From contig OZ022588.1 in NCBI GenBank assembly GCA_963669155.1, positions 7,340,679 through 7,404,678 of the forward strand: a DNA stretch of 64,000 nucleotides. The letters are read 5' to 3'. Position 1 is the first letter of the stretch; every line of letters begins with the position of its first letter. This DNA is from Arbacia lixula. Lineage: Eukaryota; Echinodermata; Echinoidea; Arbacioida; Arbaciidae. The notes beneath the pieces were generated by a model. It did not search any database and was not told the origin of the DNA. It was given only the letters and a program-made list of their open reading frames with translations. The position numbers were made by a program, and so were the translations under genes. Below, in pieces: positions 1-64,000 of the stretch.

Positions 1-1009
1 GTTTCCTTTTGAGTTCGTGGTCAATTTGTAACTAAGTGTATCCGAAGACAAGCATCCGTCTACAATTGAATCTGATGTATAACCGAAGTTAAGCAGCCGT
101 CACCAAATATTGTTTTGTCGTAGCTGCAAGTTTTGAAGAGGTGTCTTCGTTGTAGTTTATTGGAAAACTCACCTTTGGTGAGTTTGTGTACGGGACTGAC
201 GCCGCCTTACGTGTCCCTGAACTGTCCACGTCACCACGTCGCCACGTCGCCTACTTCGCTGAGGAGTCGCCCGTCACAAGTTCGCAGCCTCATCGAAAGT
301 CAAGCGCGTCGTCTTTCTTTTGTTCCACGCAGCTAGCATCGTTGAAACGGGGCCCCGACCGCGAACTGCCAGGTTTTCGTGTGTTTATTGTTGGTGTGAT
401 TCCGTTTGATTTGGGTGTGTGGTTTATCTGGTCCGTATAAATGATTTGTTTTAATCACGTGATTTTGTTATTGAAATGTAAGATTAATGATATTTTCAGT
501 AACTGATTAAAATAATGTTAAGTTAAATTGATTTGTCATAGTCGGTTTGTGGTGTTATTGGTCAACAAGTTTTTCCTCTTTTATTTTACTGTCGGCTCCA
601 AACCGGGCCGTGACAGGGAGAAAAGGGATGGAGGGATGGAAGGGGAGGAGAAGAAGGGGAGGACGATTAGGAGGGGAAAGAGCGACGGGGTTAATGGGGA
701 AGGAGTGAGGACACAAGATGAATGAGGGGAGGGGGAGCACGAGAAAGGGGGGGGGTGGAGAAAGGTGATGAAAATAAGTTGATGAGGATGGATGTATGTA
801 AAAGCATTGCCTTATTATTTCCTCCGTTCTGTTCGATTAATCATGTTACATATCGTTCTTGATGTAACTGATCATTGAATCATTATTTCTAATATCATTT
901 ATATTAAACGATCGGGTAAATGATACCTACCTATTGAATGTCAGTGTAAAAAAATCCTGCTTTGTTTTCAATGTCATAATTGTTGTTCTAACCACCCGTT
1001 AATCCTCCT
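1..1009. other. No gene recognised; CpG-rich patch and purine-rich tract
   Basis: I see no exon or known element here. Bases 170-360 are noticeably CpG-rich, with repeated ACGTC words, unlike the AT-rich surroundings. Bases 620-760 are a G/A-rich tract. Short open frames in the CpG-rich patch have no recognisable motif. Confidence 0.5.
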
Positions 1010-1370
1010 TTAAGGAAACATAACCACCACCACCACTAACAACAACAACATCAGTATCATTCTCCTGCTCCTCTTCTTTATCAGTTTTATCATCGCCACC
1101 ACCACCTGCATCAGCGTAATCCTCTTCATCATCATCATGGTCATGGTAGTAATCATCTTCATGCTGATCATCTTCAACGTGGTCGTCGTCACGATTATCC
1201 TTGCTACAGCAACCATCCTATTCATTCACCTATCCATCCTGCTTATTCTTCTCCACTCTTTCATCAAATTGATCATTGTCATCATTATCATCATCATCGT
1301 CATTATCATAATCATCATCAATATCATTATCAACATCATCATTCCCATAGACCTGATACCACGTCATCGT
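1010..1370. repeat. CAT/CAC trinucleotide-rich low-complexity tract
   Basis: Imperfect runs of cat, cac and caa triplets fill this stretch and explain the hydrophobic or Met-rich open frames on both strands. It is a degenerate microsatellite, not coding. Confidence 0.8.
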
Positions 1371-2107
1371 GATCTAACTGTTCTGCTCTCCCTCTGTTAT
1401 CTCCACCACCATCCTTTGCCAGAATCAACCTCCTGATGCGCAACCTCTCTCGGTGGCAAATCGGACTTCCAGGAGGTGTGTTGCTAGGCGACAGGATGAA
1501 GCAGACCAAGTAGGAGACACCGCACACTCTGATGCCCTGAGCTAATCATGACACTATGATTGAACATGTCCGAACAACCAATGCATTGATGGTTTATTTA
1601 AAAAAACAACGATGATAATAAACCCTGCAGGATTGGATTTGACAACAGGTCAATTCTAATATTTGAACATGTGAACCCGATGAGTCATACAACGATCCCT
1701 GAAATCAAATAAAAAAAAAATAATCGAAATTAAAGATGACTGTGTATTATATCATATATTAAATGTCTGCGAACATTTACACATTCTCCAAATTGCTCAT
1801 GACTTGCAAATAAGAGAAATGCAAGTAAAGAGAAAAAAATATATATTAAGTGTCTATGTTTTTTAATCGTAAGTGCTGTCATTATATAGTATGTGCCAAT
1901 ACAACTGAAAACTTGAACTTTTAGATGTTATAATTCATTTGCATTGTTTTATAACCTTGTACACCATATTTTGTTTCACATGTTGTTAATTAACTCTTTG
2001 TGTATGTTTTCACCATTAATGTACACAAATCTCATAGAGCAGCATTTTATCTGGCACGTGAAAGGTTAATAACATGCGCTGCTTTCTGTGTGGGGTGTCG
2101 GTAGAGT
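1371..2107. other. No gene recognised
   Basis: AT-rich sequence with no supported exon, RNA gene or element. Confidence 0.5.
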
Positions 2108-2225
2108 CCAGGGGTCATATTCATGAAACCTTACTAAGCCTAGTTAGCTACTAAAGTGGATTCAGCTACATGCATTTTTAGTTACGAACTAGGCTAGTAA
2201 GGTTTCATGAATATTTGGCCCCTGG
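2108..2225. mobile_element. Short fold-back MITE-like element (118 bp)
   Basis: The left arm starts ccaggggtcatattcatga and the right arm is its reverse complement with few mismatches, ending ttggcccctgg. The arms are about 48 bp and nearly fill the element, leaving a loop of about 20 bp. No open frame is present. No clear target duplication was found, so the superfamily is unassigned. Confidence 0.65.
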
Positions 2226-2507
2226 CAGGGAGTCATTTAGAGGGTCTAGAGGGATTCTAGCGTAACCTAACTATCGAGAAAATGCCACCATTAAGAATGT
2301 GAAGGGAAGTGAGAAATTAACTGTTGGAGGGAATGTTTTTATTACATAGCTCATCCTCACAAAATAAAGTGTATCAAGTGAAATTATTAAAAATTCGTTT
2401 TTTACTTTTCATTTCTCTTAAATCCTCCCAAACACGTGGTCCAGTTTACGAACGATAAAATATATATTTTAGTGCGTGAAAAGAGGGGAGTAAGAGGGGG
2501 AAGGTCA

Positions 2508-2573
2508 TATGATAGGGAGAGAGAGAAAGAGAGAGAGAGAAAGAGAGATAGAGAGAGAAAGAAAGAGAGAGAG

Positions 2574-2604
<31 letters not shown>

Positions 2605-2660
2605 CAGAGACAGAGAGAGAGAGAAAGAGAGAGAGAGAGGGGGGGGGGGTAGAGTGGGCA
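2508..2660. repeat. (GA)n microsatellite
   Basis: Almost pure ga/gaaa repeats followed by a run of G. The long Arg/Glu and Ser/Leu open frames across it are artefacts of the repeat. Confidence 0.95.
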
Positions 2661-2955
2661 GAGAAACGACGGGAGATATTGAAAGAAGAATGCGGAGGGG
2701 AGGGGGTTATATCGAGAGAGAAAGGCAGTGATACTGATAAAAACGAAGAATTTCAGAAAGAGTAAATACATCGCACTCATCAGAACACTGACAACTACTT
2801 GACCAAGTGTTTAGTACTTTCCAAATTTAACCATTCCGTAGCGTTTATACTCTGCCAGTTGACGATGAGGTACGTTGTCGATTGCCGGTGTGATGGCATA
2901 TTCCGTTCCTATTATATTTGGTTCTCAGAACCAAATATCCCGGAACTATGTATCC

Positions 2956-3078
2956 CGTGCGCCGAAATATGCCTACACTCCTGGCGCTCCGAAAGATCCT
3001 CCGTACCCCTCGCCTGTCACTGGGGTTAGCGCGGTTAGTCTCGTTCCAGGCGCTAGTGGGGTATTGCGCTGACGGACG
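2956..3078. repeat. Dispersed repeat, copy 1 (second copy at 22400)
   Basis: About 122 bp starting at gtgcgccgaaatatgcc and ending near ggggtattgcgctgacgg is almost identical to 22400-22522, in the same orientation 19.4 kb away. It is GC-rich compared with its flanks. No transposase, tRNA boxes or terminal repeats are evident. Confidence 0.75.
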
Positions 3079-5576
3079 AAATCATCAAGGGAATGTAATG
3101 GTACAAAGACGAAGAAAGAGAAAGTGGAGGTAAAGAAAATGTATCACGTACATTGATGCAAAGAAAGGGTGCTGTTATTATCATTGTCTTGATGACTATT
3201 TAAGAGTTCAAGCCTGCAGAAGTTGTTGCTGGTCTAGGCTGAGTGGCTGTAAATGGAGCAGTAGCAGTACGTAAAACAACTATTTGTGAATGTGCCTTTA
3301 GTTTGTTTGTTATCCAGCATTACTCTTACTGCATTACTCCACTCAGTATTTACTCTGAATACCCCGTTGCTGTATATGTCGATGTTCCATGGAAATATGT
3401 GTTATGTGAAATAATGGCTCTTGATGTGTATAGCTAATCTCACGGTGCTCTCAAAATTCATGTTCTGATGCTCATCTCAATGCTGCAAATCTTAATATTC
3501 AGGTTTTATCAACACACAATGAATTTCATGCCAAATATGGGCATGTTAGAGATGTGTGAAAGCATGCCAGAATGTCATTTGAGTATTTCAAAATGTGAAC
3601 ATAAAAACTGCTGTATCAACATTGTATCAAAGATGTTCACATTACACAAACATATACGTCCACGATTACAGTGAATGCCATTGCTAAACAGTACAATGCA
3701 CTCTTGTCACATTTTGAAAATATTTGGTTTTATACATGTACTGTTTATGGATTATTTGTCCTTGGTAATATAGAGTTTGGAAGTATAGTTTGTGATATTC
3801 AGTACTCAACCATTCTCAATGATAAAAGAGGGCAAATACTGACCTTGGACTGGGGGAGAGTTGGAACTTAATCGCCCTCTCATCACATATTCAAGCTTAG
3901 ATTTGGCGTACTTTATTGAAACGAGAATGAAGGGGCACCCTGCAGAAAAAAGGGGATATCAAGTCTCCTTAAGCCCGATCAGTACAGGTTTTTTGGAATA
4001 TTTCGATAACATGAAAGCAGACCATAATGCGGTCAGGAGAGCTCACACATGTGATACCAATGTGTTCCCTGGACCATGTCTGTACTGCATTCATTAAACA
4101 GGTGAAGTGGGTGTGTCTTTAGTGTAAGCCTTTTCTTTTTATAGAAGAAATGTTTGTTTTCTTCTTCTTCTTCTTTTTTTTTTTTTTTTTTTCATATTAT
4201 CACTTATTTTGTAAGTGTATATTCAAACTTAATCTGGTGCTGTATAATTTATTCTTTTAACCGTGTGATGGATGCATGAGTGCAACTCAACATACACATG
4301 TGTTAACAACTTAATGTACATATACATGTATTTCTTTGTGTCTAAAGATGCTTTTAAGAAGAAATTGAAGAAAAATGCATCAATATGTTGACATCCACCA
4401 TCACAAAGCATCCGTTTAATTTAATGTGTTGTGTATATTCTGTTAATTGCAAGTATTAAATGTGTGTGTACACTGGGTTTGCTGGTCTGAGGCATACCCA
4501 TTTTGAGAAGGACAAGATCCTTTTTAAAATGGCAGTACGTAACCAATGTCTTTGTGTATATTATTTTTCAAAAGCATTGTTGTTGCATATTGTTATCTGG
4601 TAGAGCATAATATTCTAGAATAATTAGTATCACATCTGTAGTACAACCTCGCTAATGTATGATATAATTTTTATTGCAAAAAAAAAAATCACAAATGTAT
4701 CCAATCTTTTGTATTGTGCTGAAATACAGGTATTTTAACTTTTCATATATCTAGCAGGCTTGAAAGTCACACTAGTTAAAGCATTAATTGTGAACTTTGC
4801 ATACAGACATTTTTATGAAAAAGTAAGTCAGCAGAGTGCACGCATGGTTATTGCTTATGAGGAGATCTGGATTTTTAAGTCTAAAAGAATTGGGGTATTT
4901 ATTTGCAAGAAATTCGAAGCCTACCCCCTTCCCCTGAACAGAAAATAAAATCATACAGCAAAATCAGGCAAAATGGGCACATATTTTGCTTATATTCATA
5001 ACAAACGGTGTATTTTTTAAAATGTGTGTCAGGCAGGGATATTTCTTAGACCTTGACCTTTTATGTTTTAAACTTTCAAGGGACACAGTATTTATTCATG
5101 TTTGATAGTTTAAAACAAACTATATTCTGTATCAATCAGTGTTTTGATGAATCATGTTAACCGTATATAAATATGTGATTAGTCACATTGTTACCCATAA
5201 CGAGATATTTGTGAAGGGTCTCATGCAAAGATTTCAATAAAATCTGAACTTGAACGATTAAATGATAATGGTGATTCCTAGCATTTTTATTTTGATGTCA
5301 GAATTAGGCTGACATAGCATGGACATTCTCTATGCACAGTCTGTATACTAAAGCAAATAATGTTAACCAAGAAGTAAGTTCTGCAGTACTAGCAATGTGA
5401 TACTTTATATATGGCAAAGTTGTCTCTTCAAATTGATTTAAAGTTAAACATAACCATTGAAGATTAATGTTTTTTCAAAACTTCTCTTTCTGCCCATTTC
5501 AATAAAAAAAGGTTGCATCATATAAACTGTATTATTGGCTTAAACGAGAAGGTATCCCCTTGTTCTCCATTTTTCT
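3079..5576. other. No gene recognised; AT-rich, poly-T tract, possible polyadenylation motif
   Basis: There are only short unrelated open frames. A T-rich run lies at about 4150-4192. An AATAAA at about 5236 follows long AT-rich sequence and could mark a plus-strand 3' UTR, but no coding exon can be tied to it. Confidence 0.4.
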
Positions 5577-5955
5577 TTCTCAATTAAACGATTGCAGACT
5601 ATCAGTCGTTTTGTCATTAATCTCTTACTCAAAAATCTACTCCAGGCAAAAATATATTTTGTTTACTTCTCCATATGGGCCGCTGTTTTCTGTGCCTCAT
5701 TGAAAATTACACACACTTCATGTAAATGGCGGTTTAATCTATTGTGCTCAGAATTATCAAATTAATTTCTTACTGAAATTTATTTACTGATATTAATTTC
5801 TAACTGAATTAAACAATTGCTGACTTTCAGTCCCTTCCTCTTTGATCTCTTACTCAAAAATCTACTCCAGGCAAATATATAATTTGTTTACTTCTCCATT
5901 CGGGCTGCTGGTGTCTTTTTTGCCTCATTATAAAATACATGGACTTCATATGGGA
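5577..5955. repeat. Tandem duplication, about 225-bp unit
   Basis: The words aattaaacgattgcagact and ctcttactcaaaaatctact near 5580-5650 recur with few changes about 225 bp later (5806-5875). Two degenerate copies, non-coding. Confidence 0.6.
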
Positions 5956-6093
5956 AATATGTTACTATTTGACCCTGATCAATTATTGGTCAGATTTGGA
6001 CTTGTGTGTATGAGATGATTAATTCAGAGCACAACAACCCCCATTGTGCACCACATATGTGAGCCCACGTGGTATTTCTGCCAGAAGCATCAT

Positions 6094-6096
<3 letters not shown>

Positions 6097-6124
<28 letters not shown>

Positions 6125-6141
6125 CATTATTATTATTATTT
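6097..6141. repeat. (ATT)n microsatellite
   Basis: A run of tta/att triplets with one interruption. Confidence 0.9.
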
Positions 6142-6162
6142 ACACTTTGTTGTTAGTTCCAG

Positions 6163-6585
6163 GAGGATGTTGCATATAGGTTTTCAATTATTGTAACTTA
6201 AATGTAGTGGTAGCTACCAAGTAAACATATCTCCAACATGGCCCTGATCTCTGATATCATCCAAACTTTCTATTCGTAAGCATCTGAAGTTATGCATATG
6301 CATCTGAACAAAAGCATAAGATTTATCGTCTCGCAAGCGTGACGACCTTGCCACCATTCTGTAAAAAGACATATTTTCAGTCCTTCATATCTATTTTCCC
6401 TGAAGGGAAGGCCTTCCGCTGTAGGATTGAATGATAGCCTTGGTGGTTGAGGATACCCTCTACTCTGTGCAAATAAGAAAGATTGGATGATATCAGAGAT
6501 CAGGGCCATGTTGCAGATAGGTTTTCTTGGTAGCTACCATTGAGCGTAAGGTAGAATGATTTAAAACCTATATACAACATGCTCC
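6163..6585. mobile_element. Fold-back (inverted-repeat) element, about 420 bp
   Basis: The outer arms gatgttgcatataggttt and aaacctatatacaacat are inverted. The inner arms around 6210-6276 and 6474-6541 are also inverted and share tggtagctacca and catggccctgatctctgata. Arms total roughly 110 bp on each side. The centre has no transposase-like frame. It is consistent with a non-autonomous DNA transposon. Confidence 0.7.
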
Positions 6586-6759
6586 AGAAAAGTGTAGAAA
6601 ATCAATGGACAAAAAACCAGGCAGAAAAGTAATAAGAGGAATATGGAATAATGAAAAACGGAACAACAAAGATGGTAAGGTTCTGGTTGCTTGTTGTCAT
6701 CAGAGATAGAAGGAAAACAACAATTAAAGTCAATATTTCAACAACAAAAATAAAAGGTT

Positions 6760-7100
6760 AAGCGATGGTTTGCCAGGAGTTCAGGTGTCGTGACTTCGGG
6801 CTTCCGCAATTAAGCTCATCACCCTTACCGACTACCATTAGTTCCCTTCTGGTATGGCGACCGGCCCATCGCGTATCCCTTCCTACCTCCTAAAAACTAT
6901 AGCCTATAAAAACTATAGACTCTAACTCTTTAGGGGAGGAACAAGGGTGATCCCAATGCCTTTGCCGGGCCATCCGACAATCCTTGAACCTTGGTTTTGC
7001 AACCTTGGAGTTAGCGGGTTTCGAACCCGTGCCCGCTAGCACGAGTGTGAGGTAGTCCCGGCGCTTACCCTACCACTAGGCTATAAGACGTCGGTGGTTT
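6760..7100 (-). mobile_element. tRNA-derived SINE (minus strand)
   Basis: Read on the minus strand, the 5' end (about 7095 to 7010) carries an A-box-like tagcctagtggtagg and a B-box-like cgggttcgaaacccg, the internal RNA polymerase III promoter of a tRNA. An unrelated body of about 250 bp follows. The cloverleaf is degenerate, so it is a SINE rather than a tRNA gene. The 3' end of the body is uncertain. Confidence 0.55.
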
Positions 7101-7160
7101 TGCTTGGTGATTTTAGCGTATAGACTATTAGTTTCAAATCAACGAGAAAAAAACCAAAAG

Positions 7161-7236
7161 AGCATCTATGTCAGGAATCGAACTCACGACCTTCAGGTTA
7201 TCAGTCTGACGCTCTACCAACTGAGCCAACAGACCG
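7161..7236 (-). pseudogene. tRNA-Ile-like relic (GAT anticodon position)
   Basis: On the minus strand the sequence has ggctcagttggtagagcg (D arm and A box), an anticodon loop reading CTGATAA, and gtgagttcgattc (T arm and B box). The acceptor stem (5' ggtctgt) and the T stem do not pair properly. A GAT Ile anticodon is not the usual eukaryotic nuclear one. It is best read as a tRNA pseudogene or SINE head. Confidence 0.55.
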
Positions 7237-7539
7237 ATTGCTGATGTTGGTATTTTTTCAAAGAGTATTAAACATATATACTTGCAGATTGTCAACAAGT
7301 TTCTATGTATTACTGAGGTAATTTTCTTTTTGATATAAAGAAAATGTGCAATTTATGAAAAAATCACATGGAAGAGGGGGAATTCGTTCCCCAAATGTAT
7401 CCTGAAAGTGACCCGAGAGCCCTCTAAATCTGATACAATCTTGTAGTATGAACTATGATATGACATCTTATATGCTATGAGATAATTGGCCATTGAAATG
7501 TTACTTTTCCATGGCGCTCGCTTTTCTCTCCGTCGCTCT

Positions 7540-7625
7540 CTATCCCAACCTCCTCTCTCTCCACCTCTCTCTCTCCCTCCTCCTCTCTTTCTCTTTCTCC
7601 CCCCAACCCCACCTCTCTTTCTCTA
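7540..7625. repeat. (CT)n-rich tract
   Basis: Imperfect ctctct/cccc sequence. It produces the Leu/Ser-rich open frame seen across it. Confidence 0.85.
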
Positions 7626-7670
7626 AAGCCATCTTCGTTGTTCTTTTCTCTTCCGATGCAAGCATTCTTT

Positions 7671-7904
7671 TATATAGAGTACCGAAGTGGTGTCGTCATA
7701 TCAACATGTTGTCAAGACAAATTGGCTCTAAGCAAACTCACTCCACTGAGAGGTTTACCTGTCCGATATTGTTTATCGGGCTAGTGTCCGGCATTCTCAT
7801 TTACATTCCCCGTTGTAATCACCGCTGCTTGTTCTGCCCCTATTGTTTAGAGCCATTTGTCTTGACAATAATGCTCAAATGGCGTCACACTTCGGTACTC
7901 TATA
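7671..7904. mobile_element. Inverted-repeat MITE, about 234 bp
   Basis: The left end tatatagagtaccgaag and the right end cttcggtactctatatt are inverted copies. The inversion continues inward through ttgtcaagacaaattggctct against agagccatttgtcttgacaa. The arms are about 65 bp. TA-rich ends would suit a Tc1/mariner-type element, but the target duplication is not certain. The open frame spanning it is incidental. Confidence 0.7.
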
Positions 7905-9218
7905 TTCAGATAAGCAGACGTAGACGGTTTCTTATTTTCCCCACAAATATATTTTTTATTATTGAATGCATCAACATTTTCAAATTCATGACATATATCA
8001 ATACGGTAATGATGAAACTGATCCATGCATAATCATGTAAATGCTCATTGTTTTGATGAAGGAAACACTCAAATATATATATTGTGGATGCAGAGAATTG
8101 TCCTAGTCAAAACTCAATTCAAACAGTGATGCAACACTTTGGCAATTGTCGACAAAAACTCTCCTGAATATAAAAAATGTCATGTTGTTTTCTTACATAT
8201 TATTTGCTGGCTGAGCCTCCCCCCCCCCCCCCCTCCCCACAAATATACAACTAAAATCAGGGTAAGGAAGTAAAAAAAAAAAAAAAAATTATTACAATAT
8301 AAAATTGAAAATGAGAATGAGGGATATTAGGTGGAATATGTGACAAACATACATTTTATTTCAAGAACTAAAAATTAAAAATACATACCTGTTCTTTTAT
8401 GTCTTTATTAAACGCTTAGAAATATAACAAATTAAGTTCTTATTTATTCCATCCTTTAAAATATAAGTACATTTGTACTAGGATCCCTTATGCCATGGTC
8501 ACAACCGGCCGTCCGTGTTTTTCTACGTGGAGTTGGCAGCTTGCTTGCCAACTTCTACGATCCTTGCCTGCGTCGTCCTTGCGTCCGACGCAAGGAGTTT
8601 CAGCGAAACCCGACGCAGATCACAAGCAGAGAGAATCATATATGTATATATGAAGGAACATCTCGGGGAAATCAAGGAAAACCGAGCTTTTGCAGTATTG
8701 AGAATTCAACGTGCTTCACATCCTTTAATCCTAATACTCACGGGCGTGCATTATTCCCCAACCCCCGTCAATATTTTGTCGGTACTTCCGAACACCTCAA
8801 TATTTCGAAACGAACATGATTTTTTTTTCTGATCCTTTCCGCACATTTTAATACCAAATTTATGACGATCGGACCTACCGTGCCGATATCAGATTACGTT
8901 TACCAAACACATGTCACTGAAATTTCGCTATTTTTCTATATGACTGAGCACAACCATATGGACAAATTATGCAGGAGATTTCCCATTTTATTTAAATAAT
9001 TTTCTAATAGGTAGTGTAAATAATTACACACACAAACCCACACACACTTAGACCCAAATCGCAAAATGCGCTTGACGAAAAACAATGAAATGCGTGCGAA
9101 ATAATTACCACACCTATCATTTTTTCAGGAATTGATGAGGGATTTTTGAAAAAACATTTGTACCAGAAATTGATATTCTTGAGGCTTTATTTAGTGATTT
9201 CTTGCATAAATGAGCATT
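7905..9218. other. No gene recognised; homopolymers and small hairpins
   Basis: Contains a poly-C run near 8218-8240 and a poly-A run near 8272-8289. Bases 8530-8620 are GC-rich with three short perfect hairpins, including ccttgcgtccgacgcaagg. Overlapping open frames at 8490-8832 show no known motif. Confidence 0.5.
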
Positions 9219-10617
9219 TTTTTTCAAGATCACTTTATTAGACATTTAGAGAAAATCAAGGAAAATAAACATACAAAGCCCAGGTCATAGCTAATTAATG
9301 CTGAGTGCAGGGCGAGAAATATACATTTACAAAGGAAAACATCCTCGATTCAATATACAAGGATAACAATACAGAAAACAAAAAGTTATTTGCCTTACGT
9401 TAAAGAAAAGGTAGGATGTAATTTGTATTTAAGAAGAAAGAAAAAACCCGGCAATGTTTACGGCTAGTGTCCTACTCCATTGAGAGGGAGGACATGAAAA
9501 CTCAATATATATGATATATCAAACATTCCTTTAAACAGTGATAAATCTGATTATAGAATAGACATACAATGAAATATGGTCAATAGTAGAATGTCATTTA
9601 CATACATTTGCACTCGATCAATATTGGACGTTTCTTTGAAGTTATGTTTATTCCCATCTTATTCGAATAATTGATGCTTTGTAGGGAGACAAATATACGG
9701 TCTTCGTCTTGCTGTTACGGAGAGTAACGACAAAAGAGTAACATAAAACAAAGACTAAAAAGCATTGTTATTAATGGGGTGGATATTCATTTTGCATTGA
9801 ACACTTCCACCCCTTGAACAGAATATTCTCAATACCCTGGAGAACGAATTGCGGGGCAGAGAAGTGGTTACTTTTCTAAGAGGAGTTTTCCCATGCCGCT
9901 TCGCTCTTCGCACAGTAGAGAACGAAGGATGAGACTACCGCCTTTTGGCTTAGGTCATCTCGTACTTCTTTGAACTTCGCGGGCTTTGGGGTGAAAAAAG
10001 AAAGGAATGACTTAAGGCGTTGAGCATTGTCCTGTGAGATGAATCCCTTTGAACCAATTTCCACTGCTTACAGCTGGACTTCGTATCCGTTGTTTTGGAT
10101 GTCAGTGATTAAGCTTGCGTATTTATCGGCTTTGTATTTATGGGTACGTTCAATTCCTAGTTCGAACGGTATGGTTAATTCGAATAAAAGGAGTTTGTCT
10201 CATTCTCGGTACAGACATAAGTCTGGCCTGAGGTTTTTTGGGTGCAGGACCGTGGGATTGTCGTCACAGGTGAGTAGCCCTGTATGTTTGGAATGTCGTG
10301 TTTACCGCCAAATCTGGGGAAGAGCCCTTTAGCGCAACATTGACAAGATAGGCCAGGATATTGTTGTAACGCCATGTGTAGCGTCCTTGTTCTAGAAACA
10401 GTGGGCAGGCGTTTAATACATGGTTGAGAGTCTCTCTCCCGGGACAATGCTTACATTTAGCTATTGTGGACTTTCCCCACCTGACTAAGTTTGCTCTTGT
10501 ATTCAATGTGTCGGAAACTGAGTTAACAAGGAATTTTAACACTCGAGCAGGCATGTTATACATGATGCTTTTCCACACAACACATTTTTGTTCTAGACAT
10601 AGTAGCTCGAGAAACAT
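9219..10617 (-). mobile_element. R2-group non-LTR retrotransposon, 3' fragment (restriction-like endonuclease)
   Basis: The minus strand encodes the C-terminal end of an R2/R4/NeSL-type LINE protein. It has the post-RT block WKSIMYNMPARVLKFLVNS, a CCHC knuckle (CKHC...HVLNAC at about 10390-10455), and a restriction-like endonuclease signature (LRPD..., then LLLFELTIPFE, at about 10150-10240). The endonuclease frame has two in-frame stops, so the copy is dead. Downstream, at about 9220-9240, an AATAAA-containing end runs into an A tract on the minus strand, which fits the LINE 3' terminus. The RT core is missing, so it is 5'-truncated. Family assignment rests on the CCHC plus endonuclease order. 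The exact clade is not resolved. Confidence 0.75.
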
Positions 10618-12239
10618 TCCTTGTACGGTTAGCTCTTTAACCTGGCTATGTCATATATCGTTCACTTGGTTAGACAATAGATTTTTACTCTTTCTTTTTT
10701 GATTGGAGCGTTTGACGATCCTCTACTTGCGTGTAAAGTGTATGACTTTGCTCAGTCGCTTATTTTTTCCTGCTCAATTTAGTTTCCCTTTGGAGCTTAG
10801 AATCTAAGCACTGTTTAAAAAATAAAGGCACTTTCGTAAATTTAGCTATACAACTTGTAGAGTACATAATTCTTGACCTTTATAAAAAAAAAATTGAGGG
10901 AATCGGGCGGCCCATGGCCATAACCCCCCCCCCCCCCCCTCCCCTAACATGCCTTGAAATACCCCGGTAGTATTAGGGTTAAAGACAGCCCCTCCCTTTT
11001 TCAGATCACCACAAAACCATCGAAACACTGACAAAACATATAGAGAAGTGTTAGCAAGCTGTATACTCATAATTTGAAACTGATACGTAGTGTAAAATTC
11101 AAATATACGTAAACAACGTCTTATTAATAGTCTTTACCTCAGGCTCTTAGCAGTTTGTGTTGAAATATCTGCTTTATTGATTAATCTGTTTATTAAATTA
11201 TAAAACGTATTATGATAAGAATTGTTCTATAGAAGGAATCATCTCTAAAGTTAGGTAATTGCTCATAAAATTAGGATTTCACACACGCATAATAACCACA
11301 TAGATACAGTAACAAAGACTAATACTTTTTTCGTAGTACGAAAAAAGTCGTTTTGAAATTTAACGGCTGATTTTTTTTTACATACACAGAAAGCTTTAAC
11401 ATGCTATATTCTTAGAAATGGTCTTGAATCACACTTTCTTCAATTTACGATCGTGATAGACGATTTCAAATTTTAAGCTTGCAAAAGGGACGGACAATCT
11501 TTAAGAGAGGTGGTGTCATTCTTTGTTCAAAAGTATTCATGCATGCAATCCAACTTTTCGTGAAATAATTCAACGATCATGATTTGCCTTGTGGTCTGTC
11601 CAAGCTATCTTGATAGTTAATATGACTGCTTGATATACTATCTCCCTCTCTCTGGGTGCTTTGTCGTGTGACGTAGGCGATCATGGAGTGCCACACAGTT
11701 CTCTGTACTGAGCTCTTTGTATCAATTTCATACATGGTAAACCAGTCAGTCAGGATGCTTATCAACTTAATAATCCTTCTTCCCATGCCCCATACCCCTG
11801 GTTCTTTTTCATCAATCCAAACTTTCAAGTAAACTTTACACAGTATACGACGTACAAAATCTCAACCTTCAGATTCTTGGCTCACATATCAGTTCCATAA
11901 TATACATAATGAAACTTTCTTCTTTGTGTGACATAACACATACAGCTATGACTTGAGTCATATGTCACAAGTTAGGTAAATACTCGTTCTAGGCATATCT
12001 GAATATGATCCGCTATTACGGTGAACATGTCCATACTGACTGTCCAATGGGTGGATACAAAATACCTTTTGTTCCCTTGCATCAGTTATAAACTGATGCT
12101 CAATACCCCAAAGGAGATGCAATCCGCTGGTTCAATAATGATGTGCGAGTTTCGGCATGTAAACAATTAAGACTGGCGGTTATTTCTGACCAGTCAATCC
12201 TAAAGCTCGCAGCTTAATCAAGGAGATGTGTCGCTGATA
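10618..12239. other. No gene recognised
   Basis: AT-rich, with a poly-C run near 10926-10940 and a short perfect hairpin near 11325-11347. No supported exon on either strand. Confidence 0.5.
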
Positions 12240-12760
12240 TTTATATAGGACATATGTGGAGTTACCCCGGTGTTCCTCTGTGGGGAAAGTCCACCCTTCA
12301 ATTACCTCTCCTTAAGGAGAGATGTAGCGTTGATTAGTTGAGCTACCTCTGCGCGTTCTCTTCAAATCGTTCCAAAGCCCATCCGTTAATTCATCGTGAC
12401 CTTGATTTTAGGCAAGATTTAGAGTTGATTTGTTGCGCTAGCTCAGCGGGCTCTCATCTCTCCCTTACCATTTTGTCAAGTTTCGCAAAAGTCCATCCTA
12501 TAATGGCATCTCTGGTAGGAGAGATTTCTTGTTCATTTGTCAAGCTGGCTGCGCGGATTAATTATCTCCCTCTCTCATCCTTCGTTAATTCGTGGCAAAG
12601 TCCATTCTACAGTCTATAGTGACCACTCCTTTAGGACGATTTAGCCTAGTGTTCATTTGTTGAGCACCGCGAGTTCTCGACACTCTCCCTCACTCATTCT
12701 ACTTTAATTCGGCCTGCTTTGGCACTTCCTACAGTAGCGTCCCCTCCGACGACGGAATAC
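12240..12760. repeat. Degenerate tandem repeat, about 115-120 bp period
   Basis: About four diverged copies share the words caaagtccat, ttcatttgttgagc and tctctccct at similar spacing. The open frame through them is not conserved between copies, so it is treated as non-coding. Confidence 0.5.
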
Positions 12761-12806
12761 TTATGGAATTCTCGCTTTCCTTCATACATTAATGAATCAT
12801 AATGAA

Positions 12807-13093
12807 TTATGATTCCCCAAGATGTAAATTACTGCTGAGTTTCTCTAACTGGAACGTGCGGCAGAGCTGCAGTGTCAGCTTGCCCATAAAGCCGTAGGTG
12901 CTCTCCTCCTACTCGTCACTGTGCTTCGCAAAGTGGGGAGCTCTGCAACACTTGACGTCAAGGTCGCTCTCCACATGCTTGCGCCACTGCTCGACCACTC
13001 GTCGTTTTCCTTGGCCGTGGCGATCGGGTCATGGTGAGAGAAGAGGTTCAGGGCGGACGCCTTGACCGGGCGGCCAGTAAAGATCCCATTCAC
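12807..13093 (-). pseudogene. TMEM53/DUF829-like gene, last exon (disrupted)
   Basis: After an acceptor (tccttcag, exon from 13093) the frame reads VNGIFTGRPVKASALNLF and then SHHDPIATAKENDEW, resembling the C-terminal alpha/beta-hydrolase-like part of TMEM53/DUF829 proteins, where a conserved D in a YS/SHHD-type block precedes the final strand. A one-base shift is needed near 13000. The next frame then gives VEQWRKHVESD and RAPHFAKHSDE, the expected His-containing block, but it meets an in-frame TAG at 12907-12909. With that TAG ignored, the frame stays open to a TAA at 12807-12809. Two breaks in one exon point to a pseudogene, although assembly errors are possible. Confidence 0.45.
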
Positions 13094-13504
13094 CTGAAGG
13101 ACAATGCAGAACAATGGGACCGTTAATAAACTCTGCTTTGTTTCTTTGGAAATTCTTATGGAATTCTCGCTTTCCTTCATACATGAATCATTATGAATTA
13201 TGATTCCTCAATATGTAAATTACTGCTGAGTATATGCCTTGTAAAATGTTAGAAATATGTGGCTTGTTTGAGACCGAGTCTCTGCGAGACTAGACGGGTC
13301 TCCGAGAAGTCATCATGAATTCGAATGCGTTTGATTTTTTTCAAGTCTCCTGTAAGTCTCTGTAACTTATCTATGCTGTCCTTGCGACATCTCCACCAAT
13401 GAGACGGACCTTTAACTCTTACATTACCATTCCCTGAAAACCACATTGGCTTACTACACATCTTCACGCCAATGCTCACGGGAGAGTTCACCCTTCAAGC
13501 TCAC
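13094..13504 (-). other. Intron of the TMEM53-like pseudogene, with a duplicated 80-bp block
   Basis: Bounded by gtgagc and ttcag. Bases 13150-13235 repeat 12759-12842 (tggaattctcgctttccttc onward) at high identity, so the last exon is flanked by a direct duplication. Confidence 0.5.
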
Positions 13505-13916
13505 CTTGAAGATGCTATCCATGGTGTAATTGTTGGTCAGCCAATAGTAGGTCTCTGCAACCCTCTTGATGACAAACTGCGTAAAGGAGTTGTTGGCGGC
13601 CTGCGAGTAGATACCCTCGTAGTTATCCCTGGAGAGAATACAACTGTACAGGATCTGATCAACGATGCGGTAACGCACCGATGCATAGGCCAAACGGCTA
13701 CTCCGCTCCGCAGACGCGCGCTTCTTCTCCCTCTGATGCGTCCATCAGGTCGAGCATCTCGGCGTACACGTGGCTGCTGACGGAGTAGGCATGGACCAGA
13801 AGAGGGCGTGTGTCGCCGTCCGTGACATAATCCAGGATCTCCCGCGCGATCTCCTTGGCGTTGGCGGGCCAGGCGATGTCGATGGGTCGCGTCTTGACCA
13901 CCAGTACATCGAATCT
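13505..13916 (-). pseudogene. TMEM53/DUF829-like gene, internal exon (frameshifted)
   Basis: An acceptor at ttctag|A starts FDVLVVKTRPIDIAWPANA, followed by RPLLVHAYSVSSHVYAEML. This matches the DUF829 pattern of a hydrophobic strand, then a nucleophile-elbow-like SxS turn and an amphipathic helix. Family members usually have GxSxGG-like residues; here the turn is AYSVSS. Near 13695 the frame shifts by one base and continues as LAYASVRYRIVDQILYSC to a donor at AAG|gtgagc (exon end 13505). The phase-0 junction fits the exon at 13093. Bases are GC-rich relative to the surroundings. Upstream exons with the N-terminal part were not found. Confidence 0.5.
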
Positions 13917-14059
13917 AGAACTAAAAAAAATTATACAACATTGAAACATGTATTATATCAACATATGACTTAACATAGGAACATATAAATAGCGACTGAT
14001 CGGCAATAGCGACGATTAATAAAAAGCGGCACAACATGAGCATTGCAGAGATATAAGTA

Positions 14060-14095
14060 TAAACAATGATTGATTGATTGATTGATTGATAAGAA
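14060..14095. repeat. (TTGA)n microsatellite
   Basis: Tandem attg/ttga repeats. Confidence 0.85.
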
Positions 14096-14439
14096 ATTAA
14101 CGACACTACTAACACTTGAGTGTCATATAAGTGTCGAACAGTTCATCTAAAAAGATTATACAATTCAAGTTTCCCCAATGTGATTTACAGAATTTGAGCA
14201 GGATTATAAATCAGAAAAAAGTCAATATGTTAACTACTTCCGCGGGATAACTTCCCTACTCTTTATGAAAAAAAAAGCAGGTTCTTTAACGTGCTAATGG
14301 TGTGACTCTCCTTTACACGGGACCGACGATTTAAAGTCTCCTCCGAAAGACTAGGCAATTGGAATAAAATACCTTGCCAAAGGGTATACCTGTTGTGATT
14401 GGGATACTATCAGTTTCCCACTTAAAATCTAGTGTAAAG

Positions 14440-14735
14440 ATTGATCTTCTTTAGAAAGTTTATAACACATAATCGCGAAATATCTCTAAATAATGTCTTG
14501 CGGTCAGGACAATCAAAAAGTTAATACGAATATTTGCAAGTTCAACACATTCAAGGAGAATGTGTTTAATTGTTAGTGTATAATTACATGATATGCATTG
14601 AGGTGGATTTTCTACTGCAAATAAGTATGCATGAGTCAAATGAGAATGCCCAATACGAGCACGGGTGTCAAGTATAAACAATGCAGAAAAAGGTTTACCC
14701 GTAAATGCCTCAGTGGCTTGGTAAAATGGGTACAC
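14440..14735 (-). mobile_element. LINE fragment, RNase H / C-terminal region
   Basis: The minus-strand frame has TRARIGHSHLTHAYLF, PPQCISC and LTIKHILLECVEL. This is the arrangement typical of the region after RNase H in jockey-like and related LINE polyproteins (RxGHTxLTHxxLL, PPxCxxCxxxLTVxHxLxxC). It is an isolated scrap with no RT alongside. Confidence 0.65.
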
Positions 14736-15177
14736 CTCTGTTAAACGAGCATGCAGATAAATAAAATAATTACACCGGAGAGCTAAAGCTGTTAACTTAT
14801 TTTATGCTATGTTGCGCCAGGTAAAGAGTATTTAAAGAGGAGGAATGCTGTTTGTCACATTATGGGGTTCTTCACAAATAAAATAACGAATACAAATCGG
14901 AACTAATGTTTATGTAGTTTCAAAATGAAACTTTAATTATAAGAAATGCATAAAATATTCAGATTATAATGAAACGCAATAACATACACATAGCAATTGA
15001 ATTGAACAGTGAAATGTTGCCTCAATACAATTATCTTTAAATAGGAATGAGGATGGATAAACAATCAAATATTTTCCGATTGACTCTGTCTACTAGTCAT
15101 ATATATATCAAAAGTAATGAATGAAATCATGGGTTTACATCAAACTATCTTCGGTACAGATATCAAAACCTGCATAA
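14736..15177. other. No gene recognised
   Basis: AT-rich sequence without supported features. Confidence 0.5.
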
Positions 15178-15416
15178 TTATGGCCGGTTGATAATGTTCA
15201 GCGCAGTGTGCAGCGTCAATACAAACCGGTTGCCTTGACGACGCGATCGCGATAACGTTGATTTTTGAAGCGCGAGTTCATCAAAAGACCCGCTGTCGAG
15301 GTTACACGTTAGGACGTCGATGCCCGAGCTGAGGTGGTTGTAGTTGCGATCCTCGATGCTCGGCGACGTCGATGAGGGAGACCAGGAAACCGAACAGTCA
15401 CCGCCCGGTCTGGGTG
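15178..15416 (-). CDS. Possible terminal exon of an unknown minus-strand gene
   Basis: I do not recognise this protein. On the minus strand a plausible acceptor (gcccttgcacccag, exon from 15416) opens a GC-rich frame of about 79 codons that includes SPSIEDRNYNHLSSGIDVL and LDSGSFDELALQKS and stops with TAA at 15178-15180. Base composition differs sharply from the AT-rich flanks, which supports coding or a former exon. It lies upstream of the TMEM53-like exons on the same strand but does not resemble the missing part of that family. No homolog is claimed. Confidence 0.3.
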
Positions 15417-16144
15417 CAAGGGCACGTGATGGTTGAACCCTTGATTACGGCTGAAATATAGTTACACCGCATCATAAATATATATTCAACCCAAGTATAA
15501 CTTGTACGCTTTAACTTTAAATCTTGTAAAGCACACGACATCTTAAAATGACAATAATCACACCATTTGGTTTACCAAATAGACTTCGCAAAAAAAAAAA
15601 ACAGCAACCGGATATCTCCTCGATATCTCCAATTAGCAAAGCCATTGTCCAGTGCTAGAATGATTCATACCTCTGCTATGTACAATACTTCCATTTAACC
15701 AGCAACCATTACTTATGACCGCTTGTTAAAACAAAGTTGCATAAACGATTGGTTATCAAAACATATAGCCACGCTAAAGTAGTTTTCATTTTCATCCCAA
15801 TATAAATATATGCAGTAAATACACGGTGGTACCAATCAATGAGAAATACCCAACAATATAGGCTTCCTCAAAGTTCGACATGGCTGACATAAAATGGCCG
15901 ACTTTTATTACTTGCCAAAAGAGGGGGTTTATGACATTTGACTACTAATTAAACACATTTCAGTTTTTGCTGAAAAATACATACGTTCAGTTTCCGAACT
16001 AGAAGAAATCATTCAATTTGAAATTTTCGTGTCAGAAATTGTTTGCATTTAAAATGTTCACTTTAGTTGAAAGCACTGATTTTTAGAAAGCCAAACTTCA
16101 ATGAAATGAAATGAAAATCAGTGAAAGACTTGCCTATACAGAAA
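15417..16144. other. No gene recognised
   Basis: AT-rich sequence with no supported exon. Confidence 0.5.
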
Positions 16145-16432
16145 TTAAACAGTTGTAGAAACCCCCCGCAGACTGGCATGTTTCAGACTTACAGTTATTT
16201 TGAAGAAATGAAGACCCTGTTGCCTGCCTCCCGGAGGAATTTGTGTCCACACGACGGCCGTCTGCACTTCCCGCTCATGACAGCAGAAACAGTGGCAGCT
16301 AGAGTTGGGGCGGATACACTCACTCTCATGCAGCAAGTCACCAGACTTCCCCGACTCTCTCCCGCACATAGGACTCCTCCCCGTGGGTGACAAAACAGTT
16401 CTTTTGTCAATCACGACAAAATAGCTTCTCAC
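16145..16432. other. GC-rich block with overlapping open frames, unassigned
   Basis: Bases 16200-16400 are GC-rich and open in two minus-strand frames and one plus-strand frame. No motif is recognised and no convincing splice-site pair was found. It could be a decayed exon related to the exon-like blocks at 13-15 kb. Confidence 0.25.
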
Positions 16433-17099
16433 ACCACTCCCTCAAACTCATGTACTCTCGGACCCTAGTTCCATCATACCAAAACAAAATCTACCAATCA
16501 TGTTCTCCCATATGTGCTCACGTCACTTACTATAACATAATACCCTTAGGGCAAAATCAAGCAAACCGAAAAAACGCGGGTAACAATAAATTAGGCAGGG
16601 CTCTTAGCTGCGAAAAGGATAGACAAAAGAATTAAGAATGCGATGCATCCAGCGCGCCACAGAGCCTAGGTTACCTGTATTATAAAACATATGGTATAAG
16701 GGCTTTTAGAAGATGAGTCGAATTAACTCGGCCATGTGGTGTTTAAAGCTATTACAAAAGAAACACATTACTGAGCAACGTGGCTTCCATTGCCAGTCAG
16801 TTAACCTTTGTAATTTGGCTTACATTTTATTTTGACACTGTTTACACGTTGATTTTAAAAGAATTACGAAACTAAGCATTTTTAATGTGGGCTGGTAATG
16901 AATTCTAGGTTACTGGACCTAAACAACGGGCTGATTTGGAAAGAGTATTTTGTATTTAACTTTCCACATGTGGAATTTAACAGGTTGAAGAGTATTATAC
17001 TGATGAATTTCAGCATTCAATGTTGTTATATCATGACTTTATTCAAGTTCAAGAGTGGCAGACATACATACATAGACCAGGTCCACCGTTTCGTGCCAA
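16433..17099. other. No gene recognised
   Basis: AT-rich sequence without supported features. Confidence 0.5.
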
Positions 17100-17652
17100 A
17101 CAGATGGCAGGTCAAAATGATTACAACGGTCACAAATGAAAACTATTACAAACATGCAGTGTCACAACACAAGGAATAAATACGTGTACTTAAATACATT
17201 CATCATATCAAAATAATCCTAAGTATCTTACATTAATTACGAGAGATAATACTCAATTTATCATCGTTATCTATTAAAAAAAAAGGAGAGGGGAATTAAC
17301 AAGTTACTAATCGCTAAATGACTTTAAATGTAAATGTTATCTGACGGATGATTATGGATCTAAGTGTCGTACAAACATATTGCTGGTCAAAATTATTACA
17401 ACGGTTACAAAGGAAAACTATTACAAACATGCAGTATCACAACTTAAAGAGTAAATACGTGTACGTACATACGTTAATCATATCAACTTTGATCCTCAGC
17501 ATCTTATATTAATTACGAGAGATATTACACAATTTATCATCGTTATCTATTAAAAAAAAAGAAGAAGAGGGGACCTAACAAATTACTAATCGCTAAATGA
17601 TTTTAAATGTAAATATCATCTTATAGATGATTATGGGTCTAAGTGTCGTACC
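17100..17652 (-). repeat. Tandem duplication, about 276-bp unit, probably LINE 3' UTR
   Basis: The words ggtcaaaatgattacaacgg, tttatcatcgttatctatta and attactaatcgctaaatga occur twice at a spacing of about 276 bp. The block abuts the endonuclease end of the R2-group LINE that starts at about 17660, on the side where its 3' UTR should be. Confidence 0.6.
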
Positions 17653-17659
17653 TCCCCCC

Positions 17660-20495
17660 AACCTCGCTCTTTTCTGGCATAGAATATTGAAAATGAGGAG
17701 AGTATGGCAAGTTTGGAAAGAGTTTTAAAGAATTCGGTTGGATGGATTTTTGAGCTTGTTGTTTTTAGAATTTGTTTTATGCGGTGTTTATTGTTCCGGT
17801 CTACTAAGCCCCTTGCCCCGACTTCTATTGCGTAAAAAGATACGGTATACCCCTTTCCTTTATGTCCCTCCGTATTAAGCTATATTTTTCTACTTTTCTG
17901 TGATGTGCAGCCTCAAGGTTAGTTTCAAATGGAACAGTTAACTCTACAATTATGACCTCCTTTTCTTCTTCCCTTAGAATGACTAAATCTGGGCGCAGAC
18001 TTGTTGTGAGAATGTGAGGAGGTATGGTGCCCCCGGCGATTGAATGCCCTTCTAAGTCAGTGTAAATGTTCCCGTTAGGCAGATTTTCGAGGAATATTTA
18101 GTGCATGTACCTCAGAATATTATTATGTCGCCACTCATACCTATCTAAGAAGACTGGGCAATGCGAGAGTATATGATGGAGAGTGCCTGTGGTACCAGGG
18201 CAGAATTTACATTTATCACTTAAAGGTTATCAGACCCGGCGCTCAAGAGGGCGTTATTCCATGTAAGCGCATGAGCGGACAGTACGTGTTGTCCAATGAC
18301 GGCAATGTTATTCGATAATTTCACCGGTTACGCAAATGCCATGTTCCGAATGCCCGAAGAATGTCGATTCTCAATCTAGGTATGCCGAAATACAGTTCGG
18401 CTCATGATTCGGCGGCTGTTCCCTGCTGGCTCCGCCCACTTGCATACGGTACTTCCAGCTAGCACTCACGTACGTAGACTAGTACTAGTAGTAGTACTAC
18501 GGTATCAACAACAACATGAGCATCAACGTCTAGCGAAACAAGTACACTCTTCTTACTTTGAATCTTAGTCTTACCCTCGAACTTAGTAACTTACGTACAT
18601 GTACATTACGCCGTTTACGGTATGCACAAACGTGTACTGGCATAGCTCGCTCGGCTAGCGCTCACAACGTACGTGAAAGGGCAAGCAACGCATATCCGCA
18701 ATCTACCAGTTTGATTGACAGCGTTACTCGTCAAACTTCGGAACTAAGATGGCGATGATTGTGACGTCATCCAACAGCGCCCTCTTGAGCTCCGGGTCGA
18801 AATGCCTTTAAGCGTTTACCCCAGGTGTGCAGGTTTGTATATGAGGGTAAGGAGTCTATGCACGCATTAACGATAAAACTTAGGACTCGTCTTGGAAGAT
18901 TGTACATAATCGATTTCCAAGTTAGGTTCTCGTTTTCCAATAACAGTAATGAGGCAAATTTTCCCTGAACCAAGAGAGGAGCTATTCTCTCAGACCAATA
19001 TTTAACTGCATCTTCCTCTATTACATGTTTAACAGTTTTCTTTACAGTGTGCCATGGACTTGTCTGAACATTGACCGAGTTCTCAACTTTACAATGGGTT
19101 GCGTTACATTGCACGACGGTTGACTGTTTACGTGACCATTGTGATTCTCTTTCAATAGCAGAGTCAATCGCTTGATTAACTACTTTATCAGCTTTAGCCC
19201 TCGATCTGCTAAAAGCGAGAGATTGGGATTGGCGGTAAATATCAGATAGTCTAGGGATATTGAGACCTTGGGGTAGGTGGACCATAGCGACGTTGGCGCC
19301 GTGAGAATGGACGCCTAACCATTTTTTCAGGTATTTATCGGTTACTACGTCAAGTTTATCTAAGTGGGTCTTTTGTAGTGTATGAGCTGTAAGCAAAAAC
19401 CGGATAGAATTGAGGAGGTATCGTGATTAGATGGCCACCTTAAACTCGGGCCGCACAAGTAATTCATCTATTCTTTGAAGCTTGACACAGATTTCATTTT
19501 GGACGAAATCGCATACTTCGGCTAGTTTGCCACTGAAGCAAATAAGCGAACCTAAGAATTTGTGAGGTTTTTCTTTGATTGAACGGATACTGTCAGTACC
19601 AATTGAATACTTAATATCTTTCGGGACACCTCCGCAGATAGAAAGACTGCAGCATTTGGAAGGCTTTAATTTGAGTCCCATCGATGATGTGTATGAGTGC
19701 AACTGATCGATTATCTTTTGGTGTTGCACTTTGTTATTCGTTATCAAATTAAAATCATCCGCATACGGCGTTGTTATGATTCTGGTACCATTCAAGTACC
19801 ATTCCTAGACTATCTTTCAATTGGCCGAGATATTCAATGAGAGGGTTAAAACAAGTCAAGAAAATGATGGGTGAGAGGGGATCCCCCTGAAACACTCCCT
19901 TTTTAAACATGAATGGTTCGGACGACCATTTGTTACCTTTTACACTACCTTGTAATCTACTGTACAAGTTTTCAATATACACAGTCAGATTGTTGGGCAC
20001 ATGAAATCGGCGTAGGGAATGGGAGATTAACTCATGGCTTACGCTCCCAAAAGCATCAGCTAAATCAAAGAACGTTACATGCACAGTGCGTTTCTTGGCT
20101 TTACTATGTGACATTATTTCATGTAAGACTTGATTATGCTCAACACAACCGTTAATTCCGTTGATAAAAGCCTTCTGCACACTACGATCAATGAAATCAT
20201 TTGTAGTCAAGTAGTCAACTAGGCGATTTGCAAGTACTTGATGGAAAACTTTACTTACACAAGAAGTTAACGAAATCATTCTGAAATTTTCTGGTGCATT
20301 TGTATCTTCGCCCTTGTGTATGAGCGTTACTTGGCAACGGGACCAGCTCTCAGGGGGGTCATGTGTTTCGAGAAGGAGTTGGGAGAATAGGGTGGCCAAA
20401 AAATGGTGAACACAAGGGGTATTTTTTAACAAACCATACATAAGGCCATCTGGCCCGGGGGCGGAAGAGGCCTTCTTGTGCATGTGCATGAGATA
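17660..20495 (-). mobile_element. R2-group non-LTR retrotransposon, 5'-truncated, interrupted
   Basis: Reading on the minus strand: an RT core beginning ASSAPGPDGLMYGLLKNTP, then FFDLADAFGS and GVFQGDPLSP; the catalytic YADD; the post-RT LDKLDVVTDKYLKKWLGV block; a CCHC knuckle (CKFC...HHILSHC, about 18150-18215); and a restriction-like endonuclease (LRPDLVILREEE, then VELTVPFE, about 17930-18010). There is one frameshift near 19780 and another break near 19420. The N-terminal DNA-binding region is missing, since the element starts abruptly at about 20495. A 584-bp transposon (18224-18807) is inserted between RT and endonuclease. Related to the fragment at 9219-10617. Confidence 0.8.
18224..18807. 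mobile_element. TTAA-flanked non-autonomous DNA transposon (piggyBac-like), 584 bp
   Basis: The ends are inverted repeats: left aggttatcagacccggcgct and right, read inward on the other strand, aggcatttcgacccggagct, both continuing caagagggcg. Exact TTAA tetranucleotides flank it at 18220-18223 and 18808-18811, as expected for piggyBac-type insertion. Removing the element with one TTAA leaves the surrounding LINE reading frame continuous across the gap into the CCHC motif, which independently fixes both boundaries. No transposase is encoded. Confidence 0.85.
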
Positions 20496-20499
20496 TTAG

Positions 20500-21880
20500 A
20501 TTTGAAAAGTATCTACGCATTAAACGGGCAATTTGCATCGTATTTATATAAAAAAAACATTAAGTAACGTTCGAACAGGGGTAACGAAGATTCCAGGTAA
20601 TGAGAACTGGCACATAATACGGAGGATTCTGTTCTGTATAAACGATGAAGTCTGGCTAATTTAGAAGAATGCCACGAACCCCATAACGCATTGCAATTAG
20701 CGATGTGAGGCACTATGAATGCATTGTACATCATTAACAAGAATTTACGTGGAATAGTGAGTTTCAGATTATTCATGATACCAATGTTACGTGATATTTT
20801 TCCGCAAACAAAATTCATATGTAAATCCCAACATAAATACATATCTACAGGCACTCCAAGATATGAAACCACAGAACATTGCCTAATTCTAATGTTGTTG
20901 ATGTATAAGGGATCATCATTTTAACAAGTATTTAGGTCTTGCCTATGTCTGAAAACAACAAATGGAGTTTTTACAATGTTTAGAGATAATCTATTGCACA
21001 ATAGCTAATTGTGAACATGCATTAAATATGAACTTTCACTTTATTGATCAAAATGTAAATGCTTTCCTCAGAGGCAATTAAAGCAGTGTCGACTGCAAAA
21101 AGAACGTAGTCACAAGGATGTGGGAAATTTATTATATCATTGATATATATTAGAAACAATAAAGGACCAAGTAGTGAACCCTGCGGTACACCAGGTGTAA
21201 GAAACATGAAATCAGAAGTATGTGAGTTATACATAGTGTATTATTTCCTGTCAGCTAGATAGCCTTGAAACCAAAGAAGTGGTATGCCCCAAATCCCGTA
21301 ATAACGCAATTTTGCTAATAGTATTGTATGCGACAGGGTATCAAATGCTAAATTGATGAATCCATAAAAATAGCTATTGCATGCTTATTCAGACTCAATT
21401 CAGGATTTTATCATAAAGATTGATTAAAGCAAATTCGGCAGAGCAATTCGTTCTAAACCCGTATTGGTTGGAACAAAGGAGATATTACACACCATGAAAT
21501 TGTAGATACGATTGTAAACAACTCTCTCGAGTACCTTGGAAAATAATGGAAGGATAGAAGTGGGTCTATATTTGCTACAATCTGAAGTGAGGTCTTTCTT
21601 GAATATGGGTACAACTTTTGAGATTTTCATTTTGGAGGGGAATTCACCAGTTTGTATTGACAGATTGCATATGTGTGCCAAAGGTCTGCGAATAAAGTAT
21701 GTACAAGGTTTTGCAATATCAACAGATATGTTGTCATATCCGAGACTTTTACCGTTACGAAAACTTTTGATTATTTGAATTACTTCTGGTTCTGTGATAG
21801 GCTTAAGATATAAAGAAATATAAAGAAAAAGAAAAAGAATTCCTAAAGAACTAGTATCATTAAAGGCGTTAGTCAATATA
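20500..21880 (-). mobile_element. CR1/jockey-type LINE reverse transcriptase remnant
   Basis: Minus-strand pieces in order are: KPITEPEVIQIIKSFRNGKS and VVPIFKKD...YRPTSILPLFSKVLE (21424-21876); then TPGVPQGSLLGPLLFLIYIN and a YADD-position reading FAVDT (21022-21234); then the post-RT VSYLGVPVDMYLCWDLHM and MYNAFIVPHIANCNALWGS (20513-20872). Several stops and frameshifts separate them, and the catalytic motif is altered. It joins the R2-group element directly at about 20495. Confidence 0.75.
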
Positions 21881-22399
21881 TATTATCAATCAAGTTGCAC
21901 AATCTTTTGTTACATGAGTTCGAAGAGGCTTCGTCCTGGAGTTGGTTATCGTCGGTTTTCAGCTCGAGGTTGTCGGAGATGACGGTGGTGTTGAATATAC
22001 CGGTATATTATGTTCCAGTGGTATTGCATATGTCGTTCTCATTGGCAGATATCGTTCCAACTGACCAAGTATCGTTTTCGCGTAAACTTTCGGGCGATCG
22101 GAAATAATCGCTAACTTATTTATGGCTTGAGAGAACGAGACACTTCCCCATAGATAAGCACAGGAATCGCACACCGCTAGCGAGCAAGTTTCCACATGTT
22201 AATATGTAATTGAAGTAAGCAGCCATTTTTAATGCGCTATTACTTTTAACACCACCTCCACATCTTCGAATCACTGACAGCCTTTTAGTATCAATTGTAC
22301 ATAGAGATGCTGTACTAGAGTCGATATAGCCTTTGACAAGGCACTGTGGGTGTGGGTTGTCCCTCAGTTGTATCAGCAGTTGTATCCACGGAACTATCC
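21881..22399. other. No gene recognised
   Basis: Short open frames only, possibly more decayed LINE sequence. No motif was identified. Confidence 0.4.
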
Positions 22400-22522
22400 A
22401 GTGCGCCGAAATATGCCTACACTCCTGGCGCTCCGAAAGATCTTCCGTTCACCCCTCGCCTGTCACTGGGGTTAGCGCGGTTAGTCTCGTTCCAGGCGCT
22501 AGTGGGGTATTGCGCTGACGGT
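22400..22522. repeat. Dispersed repeat, copy 2 (first copy at 2956)
   Basis: Near-identical to 2956-3078, from gtgcgccgaaatatgcc to gtattgcgctgacgg, with a few substitutions and a short indel near 22442. Confidence 0.75.
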
Positions 22523-22635
22523 GGAAATCATTAAACCTTGAGGCCTTGATCAAAGGCTACTTTGAATATTAATAGAGCATGCACTCGGCCTTTCATGTTT
22601 ATACAGGTGTGGACGTACTAGTGGGGTGGTTAAGC

Positions 22636-23660
22636 GACAAATATGAGATGAATTGTGCACTTTTGTCTACAAGCACCAAATTTGGTACACATGTTTAAAA
22701 TCACATTTAGAACAATATAGAGGCATCTCAAAATATTTTCAAAAAGAAAAAACCTTGATAGGAATCCTCCTTTGGTAATAGAGACCTTACCTTGTTAAAA
22801 TGTGTGGTCATAAGTGGCAAGGGGGCCGGAAGATAACCCAAACGCCCCCTCAGGCATTTTCTCTTATTTTGGGACATTTTCTCAAGAATGAATAACTGGA
22901 TTTTAACCAAACTTGATAGGAATCATCCTGAGGTAATAGGGATCGTTATTTGTTAAACTTGGGGTGCACAAGCGGCAAGGGGTTGGCCAGGGAAGGGGGA
23001 TAGCCCCCAAAACGCCCCAGGGGGAAACTTTCTTTTATATTTTTAATACTTTTTCTCAAGAATTAATAACTGGAACCTTCGTTAGGTACTAGGAACCTTA
23101 AGTTGTTAAAATGGGGGTACATAAATGGCAAGGACCTGGGAGGGGGTATCCCCCCACACACACAAAAAAAAAATGCCCCATTGGGCAACTTCCCCTTATT
23201 CTTGACTTTTTCAGAAGATTGAACAACGGGATTTTAATCAAACATGATAAGAACCATCAGTAGGTATTAGGACCTTAAGTTCTTCACCTGGTGGTAAACA
23301 AGTGGCAAGGGGCGGAGGGGGGGGGGGAGGCCCCCCCCCCCATTTTTCTTTGACAATGGGAAATATTTGGTACAAATGGGGAATCCATCTGACATTAACT
23401 AGCTACAGCACATCCCCTCCCCCACCACATCTGAAATGCTCCTTGCGGTTCAACATTTTAAGAAAAAAAGGAATGTTTTCTCGAATGTATCCAAACTGTA
23501 CTCATCTGATGAGGAGACAAGGAGGATCCAAGATGGCGTCCAAAATGGCTGCTAAAGCCATGTATTTAGCTTTATACTGTTCTATTTTTACGTACAAGCA
23601 CTAAATTTGGTACATAGGTTAATGATTATGAACTCAACAAAAATTAGATATAGAGGCACT
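22636..23660. repeat. Degenerate tandem repeat, about 160-bp period, with repeated flanks
   Basis: About four diverged units between 22735 and 23345 share cttgataggaatc-like, gttaaaatg, ggcaagggg and ctcaagaat words. The block is bracketed by direct repeats: caagcaccaaatttggtac at about 22670 and caagcactaaatttggtac at about 23596, each followed by a similar tail. Non-coding. Confidence 0.55.
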
Positions 23661-26600
23661 TAAAGATGGCCCGTCCATATTTATCTGCAAACATCATCAA
23701 AGTTTGCACATAATTTAGAACGTATCTTTGGGATACTAAGTGTGAAATTCTAAGGTCAGAGGTACTATAACTCCCGTAGGATAAATGAAAATCTAACTAG
23801 TTTTCACTTAGATTTTACTTTTTTCCTGGTACGATCAATTACCGAAGATTATTTCCTCAAAACCGAATATCACGCTTTGTCGCTTCCAGGGAAGGGTTAT
23901 ATAGTCACTCTCTCCAAAATGATGACAAAGTCAGGGAACTTTCAGAATTGGGTCCGCAAAAGGGACAGGATACCTTTAAACATGTGTCCTTAAGATGCCA
24001 TTTTCAAGTAGGCTTCCAAAGTGTCTGCCAACGCAATGCTTTTAGCTATACAGGTGTATTCTGTATGCTCACTCATTTTATTTGCCGGCTTCTCTCTCGC
24101 TCTCCCCCTCTCTCTGTCTTATCAATCTCTCTCCCTCATATACACTCCCCTTGAATTTTGTTATACGCAATATGATTGCATTGAAATATATACGTGTTTT
24201 TATATGTCACTTTTGCCGACAAAAGAAGTCGCCCGTAGAAATGATAAGGATGTACGGAACATACATTAAGCGTCAAAAAGGTTGCTCATATGCATGGTAA
24301 GGAAGAGAACGGATTAAATGAGAATGCTACATGTGTATGTGTGTGTGTGTGTGTGTGTGCTTGTGTTAGTGTTAGCATGTGCGTTTGTGTAGGTATGTGT
24401 AGGTATGTATGTGGTCAAATATTTATCTGTCGGTGCATTTGCATGGGATGCCCCTCCCGTTTATGGAAAAAGCCAATTAATGACACTATGTGCTTCCATT
24501 GGTACAACGCTGATGCCTGTTGGCTATGTAAAACGCACACTCTTTCCTTATTGATATTTTCTCTGCCACGCTTTCTCTCTCCCCCCCCCCCCCATCTCTC
24601 TCTCTCTCCCTCATTATGATCATTCCCACTCTTGATTTACGCCTCTATTCAACGCAGAATATAAAAATGTTACTGCTCGGAAGAAAAGTCTTTAATTCCA
24701 AAGATCCCATAACTCACATGATAATAATACTAAAAGCAACCGATACAGCTGGCTCATAGCTACTCCAATATAACATAATCCATTATTAGAACATACAGTA
24801 TATTTAAGCAATATAAACATGCCGGCTTTTCACTGCCTCCTTTCCTATGTAATATGATTTTGATTACTATTTTTATGCAAAATATCAGTACTGATAAACA
24901 AGTAGAACGATATGAAGGACAATAGGGTAAATCCCGAGGGAACCCTAGGAGAAAAATCCTTTTATCAAATATCTGATGAAAATAACTTCTTTCTAACATA
25001 TACGAGAACCTTACCAGTGAAAGGAGCATGTTCTCAGTGACAACCAAAAAATTAGTTGGATCTCACGTACTGGACCTAATTAATACCATGCTCTATTTCT
25101 TTAGGGTATTTGGGCAGCAATATGGATTTGCTTTGGGATTGGATTAAGCCTTTATCTCTTGCAACTAGTAGATCAGCTTATCATGCTACTAGTGTTTCCA
25201 TCCTAAACACGTTAGGACGTATACGGTCCCTCGTTATCCATTACATATCTGGGATATTACTGCAGTTTGGATCCACGTATACAATTACTCAAAGAGGCAA
25301 AATCCAATGTCATTTATTACAACCATATCTACATGACCATAAACATATATGTAAACGCATGATTAAAGAGTGAACTCAACGGTGTAAATAAATGAATTAG
25401 TGGAGGCCAAATTGTTCATCTGTACTTTATCTTGAAGATATATATTTTTTTAATCTTCACCGGTGGCTGAACTGAAGTGCTCTCGAACTCTTTGTGTGTC
25501 ACATGTAACTTTTTTTTTTCAACTACTACACAGAGTTCCAATAGAGCAGCAATTTATCTGCCACATAGGGGTTAATGTATGCCTTCCGACAAGATCATAA
25601 GTATGAGATACAGAGTCAAAGCTTGGGCCCTTTTAATTTTAAACATTTAAGGCTTTATTACTTCAATTTCCCAAACATCAATTATAAAGAATAAAGAATT
25701 TATTAACAATAAACAGAAAAGGAATTAGTAAAAACATGTTAAGATATGACTCGTAGCAGATAAAGATGAAGTTCTTTAAATTACTTCCAACTATTAAACA
25801 CATGATCTAACTCAGTGCCATTTGAAACGATCCCTCCCGTTTTATTTCGATAGATAGATCGATCGATAAGTCGATCAAAAAAATGGAACAAGTAGTTAAT
25901 ATTGTTCTCTTTCTGCTATCTAATTCTTTATGATGACACTACACCGAAAAGAAATAGGAGAATAAGATAATCCAAAAGTCGCGTCCACTTGATTCCAGGT
26001 ATGTTCCATCTGCAAATCGAGAGACGAAACATTAATGCATATTATATTCTTTCCATGATATGAGCATAAATATAAAAAAATTTTGAATTGAAAAAAGTGC
26101 TAGGATTGGCAGACATAGAAAATATATCACGACTAACATTGCAGAGCTCTTGATTGTAGAAAAACAAACATGACATACACGAAGTGAATGCTCTGAAGCC
26201 CTATCAGCAAAACGTACAGTATATATTCGCCGACGACTGGGTATGTCAGAGAACAAAGAAGCGAGTGCAAATATATACCTGCTCGAGTGACATCACATTA
26301 TCATTGCACCTGTAAGATGTGCACCTATGCTTTCAAGGAAACAGTTTATATCCAGAGAGGGGATACAATATGATTGCGACGAGGCCCTTGTGTATTCAAT
26401 GCGCAAACCTCTAAAATAAAAAAAAAGGGGGGGGGGGAGGGGGCGTTTTATGAGGAGCAAATCTGTTTTCTTTTAGAGTAGAGTTTTTCATGTTCAGAAA
26501 TAGTTAAGAGTCATATATCAACCAAGAATGACACTAATATGTTTTTATGGTCAAGTTTAATGGGCACAGGTTCATTCTTGCAAGATGTGGTATGTTCAAT

Positions 26601-26670
26601 ATCAGTAGCAGGAGGCTATATTCGTTTGGTCAATATCTATCCGGTGAAAGCGCGGTCATGTATTGTTTTC
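23661..26670. other. No gene recognised; microsatellites
   Basis: Includes ctct-rich tracts near 24085-24150 and 24560-24615, a (TG)n run near 24335-24360 and a G run near 26427-26442. Open frames up to 95 codons have no motif or splice context. Confidence 0.5.
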
Positions 26671-27041
26671 AAGGGCATATACTGTACTGGGAAGGCAAAA
26701 AAGCCTACAAAATGCAATTGTTAGCAGTCTTCTTGCCAATGGTCTTAAGTTCATGTATTGTCTATTTTAGCAGCTTTCTAAAAGTTATTTGCCCTCAAAT
26801 GATCTACATTTGGAGCAATGAGTGATTAAATCACAAATCCTCAAAATGTTCGGCCCGAACATTTTGAGGATTTAATCATTAATCATTAATTACTCCATAT
26901 GTGGATCATTTGAGGGCAAATAACTTTCAGCAAGCTTCTAAAATGGACAATACATGAATTTAAGACCAGTGGCAAGGAGATTGCTAACAATTAAATTTTG
27001 AAGACTTTTTTTTGCCTTCCCAGTACAGTATATGCCCTTTA
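26671..27041. mobile_element. Large palindrome / fold-back element, about 370 bp
   Basis: The arms start aagggcatatactgtactgg on the left and end ccagtacagtatatgccctt on the right. They match through most of their length, including gttatttgccctcaaatgat against its reverse complement, and meet at a nearly perfect centre around 26854 (caaaatgttcgg / ccgaacattttg). The arms are about 180 bp with almost no loop. No coding capacity. Confidence 0.8.
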
Positions 27042-27619
27042 ATGATTTACTTGCTTTTATATTACATGGCATATGTCGGAAAAGGGGCACAATATAAATA
27101 TTGTGATATAGAAACTTGCGTACTTAAAGGTATAGTTGACCCTGTAATTAAATCGGTTTTGATAAAAGCAGAAACATGACAGAAACATATAAAGGAAGGT
27201 TTGATGAAAATCCGCCAAAGGATAAGAGGTTTAAGATTATTTGAACACTTGATTTCGTGACGTCACGTGCGAGATGCTCTCCCATGTGATTTGTACTATA
27301 TTTTTTTAAATATCGATTTTCTTTCTCGCACATAATGTCACAATTTCTTATCCTTTGACGGATCTTCGTCAAACCTGTACTAATATGTTTCTTTCATTTA
27401 TTTTTAATCACTTTTGTTGAAACCAACTCAACTTCAAGGGAAACCGATCTCTTTAAAGTACCTTGAAATAGGCACTATTTCTTGTAAATGTAACTGTACT
27501 ACAGTATTTCGAGGGGGCTTAATTGCTTCATGAAAAGCAATTGTATCATGATGCAAGTACCCACCTCTCCTTCAAATTTTTGAGTTACAGTACATGTGGG
27601 ACATAAGCATTTGCCTCAC
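27042..27619 (-). other. 3' flank of the SRCR gene
   Basis: Lies downstream of the SRCR stop codon on the minus strand. An AATAAA on the minus strand at 27397-27402, about 230 bp past the stop, is a possible polyadenylation signal. No further coding exon was recognised. Confidence 0.4.
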
Positions 27620-27934
27620 CTGTGCAGCATTAATTGCAACATACGCCAACGTCTTCCGCATGGCCACAGTTGTGGGTCCGAATACCGGCATTGCCGCAAT
27701 TGAAGATGCTTGCTTCTGTCCCGGTACAGTCGACATCGTCGAGGATGATCGGACCGGATCCCTCGCCATAGTAAGCACTGGCGTAAACGGTTCCAGAATC
27801 GCTTAATCCCAGCTGTCGGCACACCACAGCAGCATCGGTTTCGTCAAATAGGTCATCACACACCGTACCCCACTCTCCATTGTCATACACCTCAACCCGA
27901 CCTTGTTTATGATCCGCTCCACCCACCAGGCGTA
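27620..27934 (-). CDS. SRCR exon, domain 14 (last), contains the stop codon
   Basis: Acceptor ttccctcag at 27934. The domain is the most diverged of the set: [28 protein letters not shown], and [12 protein letters not shown] before GVCC. A TAA at 27630-27632 replaces the first residue after the final cysteine-Asn, ten bases upstream of a still-intact donor (CAG|gtgagg, 27618-27619). The exon is exactly as long as its paralogs (315 bp), so the stop looks like a change inside a formerly internal exon. Confidence 0.8.
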
Positions 27935-30900
27935 CTGAGGGAAAGCAATAAAGACCAAAATTAAGATACTTTCCTTGTCACGTATGATCAATAAAAAGTG
28001 ATTTATTAATGTAATTTCTGTCAATATTCATCGACATATTCGAATAAAGATGACCGTAATATATAGGACGAATACGTTCCCGCAATAATGATACCTTTTA
28101 ACTTAAAGGACACTCGAACATCACCTATCAGGCCCACGTAGCAGATGAACACTTAATCTTCATAGTGGCCGCAGCTATGGCTCATCATCATCATCATCAT
28201 CATCATAATCATCACCATCATCATCATCATAGAAGTGGCAGTGGGTTGAGAGAAATGGAAATATATTCAATGTATTTTTTAACCTAAAACTCATGGATTG
28301 GATCTTTTGTAGAGCCTCCAACAAACTTCGTTCAGAAAGCCTTAGGATATGACTCAAGCACGTGCCAATCTTCGTCATATGGAGGAAAGTGGTAAATATA
28401 CATTTTTTTGAAAGAGTTAAAAAAACGAGGTGTGTGTCATTCTATTCATTTTCTTAATTTTGTTGAGATAAAGAAAAAACTAATGATAGGAGCTGATGAA
28501 TGTGCTGATGTAATCATGACGCATGATCTCTTCCACAACATGAAGTGCACCCATAAGATTTAGGACCTGATTCTATAGAAAATGACTTTTGAATGGTCTT
28601 CAATATCGTTTGACTGATTATCAATTCTTTTGTCCGTGATATTCCTAGTAACATTCAATTATAATATTACATATTATAATACTACAACTGTTTTTGAACA
28701 AAAAACTCATTGATTGGGTCTTTTGTAGAGCCTCTAACAAACTTCGTTCAGAAAACTTTAGAATAGGACTCAAACACGTGCCAATCTTCGTCATATCGAG
28801 GAAAGTGGTAAACATATTTTTTTTCGAGCCGTATGATAGTTACACAAATAAATAGAAATATATTAATGTATTACCTGTCGGGCCCACGTCGCAGATTACA
28901 CCCACATCTTCAGAGTGGCCGCAGTTGTGGCTCAGAACATCGCGGCTGGAGCAGTCGAAGATGTCCGACTCGGTCCCGGTGCAGGCAACATCGTCCAGAA
29001 TGATTGGATCGGATCCTTGACCAAAGTGAGCACTTCCATAAGCGGTTCCAGAATCGCCGAGGCCAAGCTGGCGACACACCACAGCAGCTTCGGTAGCGCC
29101 AAACCCGTCATCACACACCGTGCCCCACTGTCCATTGTAATACACCTCAACTCGACCTTCGCTTGAAGACGAACCATCGACCAGGCGAACTGATAGAAAA
29201 AACAAATGTTAAACTTGGTGTGTTTAGAACTATCAAGTTTCTCAACTTTTTTGAAGACGGAAAACAAAACTGCTGCCAGGAGTTGATGAAGTTGTTGATG
29301 AAATCATGTCCCATGGTCTCTTTCACAAAATGACCACCCCCATTAGATTTGGGACTTGGTGCTTTGGAAAATGCCTTTTGAATTGACCCAAATATCATTT
29401 CTTTTGTCCGTGATATTCCTAGTAACCTTCAAGAACATATTATAATACTACAACTGTTTTTGAAGATAAAACTCATGTAATGGGTCTTTTGCAGAGCCTC
29501 CAACAAACTTCGATCAGAAAGCCTTAGAATTGGACTCAAGCACGTGCCAATCTTTGTCATCATGGTCATGGCGAGCAAAGTGGTAAATATATCTTTTTCG
29601 AGCCGTATGATAGTTACACAAATAAATAGAAATATATCAATATATTACCTGTCGGGCCCACGTCGCAGATTACACCCACATCTTCAGAGTGTCCGCAGTT
29701 ATGGGTCAGAACTTCGCGGCTGGAGCAGTCGAAGATGTCCGACTCGGTCCCGGTGCAGGCAACATCGTCCAGAATGATTGGATCGGATCCTTGACCAAAG
29801 TGAGCACTTCCATAAGCGGTTCCAGAATCGCCGAGGCCAAGCTGGCGACACACCACAGCAGCATCGGTATCGCCAAACCCGTCATCGCACACCGTGCCCC
29901 ACTGTCCATTGTAATACACCTCAACTCGACCTTCGTTTGAAGACGACCCATCGACCAGGCGAACTGATAGTAAAAACAAATGTTAAACTTGGTGTGTTTA
30001 GAACTATCAAGTTTCTCAACTTTTTTGAAGACGGAAAACAAAACTGATGCCAGGAGTTGATGAAGTTGTTGATGAAATCATGTTCCACGGTCTCTTTCAC
30101 AAAATGACCACCCCCATTGGATTTGGGACTTGGTGCTTTGGAAAATGCCTTTTGAATTGACCCAAATATCATTTCTTTTGTCCGTGATATTCCTAGTAGC
30201 CTTCAAGAACATATTATAATACCACAACTGTTCTTGAAGGTAAAACTCATGTATTGGGTCTTTTGCAGAGCCTCCAACAAACTTCGATCAGAAAGCCTTA
30301 GAATAGGACTCAAGCACGTGCCAATCTTTGTCATCATGGTCATGGCGAGCAAAGTGGTAAATATATCTTTTTCGAGCTGTATGATAGTTACACAATAAAT
30401 AGAAATATATTAATGTATTACCTGTCGGGCCCACGTCGCAGATTACACCCACATCTTCAGGGTGTCCGCAGTTATGGGTCAGAACTTCGCGGCTGGAGCA
30501 GTCGAAGATGTCCGACTCGGTCCCGGTGCAGGCAACATCGTCCAGAATGATTGGATCGGATCCTTGACCAAAGTGAGCACTTCCATAAGCGGTTCCGGAA
30601 TCGCCGAGGCCAAGCTGGCGACACACCACAGCAGCATCGGTATCGCCAAACCCGTCATCGCACACCGTGCCCCACTGTCCATTGTAATACACCTCAACTC
30701 GACCTTCGTTTGAAGACGACCCATCGACCAGGCGAACTGATAGTAAAAACAAATTTTAAACTTGGTGTGTTTAGAACTATCAAGTTTCTCAACTTTTTTG
30801 AAGACGGAAAACAAAACTGATGCCTGGAGTTGATGAAGTTGTTGATGAAATCATGTCCTACGGTCTCTTTCCCAAAATGACCACCCCCATTAGATTTGGG

Positions 30901-33900
30901 ACTTGGTGCTTTGGAAAATGCCTTTTGAATTGACCCAAATATCATTTCTTTTGTCCGTGATATTCCTAGTAACCTTCAAGAACATATTACAATACTACAA
31001 ATTGTTTTGAAGGTAAAACTCATGTATTGGGTCTTTTGCAGAGCCTCCAACAAACTTCGTTCAGAAAGCCTTAGAATAAGACCCAAGCACGTGCCAATCT
31101 TTGTCATCATGGTCACGGCGAGCAAAGTGGTAAATATATTTTTTTTCGAGCCGTATGATAGTTACACAAATAAATAGAAATATATTAATGTATTACCTGT
31201 CGGGCCCACGTCGCAGATTACACCCACATCTTCAGAGTGGCCGCAGTTATGGGTCAGAACTTCGCGGCTGGAGCAGTCGAAGATGTCCGACTCGGTCCCG
31301 GTGCAGGCAACATCGTCCAGAATGATTGGATCGGATCCTTGACCAAAGTGAGCACTTCCATAAGCGGTTCCGGAATCGCCGAGGCCAAGCTGGCGACACA
31401 CCACAGCAGCATCGGTATCATCAAAATAGTCATCGCACACCGTGCCCCATTGTCCATTGTAATACACCTCAACTCGACCTTCGTTTGAAGACGACCCACC
31501 GACCAGGCGAACTGATAGTAAAAACAAATGTTAAACTTGGTGTGTTTAGAACTATCAAGTTTCTCAACTTTTTTGAAGACGGAAAACAAAACTGCTGCCA
31601 GGAGTTGATGAAGTTGTTGATGAAATCATGTCCCACGGTCTCTTTCACAAAATGACCACCCCCATTGGATTTGGGACTTGGTGCTTTGGAAAATGCCTTT
31701 TGAATTGACCCAAATATCATTTCTTTTGTCCGTGATATTCCTAGTAACCTTCAAGAACATATTATAATACTACAACTGTTTTTGAATGTAAAACTCATTT
31801 ATTGGGTCTTTTGCAGAGCCTCCAACAAACTTCGATCAGAAAGCCGAACTGATACATAAGATACAGCAACCGCAAATATCGCAATACAGACTGCTGTGTT
31901 GACTGCTGATTTCTCCGCTATTTTCATACTTTTTGTGAATCCATGAGCTTTATGATAGTGAACTGTTGATTGATAATGGACATGCTTATCTAAATCCTGT
32001 GGATACGACCTGAGGGCAGAGAACATGTGGATTAAGTAATTTTCAGTGAAATATTATATGTTTCTCCTGGAGGATTGTAACTAGTTCTGGACTACTGACT
32101 TCACAACTGGTCCCACATACTCATTTTTATGTTTGCTGTTGCCAGCGTGCACACCACTACTGCGCGTCTATTGAACGACAGCTTCTATTGTGAGTACCTT
32201 GGCCAATTTAACCACCTATTGTTATCAGCTTGTCCAGCCAGGCACCAGACTCTATTCATTGCTACGCTGAGGTGCCTCGGTTGAATAACTTTACATTGAA
32301 CTATACACTACTTGCTACAAACCAAGAGCTTGGGTCATTAACATTTTGACTTCAGTAATCAAGCTATAATACTTGAAGCTATGCCACCAAAGGTTAGGAA
32401 ATCGGAAAGAAATATGGCTTCTTCCTCAGATACTCCTGATGTCTGTGACCAGATTGGTGAGGAAGTAAAGGACTACTTCAGCACTCAGGATTTCCGTAAC
32501 TTGTTCCAGGCATCACTTACTGATGCCATCACAAACCAGATGACGGAGCTCAGAGACAAGTTAGAAAACGCCGAAGGCAAAATCCTGACACTAGAAAATA
32601 TTGTCAGGGAAAAGACAGCTATCATCGAACGTCTCCAGGAGAAGCAAACACGCATCATAGACGACATTAATTCAATTCATCGAGAACAGAATGATGATGA
32701 ACAATACTTGCGCAGGAACTGCGTGAGACTCTACGGAATCCCTGAACAGCCGCAAGAGAATACAGATGCCCTGACTCTTGACCTTGCCAACAACGAACTC
32801 CAACTCAATCTAAAATTAGATGATATTGACCGATCTCATCGAGTAGGCCCTCCGCGTCAACCCACGAGAGCAGGAGATAGATCGCACCCACCAAGACCCA
32901 TCATAGTGAAATTCACCTCTTATCGTGCCCGCCACCTCATGATCAGGAACCGTAAGATGCTGAAAGGAAAAAGAAAGGGAATTGAAGAGGATCTGACAGC
33001 AGCTAATCGACTTCTGTTGAAGGAAGCAAAAAAGGAGGTAGAACAGAACGACAAGTTGGTTGCCGCATGGTCATCCGATGGTAGGATAATCGTGCTAACA
33101 AAAGCTACCAATGGACAAACAATACGCAAGCGGATTCGCTCTGTAAATGACTTGAAAATCCTGTGAGAACTCAAAATTTATGCGAACTGAACTTACTGAA
33201 CTTTGAACTGCATCATCTGCTCGAATAATCATATTTTTGTCAATGCCCTTTATTTCTATATAATTTCACAACCTTGCATTTTTTGTGAGTGTTAAATGTA
33301 TTATATTACTTATAATTTCATTGAGGATTTTTATTTTGTATAAATGAGTGTGTGTGTTCAGTGTGGTAGCTCTTCTTCTTTCTGTCCTACTCAGTTGTGG
33401 TTATGCACTCAATGTACTTCTACTGTATTCCCATTCAACCATGTATATGACGATAATGAATATTACTGGACCATGTATGACTTCTTTCATTTAAACCGGA
33501 GGATTGATATTGAACAGTTGTTACGATTAAAAATTAAACCCATTTTATATTGATAAACACGATTTCAATAGTCTTTTCGACACAGATCTGGTACTAAATA
33601 ATTCATGTAAATACACTTTTTGCGAAGAATTTAATGAACAATTTAGTAAATTTAACTCAAAACTCTCACTCCTCCATTTAAATGCTCGAAGCCTAAATAA
33701 AAATTTTGATGGGTTACAAATTTTACTATCATCTCTTAACTTTGAATTTGATGTTATTGCTATAAGTGAAACCTAATTTAATCCTTCTACAAATATTGAT
33801 ATGTATAATCTACAGGGATATTCTCTTATTTCAAAATGTAGACCTTCAAAATCTGGTTGGGGAGTTGCACTTTATTTGAAAAATAATCTAAATTATTACA

Positions 33901-36900
33901 TTCTTCATGATTTTACTTGTTCCGAATCCAATTATGAAATGGTGTTCATTGAAATAACTAAAAAAACTAAACCTATAATTGTTGCCTGCATTTATCGTCC
34001 ACCAGATTGTGACATATCATGTTTTAATGAAAAAATACAAAATGTTCTTGAAATGTTGGAAAGTGATAAGAAAGACATATATATCTTAGGTGATTTTAAT
34101 ATAAATTTACTAAATTATAGTATCCATAATAAAACAAATGACTTTTTAGACACAATGTTTTCTTTCAACTTATATCCCTTGATAACAAAACCTACTCGCA
34201 TTACTGAAAATAAAGCATCATTAATCGATAATATTTTTACAAATACCATACAAGAAGAAAAACACACAGGGCTTATTTATAGTGACCTTTCAGATCACTT
34301 CCCAGTATTTTCGGTTGCAAATGAAATGATTGTAAAACCTGTTACCAAGTACATGTATATAAAAAACGTATTATTAATGACTCATCAATGTCAATATTCA
34401 AAGATCGTTTATCATTAATTGATTGGTCAGAAGTTTATAATTGTGATAATGCAAACGACTCTTATGATATATTCTTTGAAAAATTTAATTTTATTTATAA
34501 CGATTGTTTGCCACTTAAGTCTGTTAAACAATATAATAAAAATGTACATAATCCTTGGATAACGCAAGCTATACTAAAGTCTGTGAAACGTAAGCATCGA
34601 TTACATGAAACTGCCTCAAAAAGACCTAGTGACAATCATAAACAAAAATACTTAGAATACAAAAATAAATTAACAAATATTATAAGAGTATCAAAAAGAA
34701 AATATTATGAGTCATTATTCAAAAATTTACATGATGATATGAAAAAAACGTGGTCCCAGATTAATATCATACTTGGTCGAAAGAAAGTAAATAGATTACC
34801 CCAAAATATGTATCATGGAAATATAAAACTGAGTAGTAAGAAACGTGTTGCACAACAGTTCAATGATTTTTTTATCAATGTTGGGAAAAACCTTTCAACA
34901 TCATTTCAAACTCAAAATCACTCATTTGATGAATATCTTTTAAACCCAAATATGAGTTCATTTTATGTTAAATCAACAAATATTCAAGAAATAATTAAAT
35001 TGTCATCTTTGTTAAAAGCAGAAAAATCAAATGGGCCCGACTCTATTTCACCCAAAGTTATAAAAAATTGTATTCAATATTTCGTTAATCCATTGTCTGA
35101 CGTATTTAATAAATCTTTGAACACTGGAATAGTCCCAGATAAACTTAAAGTTGCTAAGATTGTACCTGTTTACAAGAAGAATGATATTAAAAATGTAGAA
35201 AATTAAAGACCCATTGCTTTACTTTCCATTTTTGCTAAATTATTAGAAAAGATAATGCATAAAAGATTGTATGATTATTTACTCAAATTTAATTGTCTTA
35301 CTTCAAAACAGTTTGGTTTCCGTGAAAAACACAGTACTGATTTAAGTGTAGCAAATTTTACAAGTAATGTTCTAAATGAAATTAATAATAAAATGTTTTG
35401 TTATGGTGTATTTATGGACTTATCTAAAGCATTCGACACCATCGACCACCATATTTTACTTTAAAAATTATATTATTATGGTGTAAGAGGTATTCCCCAT
35501 CAATGGTTTTCAAATTATTCATGTGATAGAAAACAGTATGTGGTGGTCGATGGTGTTGAATCTGATTATTTGAATGTAAATATCGGAGTTCCTCAGGGAT
35601 CTGTCCTCGGTCCGCTGTTATTTATTATTTATGTTAACGACATTATAAACTCATCCAAATTGCTCATGTTTTCATTATTTGCTGATGATACGGTTGTGTA
35701 TTTTTCTCATTCTGATATATCACAGTTAGTATCTATTTTAAATGAAGAATTAGTAAAATTGAATATTTGGTTTAAATGTAACAAATTATTCTTAAACTAT
35801 GACAAAACAAAATATGTAATTTTTCACACAAAGAAAAAGAAAATTCCTAATTCTATCGATCCAGTTAAAATAGCCAATGTAACTATTGAACGAGAACAAA
35901 GTGTATTCTTTTTAGGTACTCATATTGAAGAAACTCTTGATTGGAAATGTCATATTGACTATGTTTGTTCTAAAATTTCTAAAACTACCGGTATTTTGTC
36001 TAAACTGAAAAATTTTCTTCCCAGGAACATACTTATGAATATTTATAATGCAACAATTCTTCCCTATCTAAATTACTGCAATATCACCTGGGGCAATACT
36101 TACAAAACAAAACTGATCAAAATTTATAAATTACAAAAACGTGCTGCTCGTTTTATTACTAATAGTCATTATTTGGCCCCTAGTATAACATTATTTATTA
36201 AATTACGAATTATTCCTGTCTTCGATTTGATTAAATTAAATACATCAATATTTATGTTCAAATTTCACAAAAAAATATTACCATCTGTATTCATTAATAT
36301 GTTCCAAACCAATTCTTCGGTTCACAATTAACTAACTCGTCAAAGTAGCAACTTACATCATCCCCTTTCCCGTTCAACTTCTTTGCATAATTCGTTATTG
36401 TTTGTTGGGGTACGTGAATGGAATTCACTTGATCATGACATAAGATCCAGTTCCACAATTACCAGATTTAAATCTATGTATAAAAAATGTATATTTCAAA
36501 GAATGACATCCTCAACTGAGTAGGAAATCTTCTTTCATCTTTCTGCTTGAATCTCTTTTCCCCTTCTCTTTTCCCCTTTTCTCTATATCATCTTGATTTC
36601 TAATCTACCACTGTGTGTATCCTCATGTGTATGTGTGTGTGTGTCTGCCTGTCTGCGTGTGTATGTCTGTGTGTGTATATGTATGCATGTTTAGACTATT
36701 AATGTTTGTTATTTTTAAAAATGTGTATATGTAGTTATTGTTTGTCTGTAATATGGAGCCTGATTTATAAGCAGAACACTGCTTTACAAGGGTCCAAACC
36801 ATTACTTTTTGTATATGTTATGTTGAAAATGTTTTGTTTGTTTTTGTTATTTATGATAATAATGGTTGAATGAAGTTGAAATTGAAATTGAATTGAATTG

Positions 36901-39900
36901 AAGCCTTAGAATAGGACTCAAGTACGTGCCAATCTTTGTCATCATGGTCATGGCGAGCAAAGTGGTAAATATATCTTTTTCGAGCCGTATGATAGTTACA
37001 CAAATAAATAGAAATATATTAATGTATTACCTGTCGGGCCCACGTCGCAGATTACACCCACATCTTCAGAGTGTCCGCAGTTATGGGTCAGAACTTCGCG
37101 GCTGGAGCAGTCGAAGATGTCCGACTCGGTCCCGAAGCAGGCAACATCGTCCAGAATGATTGGATCGGATCCTTGACCAAAGTGAGCACTTCCATAAGCG
37201 GTTCCAGAATCGCCGAGGCCAAGCTGGCGACACACCACAGCAGCATCGGTATCGCCAAACCCGTCATCGCACACCGTGCCCCACTGTCCATTGTAATACA
37301 CCTCAACTCGACCTTCGTTTGAAGACGACCCATCGACCAGGCGAACTGATAGTAAAAACAAATGTTAAACTTGGTGTGTTTAGAACTATCAAGTTTCTCA
37401 ACATGTTTGTGAAGACAGAAAACAAAACTGCTGCCAGGAGTTGATGAAGTTGTTGATGAAATCATGTCCCACGGTCTCTTTCACAAAATGACCACCCCCA
37501 CTGGATTTGGGACTTGGTGCTTTGGAAAATGCCTCTTGAATTGACCCAAATATCATTTCTTTTGTCCGTGATATTCCTAGTAACCTTCAAGAACATATTA
37601 TAATACTACAACTGTTTTTGAAGGTAAAACTCATGTAGTGGGTCTTTTGCAGAGCCTCCAACAAACTTCGATCAGAAAGCCTTAGAATAGGACTCAAGTA
37701 CGTGCCAATCTTTGTCATCATGGTCATGGCGAGCAAAGTGGTAAATATATCTTTTTCGAGCCGTATGATAGTTACACGAATAAATAGAAATATATTAATG
37801 TATTACCTGTCGGGCCCACGTCGCAGATTACACCCACATCTTCAGAGTGTCCGCAGTTATGGGTCAGAACTTCGCGGCTGGAGCAGTCGAAGATGTCCGA
37901 CTCGGTCCCGGTGCAGGCAACATCGTCCAGAATGATTGGATCGGATCCTTGACCAAAGTGAGCACTTCCATAAGCGGTTCCGGAATCGCCGAGGCCAAGC
38001 TGGCGACACACCACAGCAGCATCGGTATCGCCAAACCCGTCATCGCACACCGTGCCCCACTGTCCATTGTAATACACCTCAACTCGACCTTCGTTTGAAG
38101 ACGATCCATCGACCAGGCGAACTGATAGTAAAAACAAATGTTAAACTTGGTGTGTTTAGAACTATCAAGTTTCTCAACTTTTTTGAAGACGGAAAACAAA
38201 ACTGATGCCAGGAGTTGATGAAGTTGTTGATGAAATCATGTCCCACGGTCTCTTTCACAAAATGACCACCCCCACTGGATTTGGGACTTTTGCTTTGGAA
38301 AATGCCTTTTGAATTGACCCAAATATCATTTCTTTTTTTCGTGATATTCCTAGTAACCTTCAAGAACATATCATAATACTACAACTGTTTTTGAAGGTAA
38401 AACTCATGTATTGGGTCTTTTGCAGAGCCTCCAACAAACTTCGATCAGAAAGCCTGAGAATAGGATTCAAGCACGTGCCAATGTTTGTCATCATGGTCAT
38501 GGCGAGCAAAGTGGTAAATATATTTTTTTTCGAGCCGTATGATAGTTACACAAATAAATAGAAATATATTAATGTATTACCTGTCGGGCCAAAGTCGCAG
38601 ATTACACCCACATCTTCAGAGTGTCCGCAGTTATGGGTCAGAACATCGCGTTTAGAACTATCAAGTTTCTCAACTTTTTTGAAGACGGAAAACAAAACTG
38701 ATGCCAGGAGTTGATGAAGTTGTTGATGAAATCATGTCCCACGGTCTCTTTCACAAAATGACCACCCCATTGGATTTGGGACTTGGTGCTTTGGAAAATG
38801 CCTCTTGAATTGACCCAAATATCATTTCTTTTGTCCGTGATATTCCTAGTAACCTTCAAGAACATATTATATTACTACAACTGTTTTTGAATGTAAAACT
38901 CATGTATTGGGTCTTTTGCAGAGCTTCTAACAAACTTCGATCAGAAAGCCTTAGAATAGGACTCAAGTACGTGCCAATCTGTGTCATCATGGTCATGGCG
39001 AGCAAAGTGGTAAATATATCTTTTTCGAGCCGTATGATAGTTACACAAATAAACAGAAATATATTAATGTATTACCTGTCGGGCCCACGTCGCAGATTAC
39101 ACCCACATCTTCAGAGTGGCCGCAGTTGTGGCTCAGAACTCCGCGGTTGGAGCAGTCGAAGATGTCCGACTCGGTCCCGGTGCAGGCAACATCGTCCAGA
39201 ATGATTGGATCGGATCCTTGACCAAAGTGAGCACTTCCATAAGCGGTTCCAGAATCGCCGAGGCCAAGCTGGCGACACACCACAGCAGCATCGGTATCAT
39301 CAAAATAGTCATCGCACACCGTGCCCCACTGTCCATTGTAATACACCTCAACTCGACCTTCGTTTGAAGACGACCCATCGACCAGGCGAACTGATAGTAA
39401 AAACAAATGTTAAACTTGGTGTGTTTAGAACTATCAAGTTTCTCAACTTTTTTGAAGACGGAAAACAAAACTGCTACCAGGAGTTGATGAAGTTGTTGAT
39501 GAAATCATGTCCCACGGTCTCTTTCACAAAATGACCACCCCCATTGGATTTGGGACTTGGTGCTTTGGAAAATGCCCTTTGAATTGACCCAAATATCATT
39601 TCTTTTGTCCGTGATATTCCTAGTAACCTTCAAGAACATATTATAATACTACAACTGTTTTTGAAGGTAAAACTCATGTATTGGGTCTTTTGCAGAGCCT
39701 CCAACAAACTTCGATCAGAAAGCCTTAGAATAAGACTCAAGCACGTGCCAATCTTTGTCATCATGGTCATGGCGAGCAAAGTGGTAAATATATTTCTTCG
39801 AGCCATATAATAGTTACACAAATAAATAGAAATATATTAATGTATTACCTGTCGGGCCCACGTCGCAGATTACACCCACATCTTCAGAGTGTCCGCAGTT

Positions 39901-42900
39901 ATGGCTCAAAACATCGCGGCTGGAGCAGTCAAAGATGTCTGACTCGGTCCCGGTGCAGGCAACATCGTCCAGAATGATTGGATCGGATCCTTGACCAAAG
40001 TGAGCACTTCCATAAGCGGTTCCAGAATCGCCGAGGCCAAGCTGGCGACACACCACAGCAGCATCGGTATCGCCAAACCCGTCATCGCACACCGTGCCCC
40101 ACTGTCCATTGTAATACACCTCAACTCGACCTTCGTTTGAAGACGACCCATCGACCAGGCGAACTAATAGTAAAAACAAATGTTAAACTTGGTGTGTTTA
40201 GAACTATCAAGTTTCTCAACTTTTTTGAAGACGGAAAACAAAACTGCTGCCAGGAGTTGATGAAGTTGTTGATGAAATCATGTCCCACGGTCTCTTTCAC
40301 AAAATGACCACCCTAATTGTATTTGGGACTTGGTGCTTTGGAAAATTCCCTTTGAATTGACCCAGATATCATTTCTTTTGTCCGTGATATTCCTAGTAAC
40401 CTTCAAGAACATATTATAATACTACAACTGTTTTTTAATGTAAAACTCATGTATTGGGTCTTTTGCAGAGTCTCCAACAAACTTCGTTCAGAAAGCCTTA
40501 GAATAGGACTCACTAACGTGCCAATCTTTGTCATCACGGTCATGGCGAGCAAAGTGGTAAATATATTTTTTCGAGCCGTACAATAGTTACACAAATAAAT
40601 AGAAATATATTAATGTATTACCTGTCGGGCCCACGTCGCAGATTACACCCACATCTTCAGAGTGTCCGCAGTTATGGGTCAAAACATCAAGGCTGGAGCA
40701 GTCGAAGATGTCCGACTCGGTCCCGAAGCAGGCAACATCGTCCAGAATGATTGGATCGGATCCTTGACCAAAGTGAGCACTTCCATAAGCGGTTCCAGAA
40801 TCGCCGAGGCCAAGCTGGCGACACACCACAGCAGCATCGGTATCATCAAAATAGTCATCGCACACCGTGCCCCATTGTCCATTGTAATACACCTCAACTC
40901 GACCTTCGTTTGAAGACGACCCATCGACCAGGCGAACTGATAGTAAAACCAAATGTTAAACTTGGTGTGTTTAGAACTATCAAGTTTCTCAACTTTTTTG
41001 AAGACGGAAAACAAAACTGATGCCTGGAGTTGATGAAGTTGTTGATGAAATCATGTCCTACGGTCTCTTTCACAAAATGACCACCCCCATTAGATTTGGG
41101 ACTTGGTGCTTTGGAAAATGCCTTTTGAATTGACCCAAATATCATTCCTTTTGTCCGTGATATTCCTAGTAACCTTCAAGAACATATTATAATACTACAA
41201 CTGTTTTTGAAGGTAAAACTCATGTATTGGGTCTTTTGCAAAGCCTCCAACAAACTTCGATCAGAAAGCCTTAGAATAGGACTCAAGCACGTGCCAATCT
41301 TTGTCATCATGGTCATGGCGAGCAAAGTGGTAAATATAGCTTTTTCGAGCCGTATAATAGTTACACAAATAAATAGAAATATATTAATGTATTACCTGTC
41401 GTGCCCACGTCGCAGATTACACCCACATCTTCAGAGTGTCCGCAGTTATGGTTCAGAACATCGCGGCTGGAGCAGTCGAAGATGTCCGACTCGGTCCCGG
41501 TGCAGGCAACATCGTCCAGAATGATTGGATCGGATCCTTGACCAAAGTGAGCACTTCCATAAGCGGTTCCAGAATCGCCGAGGCCAAGCTGGCGACACAC
41601 CACACCAGCATCGGTATCATCAAAATAGTCATCGCACACCGTGCCCCACTGTCCATTGTAATACACCTCAACTCGACCTTCGTTTGAAGACGACCCATCG
41701 ACCAGGCGAACTGATAGTAAAAACAAATGTTAAACTTGGTGTGTTTAGAACTATCAAGTTTCTCAACTTTTTTGAAGACGGAAAACAAAACTGCTGCCAG
41801 GAGTTGATGAAGTTGTTGATGAAATCATGTCCTACGGTCTCTTTCACAAAATGTCCACCCCAATTAGATTTGGGACTTGGTGCTTTGGAAAATGCCTTTT
41901 GAATTGACCCAAATATCATTTCTTTTGTCCGTGATATTCCTAGTAACCTTCAAGAACATATTATAATACTACAACTGTTTTTGAACGTAACACTCATGTA
42001 TTGGGTCTTTTGCAGAGCCTCCAACAAACTTCGATCAGAAAGCCTTAGAATAGGACTCAAGCACATGCCAATGTTTGTCATCATGGTCATGGCGAGCAAA
42101 GTGGTAAATATAGCTTTTTCGAGCCGTATGATAGTTACACAAATAAATAAAATATATCAAACGTAATACCTGTCGGGCCCACGTCGCAGATTACACCCAC
42201 ATCTTCAGAGTGTCCGCAGTTGTGGCTCAGAACTCCGCGGTTGGAGCAGTCGAAGATGTCCGACTCGGTCCCGGTGCAGGCAACATCGTCCAGAATGATT
42301 GGATCGGATCCTTGACCAAAGTGAGCACTTCCATAAGCGGTTCCGGAATCGCCGAGGCCAAGCTGGCGACACACCACAGCAGCATCGGTATCACCAAACC
42401 CGTCATCACACACCGTGCCCCACTGTCCATTGTAATACACCTCAACTCGACCTTCGTTTGAAGACGACCCATCGACCAGGCGAACTGATAGTAAAAACAA
42501 ATGTTAAACTTGGTGTGTTTAGAACTATCAAGTTTCTCAACTTTTTTGAAGACGGAAAACAAAACTGATGCCTGGAGTTGATGAAGTTGTTGATGAAATC
42601 ATGTCCTACGGTCTCTTTCACAAAATGACCACCCCCGTTAGATTTGGGACTTGGTGCTTTGGAAAATGCCTTTTGAATTGACCCAAATATCATTTCTTTT
42701 GTCCGTGATATTCCTAGTAACCTTCAAGAACATATTATAATACTACAACTGTTTTTGAAGGTAAAACTCATGTATTGGGTCTTTTGCAAAGCCTCCAACA
42801 AACTTCGATCAGAAAGCCTTAGAATAGGACTCAAGCACGTGCCAATCTTTGTCATCATGGTCATGGCGAGCAAAGTGGTAAATATAGCTTTTTCGAGCCG

Positions 42901-45900
42901 TATAATAGTTACACAAATAAATAGAAATATATTAATGTATTACCTGTCGTGCCCACGTCGCAGATTACACCCACATCTTCAGAGTGTCCGCAGTTGTGGC
43001 TCAGAACTCCGCGGTTGGAGCAGTCGAATATGTCCGACTCGGTCCCGAAGCAGGCAACATCGTCCAGAATGATTGGATCGGATCCTTGACCAAAGTGAGC
43101 ACTTCCATAAGCGGTTCCAGAATCGCCGAGGCCAAGCTGGCGACACACCACAGCAGCATCGGTATCGCCAAACCCGTCATCGCACACCGTGCCCCACTGT
43201 CCATTGTAATACACCTCAACCCGACCCTCTGTTGAAGACGATCCACCGACCAGGCGAACTGATTATAAAAAGAATAGTAAAACTAGGTTTACTACCCAAA
43301 TTTCTCATAAAAATTACACAAAATCTTGTAAATTTAACGCTGTTTAATATGACACCTTATATGATGTGTGAAAATGAACCATTCAAATGTTGTTAAAAAA
43401 TTGTTCAATACTACTTTTCTGTAGCAGCCATTTTTTAAAATGGCCGCAGTTGCTCTCCTGGGCAAAAATCGAGAGGGCTCAATATCCAAATTTGCGTGTA
43501 ATACATTATTCTATGTGAGTGCCAATTTTGGTGCTTTTAGACAAAAGTGAACAATTACGGCAAAAAAACGAGCTATGCCGCTGGACTACTGCAACTGATT
43601 CGAAAGCCATCATAATGGTACTGACACAGTGGGTTGAGAAGAATGGAAATATATTCAATGTATTACCTGGCAGGGAACAGCTTACACCTACATCTTCAGA
43701 ATGGCCACAGTTTTCGATGCCAAAACCGCGGTGGCTGCAGTCAAAGATGTCCGACTCGGTCCCAGTGCAGGCAACATCGTCCAGAATGATTGGATCGGAT
43801 CCTTGACCAAAGTGAGCGCTTCCATAAGCGGTTCCGGAATCGCCGAGGCCAAGCTGGCGACACACCACAGCAGCATCGGTATCGTCGAAATAGTCATCGC
43901 ACACCGTGCCCCACTCTCCATTGTAATAGACCTCAACTCGACCTTCGGTTGAAGACGACCCACCGACTAGGCGAACTGATTGCAAACAGATTTGTTGAAC
44001 GAGGTTTGTTTTATTCAATTGATTCTTTCCACTTCTTACAAAACTGGAAACAAAACTAATTCCAGGAGTTGATATATATATCTGCTGATCGAAATACGAC
44101 CCATTATCTCACCAACAAAACACCCTCACTTTAGATCTCTGACCTGGTTCTCTTGACAAATGTTTCTAACTGGCAAAACAAATTATTTTATTAATTTGTG
44201 ATATTCCTATCCAATCATCTATGTTTACAATTAACCGTATGGCAGAGCATCATCATGATCATACTGCAATTGGTTATGATCTTTACTATCATGCATTGGG
44301 CCTTCAGAACACTATCTAATAAATGCCGTCTAGGAGGACTGCCTGTCAATGCGAGTCAGAGAAAAATATTACACTTTCTTACATGCTCATGTTAGAAATA
44401 CAGGAGTAAATCATAACTCGTGTACCAGTCTCAGATAGAGTAACTCTTCCAGTATTATTTGATACCACATGTGTGGAGAATCAGTAATGAATTTATTGGA
44501 CCAAATATATTTCAACTATGATGTTGCGTGACGTCAGACCTCGAAATATTTATCACTATACCAATATTCTGACGTCATTTTTTCAGAAAACTGGATATTT
44601 TGCTATCGATATCCGTCAATCGATCGCTTAATTTTTGTACTGAGCTTGCACGACCGCCGCTGTGAAAGGTCGTTGATCAGCTGTGCATGTAAACTTAAAC
44701 AACAATGTCTGCGCCCAGTGACGAGCCGAGATTCAATCTCGTTGAAGATGGGGATTTGGAGGATTTTATTGCCTCGACAGATTCGGAGAATAAGAAGAAA
44801 CAGATCAAGTAGGGGTTTCTCTCTTGTAATAATTGAAGGATATAAATCAAATATACCATGCACTATTTTCGAAGTACCAGGTGAAATGATTGATTCCTCA
44901 GGGCAGGAATAGTACTATTTTTTCGGGGTTGCGCCCCTCAAATAATAGTACCCTTCATGCCACCTTTGAATCCATAATTTCACTGGAACTTCTCAGTGCA
45001 TGATATATTTGATTTTATATTCCACATACTAAGAATGTTGCTATGTGATTGGTCAAGAGTTATTCACGTGATAAAGCGTTTGTCCATCTGATCACCTGAG
45101 AATAAAAGTTCGTTACACTCTAAATGAGAGTATTTTTTGGTTTCACTGATCTCTTCACTCCTCACAGTCCTAACGCGTTATCAATATTTTGAGTACGCGC
45201 GAAATAAAAGTGCGTTACACTCGGACTACCAATTGACTGACGCGTCCTAACGCGCGTCCTATACGCGTGTTCCCCATGGCAGCGGCTCGGGGTTAGGTAG
45301 AGAAGTAAACATTACTTTTGTACGTCAAATTGACATTTTGGTATAGATAGTTGGTTTCAGATGTGGAATATAAAGCAAATAATCAACTTTTGGTTTCAGG
45401 CAATGAGACGAGCTATCACTTCCTCGGCGATCTGCAGGCGTACGCTATCTTTTCTAAGCTGCGCTTTGGAAAGATAGCTACATCCAGATCGCCTCGAAAG
45501 TGATAGTTCGTCCCATCACCTTCACAAACGTTAACTATTTGCTTAATAGTGAGTGGTCCACAAACCGGCCCCCGCGTATTTCTGCTCAGTGCGCGTTATC
45601 GAAGGTTGGATGCACGATTTATTGTGTATTTACGCATTAGTATGCACAATTTTCGGAAGCAAAATTAGACGAAATGTTCACATATTTGACAATTGCACAC
45701 TTTCGTTCGAAATATCTCTGTTTTTCAACTTGCGGTCGTACTTCCTTGATTTTCTCGTCGTTCGGCGAAACTTTTCCGTCAATTTTTCACTGCACTGGAA
45801 CGAGCATGATCGAGACCCAATACTGGTTAAAAGTGACCTTTTGGAGAAATACGAATTCCCCTCTTCCTTGATAGTTCTACCTGGCCATATTTTACAAAAG

Positions 45901-48900
45901 GAGACTACTCTTAAAAGGGACGTGACTAAAACTATAGGCACTAGGTGATCTCAAAACAAACAAAGTAATAGTATTGTTCTCAGATCACCGCCGGCCGACA
46001 GTTTAGAGTAGTATGTATTGATATACCGAATAAATTTATGACGGATAGCTAGGATCGAGCCCACAAACATTAAAAAAGATTCAACGAAAGCAGAGCTTTA
46101 ACCTATTTAGACAGCGCACACGTTAATTGGTCATAAGTCGCGTTGAAAAGGGCGCGCAAACAAAAAGCATATGGGTCATCCTCACAAAATATCGCGAAGT
46201 TAATAATCGCGCCGAGTCTGACAATCGTGTCCTCAAAAACTCGCGATGTTAAAAATATCGCGAGTTTTCGGGACAAACTACGCATCCTCAGCATGCTCAG
46301 CACACTCGATCGACTATTCCCAGCATGCAATTCGTTTCGCGCGAAGTGGGATGTAAACATACAACGAAATTGATTCGCTCGGTCAAGCTAGAGTTTAGTC
46401 GAATGCACGTACGCACTATCGCCGTTTACAGTCAATCGGCAGCGCTCGCTCGTTCTATAGAAATCGTCAGCGTTTTATTTTTCGTCTCGCGAAATCTCAC
46501 GCGCAGATTTTGCTGCACCTAGATTATGAAGGAGTTCGACAAGCGAGATCTTTTGCCGGTGTCTTCTGTAAGCGTACTGATCGGGAATTTTTTTACACAG
46601 GGATTGAGATTATATGCTTCTTAATAAATATTTTCATGTTTTTTCGAAATCCGCAAAGGAGTTTTTATGTTATTTGCTTTCAAAAACAGGCCTCAATTTT
46701 TTTTTAATATGTCAGCTCTCAGACCTTGCTGGATCCTGACCCCTTTATGGATTGTACGGAAATGACAGTTACGGCTCTAAAAAGCCAATACTCCAGCAGA
46801 GATTTTGATTCCAATACTGTTTGGGCTCAAAAATAAAACAAACATTTGAGCTATTCGTCTCCAAAGTGACGCGAGATTTCAGAAATCGTACGGACTTCGC
46901 AACCGATATATATGTAAACTCTCAGACTTTGCTGGATCCTGACCCTTCTACAAATTGGACGGCAACACCAGTTACAGCTTTGGAAAGCCAGTACTCCAGC
47001 GGAGAATTTGATTCCAGTTTTGTTTGGGCTAAAAAATAAAACATTTGTGCTATTCGTCTTCAAAGTAAAGCGAATTTTCAGAAATCATACGGACTTCGCA
47101 ACCGATATTCGTCCGCAGGCAGCAGAAAACACGCGATTTTATTTTCAGCTCGGTAGTCGTGACCTTCACTTGACCTCTGGAACCGCAAAAAAGGTTTCCC
47201 TTTCAAACTGCGATATCTCCATGAATAAACCATATTTTTGTACACTTTCTTTTGCAACTGTATGTTGGAGGTCGAGATTTACCAAGTGTGAAACAATGTT
47301 GAATTAAAACAGGCAGAAAATATTGCAAATTCGAGATAAATATGTGATTCTAATTAAATAAAGAAAAATTAAAATAAACTATATTTTCATGTCAATCGCT
47401 TTTGAGCCCCCAACACTTATAGATCGTCTGGAGCGGAATCTATTAATTTAAATAAAATAACAGTTCAACATCTTCCGCGACTAGGCTAGTCTAACATCTC
47501 GATGAGTTGATAATAATAATAATAATAATAATGATAATTAACAGCATTTATATAGCGCTTATCACAAAGAATGTCTCTAAGCGCTTAAGGAAAAATTAAA
47601 TACAAAGACGAGGAATTCAGCTAAAAACAAATTATACCTGTTAACAGTTGACAGTAGACAGTTGAAGCTGCATATGGTGAGGAAAGTTTATTTAACGACA
47701 AAGTAGGTTTTTAACATAGATTTAAATTTGTGTGTTGAGTCTGCTTGTTTTATGTTCTGAGGTAGATTGTTCCAAAGTTGAGGGGATGTTGAATAAAAAG
47801 ATTGGGAATCATAAGACTTGGTATTGTGAGAATGATTTTTTGCCTGAGCGCAAGTTGCGGGAGGGTGAATATTCTGATATTAACTGTTAAAGATAGACCG
47901 GAGCTGATTTTATCAAACATTGGATAGTAAGCAAGAGAATCTTAAAATCAACTCGTCCACGAACCCTTAGCATATAAAGCTCCCTTAGCAGTGGAGTGAC
48001 AGACTCACGTGAACGACGTTTAACAATAAGCATAGCTGCTGAATTTTGTATTCTCTGCAGTTTGTTGATTTGTGCATCAGGTAGACCATACAGAAGACTG
48101 CTGCAAAAGTCAATGCGAGGCATGACCAGTGCCTGAACAAGCTTCTGGGTGGTCTTTCTTGTAAGAGATTGACGGATACTACTAATTTTACGCAATGCAA
48201 ACGAAGCAGATCTGTATACGTTGTTCACATGGGTCTTTAGAGACATTTTATCATCAAACGTGACCCCTAGGTTCCTAGCAGCCGTAGAGCATTCTATATC
48301 AGTACCATCAACATATATATTGCCAGTCGGACCACAAGTCTTTTACCTAATCACAAAGTGTAAACATTCTGTTTACTTTCATTTAACTTCAAACCATTCT
48401 GTATGGACCAATTCTAAATGTATGTTAGACTTATCTTAAAAAAGGTTAGTCCAAAGTTCATCTGTGACTACGATTAGATCTAACGTTACGTTACCGGCAC
48501 GTTTATTCATTTTCCATGGCTAGTAGCATTAATAGCTGCGCATTCCTGCTACATGTAGTGCATAACAACCAACGTTAAGCGCGTCAATATGGAAACGCAG
48601 CACGACTCTCCACTAACCCAAAAATTTAAGACCTCATTTGGATTTATCAGTTTCTCTTGGTTGTATAGTATGCAGCGCAGTGCAGTCATTACTGAATTTA
48701 TATCGCTTAAAGAGTGCAACTGCAGTCCATACAGTTTTGATTTGATGTTGATAGATAAATAAAACAATCCCCAGTAGAAGTAGTACTAGTACGACGCTCC
48801 GCATCTGATATGACAGTACCCTAGCCTGTACAGTTAGCTCGATCGCACGCTAATGGAAAAGCGAACGCCGGAAAACACGTGAGTAAAATCGCGATTTTTC

Positions 48901-51900
48901 TGCTGTGAGCGTTCTCATTTCGGTGTGATGTTAGAAAAATCGCACTCTGAGTTGCGCTTTTTCATGCGATGTTCGGACGGCTGTTGGTACAGTTGCTAAA
49001 GCAACTTTCACCCAATAATTTTTCAAATTTCGCGATTTTTTTGTAAACCAATGAGAATGGCCCTATTGTGAGTAAATATTAGACAGCTCGCCTGACACTA
49101 CTGTTTGCAACTACATTAGGCGAATCGTCACATTAATTAACCTTTGTCTGTTCTTTTCAACATTGGTCCCCCAAATGAGTTTATACGCGAATTCTTTATG
49201 TAAATAAGAATCTTATGCTCGGATGGTTAAATCTAATTCATGTCTATCAACCAATTAGGTAACAGGATTATGGAGATGAGATATATAAATGTTATGATTA
49301 AAGAAGAATTCATTATAGCGCAACTCGCATTAAAAGTACTACAATAAAAGTAGACTGTATAGACTGCACGAAAACTACAATAGCTTGCTATAGATGAAGT
49401 CTTTTTCAGTGCTAGAAGTGAAGGGTCAGACGCTTGGCCAAGGTGAGCTTTTCCGTAAGCGATTCCGGAATCGCCGAGGCCAAGCTGGCGGCACACCACA
49501 CCAGCATCGGTATCGTAAAACCCTTCATCGCACACCGTGCCCCAATCTTCTGAACTTGACCTTTCGTTGAAGACGGCCCATCGACTAGGCGAACTGATTG
49601 CAAATAGAATCGTGCAACAAGGGATGTTTCATTCTATTGATTCTCTAGAAGGTACATTTTTTCCAGCAGATGATGAATTTGTCGATCTAAGCATGGCTCA
49701 TTATTCTCATTATATTTCGGACATGGTTCCTTTGACAAATTACCCTTAAGCTAGCCCAAATACCATTTTATATATTCGTGATGTTGATATTCCTAACCGA
49801 CTATTGATGTAAACATTCAACCATCTCCATTCTACAACGTTTGTCTTTTATTGGTTATTCAATATAGTTTAGAATCACATATTTTTGTATCTAACAGGGT
49901 TGTAGTACTTGTCTTCGGCCAAAGCTTTTAAATTGCCAGCCAAAGCAGGAGTGATAGTAGTCCTTTGGTTCAACATTTCCTTTTAAAATGAGCTTTCCTC
50001 CTCATGTTGCGAGCTAGTATTCTTTTTATTTGTAGCACCAATCTCTTCCATAAAGGATCGGCGCACCCATAGTGCTTTTAATTCGTGAAAAAAGCTCTTT
50101 GAATGTGGAAAACTTAACCCCTGCTTCTATATTCACCGTTCATGAGATTTCGTTTCATACGGTCTGTTCTTTTATTTCAAATTTACATCAAAGAAAATAT
50201 TCTGGAATGATTGATAAAAAAGCTGCTGCAAATCGTATATATTACCAAACAACCAGCCATTTCATTATGGAGATTTCCCCTTGTATTGTCAATTTTAGAT
50301 AAGCCCATTGTTTTAGTATGGTTTCTGCTTCTGGTAAATTTGTCAGAAAGTTTAAACAAAAGACATAATTTGAGAGACGTGAGACGGAAAAATGTTTTTA
50401 CTTTGTCTCACCATTAGAACTAGAATCGCAGCCCCTACTAGCACAAATATGATAACCAATGGCAACTCTGTCTCACAACGTTTTCAAATCAAAAACTTGA
50501 CGAGGAATAACCGTAATTAATTACACAGCGAGATACAGCTTTAATCAACACATTTAAACGACTTTTGGAGGATTCGAACTCTCGGAAAAACGAACTTTCG
50601 AAATAACGAGCTGTTTTTCGTTACTTATATTAGTAAAAGTGGAAAATATCTACCGCTCCTCTGATGCAAAATGTTTATATATATAAGTTTAAATGAAGAA
50701 AAAAAAGGTCCTGGAGCTGGGACCTATTTTTTCTTCATTTACACTTATCACTTATATACTCTGGAGCAACCGCTTGACATGTCGAAGTTGAGAACTCTCG
50801 CACTTATATATATATGATATATATAGTGTGCGTAAATAAAGAGTCTAGGAGCTGGGGCGTTGCTGGACCTTGCACGTCGGTATGCTGCAGCATACCGACC
50901 GACGAACCAACAACTAATTCCAGCTACGCCCCAGCTCCTAGACTCTTTCTTTACGCACATTGCATATTCTGGAGCCACCTTGTCATGTATAAGTCGGGAA
51001 TCATCACACTTATATGTATGTTACTGTGTATATTTATATTCTACCAGAATCTTAATATACCCATACTCAAACAACTAATCTACGAGGGTAGCATGCGCCA
51101 CAGCAGCCCAAAAACTGAAATTTCATCTCCCCTCCTGTAAATCACCCTTGATAACACGCCCTCAAATAACACTGAAGATACAATATTTCTGAGCTTCACT
51201 AGCCCCAAAATCTGAACAATTCAGATTATTTCTCACATTGGTTTAACGGAGTACTTAAGTAAAAGATTCTTGGAATTAGAACGAAGGACTCTAGGTGATT
51301 TGTACAAACTAATAAGTTCTTGAATATAGTCAGGAGAACTTCCATTTGACAATTTGATAATACAAGAAGTACATACAGTCAATCATCACGAAGGAATTTA
51401 ACTGTATGGAGGTACTTGAAGTTTTAATATTTGAAAGTGGGTGATTTCTGGACTCCGTTCAAAGATGAAGATTTACCAAATTTGATTTGAATATCGTTTA
51501 CAAATCACAATCACTCCCCTTCCCCCCCTTTTTCTTTTTTTTTTTTTTTTTTTTGGGGGGGGGGGATTTGTAGTTTAACTGGCCTCTTAAAAAGGGTTGA
51601 GTAAAAAGTTTAAGAACATTATTTCTTATACGGAACATAGTTTAAGGTACTAGCAATGCGCATTAGCCTGACTAAAACTGAGATTGGGCAGATTGTATAG
51701 GTACATAAATCATATCAGAATGTTCCCCCGACCCCTCTTCAATCGTTTTCTCAATGAACATGACTTCAATGTCATTATTTGAATGAGTACAATATGTTTA
51801 TTATTTCAATTATTATTATTTGAATGAGTACTATGTTTATTATTTCAATCATTATTTAGAAAATACCTGATGATTACAATGGATTTGCATGGCATCTATC

Positions 51901-52022
51901 ACATGTTCAAGTTTCTCAGCCTGTATACAAAATGTGCCAATATGAATATGTAATCAGTACTTACCAGTTTGGGCACTTGCCGCAGAGAGCAGGCAGACCG
52001 TTAAAAACGCCACCAGAAACAT
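27630..52022 (-). CDS. Secreted multi-SRCR protein, 14 tandem SRCR domains (spliced, 15 coding exons)
   Basis: Exons in order: 51965-52022 (signal peptide), 43667-43975, 42944-43258, 42170-42484, 41396-41710, 40622-40936, 39849-40163, 39076-39390, 37807-38121, 37031-37345, 31197-31511, 30422-30736, 29649-29963, 28875-29189 and 27620-27934 (stop at 27630-27632). Every junction is phase 1 and restores a Val codon at the start of the xRLVxG domain opening. The spliced product would be 1483 aa: a 19-residue signal peptide followed by about 103-105 residues per domain. No transmembrane segment follows, so it should be secreted. Each domain has six cysteines. SRCR proteins bind microbial or cellular ligands and are greatly expanded in sea urchins; the ligand here is unknown and an immune role is inference. 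Exon inclusion could vary, because any exon can be skipped in frame. Confidence 0.85.
28125..28183 (-). pseudogene. Decayed SRCR exon stub with (CAT)n
   Basis: Bases 28125-28183 (ctatcaggcccacgtagcag onward to ggccgcagctatggctca) match the 3' end of the SRCR exons with about ten changes and retain the donor position. The rest of the exon is gone and replaced by a cat microsatellite (28181-28230). Downstream intron words of the 774-bp unit follow at 28292-28410. Confidence 0.65.
28875..29189 (-). CDS. SRCR exon, domain 13
   Basis: Intact 315-bp phase 1-1 exon. Variable segments: [24 protein letters not shown]. It is slightly more diverged than the central units (GATE in place of GDTD). Donor gtaata, acceptor ctatcag. 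Confidence 0.9.
29649..29963 (-). CDS. SRCR exon, domain 12
   Basis: Intact 315-bp phase 1-1 exon. Variable segments: [24 protein letters not shown]. It lies 774 bp from the domain 13 exon, with near-identical intron sequence. Confidence 0.9.
30422..30736 (-). CDS. SRCR exon, domain 11
   Basis: Intact 315-bp exon. Variable segments as domain 12, but with Pro in place of Ser in CGHPED near the end, the only copy with this change. Spacing 773 bp. Confidence 0.9.
31197..31511 (-). CDS. SRCR exon, domain 10
   Basis: Intact 315-bp exon. Variable segments: [24 protein letters not shown]. Opens VRLVGG rather than VRLVDG. Its upstream intron (higher coordinates) carries the LINE insertion. Confidence 0.9.
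32381..33166 (+). CDS. LINE ORF1 protein (coiled coil plus RRM-like domain), 261 aa
   Basis: Intact frame. Residues about 35-110 are charged and heptad-like (coiled coil). A block with [19 protein letters not shown] and [14 protein letters not shown] matches the RRM-like region of L1/CR1-type ORF1 proteins. A basic C-terminal part follows ([19 protein letters not shown], then [12 protein letters not shown]). Such proteins bind LINE RNA as multimers in the ribonucleoprotein. The Met start is the first in frame after a 535-bp leader. The gene belongs to the transposon, not the host. Confidence 0.8.
   Translation: MPPKVRKSERNMASSSDTPDVCDQIGEEVKDYFSTQDFRNLFQASLTDAITNQMTELRDKLENAEGKILTLENIVREKTAIIERLQEKQTRIIDDINSIHREQNDDEQYLRRNCVRLYGIPEQPQENTDALTLDLANNELQLNLKLDDIDRSHRVGPPRQPTRAGDRSHPPRPIIVKFTSYRARHLMIRNRKMLKGKRKGIEEDLTAANRLLLKEAKKEVEQNDKLVAAWSSDGRIIVLTKATNGQTIRKRIRSVNDLKIL
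33344..36523 (+). pseudogene. LINE ORF2 (Cys-rich, AP endonuclease, reverse transcriptase), broken
   Basis: It opens with a PHD-like Cys motif (CVQCG...WLCTQC, then FPFNHV). The frame then shifts once between about 33500 and 33550. The AP-endonuclease part includes [12 protein letters not shown], a stop at 33774-33776 directly after ISET where a Trp is usual, [16 protein letters not shown] and [11 protein letters not shown] second frameshift falls near 34360. RT follows with a stop at 35204-35206, [12 protein letters not shown], a stop at 35462-35464, [19 protein letters not shown] and the catalytic FADD. A fourth stop at 36329-36331 precedes the usual TRQSSN...WNSL end, which closes at TAG 36521-36523. 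Four stops and two frameshifts mean it is not functional. Confidence 0.85.
37031..37345 (-). CDS. SRCR exon, domain 9
   Basis: Intact 315-bp exon. Variable segments: [15 protein letters not shown] (Phe for Thr), SSREVLTHN. First exon on the far side of the LINE insertion. Confidence 0.9.
37807..38121 (-). CDS. SRCR exon, domain 8
   Basis: Intact 315-bp exon. Variable segments: [24 protein letters not shown]. Protein identical to domain 12 across the domain core. Confidence 0.9.
38581..38650 (-). pseudogene. Truncated SRCR exon stub (278-bp deletion)
   Basis: Only the last 70 bp of an SRCR exon remain, still with the gtaata donor. They are fused directly to intron sequence (tttagaactatcaag) that normally lies 33 bp beyond the acceptor. 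The deletion removes 245 bp of exon, the acceptor and 33 bp of intron. That explains the 495-bp spacing to the next unit (774 minus 278 or 279). Without an acceptor the stub should be skipped, leaving the frame intact. Confidence 0.9.
39076..39390 (-). CDS. SRCR exon, domain 7
   Basis: Intact 315-bp exon. Variable segments: [24 protein letters not shown]. Confidence 0.9.
39849..40163 (-). CDS. SRCR exon, domain 6
   Basis: Intact 315-bp exon. Variable segments: [24 protein letters not shown]. The acceptor reads ctattag instead of the usual ctatcag and is still valid. Confidence 0.9.
40622..40936 (-). CDS. SRCR exon, domain 5
   Basis: Intact 315-bp exon. Variable segments: [24 protein letters not shown], a combination seen nowhere else in the array. 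Confidence 0.9.
41396..41710 (-). CDS. SRCR exon, domain 4
   Basis: Intact 315-bp exon. Variable segments: YFDDTDAG (Gly at the end), [16 protein letters not shown]. The C-terminal linker is VGTTG instead of VGPTG. Confidence 0.9.
42170..42484 (-). CDS. SRCR exon, domain 3
   Basis: Intact 315-bp exon. Variable segments: [24 protein letters not shown]. Donor region slightly diverged (gtatta after the exon). Confidence 0.9.
42944..43258 (-). CDS. SRCR exon, domain 2
   Basis: Intact 315-bp exon. Variable segments: [24 protein letters not shown]. Opens [14 protein letters not shown] like domain 1, and its upstream intron is diverged from the 774-bp unit, marking the edge of the homogenised array. 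Confidence 0.9.
43667..43975 (-). CDS. SRCR exon, domain 1 (first)
   Basis: A 309-bp exon, two codons shorter than the others at the C-terminal linker (GVSCSLPG). Variable segments: [27 protein letters not shown]. Flanking introns are not part of the 774-bp unit. The acceptor is ttgcaatcag and splicing from the signal-peptide exon is phase 1. This is one of the two older, diverged end copies. Confidence 0.85.
44529..44577. promoter_or_regulatory. Pair of perfect CRE motifs (TGACGTCA)
   Basis: TGACGTCA occurs at 44529-44536 and again at 44570-44577, with a CCAAT at 44561. Two perfect 8-bp palindromes 41 bp apart in AT-rich DNA suggest a CREB/ATF-type promoter. They lie about 130 bp upstream of a plus-strand ATG at 44705. 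Confidence 0.4.
44705..44812 (+). CDS. Short ORF, possible first exon of an unknown or transposon-derived gene (35 aa)
   Basis: An ATG in good context (aacaATGt) opens [20 protein letters not shown] and continues [15 protein letters not shown] to TAG. The acidic stretch followed by a '[10 protein letters not shown]' segment faintly recalls the N-terminus of Crypton-derived tyrosine-recombinase proteins, where similar text leads into the core-binding domain. A donor-like AA|GTAGGG overlaps the stop, so it could be a first exon. No second exon was found. It lies within SRCR intron 1, on the opposite strand. Confidence 0.3.
   Translation: MSAPSDEPRFNLVEDGDLEDFIASTDSENKKKQIK
45010..45548 (+). 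repeat. Dispersed repeat with inverted ends and hairpin, copy 1
   Basis: Starts tttatattccacatactaag, which is inverted later as atgtggaatataaag (about 45360-45376). It is followed by a fold-back block (45391-45545) whose arms contain gctatcacttcctcggcgat and its inverse. The front part has attggtcaagagttattcac and a CACGTG E-box. The same arrangement recurs at 55458-56352 in direct orientation. Confidence 0.7.
45549..46708. other. No gene recognised
   Basis: Moderately CpG-containing sequence with several short open frames. No motif or splice context was found. Confidence 0.4.
46709..47108. repeat. Tandem duplication, about 200-bp unit
   Basis: ttgctggatcctgaccc, gccaatactccagcagaga and tacggacttcgcaaccgat occur twice about 200 bp apart with about 15% differences. 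Open frames differ between copies, so coding is unlikely. Confidence 0.75.
47510..48250 (-). mobile_element. CR1/L2-type LINE, 3' end fragment
   Basis: The minus-strand frame 47887-48246 reads [38 protein letters not shown] and [19 protein letters not shown], the conserved post-RT C-terminus of CR1/L2-like LINEs. Further along the minus strand, a 3' region ends with gcgctatataaatgct and a taa/tta microsatellite (47514-47532), the usual tail of such elements. Truncated upstream. Confidence 0.8.
49413..49593 (-). pseudogene. SRCR exon fragment in intron 1
   Basis: A usable acceptor (ttgcaatcag) and [15 protein letters not shown] open the domain. About 16 bp are then missing, which shifts the frame. 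It continues [20 protein letters not shown] and [15 protein letters not shown] before losing similarity at about 49413. The cysteines after position 39 and the donor are lost. It is a relic of an additional first-position SRCR exon. Confidence 0.85.
50682..50958. repeat. Two adjacent long hairpins with a perfect inner palindrome
   Basis: Hairpin 1 (about 50682-50748) has arms taaatgaagaaaaaa / ttttttcttcattta around ggtcctggagctgggacc. Hairpin 2 (50828-50958) has arms gtgcgtaaataaagagtcta / tagactctttctttacgcac continuing through ggagctggggcg. A perfect 24-bp palindrome at 50876-50899 lies in its loop. Words from the flanks recur at 50968-51030. Probably a small fold-back element family. Confidence 0.7.
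51965..52022 (-). CDS. SRCR gene exon 1: start codon and signal peptide
   Basis: The ATG at 52020-52022 opens [19 protein letters not shown]: hydrophobic core [10 protein letters not shown], small residues ASA before a likely cleavage site, then a donor ctg|gtaagt at 51964. The last base of the exon gives a phase-1 junction, exactly matching all SRCR exons. The spliced reading QT-VRLVGG places the first domain right after cleavage. It is too short to stand out as an open frame, and no better start for the SRCR array is visible. Confidence 0.75.
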
Positions 52023-52120
52023 CTTGGGTAGTATCAGATCGGCTGATCTCGCTATCACGTCGGCATGAATTTCTAAGACGAACTTGCCTCAGATGTTACG
52101 TGATCGAGCAGCCGCAATTA

Positions 52121-52128
52121 CTTTTATC
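52121..52128 (-). promoter_or_regulatory. TATA-like box of the SRCR gene
   Basis: On the minus strand, gataaaag lies about 100 bp upstream of the ATG at 52022, allowing a start site near 52095 and a 5' UTR of about 70 nt. Position is reasonable, but the match is imperfect. Confidence 0.3.
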
Positions 52129-55100
52129 TACTTTCATGGAGGACTGACTAGACGTTTAGTCCAGTTGTTTCCATGATTAAATAATACACCCCGAATTAAG
52201 GGAAAGCACCAGCAGGTTTCCAGTCTAGTTCCGGATTGAATATAACGTTACCACCTCAAGAGGGACAAAAACATCTTCAATAACTGGGAGGCGCCTACGC
52301 AGAGAAGTACAGAACATGTCACAGAAAAATGACCTTCGGGAATATTTATTTTTAAACATGCTGCATGACTCGAACGCTGCATTCTTCATGTAAAATATTA
52401 CGAAGGTTTAATGGAAATTCGAAAAGACTTTGAGTGTAGGTGTCGACATGGCAACAATTGAAACTCATAAGTTGATTTTATACTGGATTTTCGTTCTTGA
52501 AACGCTTCTTTCCAAGTAAGCAATGCACTGCGTAAAGCGAGCTGTGGGTAAACCCCATCTTATACGCATCAACCAATTCCCCCAAGTAGGAGCCAGCAGA
52601 TTTCATATCGTCGTCACTCTTGAAGTATCGTGTGTTGCTGATGATTAGTGTGTAGGCAATTGAAGAACCACTTGGATAATAACTCGATCGCCCATTGACT
52701 GGGCTTCGCGTGTACTACCGATAAAGGACACGTTGTGTTCAAGTAACTGGCTTCAAGTCTGTCACTATAGAGTGCCTCATATTAATTGGATAGAGGCGTA
52801 TAGAGGCGTGGTATAATTTCCAATGGCATTGCACTTGACGCTGATCCGTGGGTGTCCCTGATTGGCAGAGTCAAGAAACACCCTTGATTCAAGGTGAATT
52901 CATGATGTGTTAAGGAAGCACATAATAGGGCAAGAAAGACCCACCAGGTCGAGCTGACCTGGAGCAAACGCGGATTTTTTTTTTTTTTCAGCCAGGGTAG
53001 TTGTACACAATGAGTACAATACTCACACAATACATTGGTAACCCTACGGAACATATTGCTACTATCAATAATAGATTCATACAAAGTACATGCATATCAC
53101 CTCTTCAACGATCAGCGATTTCTTACTATATGTAGAGGTGACACGAAAGAATGAGGATGAGGGAATAGGGTGAGAGTTTAAGAAGCGAAAAAAGGAGAAT
53201 GTTAGGACAAAGTAAAAATGAAAGGAAGAAGGAGAAACTATTGAAATAGCACGAAGAAGACAGGAGAAATCAATAACCAATAGGAATGTGAACAGAGCAC
53301 ACTTAAAGAAATGCATACAATGAAGTAAGGAAGAGGGGACGGCCAAAAAAGAAAGAAAGAGAGGAGACCCGGAGGCAAACACGAGGAGAATGTGTGCCAG
53401 CTGGGGAGAGGCAGTATAAAGTAGCTACTAGAGCGGAATATCAATTAGTATGGAGCAGAGGAATTTGGGACGGTGCCTCTTCTTCCTAGATTTTGTCAGG
53501 CGCGAAAAGGTGCCCCTCTTACAAATGTGAACAATAACAAAATAACAATAACCCAAAAAAAAAAAAAACGCCCCTCTCTCAGGTAAATATTTGCCTCATT
53601 CTTGGAATAATGTATATATATTACCGGTTTGCCCTATCGTAGTCCGCAAACTGAATGAAGAGGGACCTACAATCAAAGATGTGCGGTCAGAAGATACATG
53701 AACATATCATGCAAACAACTCTGTGTCTGTCATCATATGATATTTCAAAATGCCAAAACTAGGCGTGAAAATTAGTTTGGTTGTTTGTTTTCATTTATAT
53801 TTTAACGCAGCAACCATCAATATTTCCCTTTGAATATATACAGTATATATATGTATCCATCTTATCCATGCAAACCATCTTTCCATCCGTCAATCCATCA
53901 AGCAATCAATCAATCAATCAATCAATCAATTGACTAGATAACCACGCGAGACAATCAATGTAGATTTCAAATGATTCAAACGGGAATGAACCCTTGCTTT
54001 TGATATAATAGAAGCATATATGTACAAGTGTTTAAACGCCTTTATCATTAGCTCTGTACTCTTGCTCAATAATTTCATGGTAGACAGTTATGATCTATAT
54101 ATGTCTAGTTTATGTATGGTATACAAGAAAAAGGAACCGCCCCCCCCCCTCCTACACCACGTCACTGCAATCCAATAATGTGGCCCTGCAGATTAACACC
54201 CTGCATGTTACATGCTAATCTTTTTTTAAACCAAATCCAAAGAAATAAATTACATAAAGTAGCATTTTGTCTGGCACAGAAAGAGTTGATGATCAAGGTC
54301 CAGCGCTAGTAACCGTGGTCCCCAACCGTAAACAACTTCTTTATGATATAGGTAGCTGTCCCTGTTTTCAAATGCTTCAATTTGCGCTTTAATGATTTTG
54401 TCGTGTTTCATTCTAATTCAAATGATCATTCCCTTTTACAAATATCTTTAGTGATTTCACCGAATAACTTTGAAAGTTACAGGATACTCAAAGGCGTTGA
54501 TATGTTAAGGAGACATGAACTACAGCTCTTTCACCCTGGCTGCACATTGCATCAAAATTTACTCTTGTCGCAACACGTGCACAAGAAAGGTTTTTCCTCA
54601 AGAATAGTAATCGAAATAAGGAAGGTTTGATAAAGCCGCGTCATTCGAAAATGAGCTGAGTGCTATCATGTATTTAAATTAAAACAATCTCTTAGACAAG
54701 TTAGACAAACCAGCTCTGACTAGGAGTCAAACACATTGGGAATGTAAAATTTCTTAAAAGTGAATTTCAGTTTGTATGAAATTTTGATAAGATTGATTAC
54801 TAAAAAAAAGGAAATTTCATAAGGAAAACGAATATGCTCTCAAATGCAATCATAAAGTATATGTGATAATATGTTTAACAAGATGGCTGTAGACATAACT
54901 TAGACCATATTTTGTTAGCATTTTTCATATGCATTCATTAAAGGTTTCTACATTAACTACGTTATTCTTTTTGGAGACGAGGTAATTTTCTGAAAAAAAT
55001 GCCTAAACGCCAAGTCTGAGTAACCCTGTGAAATATTTAAAACCTACATATAACATAGCATTGTATTACTCAGTGAAAACATATTACTTCATAAATTCCC

Positions 55101-55457
55101 TCTCGGGCATAGGTGAATTCCAAAGTACAAAAGAAGGCTATGAAAGGCTATTCCTTTTGCCCAAATCTTATTCCAAACTTGACAAGAAATTATACTAATT
55201 GAATCGATCACATCGTGATTTAAAAGAGCGCACTGATAGTATGATTGTCTGCAATTTCTAGGATATAGTTAGACGACATATCCCCCAAATGATTTGAACT
55301 GCAAAGTCAATATGGACATGTAAAAGTAATTTTCTATTGTCTGAGGATTTTTTTTTAAAAGATATGTTCTTCTATATGCTGTGATATTGATTGTTTATTT
55401 GAGGGGATACCCCACATTTAACTAAGGTCCCAACACCATTCCTGTTGGCTGTTTATA
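52129..55457. other. Intergenic; no gene recognised
   Basis: Between the SRCR promoter and the dispersed repeat. Contains a poly-T run near 52977-52989, a G/A-rich stretch near 53150-53440, an A run near 53558-53570 and an (ATCA)n run near 53905-53930. Short frames have no motif. Confidence 0.5.
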
Positions 55458-56352
55458 TGCTTTTATATTCCACATACTTAGAATGTTGCTATATGATTGG
55501 TCAAGAGTTGATCACGTGATGAAGCGTAGTTTTTCCCATCTGATCACCTGAGCAGAAAAGTTCGTTACACTGTAGGTGATAGTACTTTTTTGAGAAGGAT
55601 AGTTCGTTACACTCTAGGTGATAGTACTTTTTTACTCCTCACAGTCCAAACGCGTGATAAATATTTTGAGTACGCGCGAAATAAAAGTGCGTAGCTCGGA
55701 CTATCGGCGCAGACAACACCGCGGTGCGCGCGCGGAAATTAAAATTTTTGGTTATAGCGCGCTGCACCGCGCGCGTACGTACAAAGCAATGCAGGCCTTC
55801 CATTTCCCCCACACAGTACTTCACCAAAGCAAGTGTGCAATTCTCTACCACCTCGTACCAAAATTGACCTAGAATTTCACTTGCCTGTAATTTATTACAA
55901 TTAAAGAGTATTCTCGGAGGACCTATGTTCTCACCGATACCGCACAGGTAAGAGAATTTCTTTTACTTCTTGCTTTTCCGTCAAAATCTTAACAATTTGC
56001 ATCACCATGTCATAGTGTTCGTTGGAATTTGTAGAGTCTATATAACGTTCACAAAGTCAATTTGCTTCCGGGTTTCGGAGCGTCGCGTGAATATGTAGCC
56101 GCACCGACACGAATGCTTTTGTACGTTAAATTGTCATTTATTTTATAGATTGTTGGTATCAGATGTGGAATATAAAGCAAATAATCAACTCTTGGTTTCA
56201 GGCAATGAGACGAACTATCACTTCCTCGGCGATCTGAATGTATACGCTATCTTTCCTCAGCTAAAAGCTTCGGAAAGATAGCTACATCCAGATCGCCTCG
56301 GAAGTGATATTTCGTCCCATTACCTTCACCGACGTTGATTATTTGCTTACCA
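55458..56352 (+). repeat. Dispersed repeat with inverted ends and hairpin, copy 2
   Basis: Same order as 45010-45548: cttttatattccacatactt, a CCAAT-box inverse plus GTGAT/CACGTGAT block, atgtggaatataaagcaaat at about 56163, then the ctatcacttcctcggcgat hairpin. It is longer because of an internal duplicated segment (ttcgttacactctaggtgat twice near 55560-55630) and a GC-rich hairpin near 55700-55780. Confidence 0.7.
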
Positions 56353-56499
56353 ACAACTACAGTTAGTTTCCGAGAAGTGTTGGGTAAGTGTTGGGTAAGG
56401 TAAGCTCTGGAGGGAGGTGGCTCAAAGAAAGATGAAGAAACTAACTTGTAGAAGACTTAAAACAAACATATTTTAATGCTAAATATGTTACTAAGTGTG

Positions 56500-57200
56500 G
56501 ATAATTCGCAAGTGATAATCGTTTGTCTCGCAATGTATGGTCAACGGAATCGAACAAGATCACGACGTCTCGTGCGCCGCTGCAACACTTCGTCAGGTGT
56601 AATACAAAATTGTAGTAAGTAGGGGTTTAAGTACCCTTTGGTAAGTGCAGCGCACTAACCGAAACCCGATTATAAAACGTCCAATACTAAAGGCCGGCGC
56701 ATCCAAGTATTTAACCAAAAATAGAACCGCTGATGCTGCTTGCATCGTCGGGCGGTAACAAGTTACCGAGTTCATAGGACTAAAGACAAAACCACTTGCC
56801 GGCAATTACGGATGATATACCAATCGAAGGGCCGCTAATAGGTGCGCATTGTTGGGCAGTAACATTGGCTAGCTAACAAAGAGCTGCTATGGCGCGTTTG
56901 TACGACGTGGTCGGGGAGTGTCATGGCGGCTTATCGTACGAATCCAAAATTCGGGGATATCGATCCCGTTGTCTCGATTGAAATTATTGGGTTTGAGGCG
57001 GATATTGATGGCTTCCTTTACCCCATCCCAGTATGGTTGGTGCTGGTTATCCCATGCATTTATGAGCGGGTTTCGGTTAGTGCGCTGCATACCCCTACTT
57101 ACTACAATTTTGTATCACACCTGATGAAGTGTTGCAACTTTTTCGATCTTTTTCGATTCCGTTGACCGTACAATGCGAGACAAATGATTATTACTAGCAA
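56500..57200 (-). mobile_element. Penelope-like element fragment (GIY-YIG C-terminus) with inverted flanks
   Basis: The minus-strand frame 56887-57090 reads YWDGVKEAINIRLKPNNFNR then DNGIDIPEFWIRTI. This resembles the end of the GIY-YIG endonuclease of Penelope-like retroelements (KEAIxIR...P.LNRDxG...P.w). Sequence at 56512-56665 (tttgtctcgcaatg, ggaatcgaacaagat, tgtaatacaaaattgtagtaa) is inverted at 57060-57190. No RT is present. Confidence 0.45.
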
Positions 57201-57917
57201 ACATATTTTTGTTAGCCTTTCCCCATCTTTGTGAAGCGAAAATAGAAGTCAACAATGCTGAGCATAACCACAGACCATATGGACGCGTAGCATATTGTTT
57301 AAGTTCAGTAATTTTATTGGAATGGATTACTTGTTTAAAGGCACATTCCGATTACTCTCACAAACATACACTACATGTGTTGCAATAGTGCGTTTAGACC
57401 AAATAAACGATAGTATCATATTTGATTCAATAGTACTATCCGTATAAATAGAATTGATTAATCAATATCTATGTAGGATAAGTAGAGGGTACACATACGA
57501 CTCACCTACTGCGAACTCATGAATAAAGTGGGTATTGGTCACAGGTATCCTGCCATTATCATAAGCCAACGGTAGTCTGGTGGTCATGTCGCTGCTAGAT
57601 AAGGGTTCAAGTCCTTTTCAAGCGTTTTATATCTGCTTATATAATTGAAATTATTCTCGTAACTTCGGAATGTACTTGTAAAACAAAAACTACATCACAT
57701 ACTGTTTATCTGCAATATAATATAAACGATGTACAATTATGCTTAGGTACATACAAGACTACTTGATATTGTGAACTTAAAACTCGTGGAGTTCCTTTGA
57801 TTTACACTCTGGATTGTCTTTAGAATTTAAAACCAAGTAACTATGATTATATATGCTACCAATTAACTACTGATATATCATTTTTGCTAAGTAGTATGGT
57901 GCTCGTAACATTCATAT
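57201..57917. other. 3' flank of the fibropellin-like gene; tRNA-like relic
   Basis: No exon found. Bases about 57566-57625 on the plus strand have box-A-like tagtctggtggtcatg and box-B-like agggttcaagtcc, suggesting a decayed tRNA or SINE head. Confidence 0.35.
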
Positions 57918-58002
57918 CTAGGCGTTCCCGTCGCTCACGTCATTTGCGTCCTCGCGTGGTGCTGGGCTCTGCTTATAACGAGTCCACTTGTCCTGTCCGA
58001 TG
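57918..58002 (-). CDS. Fibropellin-like gene, last exon (avidin-like end)
   Basis: Acceptor ctctctctag at 58002; the phase-2 junction makes [13 protein letters not shown], matching the last strand of avidins (xATxVGxDxFT). A short tail [18 protein letters not shown] ends at TAG. Without this exon the previous frame would end at a TAA formed by its own donor (AA|gtaaga), so the splice is needed to complete the barrel. Confidence 0.8.
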
Positions 58003-61000
58003 CTAGAGAGAGAGAAAGAGGAAGATGAAGAAAAGGAGAAGAAAGAGGGAAAAGAGTATATCAAGATGGAGAAAAATGAAAAGGAGAAGAAGAAATAAGA
58101 GAGCATAAACAAGAAGTTCATGATAAAATTGAACAAGATGGAAGGAAATGAGAGGACAGTTTTTTTTAAAGAAAGCAATGACAAGGATGAAGAGAGAGGG
58201 AGAGGAAGCAAAAGACACGGAATTAGGTTAACACTACAAATCACACCCAATATTGTATTTGTATGTCTTAAGTCAACAATGATATCACACAATACATGCA
58301 AAGTTATTTCTACACGAGAACGAAAGATAGAGGGACAGAGAAAATCACGCAAAGAGAAACAAGCAAGCAGAAAGAGAGGTAGACATAGAGAGAATGAGAT
58401 TGAGACAAGAGAACGGAGAAAGAAAGAGAGAGGGAGGAGGGGGGGGTTCGGTTAAAGAAAGAGTGTGTTCTTACTTTGTGGCCATCTTGATGTCCACGCA
58501 GTTGGACACGCGCCTGGTGTTGGTCCAGGTCGTGTAAAGGATCTCCTCGCCGTCACACATCTGGCACTGGCCGGACCAACTGGTGGTCGACTTTCCGTTG
58601 TCCTTGGTCACCACGAACCCGAAGGATGACAATTCACAATTTAGGTTGATGTAGCCCACGACCACGGAGGGGCCTGGCGGAACAATGATAAAAAGGTACA
58701 TTCTCACATAAATAATCGGACCGCTTCAAGCTTCTCGTATGCATATTAGTTCATATTCCAATATATCTAAAGCTTTGAAAGTTATCTTTTGAATATGAAA
58801 TTTGTTTAAAGATGGTATAACATCAATGTAGAACAATGTTGTACAACTTATTACAACAGGTCTTATCATAATCATTTAAAAGGGGGAGGGGGGCTGGCTG
58901 GCTACATAATCGGACTATCCGTTCGTTAATGCAAGGGAAGGGTGTGCTTACCGGTCAATCCAGTGAGGAGCTCGGTGTAGCTGGAGTAATCTCCTAGCAG
59001 CATTCCGGTCGAGGTGAGGGTGAGGGTGATGCGGTCATTGCACTCATTGTACCACTCCCCCTCCAGATCACAGAAGTCAACTAGCCAGAGAGACAAAAAC
59101 ACAATATTACTACTAGAAAGATGGTGTGGTATCCGTCATTTCCCAGACATTATTCAGCATTTGTTTTGAATTTCGAGTGCCAGAACTATGCAACATTCTC
59201 CTACTATGTCTACAGAGGTCAGAAAATTCCCAGTTAACTTAATGATATGACATTAAATTCCTTTTAAAGATTCAAAATTGGCATTTAAAGCAGGTAATAT
59301 AAATGATGATAAAGATCTAGATTACACAATAACATTGCATCTAAGACCCACTGATTCACGTATATTCTAAATAACATGAATATATAAGAATATATATAAA
59401 AAATAACAAAAATCTGCAAGGAAAAGAATTGAACTTTGCAGCGTCTCTCTTCCGAAATTTTCTCACTGAATTATATTTACAAATGTGTCTTCGAACTTGT
59501 GTACCTCACATCTCAGTCTCCCCCTCGCCCCACCTATTTATATTTTGCTTCTATCTGGTACTCACTTTCTTCACAGTTGATGCCTGTGTATCCCTCTAGA
59601 CATGTACAAGTATAACTGGCAGGACCGTCATTACATGTTCCTCCATTCTGACAGGGAAGACTGGCACATTCGTTGATATCTGAAGGGCAAATTTATTAAA
59701 CCACATCGAGTTCACATTTCAAGTAAACAGCAGGGGCATGAGAACGAGTGTAGTTGTTGTAAATATGTAATGATTTGAACAGAAGAGCATAAACATAAAA
59801 AGATAAGAGGTTAATATTTGCTCTTTACAGATATGATAGGACATGCAACTGAAGTTAATTATATCGTTATTTGTGCGATACATATGATATATTTCAAAGC
59901 AAAATAAGAATGAGATTTTCGGACACAATTGGTCTTTCCATGTATGAGTACGGCTCTATATAGACAGGCGTTGTATGAAAGATTCAACAGTGCTGTGCGA
60001 GAATGTATCCCTAAAAGCTACTCTGAACATACGATACATAAAACCGTCACGAATAGAAAGTATCGAATATAGATTAATTTAGTTTATAAATAAGAAAATA
60101 AATTATTGACTAATGGTGGTGGCGGCGGTCCGTGAATGTGCTGAAAGTATATACTTAAACGCTGTCAATGTGCCAACATAATTCAAGGCCCATTCGGGTA
60201 GGTGCGTTAGCGTTACTTCCATCTTATGAGCCACCGAGAGAGGTTGTTTTTTGTGGCTTTACCGTGGCCTTCCAGTTTGTACGTGGCAAGCTTTACTCCT
60301 TTAAAGCTCAAGCCACTACAAACGTCGGAATTCCCGGTCTGCAGTGATCAACCTTATCATACACCTCTATGTCATAAGCATATTCGCCCCATGACTAGGG
60401 AGGTTTCTTGGTTTCTCCTACACAATAAATTATCAATCAACTGTACTTCCGATGACTTCGTGCCTTAAGTTTGATCGAGGAGCCTACCATAGGTCCCTTC
60501 AAATGGAAATAATGAATACTGATTTCAACAATACGACAAAGCCAATATAGTGATTAACCTCATAAGTGTAGAACCGGTAGAAGTGCATTACCATACATGT
60601 ATAATTATGATTAATACGCATTTAGAATTAATCTAGAGTCATGCTAACAGAGAAAGAAATGCGATAACAATATTATAAATACTTGAATAATTAAAAGACA
60701 AGGCTGGATACAAGGAAATGTTGAGAAAGTGATAGGAACAACGTCGATTGAAAAGAATTATCACTCTTTACTTACTGATTTCACAGTTGTCTCCCACAAA
60801 TCCGTCTATACAGATGCATGTGTAGTCGCTTCCATCATTGACGCACGTCCCTCCATTAATGCAGGGATCGCTCCCGCATGGGTTGAGAGCTAGAGGAGAT
60901 GGGGAGTCATCAAGATATTCATGAAACATTCAGTACGAACACATTTTTAGCTGAGAGAAAGAGGGGTGTGGTGGGGTGGGGTGGTGGGGGCGGGGTTTTA

Positions 61001-64000
61001 AAGGGTGGAAGAAGTAATACTGAACTTGTATAACTGGAAATAATAAAAAGGTCACAAGCGAGAGGGAGCGTGAGAACAAAATGGAGACAGAGAGAAAGAG
61101 GAATGAGAGATATCAAGAAAATAACAAAGCGATGACAGTAGTCTTGCAAACATTGACGATGGACAAATTTCTGCCCATGGTTTGGCGTTGTAACGTTTAT
61201 CTCGTCCTTTGAGCCGTAGCTTTTTCATCATTGCATCTTAATTGCTCACACAAACTAACTGCTATTACGTCTTTCAAGTCTATTAAGATTATGTAGCATA
61301 TTAACATGATAGATATAAGCTAAGCACAGATATGTATAATATGTATTTGATGTAATACATTTAATTTTTATAAATTGAAATAAGCGCATCTTTGCATGAC
61401 TGCCTTTAAAGCAGACTCCTGTATGTCTCATTATCGAGGATGTTTCTCACATGGCATTAAGATGAAACCGTCCTTACACATCACATATCCATTACGCCTT
61501 TTAAATGTGTTCCGTTCCTGGAAGTAAGATGGTTTAGCATCGTGAAAACTGGATCAAACTGGTTCTCCTCAACCGGTACTCACATATGGTGCAGGTAGGT
61601 CCAGACCACTGCAAATCGCAGATGCACGACCACTCATTGATGCCATCAATACACGTCGCTCCGTTCTCACATGGCATGCTTGCGCACTCGTCCACGCCTG
61701 AGGAAAAGTAAGCATGGCAAGATGCACATTAATAGATGCATTTAATATTCACTACTTAAACGATATATAAAATAAAGAAACAATAAGCTCGTTCTATATA
61801 CATTGTAGATGAATGTATGTATGTATAATAAGTGGGGAGCACTTGTTATTCCAAAGGTTCGTTATTCCAAAGGTTCGAATACTCCGAAGGTTCGTTATTC
61901 CGAAGGTTCACTATTCCGAAGGTTCGTTGTTCAGAAGGTTCGTTAGTCCGAAAACAAAATAAGGTTCGTTAGTTCGAGAAAGAAATAAAGTTTGTTACTC
62001 CGAATGTTCATTCGTCCGAAAAAGAAGTGAGATTCGTTAATCCGAAAACGAAATAAGATTCGAAACTTATTAACGAGCTTCCGGAAAAACGAACCTTATT
62101 TCTGTGTCGGATTAACGAACCTTCGGAATAACGAGCCCTATTTTATTTTCGGATTAACGAGCCTTCGGAATAAGGAACCTTTGGAATAACGCCACAAATG
62201 CTCGGATTAACGAACCTTTTTTCGTATTCGGACTAGGCAATTTACGTGTTTCGGAATTACGAACCAAGAACTAGGCAATTTACGTGGTTCGGAATTACGA
62301 ACCTTCGGAATATCGAACTGTAACCTAATAACTTACATGAAGATGGAAATATAGTGAGATATACATGAAAGGAGCTCTGACACTATTTATATCTATACCA
62401 AGAACATGTGGAAGAATACGTGGACAATTCATTTTGAAATCATCATGGCGCAGTCGAATGCCCGTGGAGCCCGGCACGCAGTTAATGGATGGATAAACCC
62501 AGGTTTGATATCTCCCCCTTTTTTCTACAGATCAGTCATTCACACTTACCTGATATACGGAGAAAACTGTTAAAAAACACAAATTACGAACATCTATCAT
62601 CTACATTTTTTTTTTGAAAAAGGGAAGGAGGTAAAAATGTTTACAGGGGTACAAAATTGATAGAAGCAAATTAATAGATATATCAGATAAACATTTTTGT
62701 AAATAAAGATAGATTTATGGAGAATTATTTTTTAACTGTACCTTTTAACTGTGTTTTCCTATATTTTTGAAATGGTGCATTAAGTTTACACTACATGCAA
62801 AGTAAGGAAGGGTGAACTTATGTGAGTACATTAATACGCACCAACTTCACAGTTGACCCCCGTCCATCCAGTCACACAGGTACACATATAGCCGTCTATG
62901 TCGTACATGCAGGTTCCATCATTCTGACACGGGGCACCCTGGCAGAAGTCAATTTCTGACGACCGGCCGGGGTCAAGAAGAAGGTTCGCAAGAAATTATC
63001 ACAGCAATAATCACGCAAAGATAATATTGTTAATCTGGTAGACATATTTCTGATAGTAAATACCTGGGACTACTAACATAACAACGTGTATATCGATGGT
63101 AACTACAGTGTACTGCAAAACAAAATAAAATGTTGCAAAATTATAATGTATTTTCACGTAAAACTTGGCGATAGCTTTTAGAAAAATAACAGTAACATAA
63201 TGCTACGCATCCCGGTATCAATAAATCACGTACCAAACTATACGGTTGATTTTATTTAGTTTTGTTTGTGTTGTTATGTGTTCCTGAATAATCATACAAA
63301 ATATCATTATTAGATTCAACGGCAAATATTAAACACAGGTAAAAAGGTGGTTGGCTTGGAAGAGTGGGCAGCAACATAGATCGTAAAAGGCATGATGTTC
63401 GTGGATTGCAAGAGCCATGAACATGGCATGACAGAAGGAAGACTTCGCGCCAGTATGAAGTCTTTTTTGTTTGTTAGTGAATTGTATGGCTCAATCATTA
63501 TATCTTTGCTGAAGAACGTGTCTATTTCTTTCTTTATTTTGTTTGTTATGCGTACTGAGACTGGAATTGCGCTGTACAAGAATGTACTATTATCATACAA
63601 CGCGTTGGTAGTGGGAAGGTATCTTGCCCAACAACCCTACACACATCAACGCAGTCCTTTCATAGCCCGGAGGTCTATTTTACATACAGGTCCTTTAGGG
63701 TAAAATCATATATATAAGTGGATACGGGAGTCCGGCAAACCGTCTGACTCTTTTGGAATGACACAGATTATGTAAAGACCCATCATTCAATTTTCTAAAT
63801 GTTCACCAATTGGAGAAAATTTTCTCACCATGTCCCTCAAATACTATATCGTTCTGTTGGGCACTACCTCTGTCCCTTAATTGTAAAGCTTAACCCTGCT
63901 ATCAGTGGCGACTTGTAAACTGGAGAATGATACAATCCCATAAGGGTACCCTTACCCATTTCACAGTTGACTCCAGTATAGCCGGGCGCACAAACACACT
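57918..64000 (-). CDS. Fibropellin-like protein, 3' part: EGF repeats plus avidin-like domain (partial)
   Basis: Exons in order: >64000-63956 (EGF, cut by the window), 62955-62842, 61697-61584, 60889-60776, 59679-59566 (EGF), then 59080-58952, 58673-58475 and 58002-57918 (avidin-like, stop TAG 57918-57920). Every junction joins in frame. The EGF exons are each exactly 114 bp and phase 1. EGF tandem repeats ending in an avidin-like domain define sea urchin fibropellins, secreted proteins of the apical lamina around the embryo. The avidin-like part spans about 136 residues. The 5' end, signal peptide and any CUB domain lie outside the window. Role in the extracellular matrix is inferred from the family. 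Confidence 0.85.
58475..58673 (-). CDS. Fibropellin-like gene, avidin-like exon 2
   Basis: Acceptor ccgccag. The frame includes [29 protein letters not shown] and [19 protein letters not shown], the central strands of avidin/streptavidin (compare ATTWSGQ and the following TxW). The Trp-containing motifs are conserved at two of the usual positions. Confidence 0.85.
58952..59080 (-). CDS. Fibropellin-like gene, avidin-like exon 1
   Basis: Acceptor ctctggctag; 129 bp, phase 1-1. Reads [20 protein letters not shown] then [19 protein letters not shown], the first strands of an avidin barrel (LxGxWxNxxxS...GxYxS). It is preceded directly by an EGF exon. Confidence 0.85.
59566..59679 (-). CDS. EGF exon (calcium-binding type), last before the avidin domain
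   Basis: 114 bp. [16 protein letters not shown], then [20 protein letters not shown]. It has the N-x-N-E-C start and CxDxxxxYxC of calcium-binding EGF domains. Six cysteines are in place. Confidence 0.9.
60776..60889 (-). CDS. EGF exon
   Basis: 114 bp. [16 protein letters not shown], then [20 protein letters not shown]. Six cysteines. The acidic calcium-binding start is missing (SLNPC). Confidence 0.9.
61584..61697 (-). CDS. EGF exon (calcium-binding type)
   Basis: 114 bp. [16 protein letters not shown], then [20 protein letters not shown]. Has DEC at the start and CxDxxxxWxC, with Trp replacing the usual Tyr/Phe. Confidence 0.9.
61845..62310. repeat. Inverted minisatellite of ggttcgttattccga units
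   Basis: From 61845 to about 62065 the plus strand carries repeats of about 16-18 bp of ccgaaggttcgttatt type. From about 62065 to 62310 the same motif appears reverse-complemented (ggaataacgaacc). It sits in an intron of the fibropellin-like gene. Related words occur at 50570-50640. Confidence 0.85.
62842..62955 (-). CDS. EGF exon
   Basis: 114 bp. [16 protein letters not shown], then [20 protein letters not shown]. Six cysteines; donor gtgcgt is weaker than the others. Confidence 0.88.
63956..64000 (-). CDS. EGF exon, partial at window edge
   Basis: Only the last 45 bp are visible: [15 protein letters not shown] followed by donor gtaagg. The exon continues beyond the window. Confidence 0.85.

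Follow-up and report, generated by a model that had tools for sequence, protein, structure and literature searches.

Probably homogenised and reshuffled SRCR exons in a tandem array of Arbacia lixula: a predicted gene for a putatively secreted multidomain protein

The Arbacia lixula DNA analysed here (64 kb in all, hereafter the window) carries a tandem array of closely similar SRCR exons. The locus raises the questions of what protein the array specifies, what keeps its units alike and whether their number differs between individuals. Very probably the array belongs to a single minus-strand gene for a secreted SRCR pattern-recognition protein, the units of which were duplicated, homogenised and reshuffled by exchange.

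Twelve intact SRCR exons, numbered U01 to U12 in gene order, and one exon stub occupy 28875..43258 on the minus strand (Table 1), in agreement to the outermost bases with an earlier note on this DNA. All twelve are 315 bp long and open, are bordered by an AG acceptor and a GT donor, and are in phase 1 at both ends. The same note had described a recurrence at 773–776 bp. This is seen in nine of the 11 exon-to-exon steps but not in U06–U07 (1269 bp) and U08–U09 (5834 bp), and regular 774-bp spacing across the whole array was therefore rejected. The U06–U07 step is long because it contains the stub unit, itself ~280 bp shorter than the others, and the U08–U09 step because a 5055-bp retrotransposon sits within it; subtraction of this element and its 5-bp target duplication restores a step of 774 bp. 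Read in gene order, the array thus comprises 6, then 2, then 4 exons in regular succession, interrupted by two scars.

In the stub, a ~280-bp deletion fused the 3' end of an exon to the upstream intron at about position 38650, so that the acceptor and the bulk of the exon were lost. The retrotransposon is flanked by AAGCC at 31841–31845 and 36901–36905, a clean target duplication, and has a short, TTGAA-like tail. Pfam scans of four of its ORFs returned Exo_endo_phos_2 (1e-10) and RVT_1 (3e-13), and its second reading frame is disrupted by stops and a frame change. Both scars occur as one copy each in the array, which excludes array-wide replacement after either event.

Table 1. Positions of the predicted gene's exons and of other features in the window.
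Feature	Position	Strand	Evidence or remark
Predicted first coding exon, signal peptide (19 residues)	51965..52022	-	phase-1 donor CTG|GTAAGT
Relic SRCR exon, frame-broken, truncated	49356..49597	-	tblastn pieces in two frames; profile E 3e-21, positions 19-85 only
U00, older intact SRCR exon, 309 bp, phase 1-1	43667..43975	-	Pfam SRCR E 9e-32
U01, array SRCR exon	42944..43258	-	Pfam SRCR E 7e-32
U02, array SRCR exon	42170..42484	-	
U03, array SRCR exon	41396..41710	-	
U04, array SRCR exon	40622..40936	-	
U05, array SRCR exon	39849..40163	-	
U06, array SRCR exon	39076..39390	-	
Exon stub (3' end of SRCR exon)	38581..38650	-	alignment break at 38650; junction sequence; profile match to positions 76-105
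U07, array SRCR exon	37807..38121	-	
U08, array SRCR exon	37031..37345	-	
Non-LTR retrotransposon, 5055 bp, in U08-U09 intron, antisense to gene	31846..36900	+	Pfam Exo_endo_phos_2, RVT_1
U09, array SRCR exon	31197..31511	-	
U10, array SRCR exon	30422..30736	-	
U11, array SRCR exon	29649..29963	-	
U12, final array SRCR exon	28875..29189	-	
Possible tiny SRCR exon relic with stop, beside (TCA)n microsatellite	28135..28182	-	weak tblastn match, E 0.14
U13, terminal SRCR exon	27630..27934	-	ends ...VCCN-stop; one extra cysteine

The gene model joins a signal peptide exon, the older exon U00, the twelve array exons and the terminal exon U13 with its stop codon. The predicted protein of 1483 aa is open from signal peptide to stop and contains 14 SRCR domains. 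The signal exon is the sole minus-strand match in the window for an ATG followed by a hydrophobic core and a good phase-1 donor; on the plus strand, three weaker matches were found, all in low-complexity sequence. When 43980–58400 was shuffled 100 times by mononucleotides, 18 shuffles gave some match and none an equally good one. Joined to U00, the signal exon reads ...AQT-VRLVGG, and more exons may lie in the 8 kb between the two. At the protein level U00 and U13 share 88% and 70.6% identity with U01, respectively. The earlier note covers neither the signal exon nor U00, U13 and the two relics. The possible relic beside the microsatellite gave no match in a profile search of ORFs of at least 20 aa. 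A polyadenylation-type signal occurs ~225 bp past the stop, which is weak evidence because signals of this type number 12 within 3 kb. The gene is adjoined by exons matching Pfam EGF and Avidin (a neighbouring EGF/avidin gene), a neighbour that points to an echinoid source. The translation near 13.5–14 kb hints at a possible TMEM53-like gene, for which the two ORFs scanned gave no Pfam support.

Membership of the SRCR superfamily was assessed with Pfam for U01 and U00, the ORFs of which scored 110.2 and 109.8 bits (cut-off, 26.1). The remaining array exons were judged by a profile built from these exons and matched it with E values of 3e-66 or better (U13, 2e-57). Six versus eight conserved cysteines per domain distinguish SRCR group A from group B, to which DMBT1 belongs (PMC10855680). 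Six cysteines are present in all twelve array exons and in U00, and U13 has the same six plus one, as in group A; the eight-cysteine pattern of the DMBT1 type is absent from these exons.

In SRCR8 of DMBT1, cation sites 2 and 3 comprise D1019, D1020 and E1086, and D1020, D1058, D1059 and N1081, respectively (PMC7043408). The counterparts in the array, D27, D28 and E94 together with D66, D67 and N89, are intact in 12/12 exons as well as in U00 and U13, and the unit and the DMBT1 chains align with 101 residues on each side. By these residues, the domains are putative cation-dependent SRCR binders. Residue 31 corresponds to D1023, which in SRCR8 serves as a side-chain ligand at cation site 1, a buried site, and is Gly rather than Asp in 8 of the 12 array exons; units with and without the site-1 ligand are therefore intermixed along the one predicted protein. 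Six of the eight common variable residues lie at most 7 positions from a site-2 or site-3 residue (permutation p 0.09), and no clustering near the cation sites is claimed.

That the introns are almost as alike as the exons, as the earlier note had it, was borne out by mean differences of 3.9% for introns (range 0.7–7.2%) and 3.4% for exons (0.6–7.0%) over 66 pairs each. The 12 introns compared include that of the stub and exclude the one downstream of U12, which diverges at the array end. Such similarity of introns is inexplicable by selection on the protein. An old array kept alike mainly by purifying selection, with no exchange, is accordingly most improbable, and selection alone was rejected. 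The array exons are under purifying selection overall, and the mean dN of 0.027 lies below the mean dS of 0.064 (66 exon pairs), as that explanation would have it, just as the cysteines and cation-ligand residues are fixed in 12/12; yet divergence has brought U00 and U13, on either side of the array in the same model, down to aa identities of 88% and 71%. Silent exon sites differ more than introns do (dS 0.064 versus 3.9%), which indicates that exons and introns were homogenised to unequal degrees.

Exchange between units is supported by the phi test, in which phi was 0.39, whereas the permutations averaged 0.63 and none of the 5000 reached so low a value (11 units; U12, the stub's intron and sites gapped in any unit excluded). 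Incompatible sites are thus clustered spatially as recombination predicts, and the units are therefore mosaics. The exons of U01 and U03 differ by 6.3%, the introns behind them by only 0.7%; the exons U07, U10 and U11 show 0.6% difference. The residue pair 29/31 combines freely with residues 82–88, GG occurring with three versions and YD with four. Variants found in at least two units make up 19/31 exon sites but 16/76 intron sites (Fisher p 1e-4), or 13/20 and 16/55 once linked sites are collapsed (p 0.007); this contrast, drawn from the same 11 units without U12 and the stub's intron, is descriptive only, because sites are not independent. Of the proposal that whole units were copied recently or kept alike by conversion, copying followed by exchange is well supported by the phi test and the U01/U03 contrast, while "recently" has no clock behind it: the 3.9% comes close to the 4% given for two purple urchins but is about four times the one SNP per 100 bases given for the sequenced individual (PMC2884547), figures from a species other than the source of this DNA.

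Similarity might also be confounded by the assembly, if the animal was highly heterozygous and its two diverged haplotypes had been joined, inflating or scrambling an array with a smaller true number of units. The unit difference of 3.9% is about that given between two purple urchins (4%; PMC2884547), so that an allele might be mistaken for a unit; the junction left by the deletion at 38650 is, moreover, single-copy. A doubled haplotype, however, predicts one privileged offset between similar units, and offsets 1–8 are all similar (exon means 3.1–4.4%, intron means 3.6–4.3%), for which reason it was rejected as the main cause. The window is also free of N, and the retrotransposon, with its clean target duplication, and the stub each occur once. 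We consider an artefact of this kind improbable.

The preferred explanation, exchange within one gene, would start from one 774-bp exon-intron unit, tandemly duplicated to give the twelve central domains. Unequal exchange and gene conversion would hold the units about 96% alike, and the same exchange would reshuffle a small number of coding cassettes, chiefly residues 29/31 and 82–88. The claim that the protein stays open whatever the number of units proved right for the array exons, which are all in phase 1 on both sides within an open model; gain, loss or skipping of units therefore keeps the frame, and the stub is one such loss.

Whether the number of units still changes is a separate matter. 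Proximity in the array brings no clear gain in similarity (Mantel test: 12 exons, r 0.22, p 0.08; 11 introns, r 0.06, p 0.37), so that a simple recent chain of unequal crossovers is unsupported. Amplification and shuffling may instead have stopped, with unit number fixed and no present copy-number variation, a reading that agrees with the preferred explanation save for its copy-number part and that we regard as possible, though not the favoured one. It would accommodate the single-copy scars, the weak or absent relation of similarity to array distance, and the intron variants, which are mostly private to one unit (60/76 variable sites, 11 units), as if units aged independently. Near-identical pairs nevertheless remain (introns U01/U03, 0.7%; exons U07, U10 and U11, 0.6%) and speak for some exchange after the main amplification. 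By analogy with DMBT1, copy-number variation between individuals is plausible. From the sequence we infer that the predicted protein is expressed, spliced, secreted and able to bind ligands. In a DMBT1-like action, many cation-dependent sites would let the protein bind repetitive surfaces, those of microbes for instance, with avidity, and domain number would tune binding.

Among solved structures, CD163 gave the top whole-chain scores because it has several domains per chain; the best single-domain scores were 136 bits for CD6, 129 for neurotrypsin, 124 for DMBT1 and 105 for CD163. CD163 is a membrane receptor of the group B type. It resembles the array protein in its several SRCR domains, and the unit aligns gap-free to most of them among the matches listed. 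The SpTransformer (185/333) genes are likewise immune genes of echinoids and have internal repeats of mosaic structure, but encode a protein family not known to be related to the array protein.

The predicted model, with one exon per domain and SRCR domains alone, fits an echinoid-type SRCR-only gene. The tandem clusters of such genes in Strongylocentrotus purpuratus share with it one-domain exons, group A domains, SRCR-only proteins and domain-level duplication (PMC10855680). For one exon pair of sibling genes, 84% nucleotide similarity is given there (PMC10855680), whereas here 12 exons of one gene model are about 96–97% alike, and the introns too. The main text of PMC10855680 contains neither "copy number" nor "phase", and no report of copy-number variation in urchin SRCR genes appears among the literature matches listed, as judged by titles and abstract openings, which does not prove that none exists.

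Human DMBT1 (salivary agglutinin, gp340) has 7–21 SRCR domains through copy-number variation (PMC9038570, PMC4851238). CNV1, one of its two repeat variants, is reported to mutate at 0.7–2.7% per generation (PMC4851238), and DMBT1 with 8 domains to bind bacteria 30–40% more poorly than with 13 (PMC9038570). In an invertebrate that lacks general adaptive immunity, an array of this sort would allow one to ask whether variable domain number generally tunes multivalent recognition, at a locus that offers one retrotransposon, one deletion stub and diverged flanking exons as markers of turnover. Unlike DMBT1, with its group B domains, the array has six-cysteine group A domains. The gene model consists only of SRCR domains and ends at the U13 stop, without the SID, CUB and ZP domains that would mark a DMBT1 orthologue, although the Pfam scan covered 18 ORFs of the window and the gene may have further exons. 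Tentatively, the gene might represent, in an invertebrate, a counterpart to the copy-number system of DMBT1, that is, a secreted multivalent immune protein differing in domain number between animals, in which conversion homogenises the scaffold while shuffling a few cassettes and units with and without the site-1 ligand are mixed. With DMBT1 it shares a long in-frame run of similar SRCR repeats arising from tandem genomic repeats, secretion (here predicted) and, in every array exon, the residues of SRCR8 cation sites 2 and 3.

A self-comparison of the window showed a tandem family at 28.6–43.3 kb, and tblastn with one exon as query returned, on the minus strand, twelve intact SRCR exons (U01–U12 in gene order) and one stub, as the earlier note had proposed, together with two diverged exons flanking the array (U00 and U13; 88% and 71% identity) and two relic exons, one of them weak (E 0.14). 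The exon coordinates match the outer array ends given there. All twelve array exons are 315 bp long, begin with TT after AG and end in G followed by GT, so that both ends are in phase 1 throughout, in agreement with the phase claimed. The recurrence at 773–776 bp holds for nine of the eleven exon-to-exon steps, the exceptions being U08–U09 (5834 bp) and U06–U07 (1269 bp).

The first exception is due to an insert (5834 − 5055 − 5 = 774, exact). Two of its four scanned plus-strand ORFs match endonuclease-reverse transcriptase and RVT_1 (Pfam), the Pfam scan of the upstream ORF gave no convincing match, and the second reading frame is interrupted by stops and a frame change. The insert is a decaying non-LTR retrotransposon. 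Two retrotransposon fragments and a tRNA-like sequence lie elsewhere in the window. The U06–U07 step contains a deletion of ~280 bp that fuses upstream intron to the last part of an exon at 38650; with its acceptor lost, the stub should be skipped in splicing, and skipping preserves the frame.

Features in the window (coordinates within the window)
Feature	Position	Strand	Remarks
tRNA-like sequence	7162–7234	minus	tRNA-Ile(GAT) by ARAGORN; Rfam tRNA 38 bits
Retrotransposon fragment	10267–10650	minus	zf-RVT match
Retrotransposon fragment	19758–20495	minus	RVT_1 match
U13	27630–27934	minus	terminal SRCR exon
Array, U01–U12	28875–43258	minus	
Non-LTR retrotransposon insert	31846–36900	antisense to SRCR gene	5055 bp; AAGCC at both flanks
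Stub	38581–38650	minus	3' end of SRCR exon
U00	43667–43975	minus	flanking SRCR exon
Signal exon	52022–51965	minus	
EGF and avidin exons, span	58474–61728	minus	upstream of SRCR gene
Two avidin exons	58.5–59.1 kb	minus	Pfam Avidin 1e-13; other 6e-5 (just below cut-off)
EGF exon	61.5–61.7 kb	minus	Pfam EGF 5e-8
Short tandem repeats	61845–62191		units such as GTTATTCCGAAGGTTC; near reverse complements adjoin

Of all minus-strand ATGs in the window, only that of the signal exon leads into a strongly hydrophobic core and then a good phase-1 donor; three such matches occur on the plus strand, with weaker donors and all within a low-complexity stretch. Among 100 mononucleotide shuffles of 43980–58400, 18 gave some match and none an equally good one. 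Joining the signal exon, U00, U01–U12 and U13 leaves the frame open and predicts 1483 residues with 14 SRCR domains, a stop immediately after the last domain and no N-glycosylation sequon. Additional exons may lie between 52.0 and 44.0 kb. The terminal domain, U13, carries an odd seventh cysteine adjoining the sixth, which, speculatively, could join two chains. The EGF and avidin exons apparently belong to a fibropellin-like gene; they resemble fibropellin, an EGF-plus-avidin protein of sea urchins, and together with the organisation of the SRCR exons they point to a probable echinoid source.

Mean pairwise difference (66 pairs each) is 3.4% for the exons and 3.9% for twelve introns, including that of the stub and leaving out the downstream intron of U12, which differs by 16–20%, having diverged at the array end. 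Eleven of the twelve array exons encode distinct protein sequences. With mean dN 0.027 and dS 0.064, silent exon sites differ more than introns. Variants common to several units are more frequent in exons than in introns, a contrast that weakens once linked sites are collapsed, and the YFD type of variable residues occurs in U00 and in four array exons. On one reading, some exon variants may predate the last round of intron homogenisation.

Exchange among units, also claimed earlier, is well supported. Eleven units supplied 29 informative two-state sites. For 255 of the 406 pairs that these form, no single tree fits both sites, and conflicts between neighbouring sites are fewer than permutation gives on average (phi 0.39 versus a permuted mean of 0.63; 0/5000 permutations as low). 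Such clustering is what recombination or conversion between units leaves behind. U01 and U03 illustrate it clearly: their exons are 6.3% apart, the introns behind them 0.7%. Likewise, the GG or YD pair at domain residues 29/31 occurs with several versions of residues 82–88. Divergence depends hardly at all on array distance (Mantel test: exons p 0.08, introns p 0.37) and no unit offset stands out in similarity across the array, which disfavours a simple doubled block. The retrotransposon and the stub are each present once, so no array-wide replacement followed either. Shuffled coding cassettes kept on a homogenised background are what lifts this array above an ordinary SRCR gene.

The word 'recent' in the earlier note had no clock behind it, and two Strongylocentrotus purpuratus figures, from another species and taken from excerpts of PMC2884547, read in opposite directions. 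By the 4% between two individuals, units would exchange about as fast as alleles coalesce; by one SNP per 100 bases within an individual, their divergence would be several times that of two alleles.

Excerpts of PMC7043408 place cation site 2 of DMBT1 SRCR8 at D1019, D1020 and E1086 and site 3 at D1020, D1058, D1059 and N1081, with alanine at D1019 or D1020 abolishing binding in the three assays described there. An array unit aligns with DMBT1 chains across 101 residues on either side; under a constant shift of 992 in residue numbering, the site 2 and 3 residues are identical in all twelve array exons and both flanking exons. All 14 predicted domains therefore look like probable cation-dependent ligand binders. 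At the position of D1023 (buried site 1), eight array exons have Gly and four Asp; Asp in both flanking exons suggests that Gly is probably derived. Common variable residues were not significantly close to binding residues (p 0.09).

DMBT1 alleles carry 7–21 SRCR domains, and in forms with 8 and 13 domains avidity is set by chain length, according to excerpts of PMC9038570; by analogy, chain length probably sets the avidity of the predicted protein. The array has near-identical direct repeats and symmetric exons, design features expected to permit the same instability as in DMBT1, which makes variation in unit number between individuals plausible. As in the S. purpuratus SRCR genes described in excerpts of PMC10855680, the predicted gene has one exon per domain, group A domains and an SRCR-only product, and it belongs to an already known kind of system.
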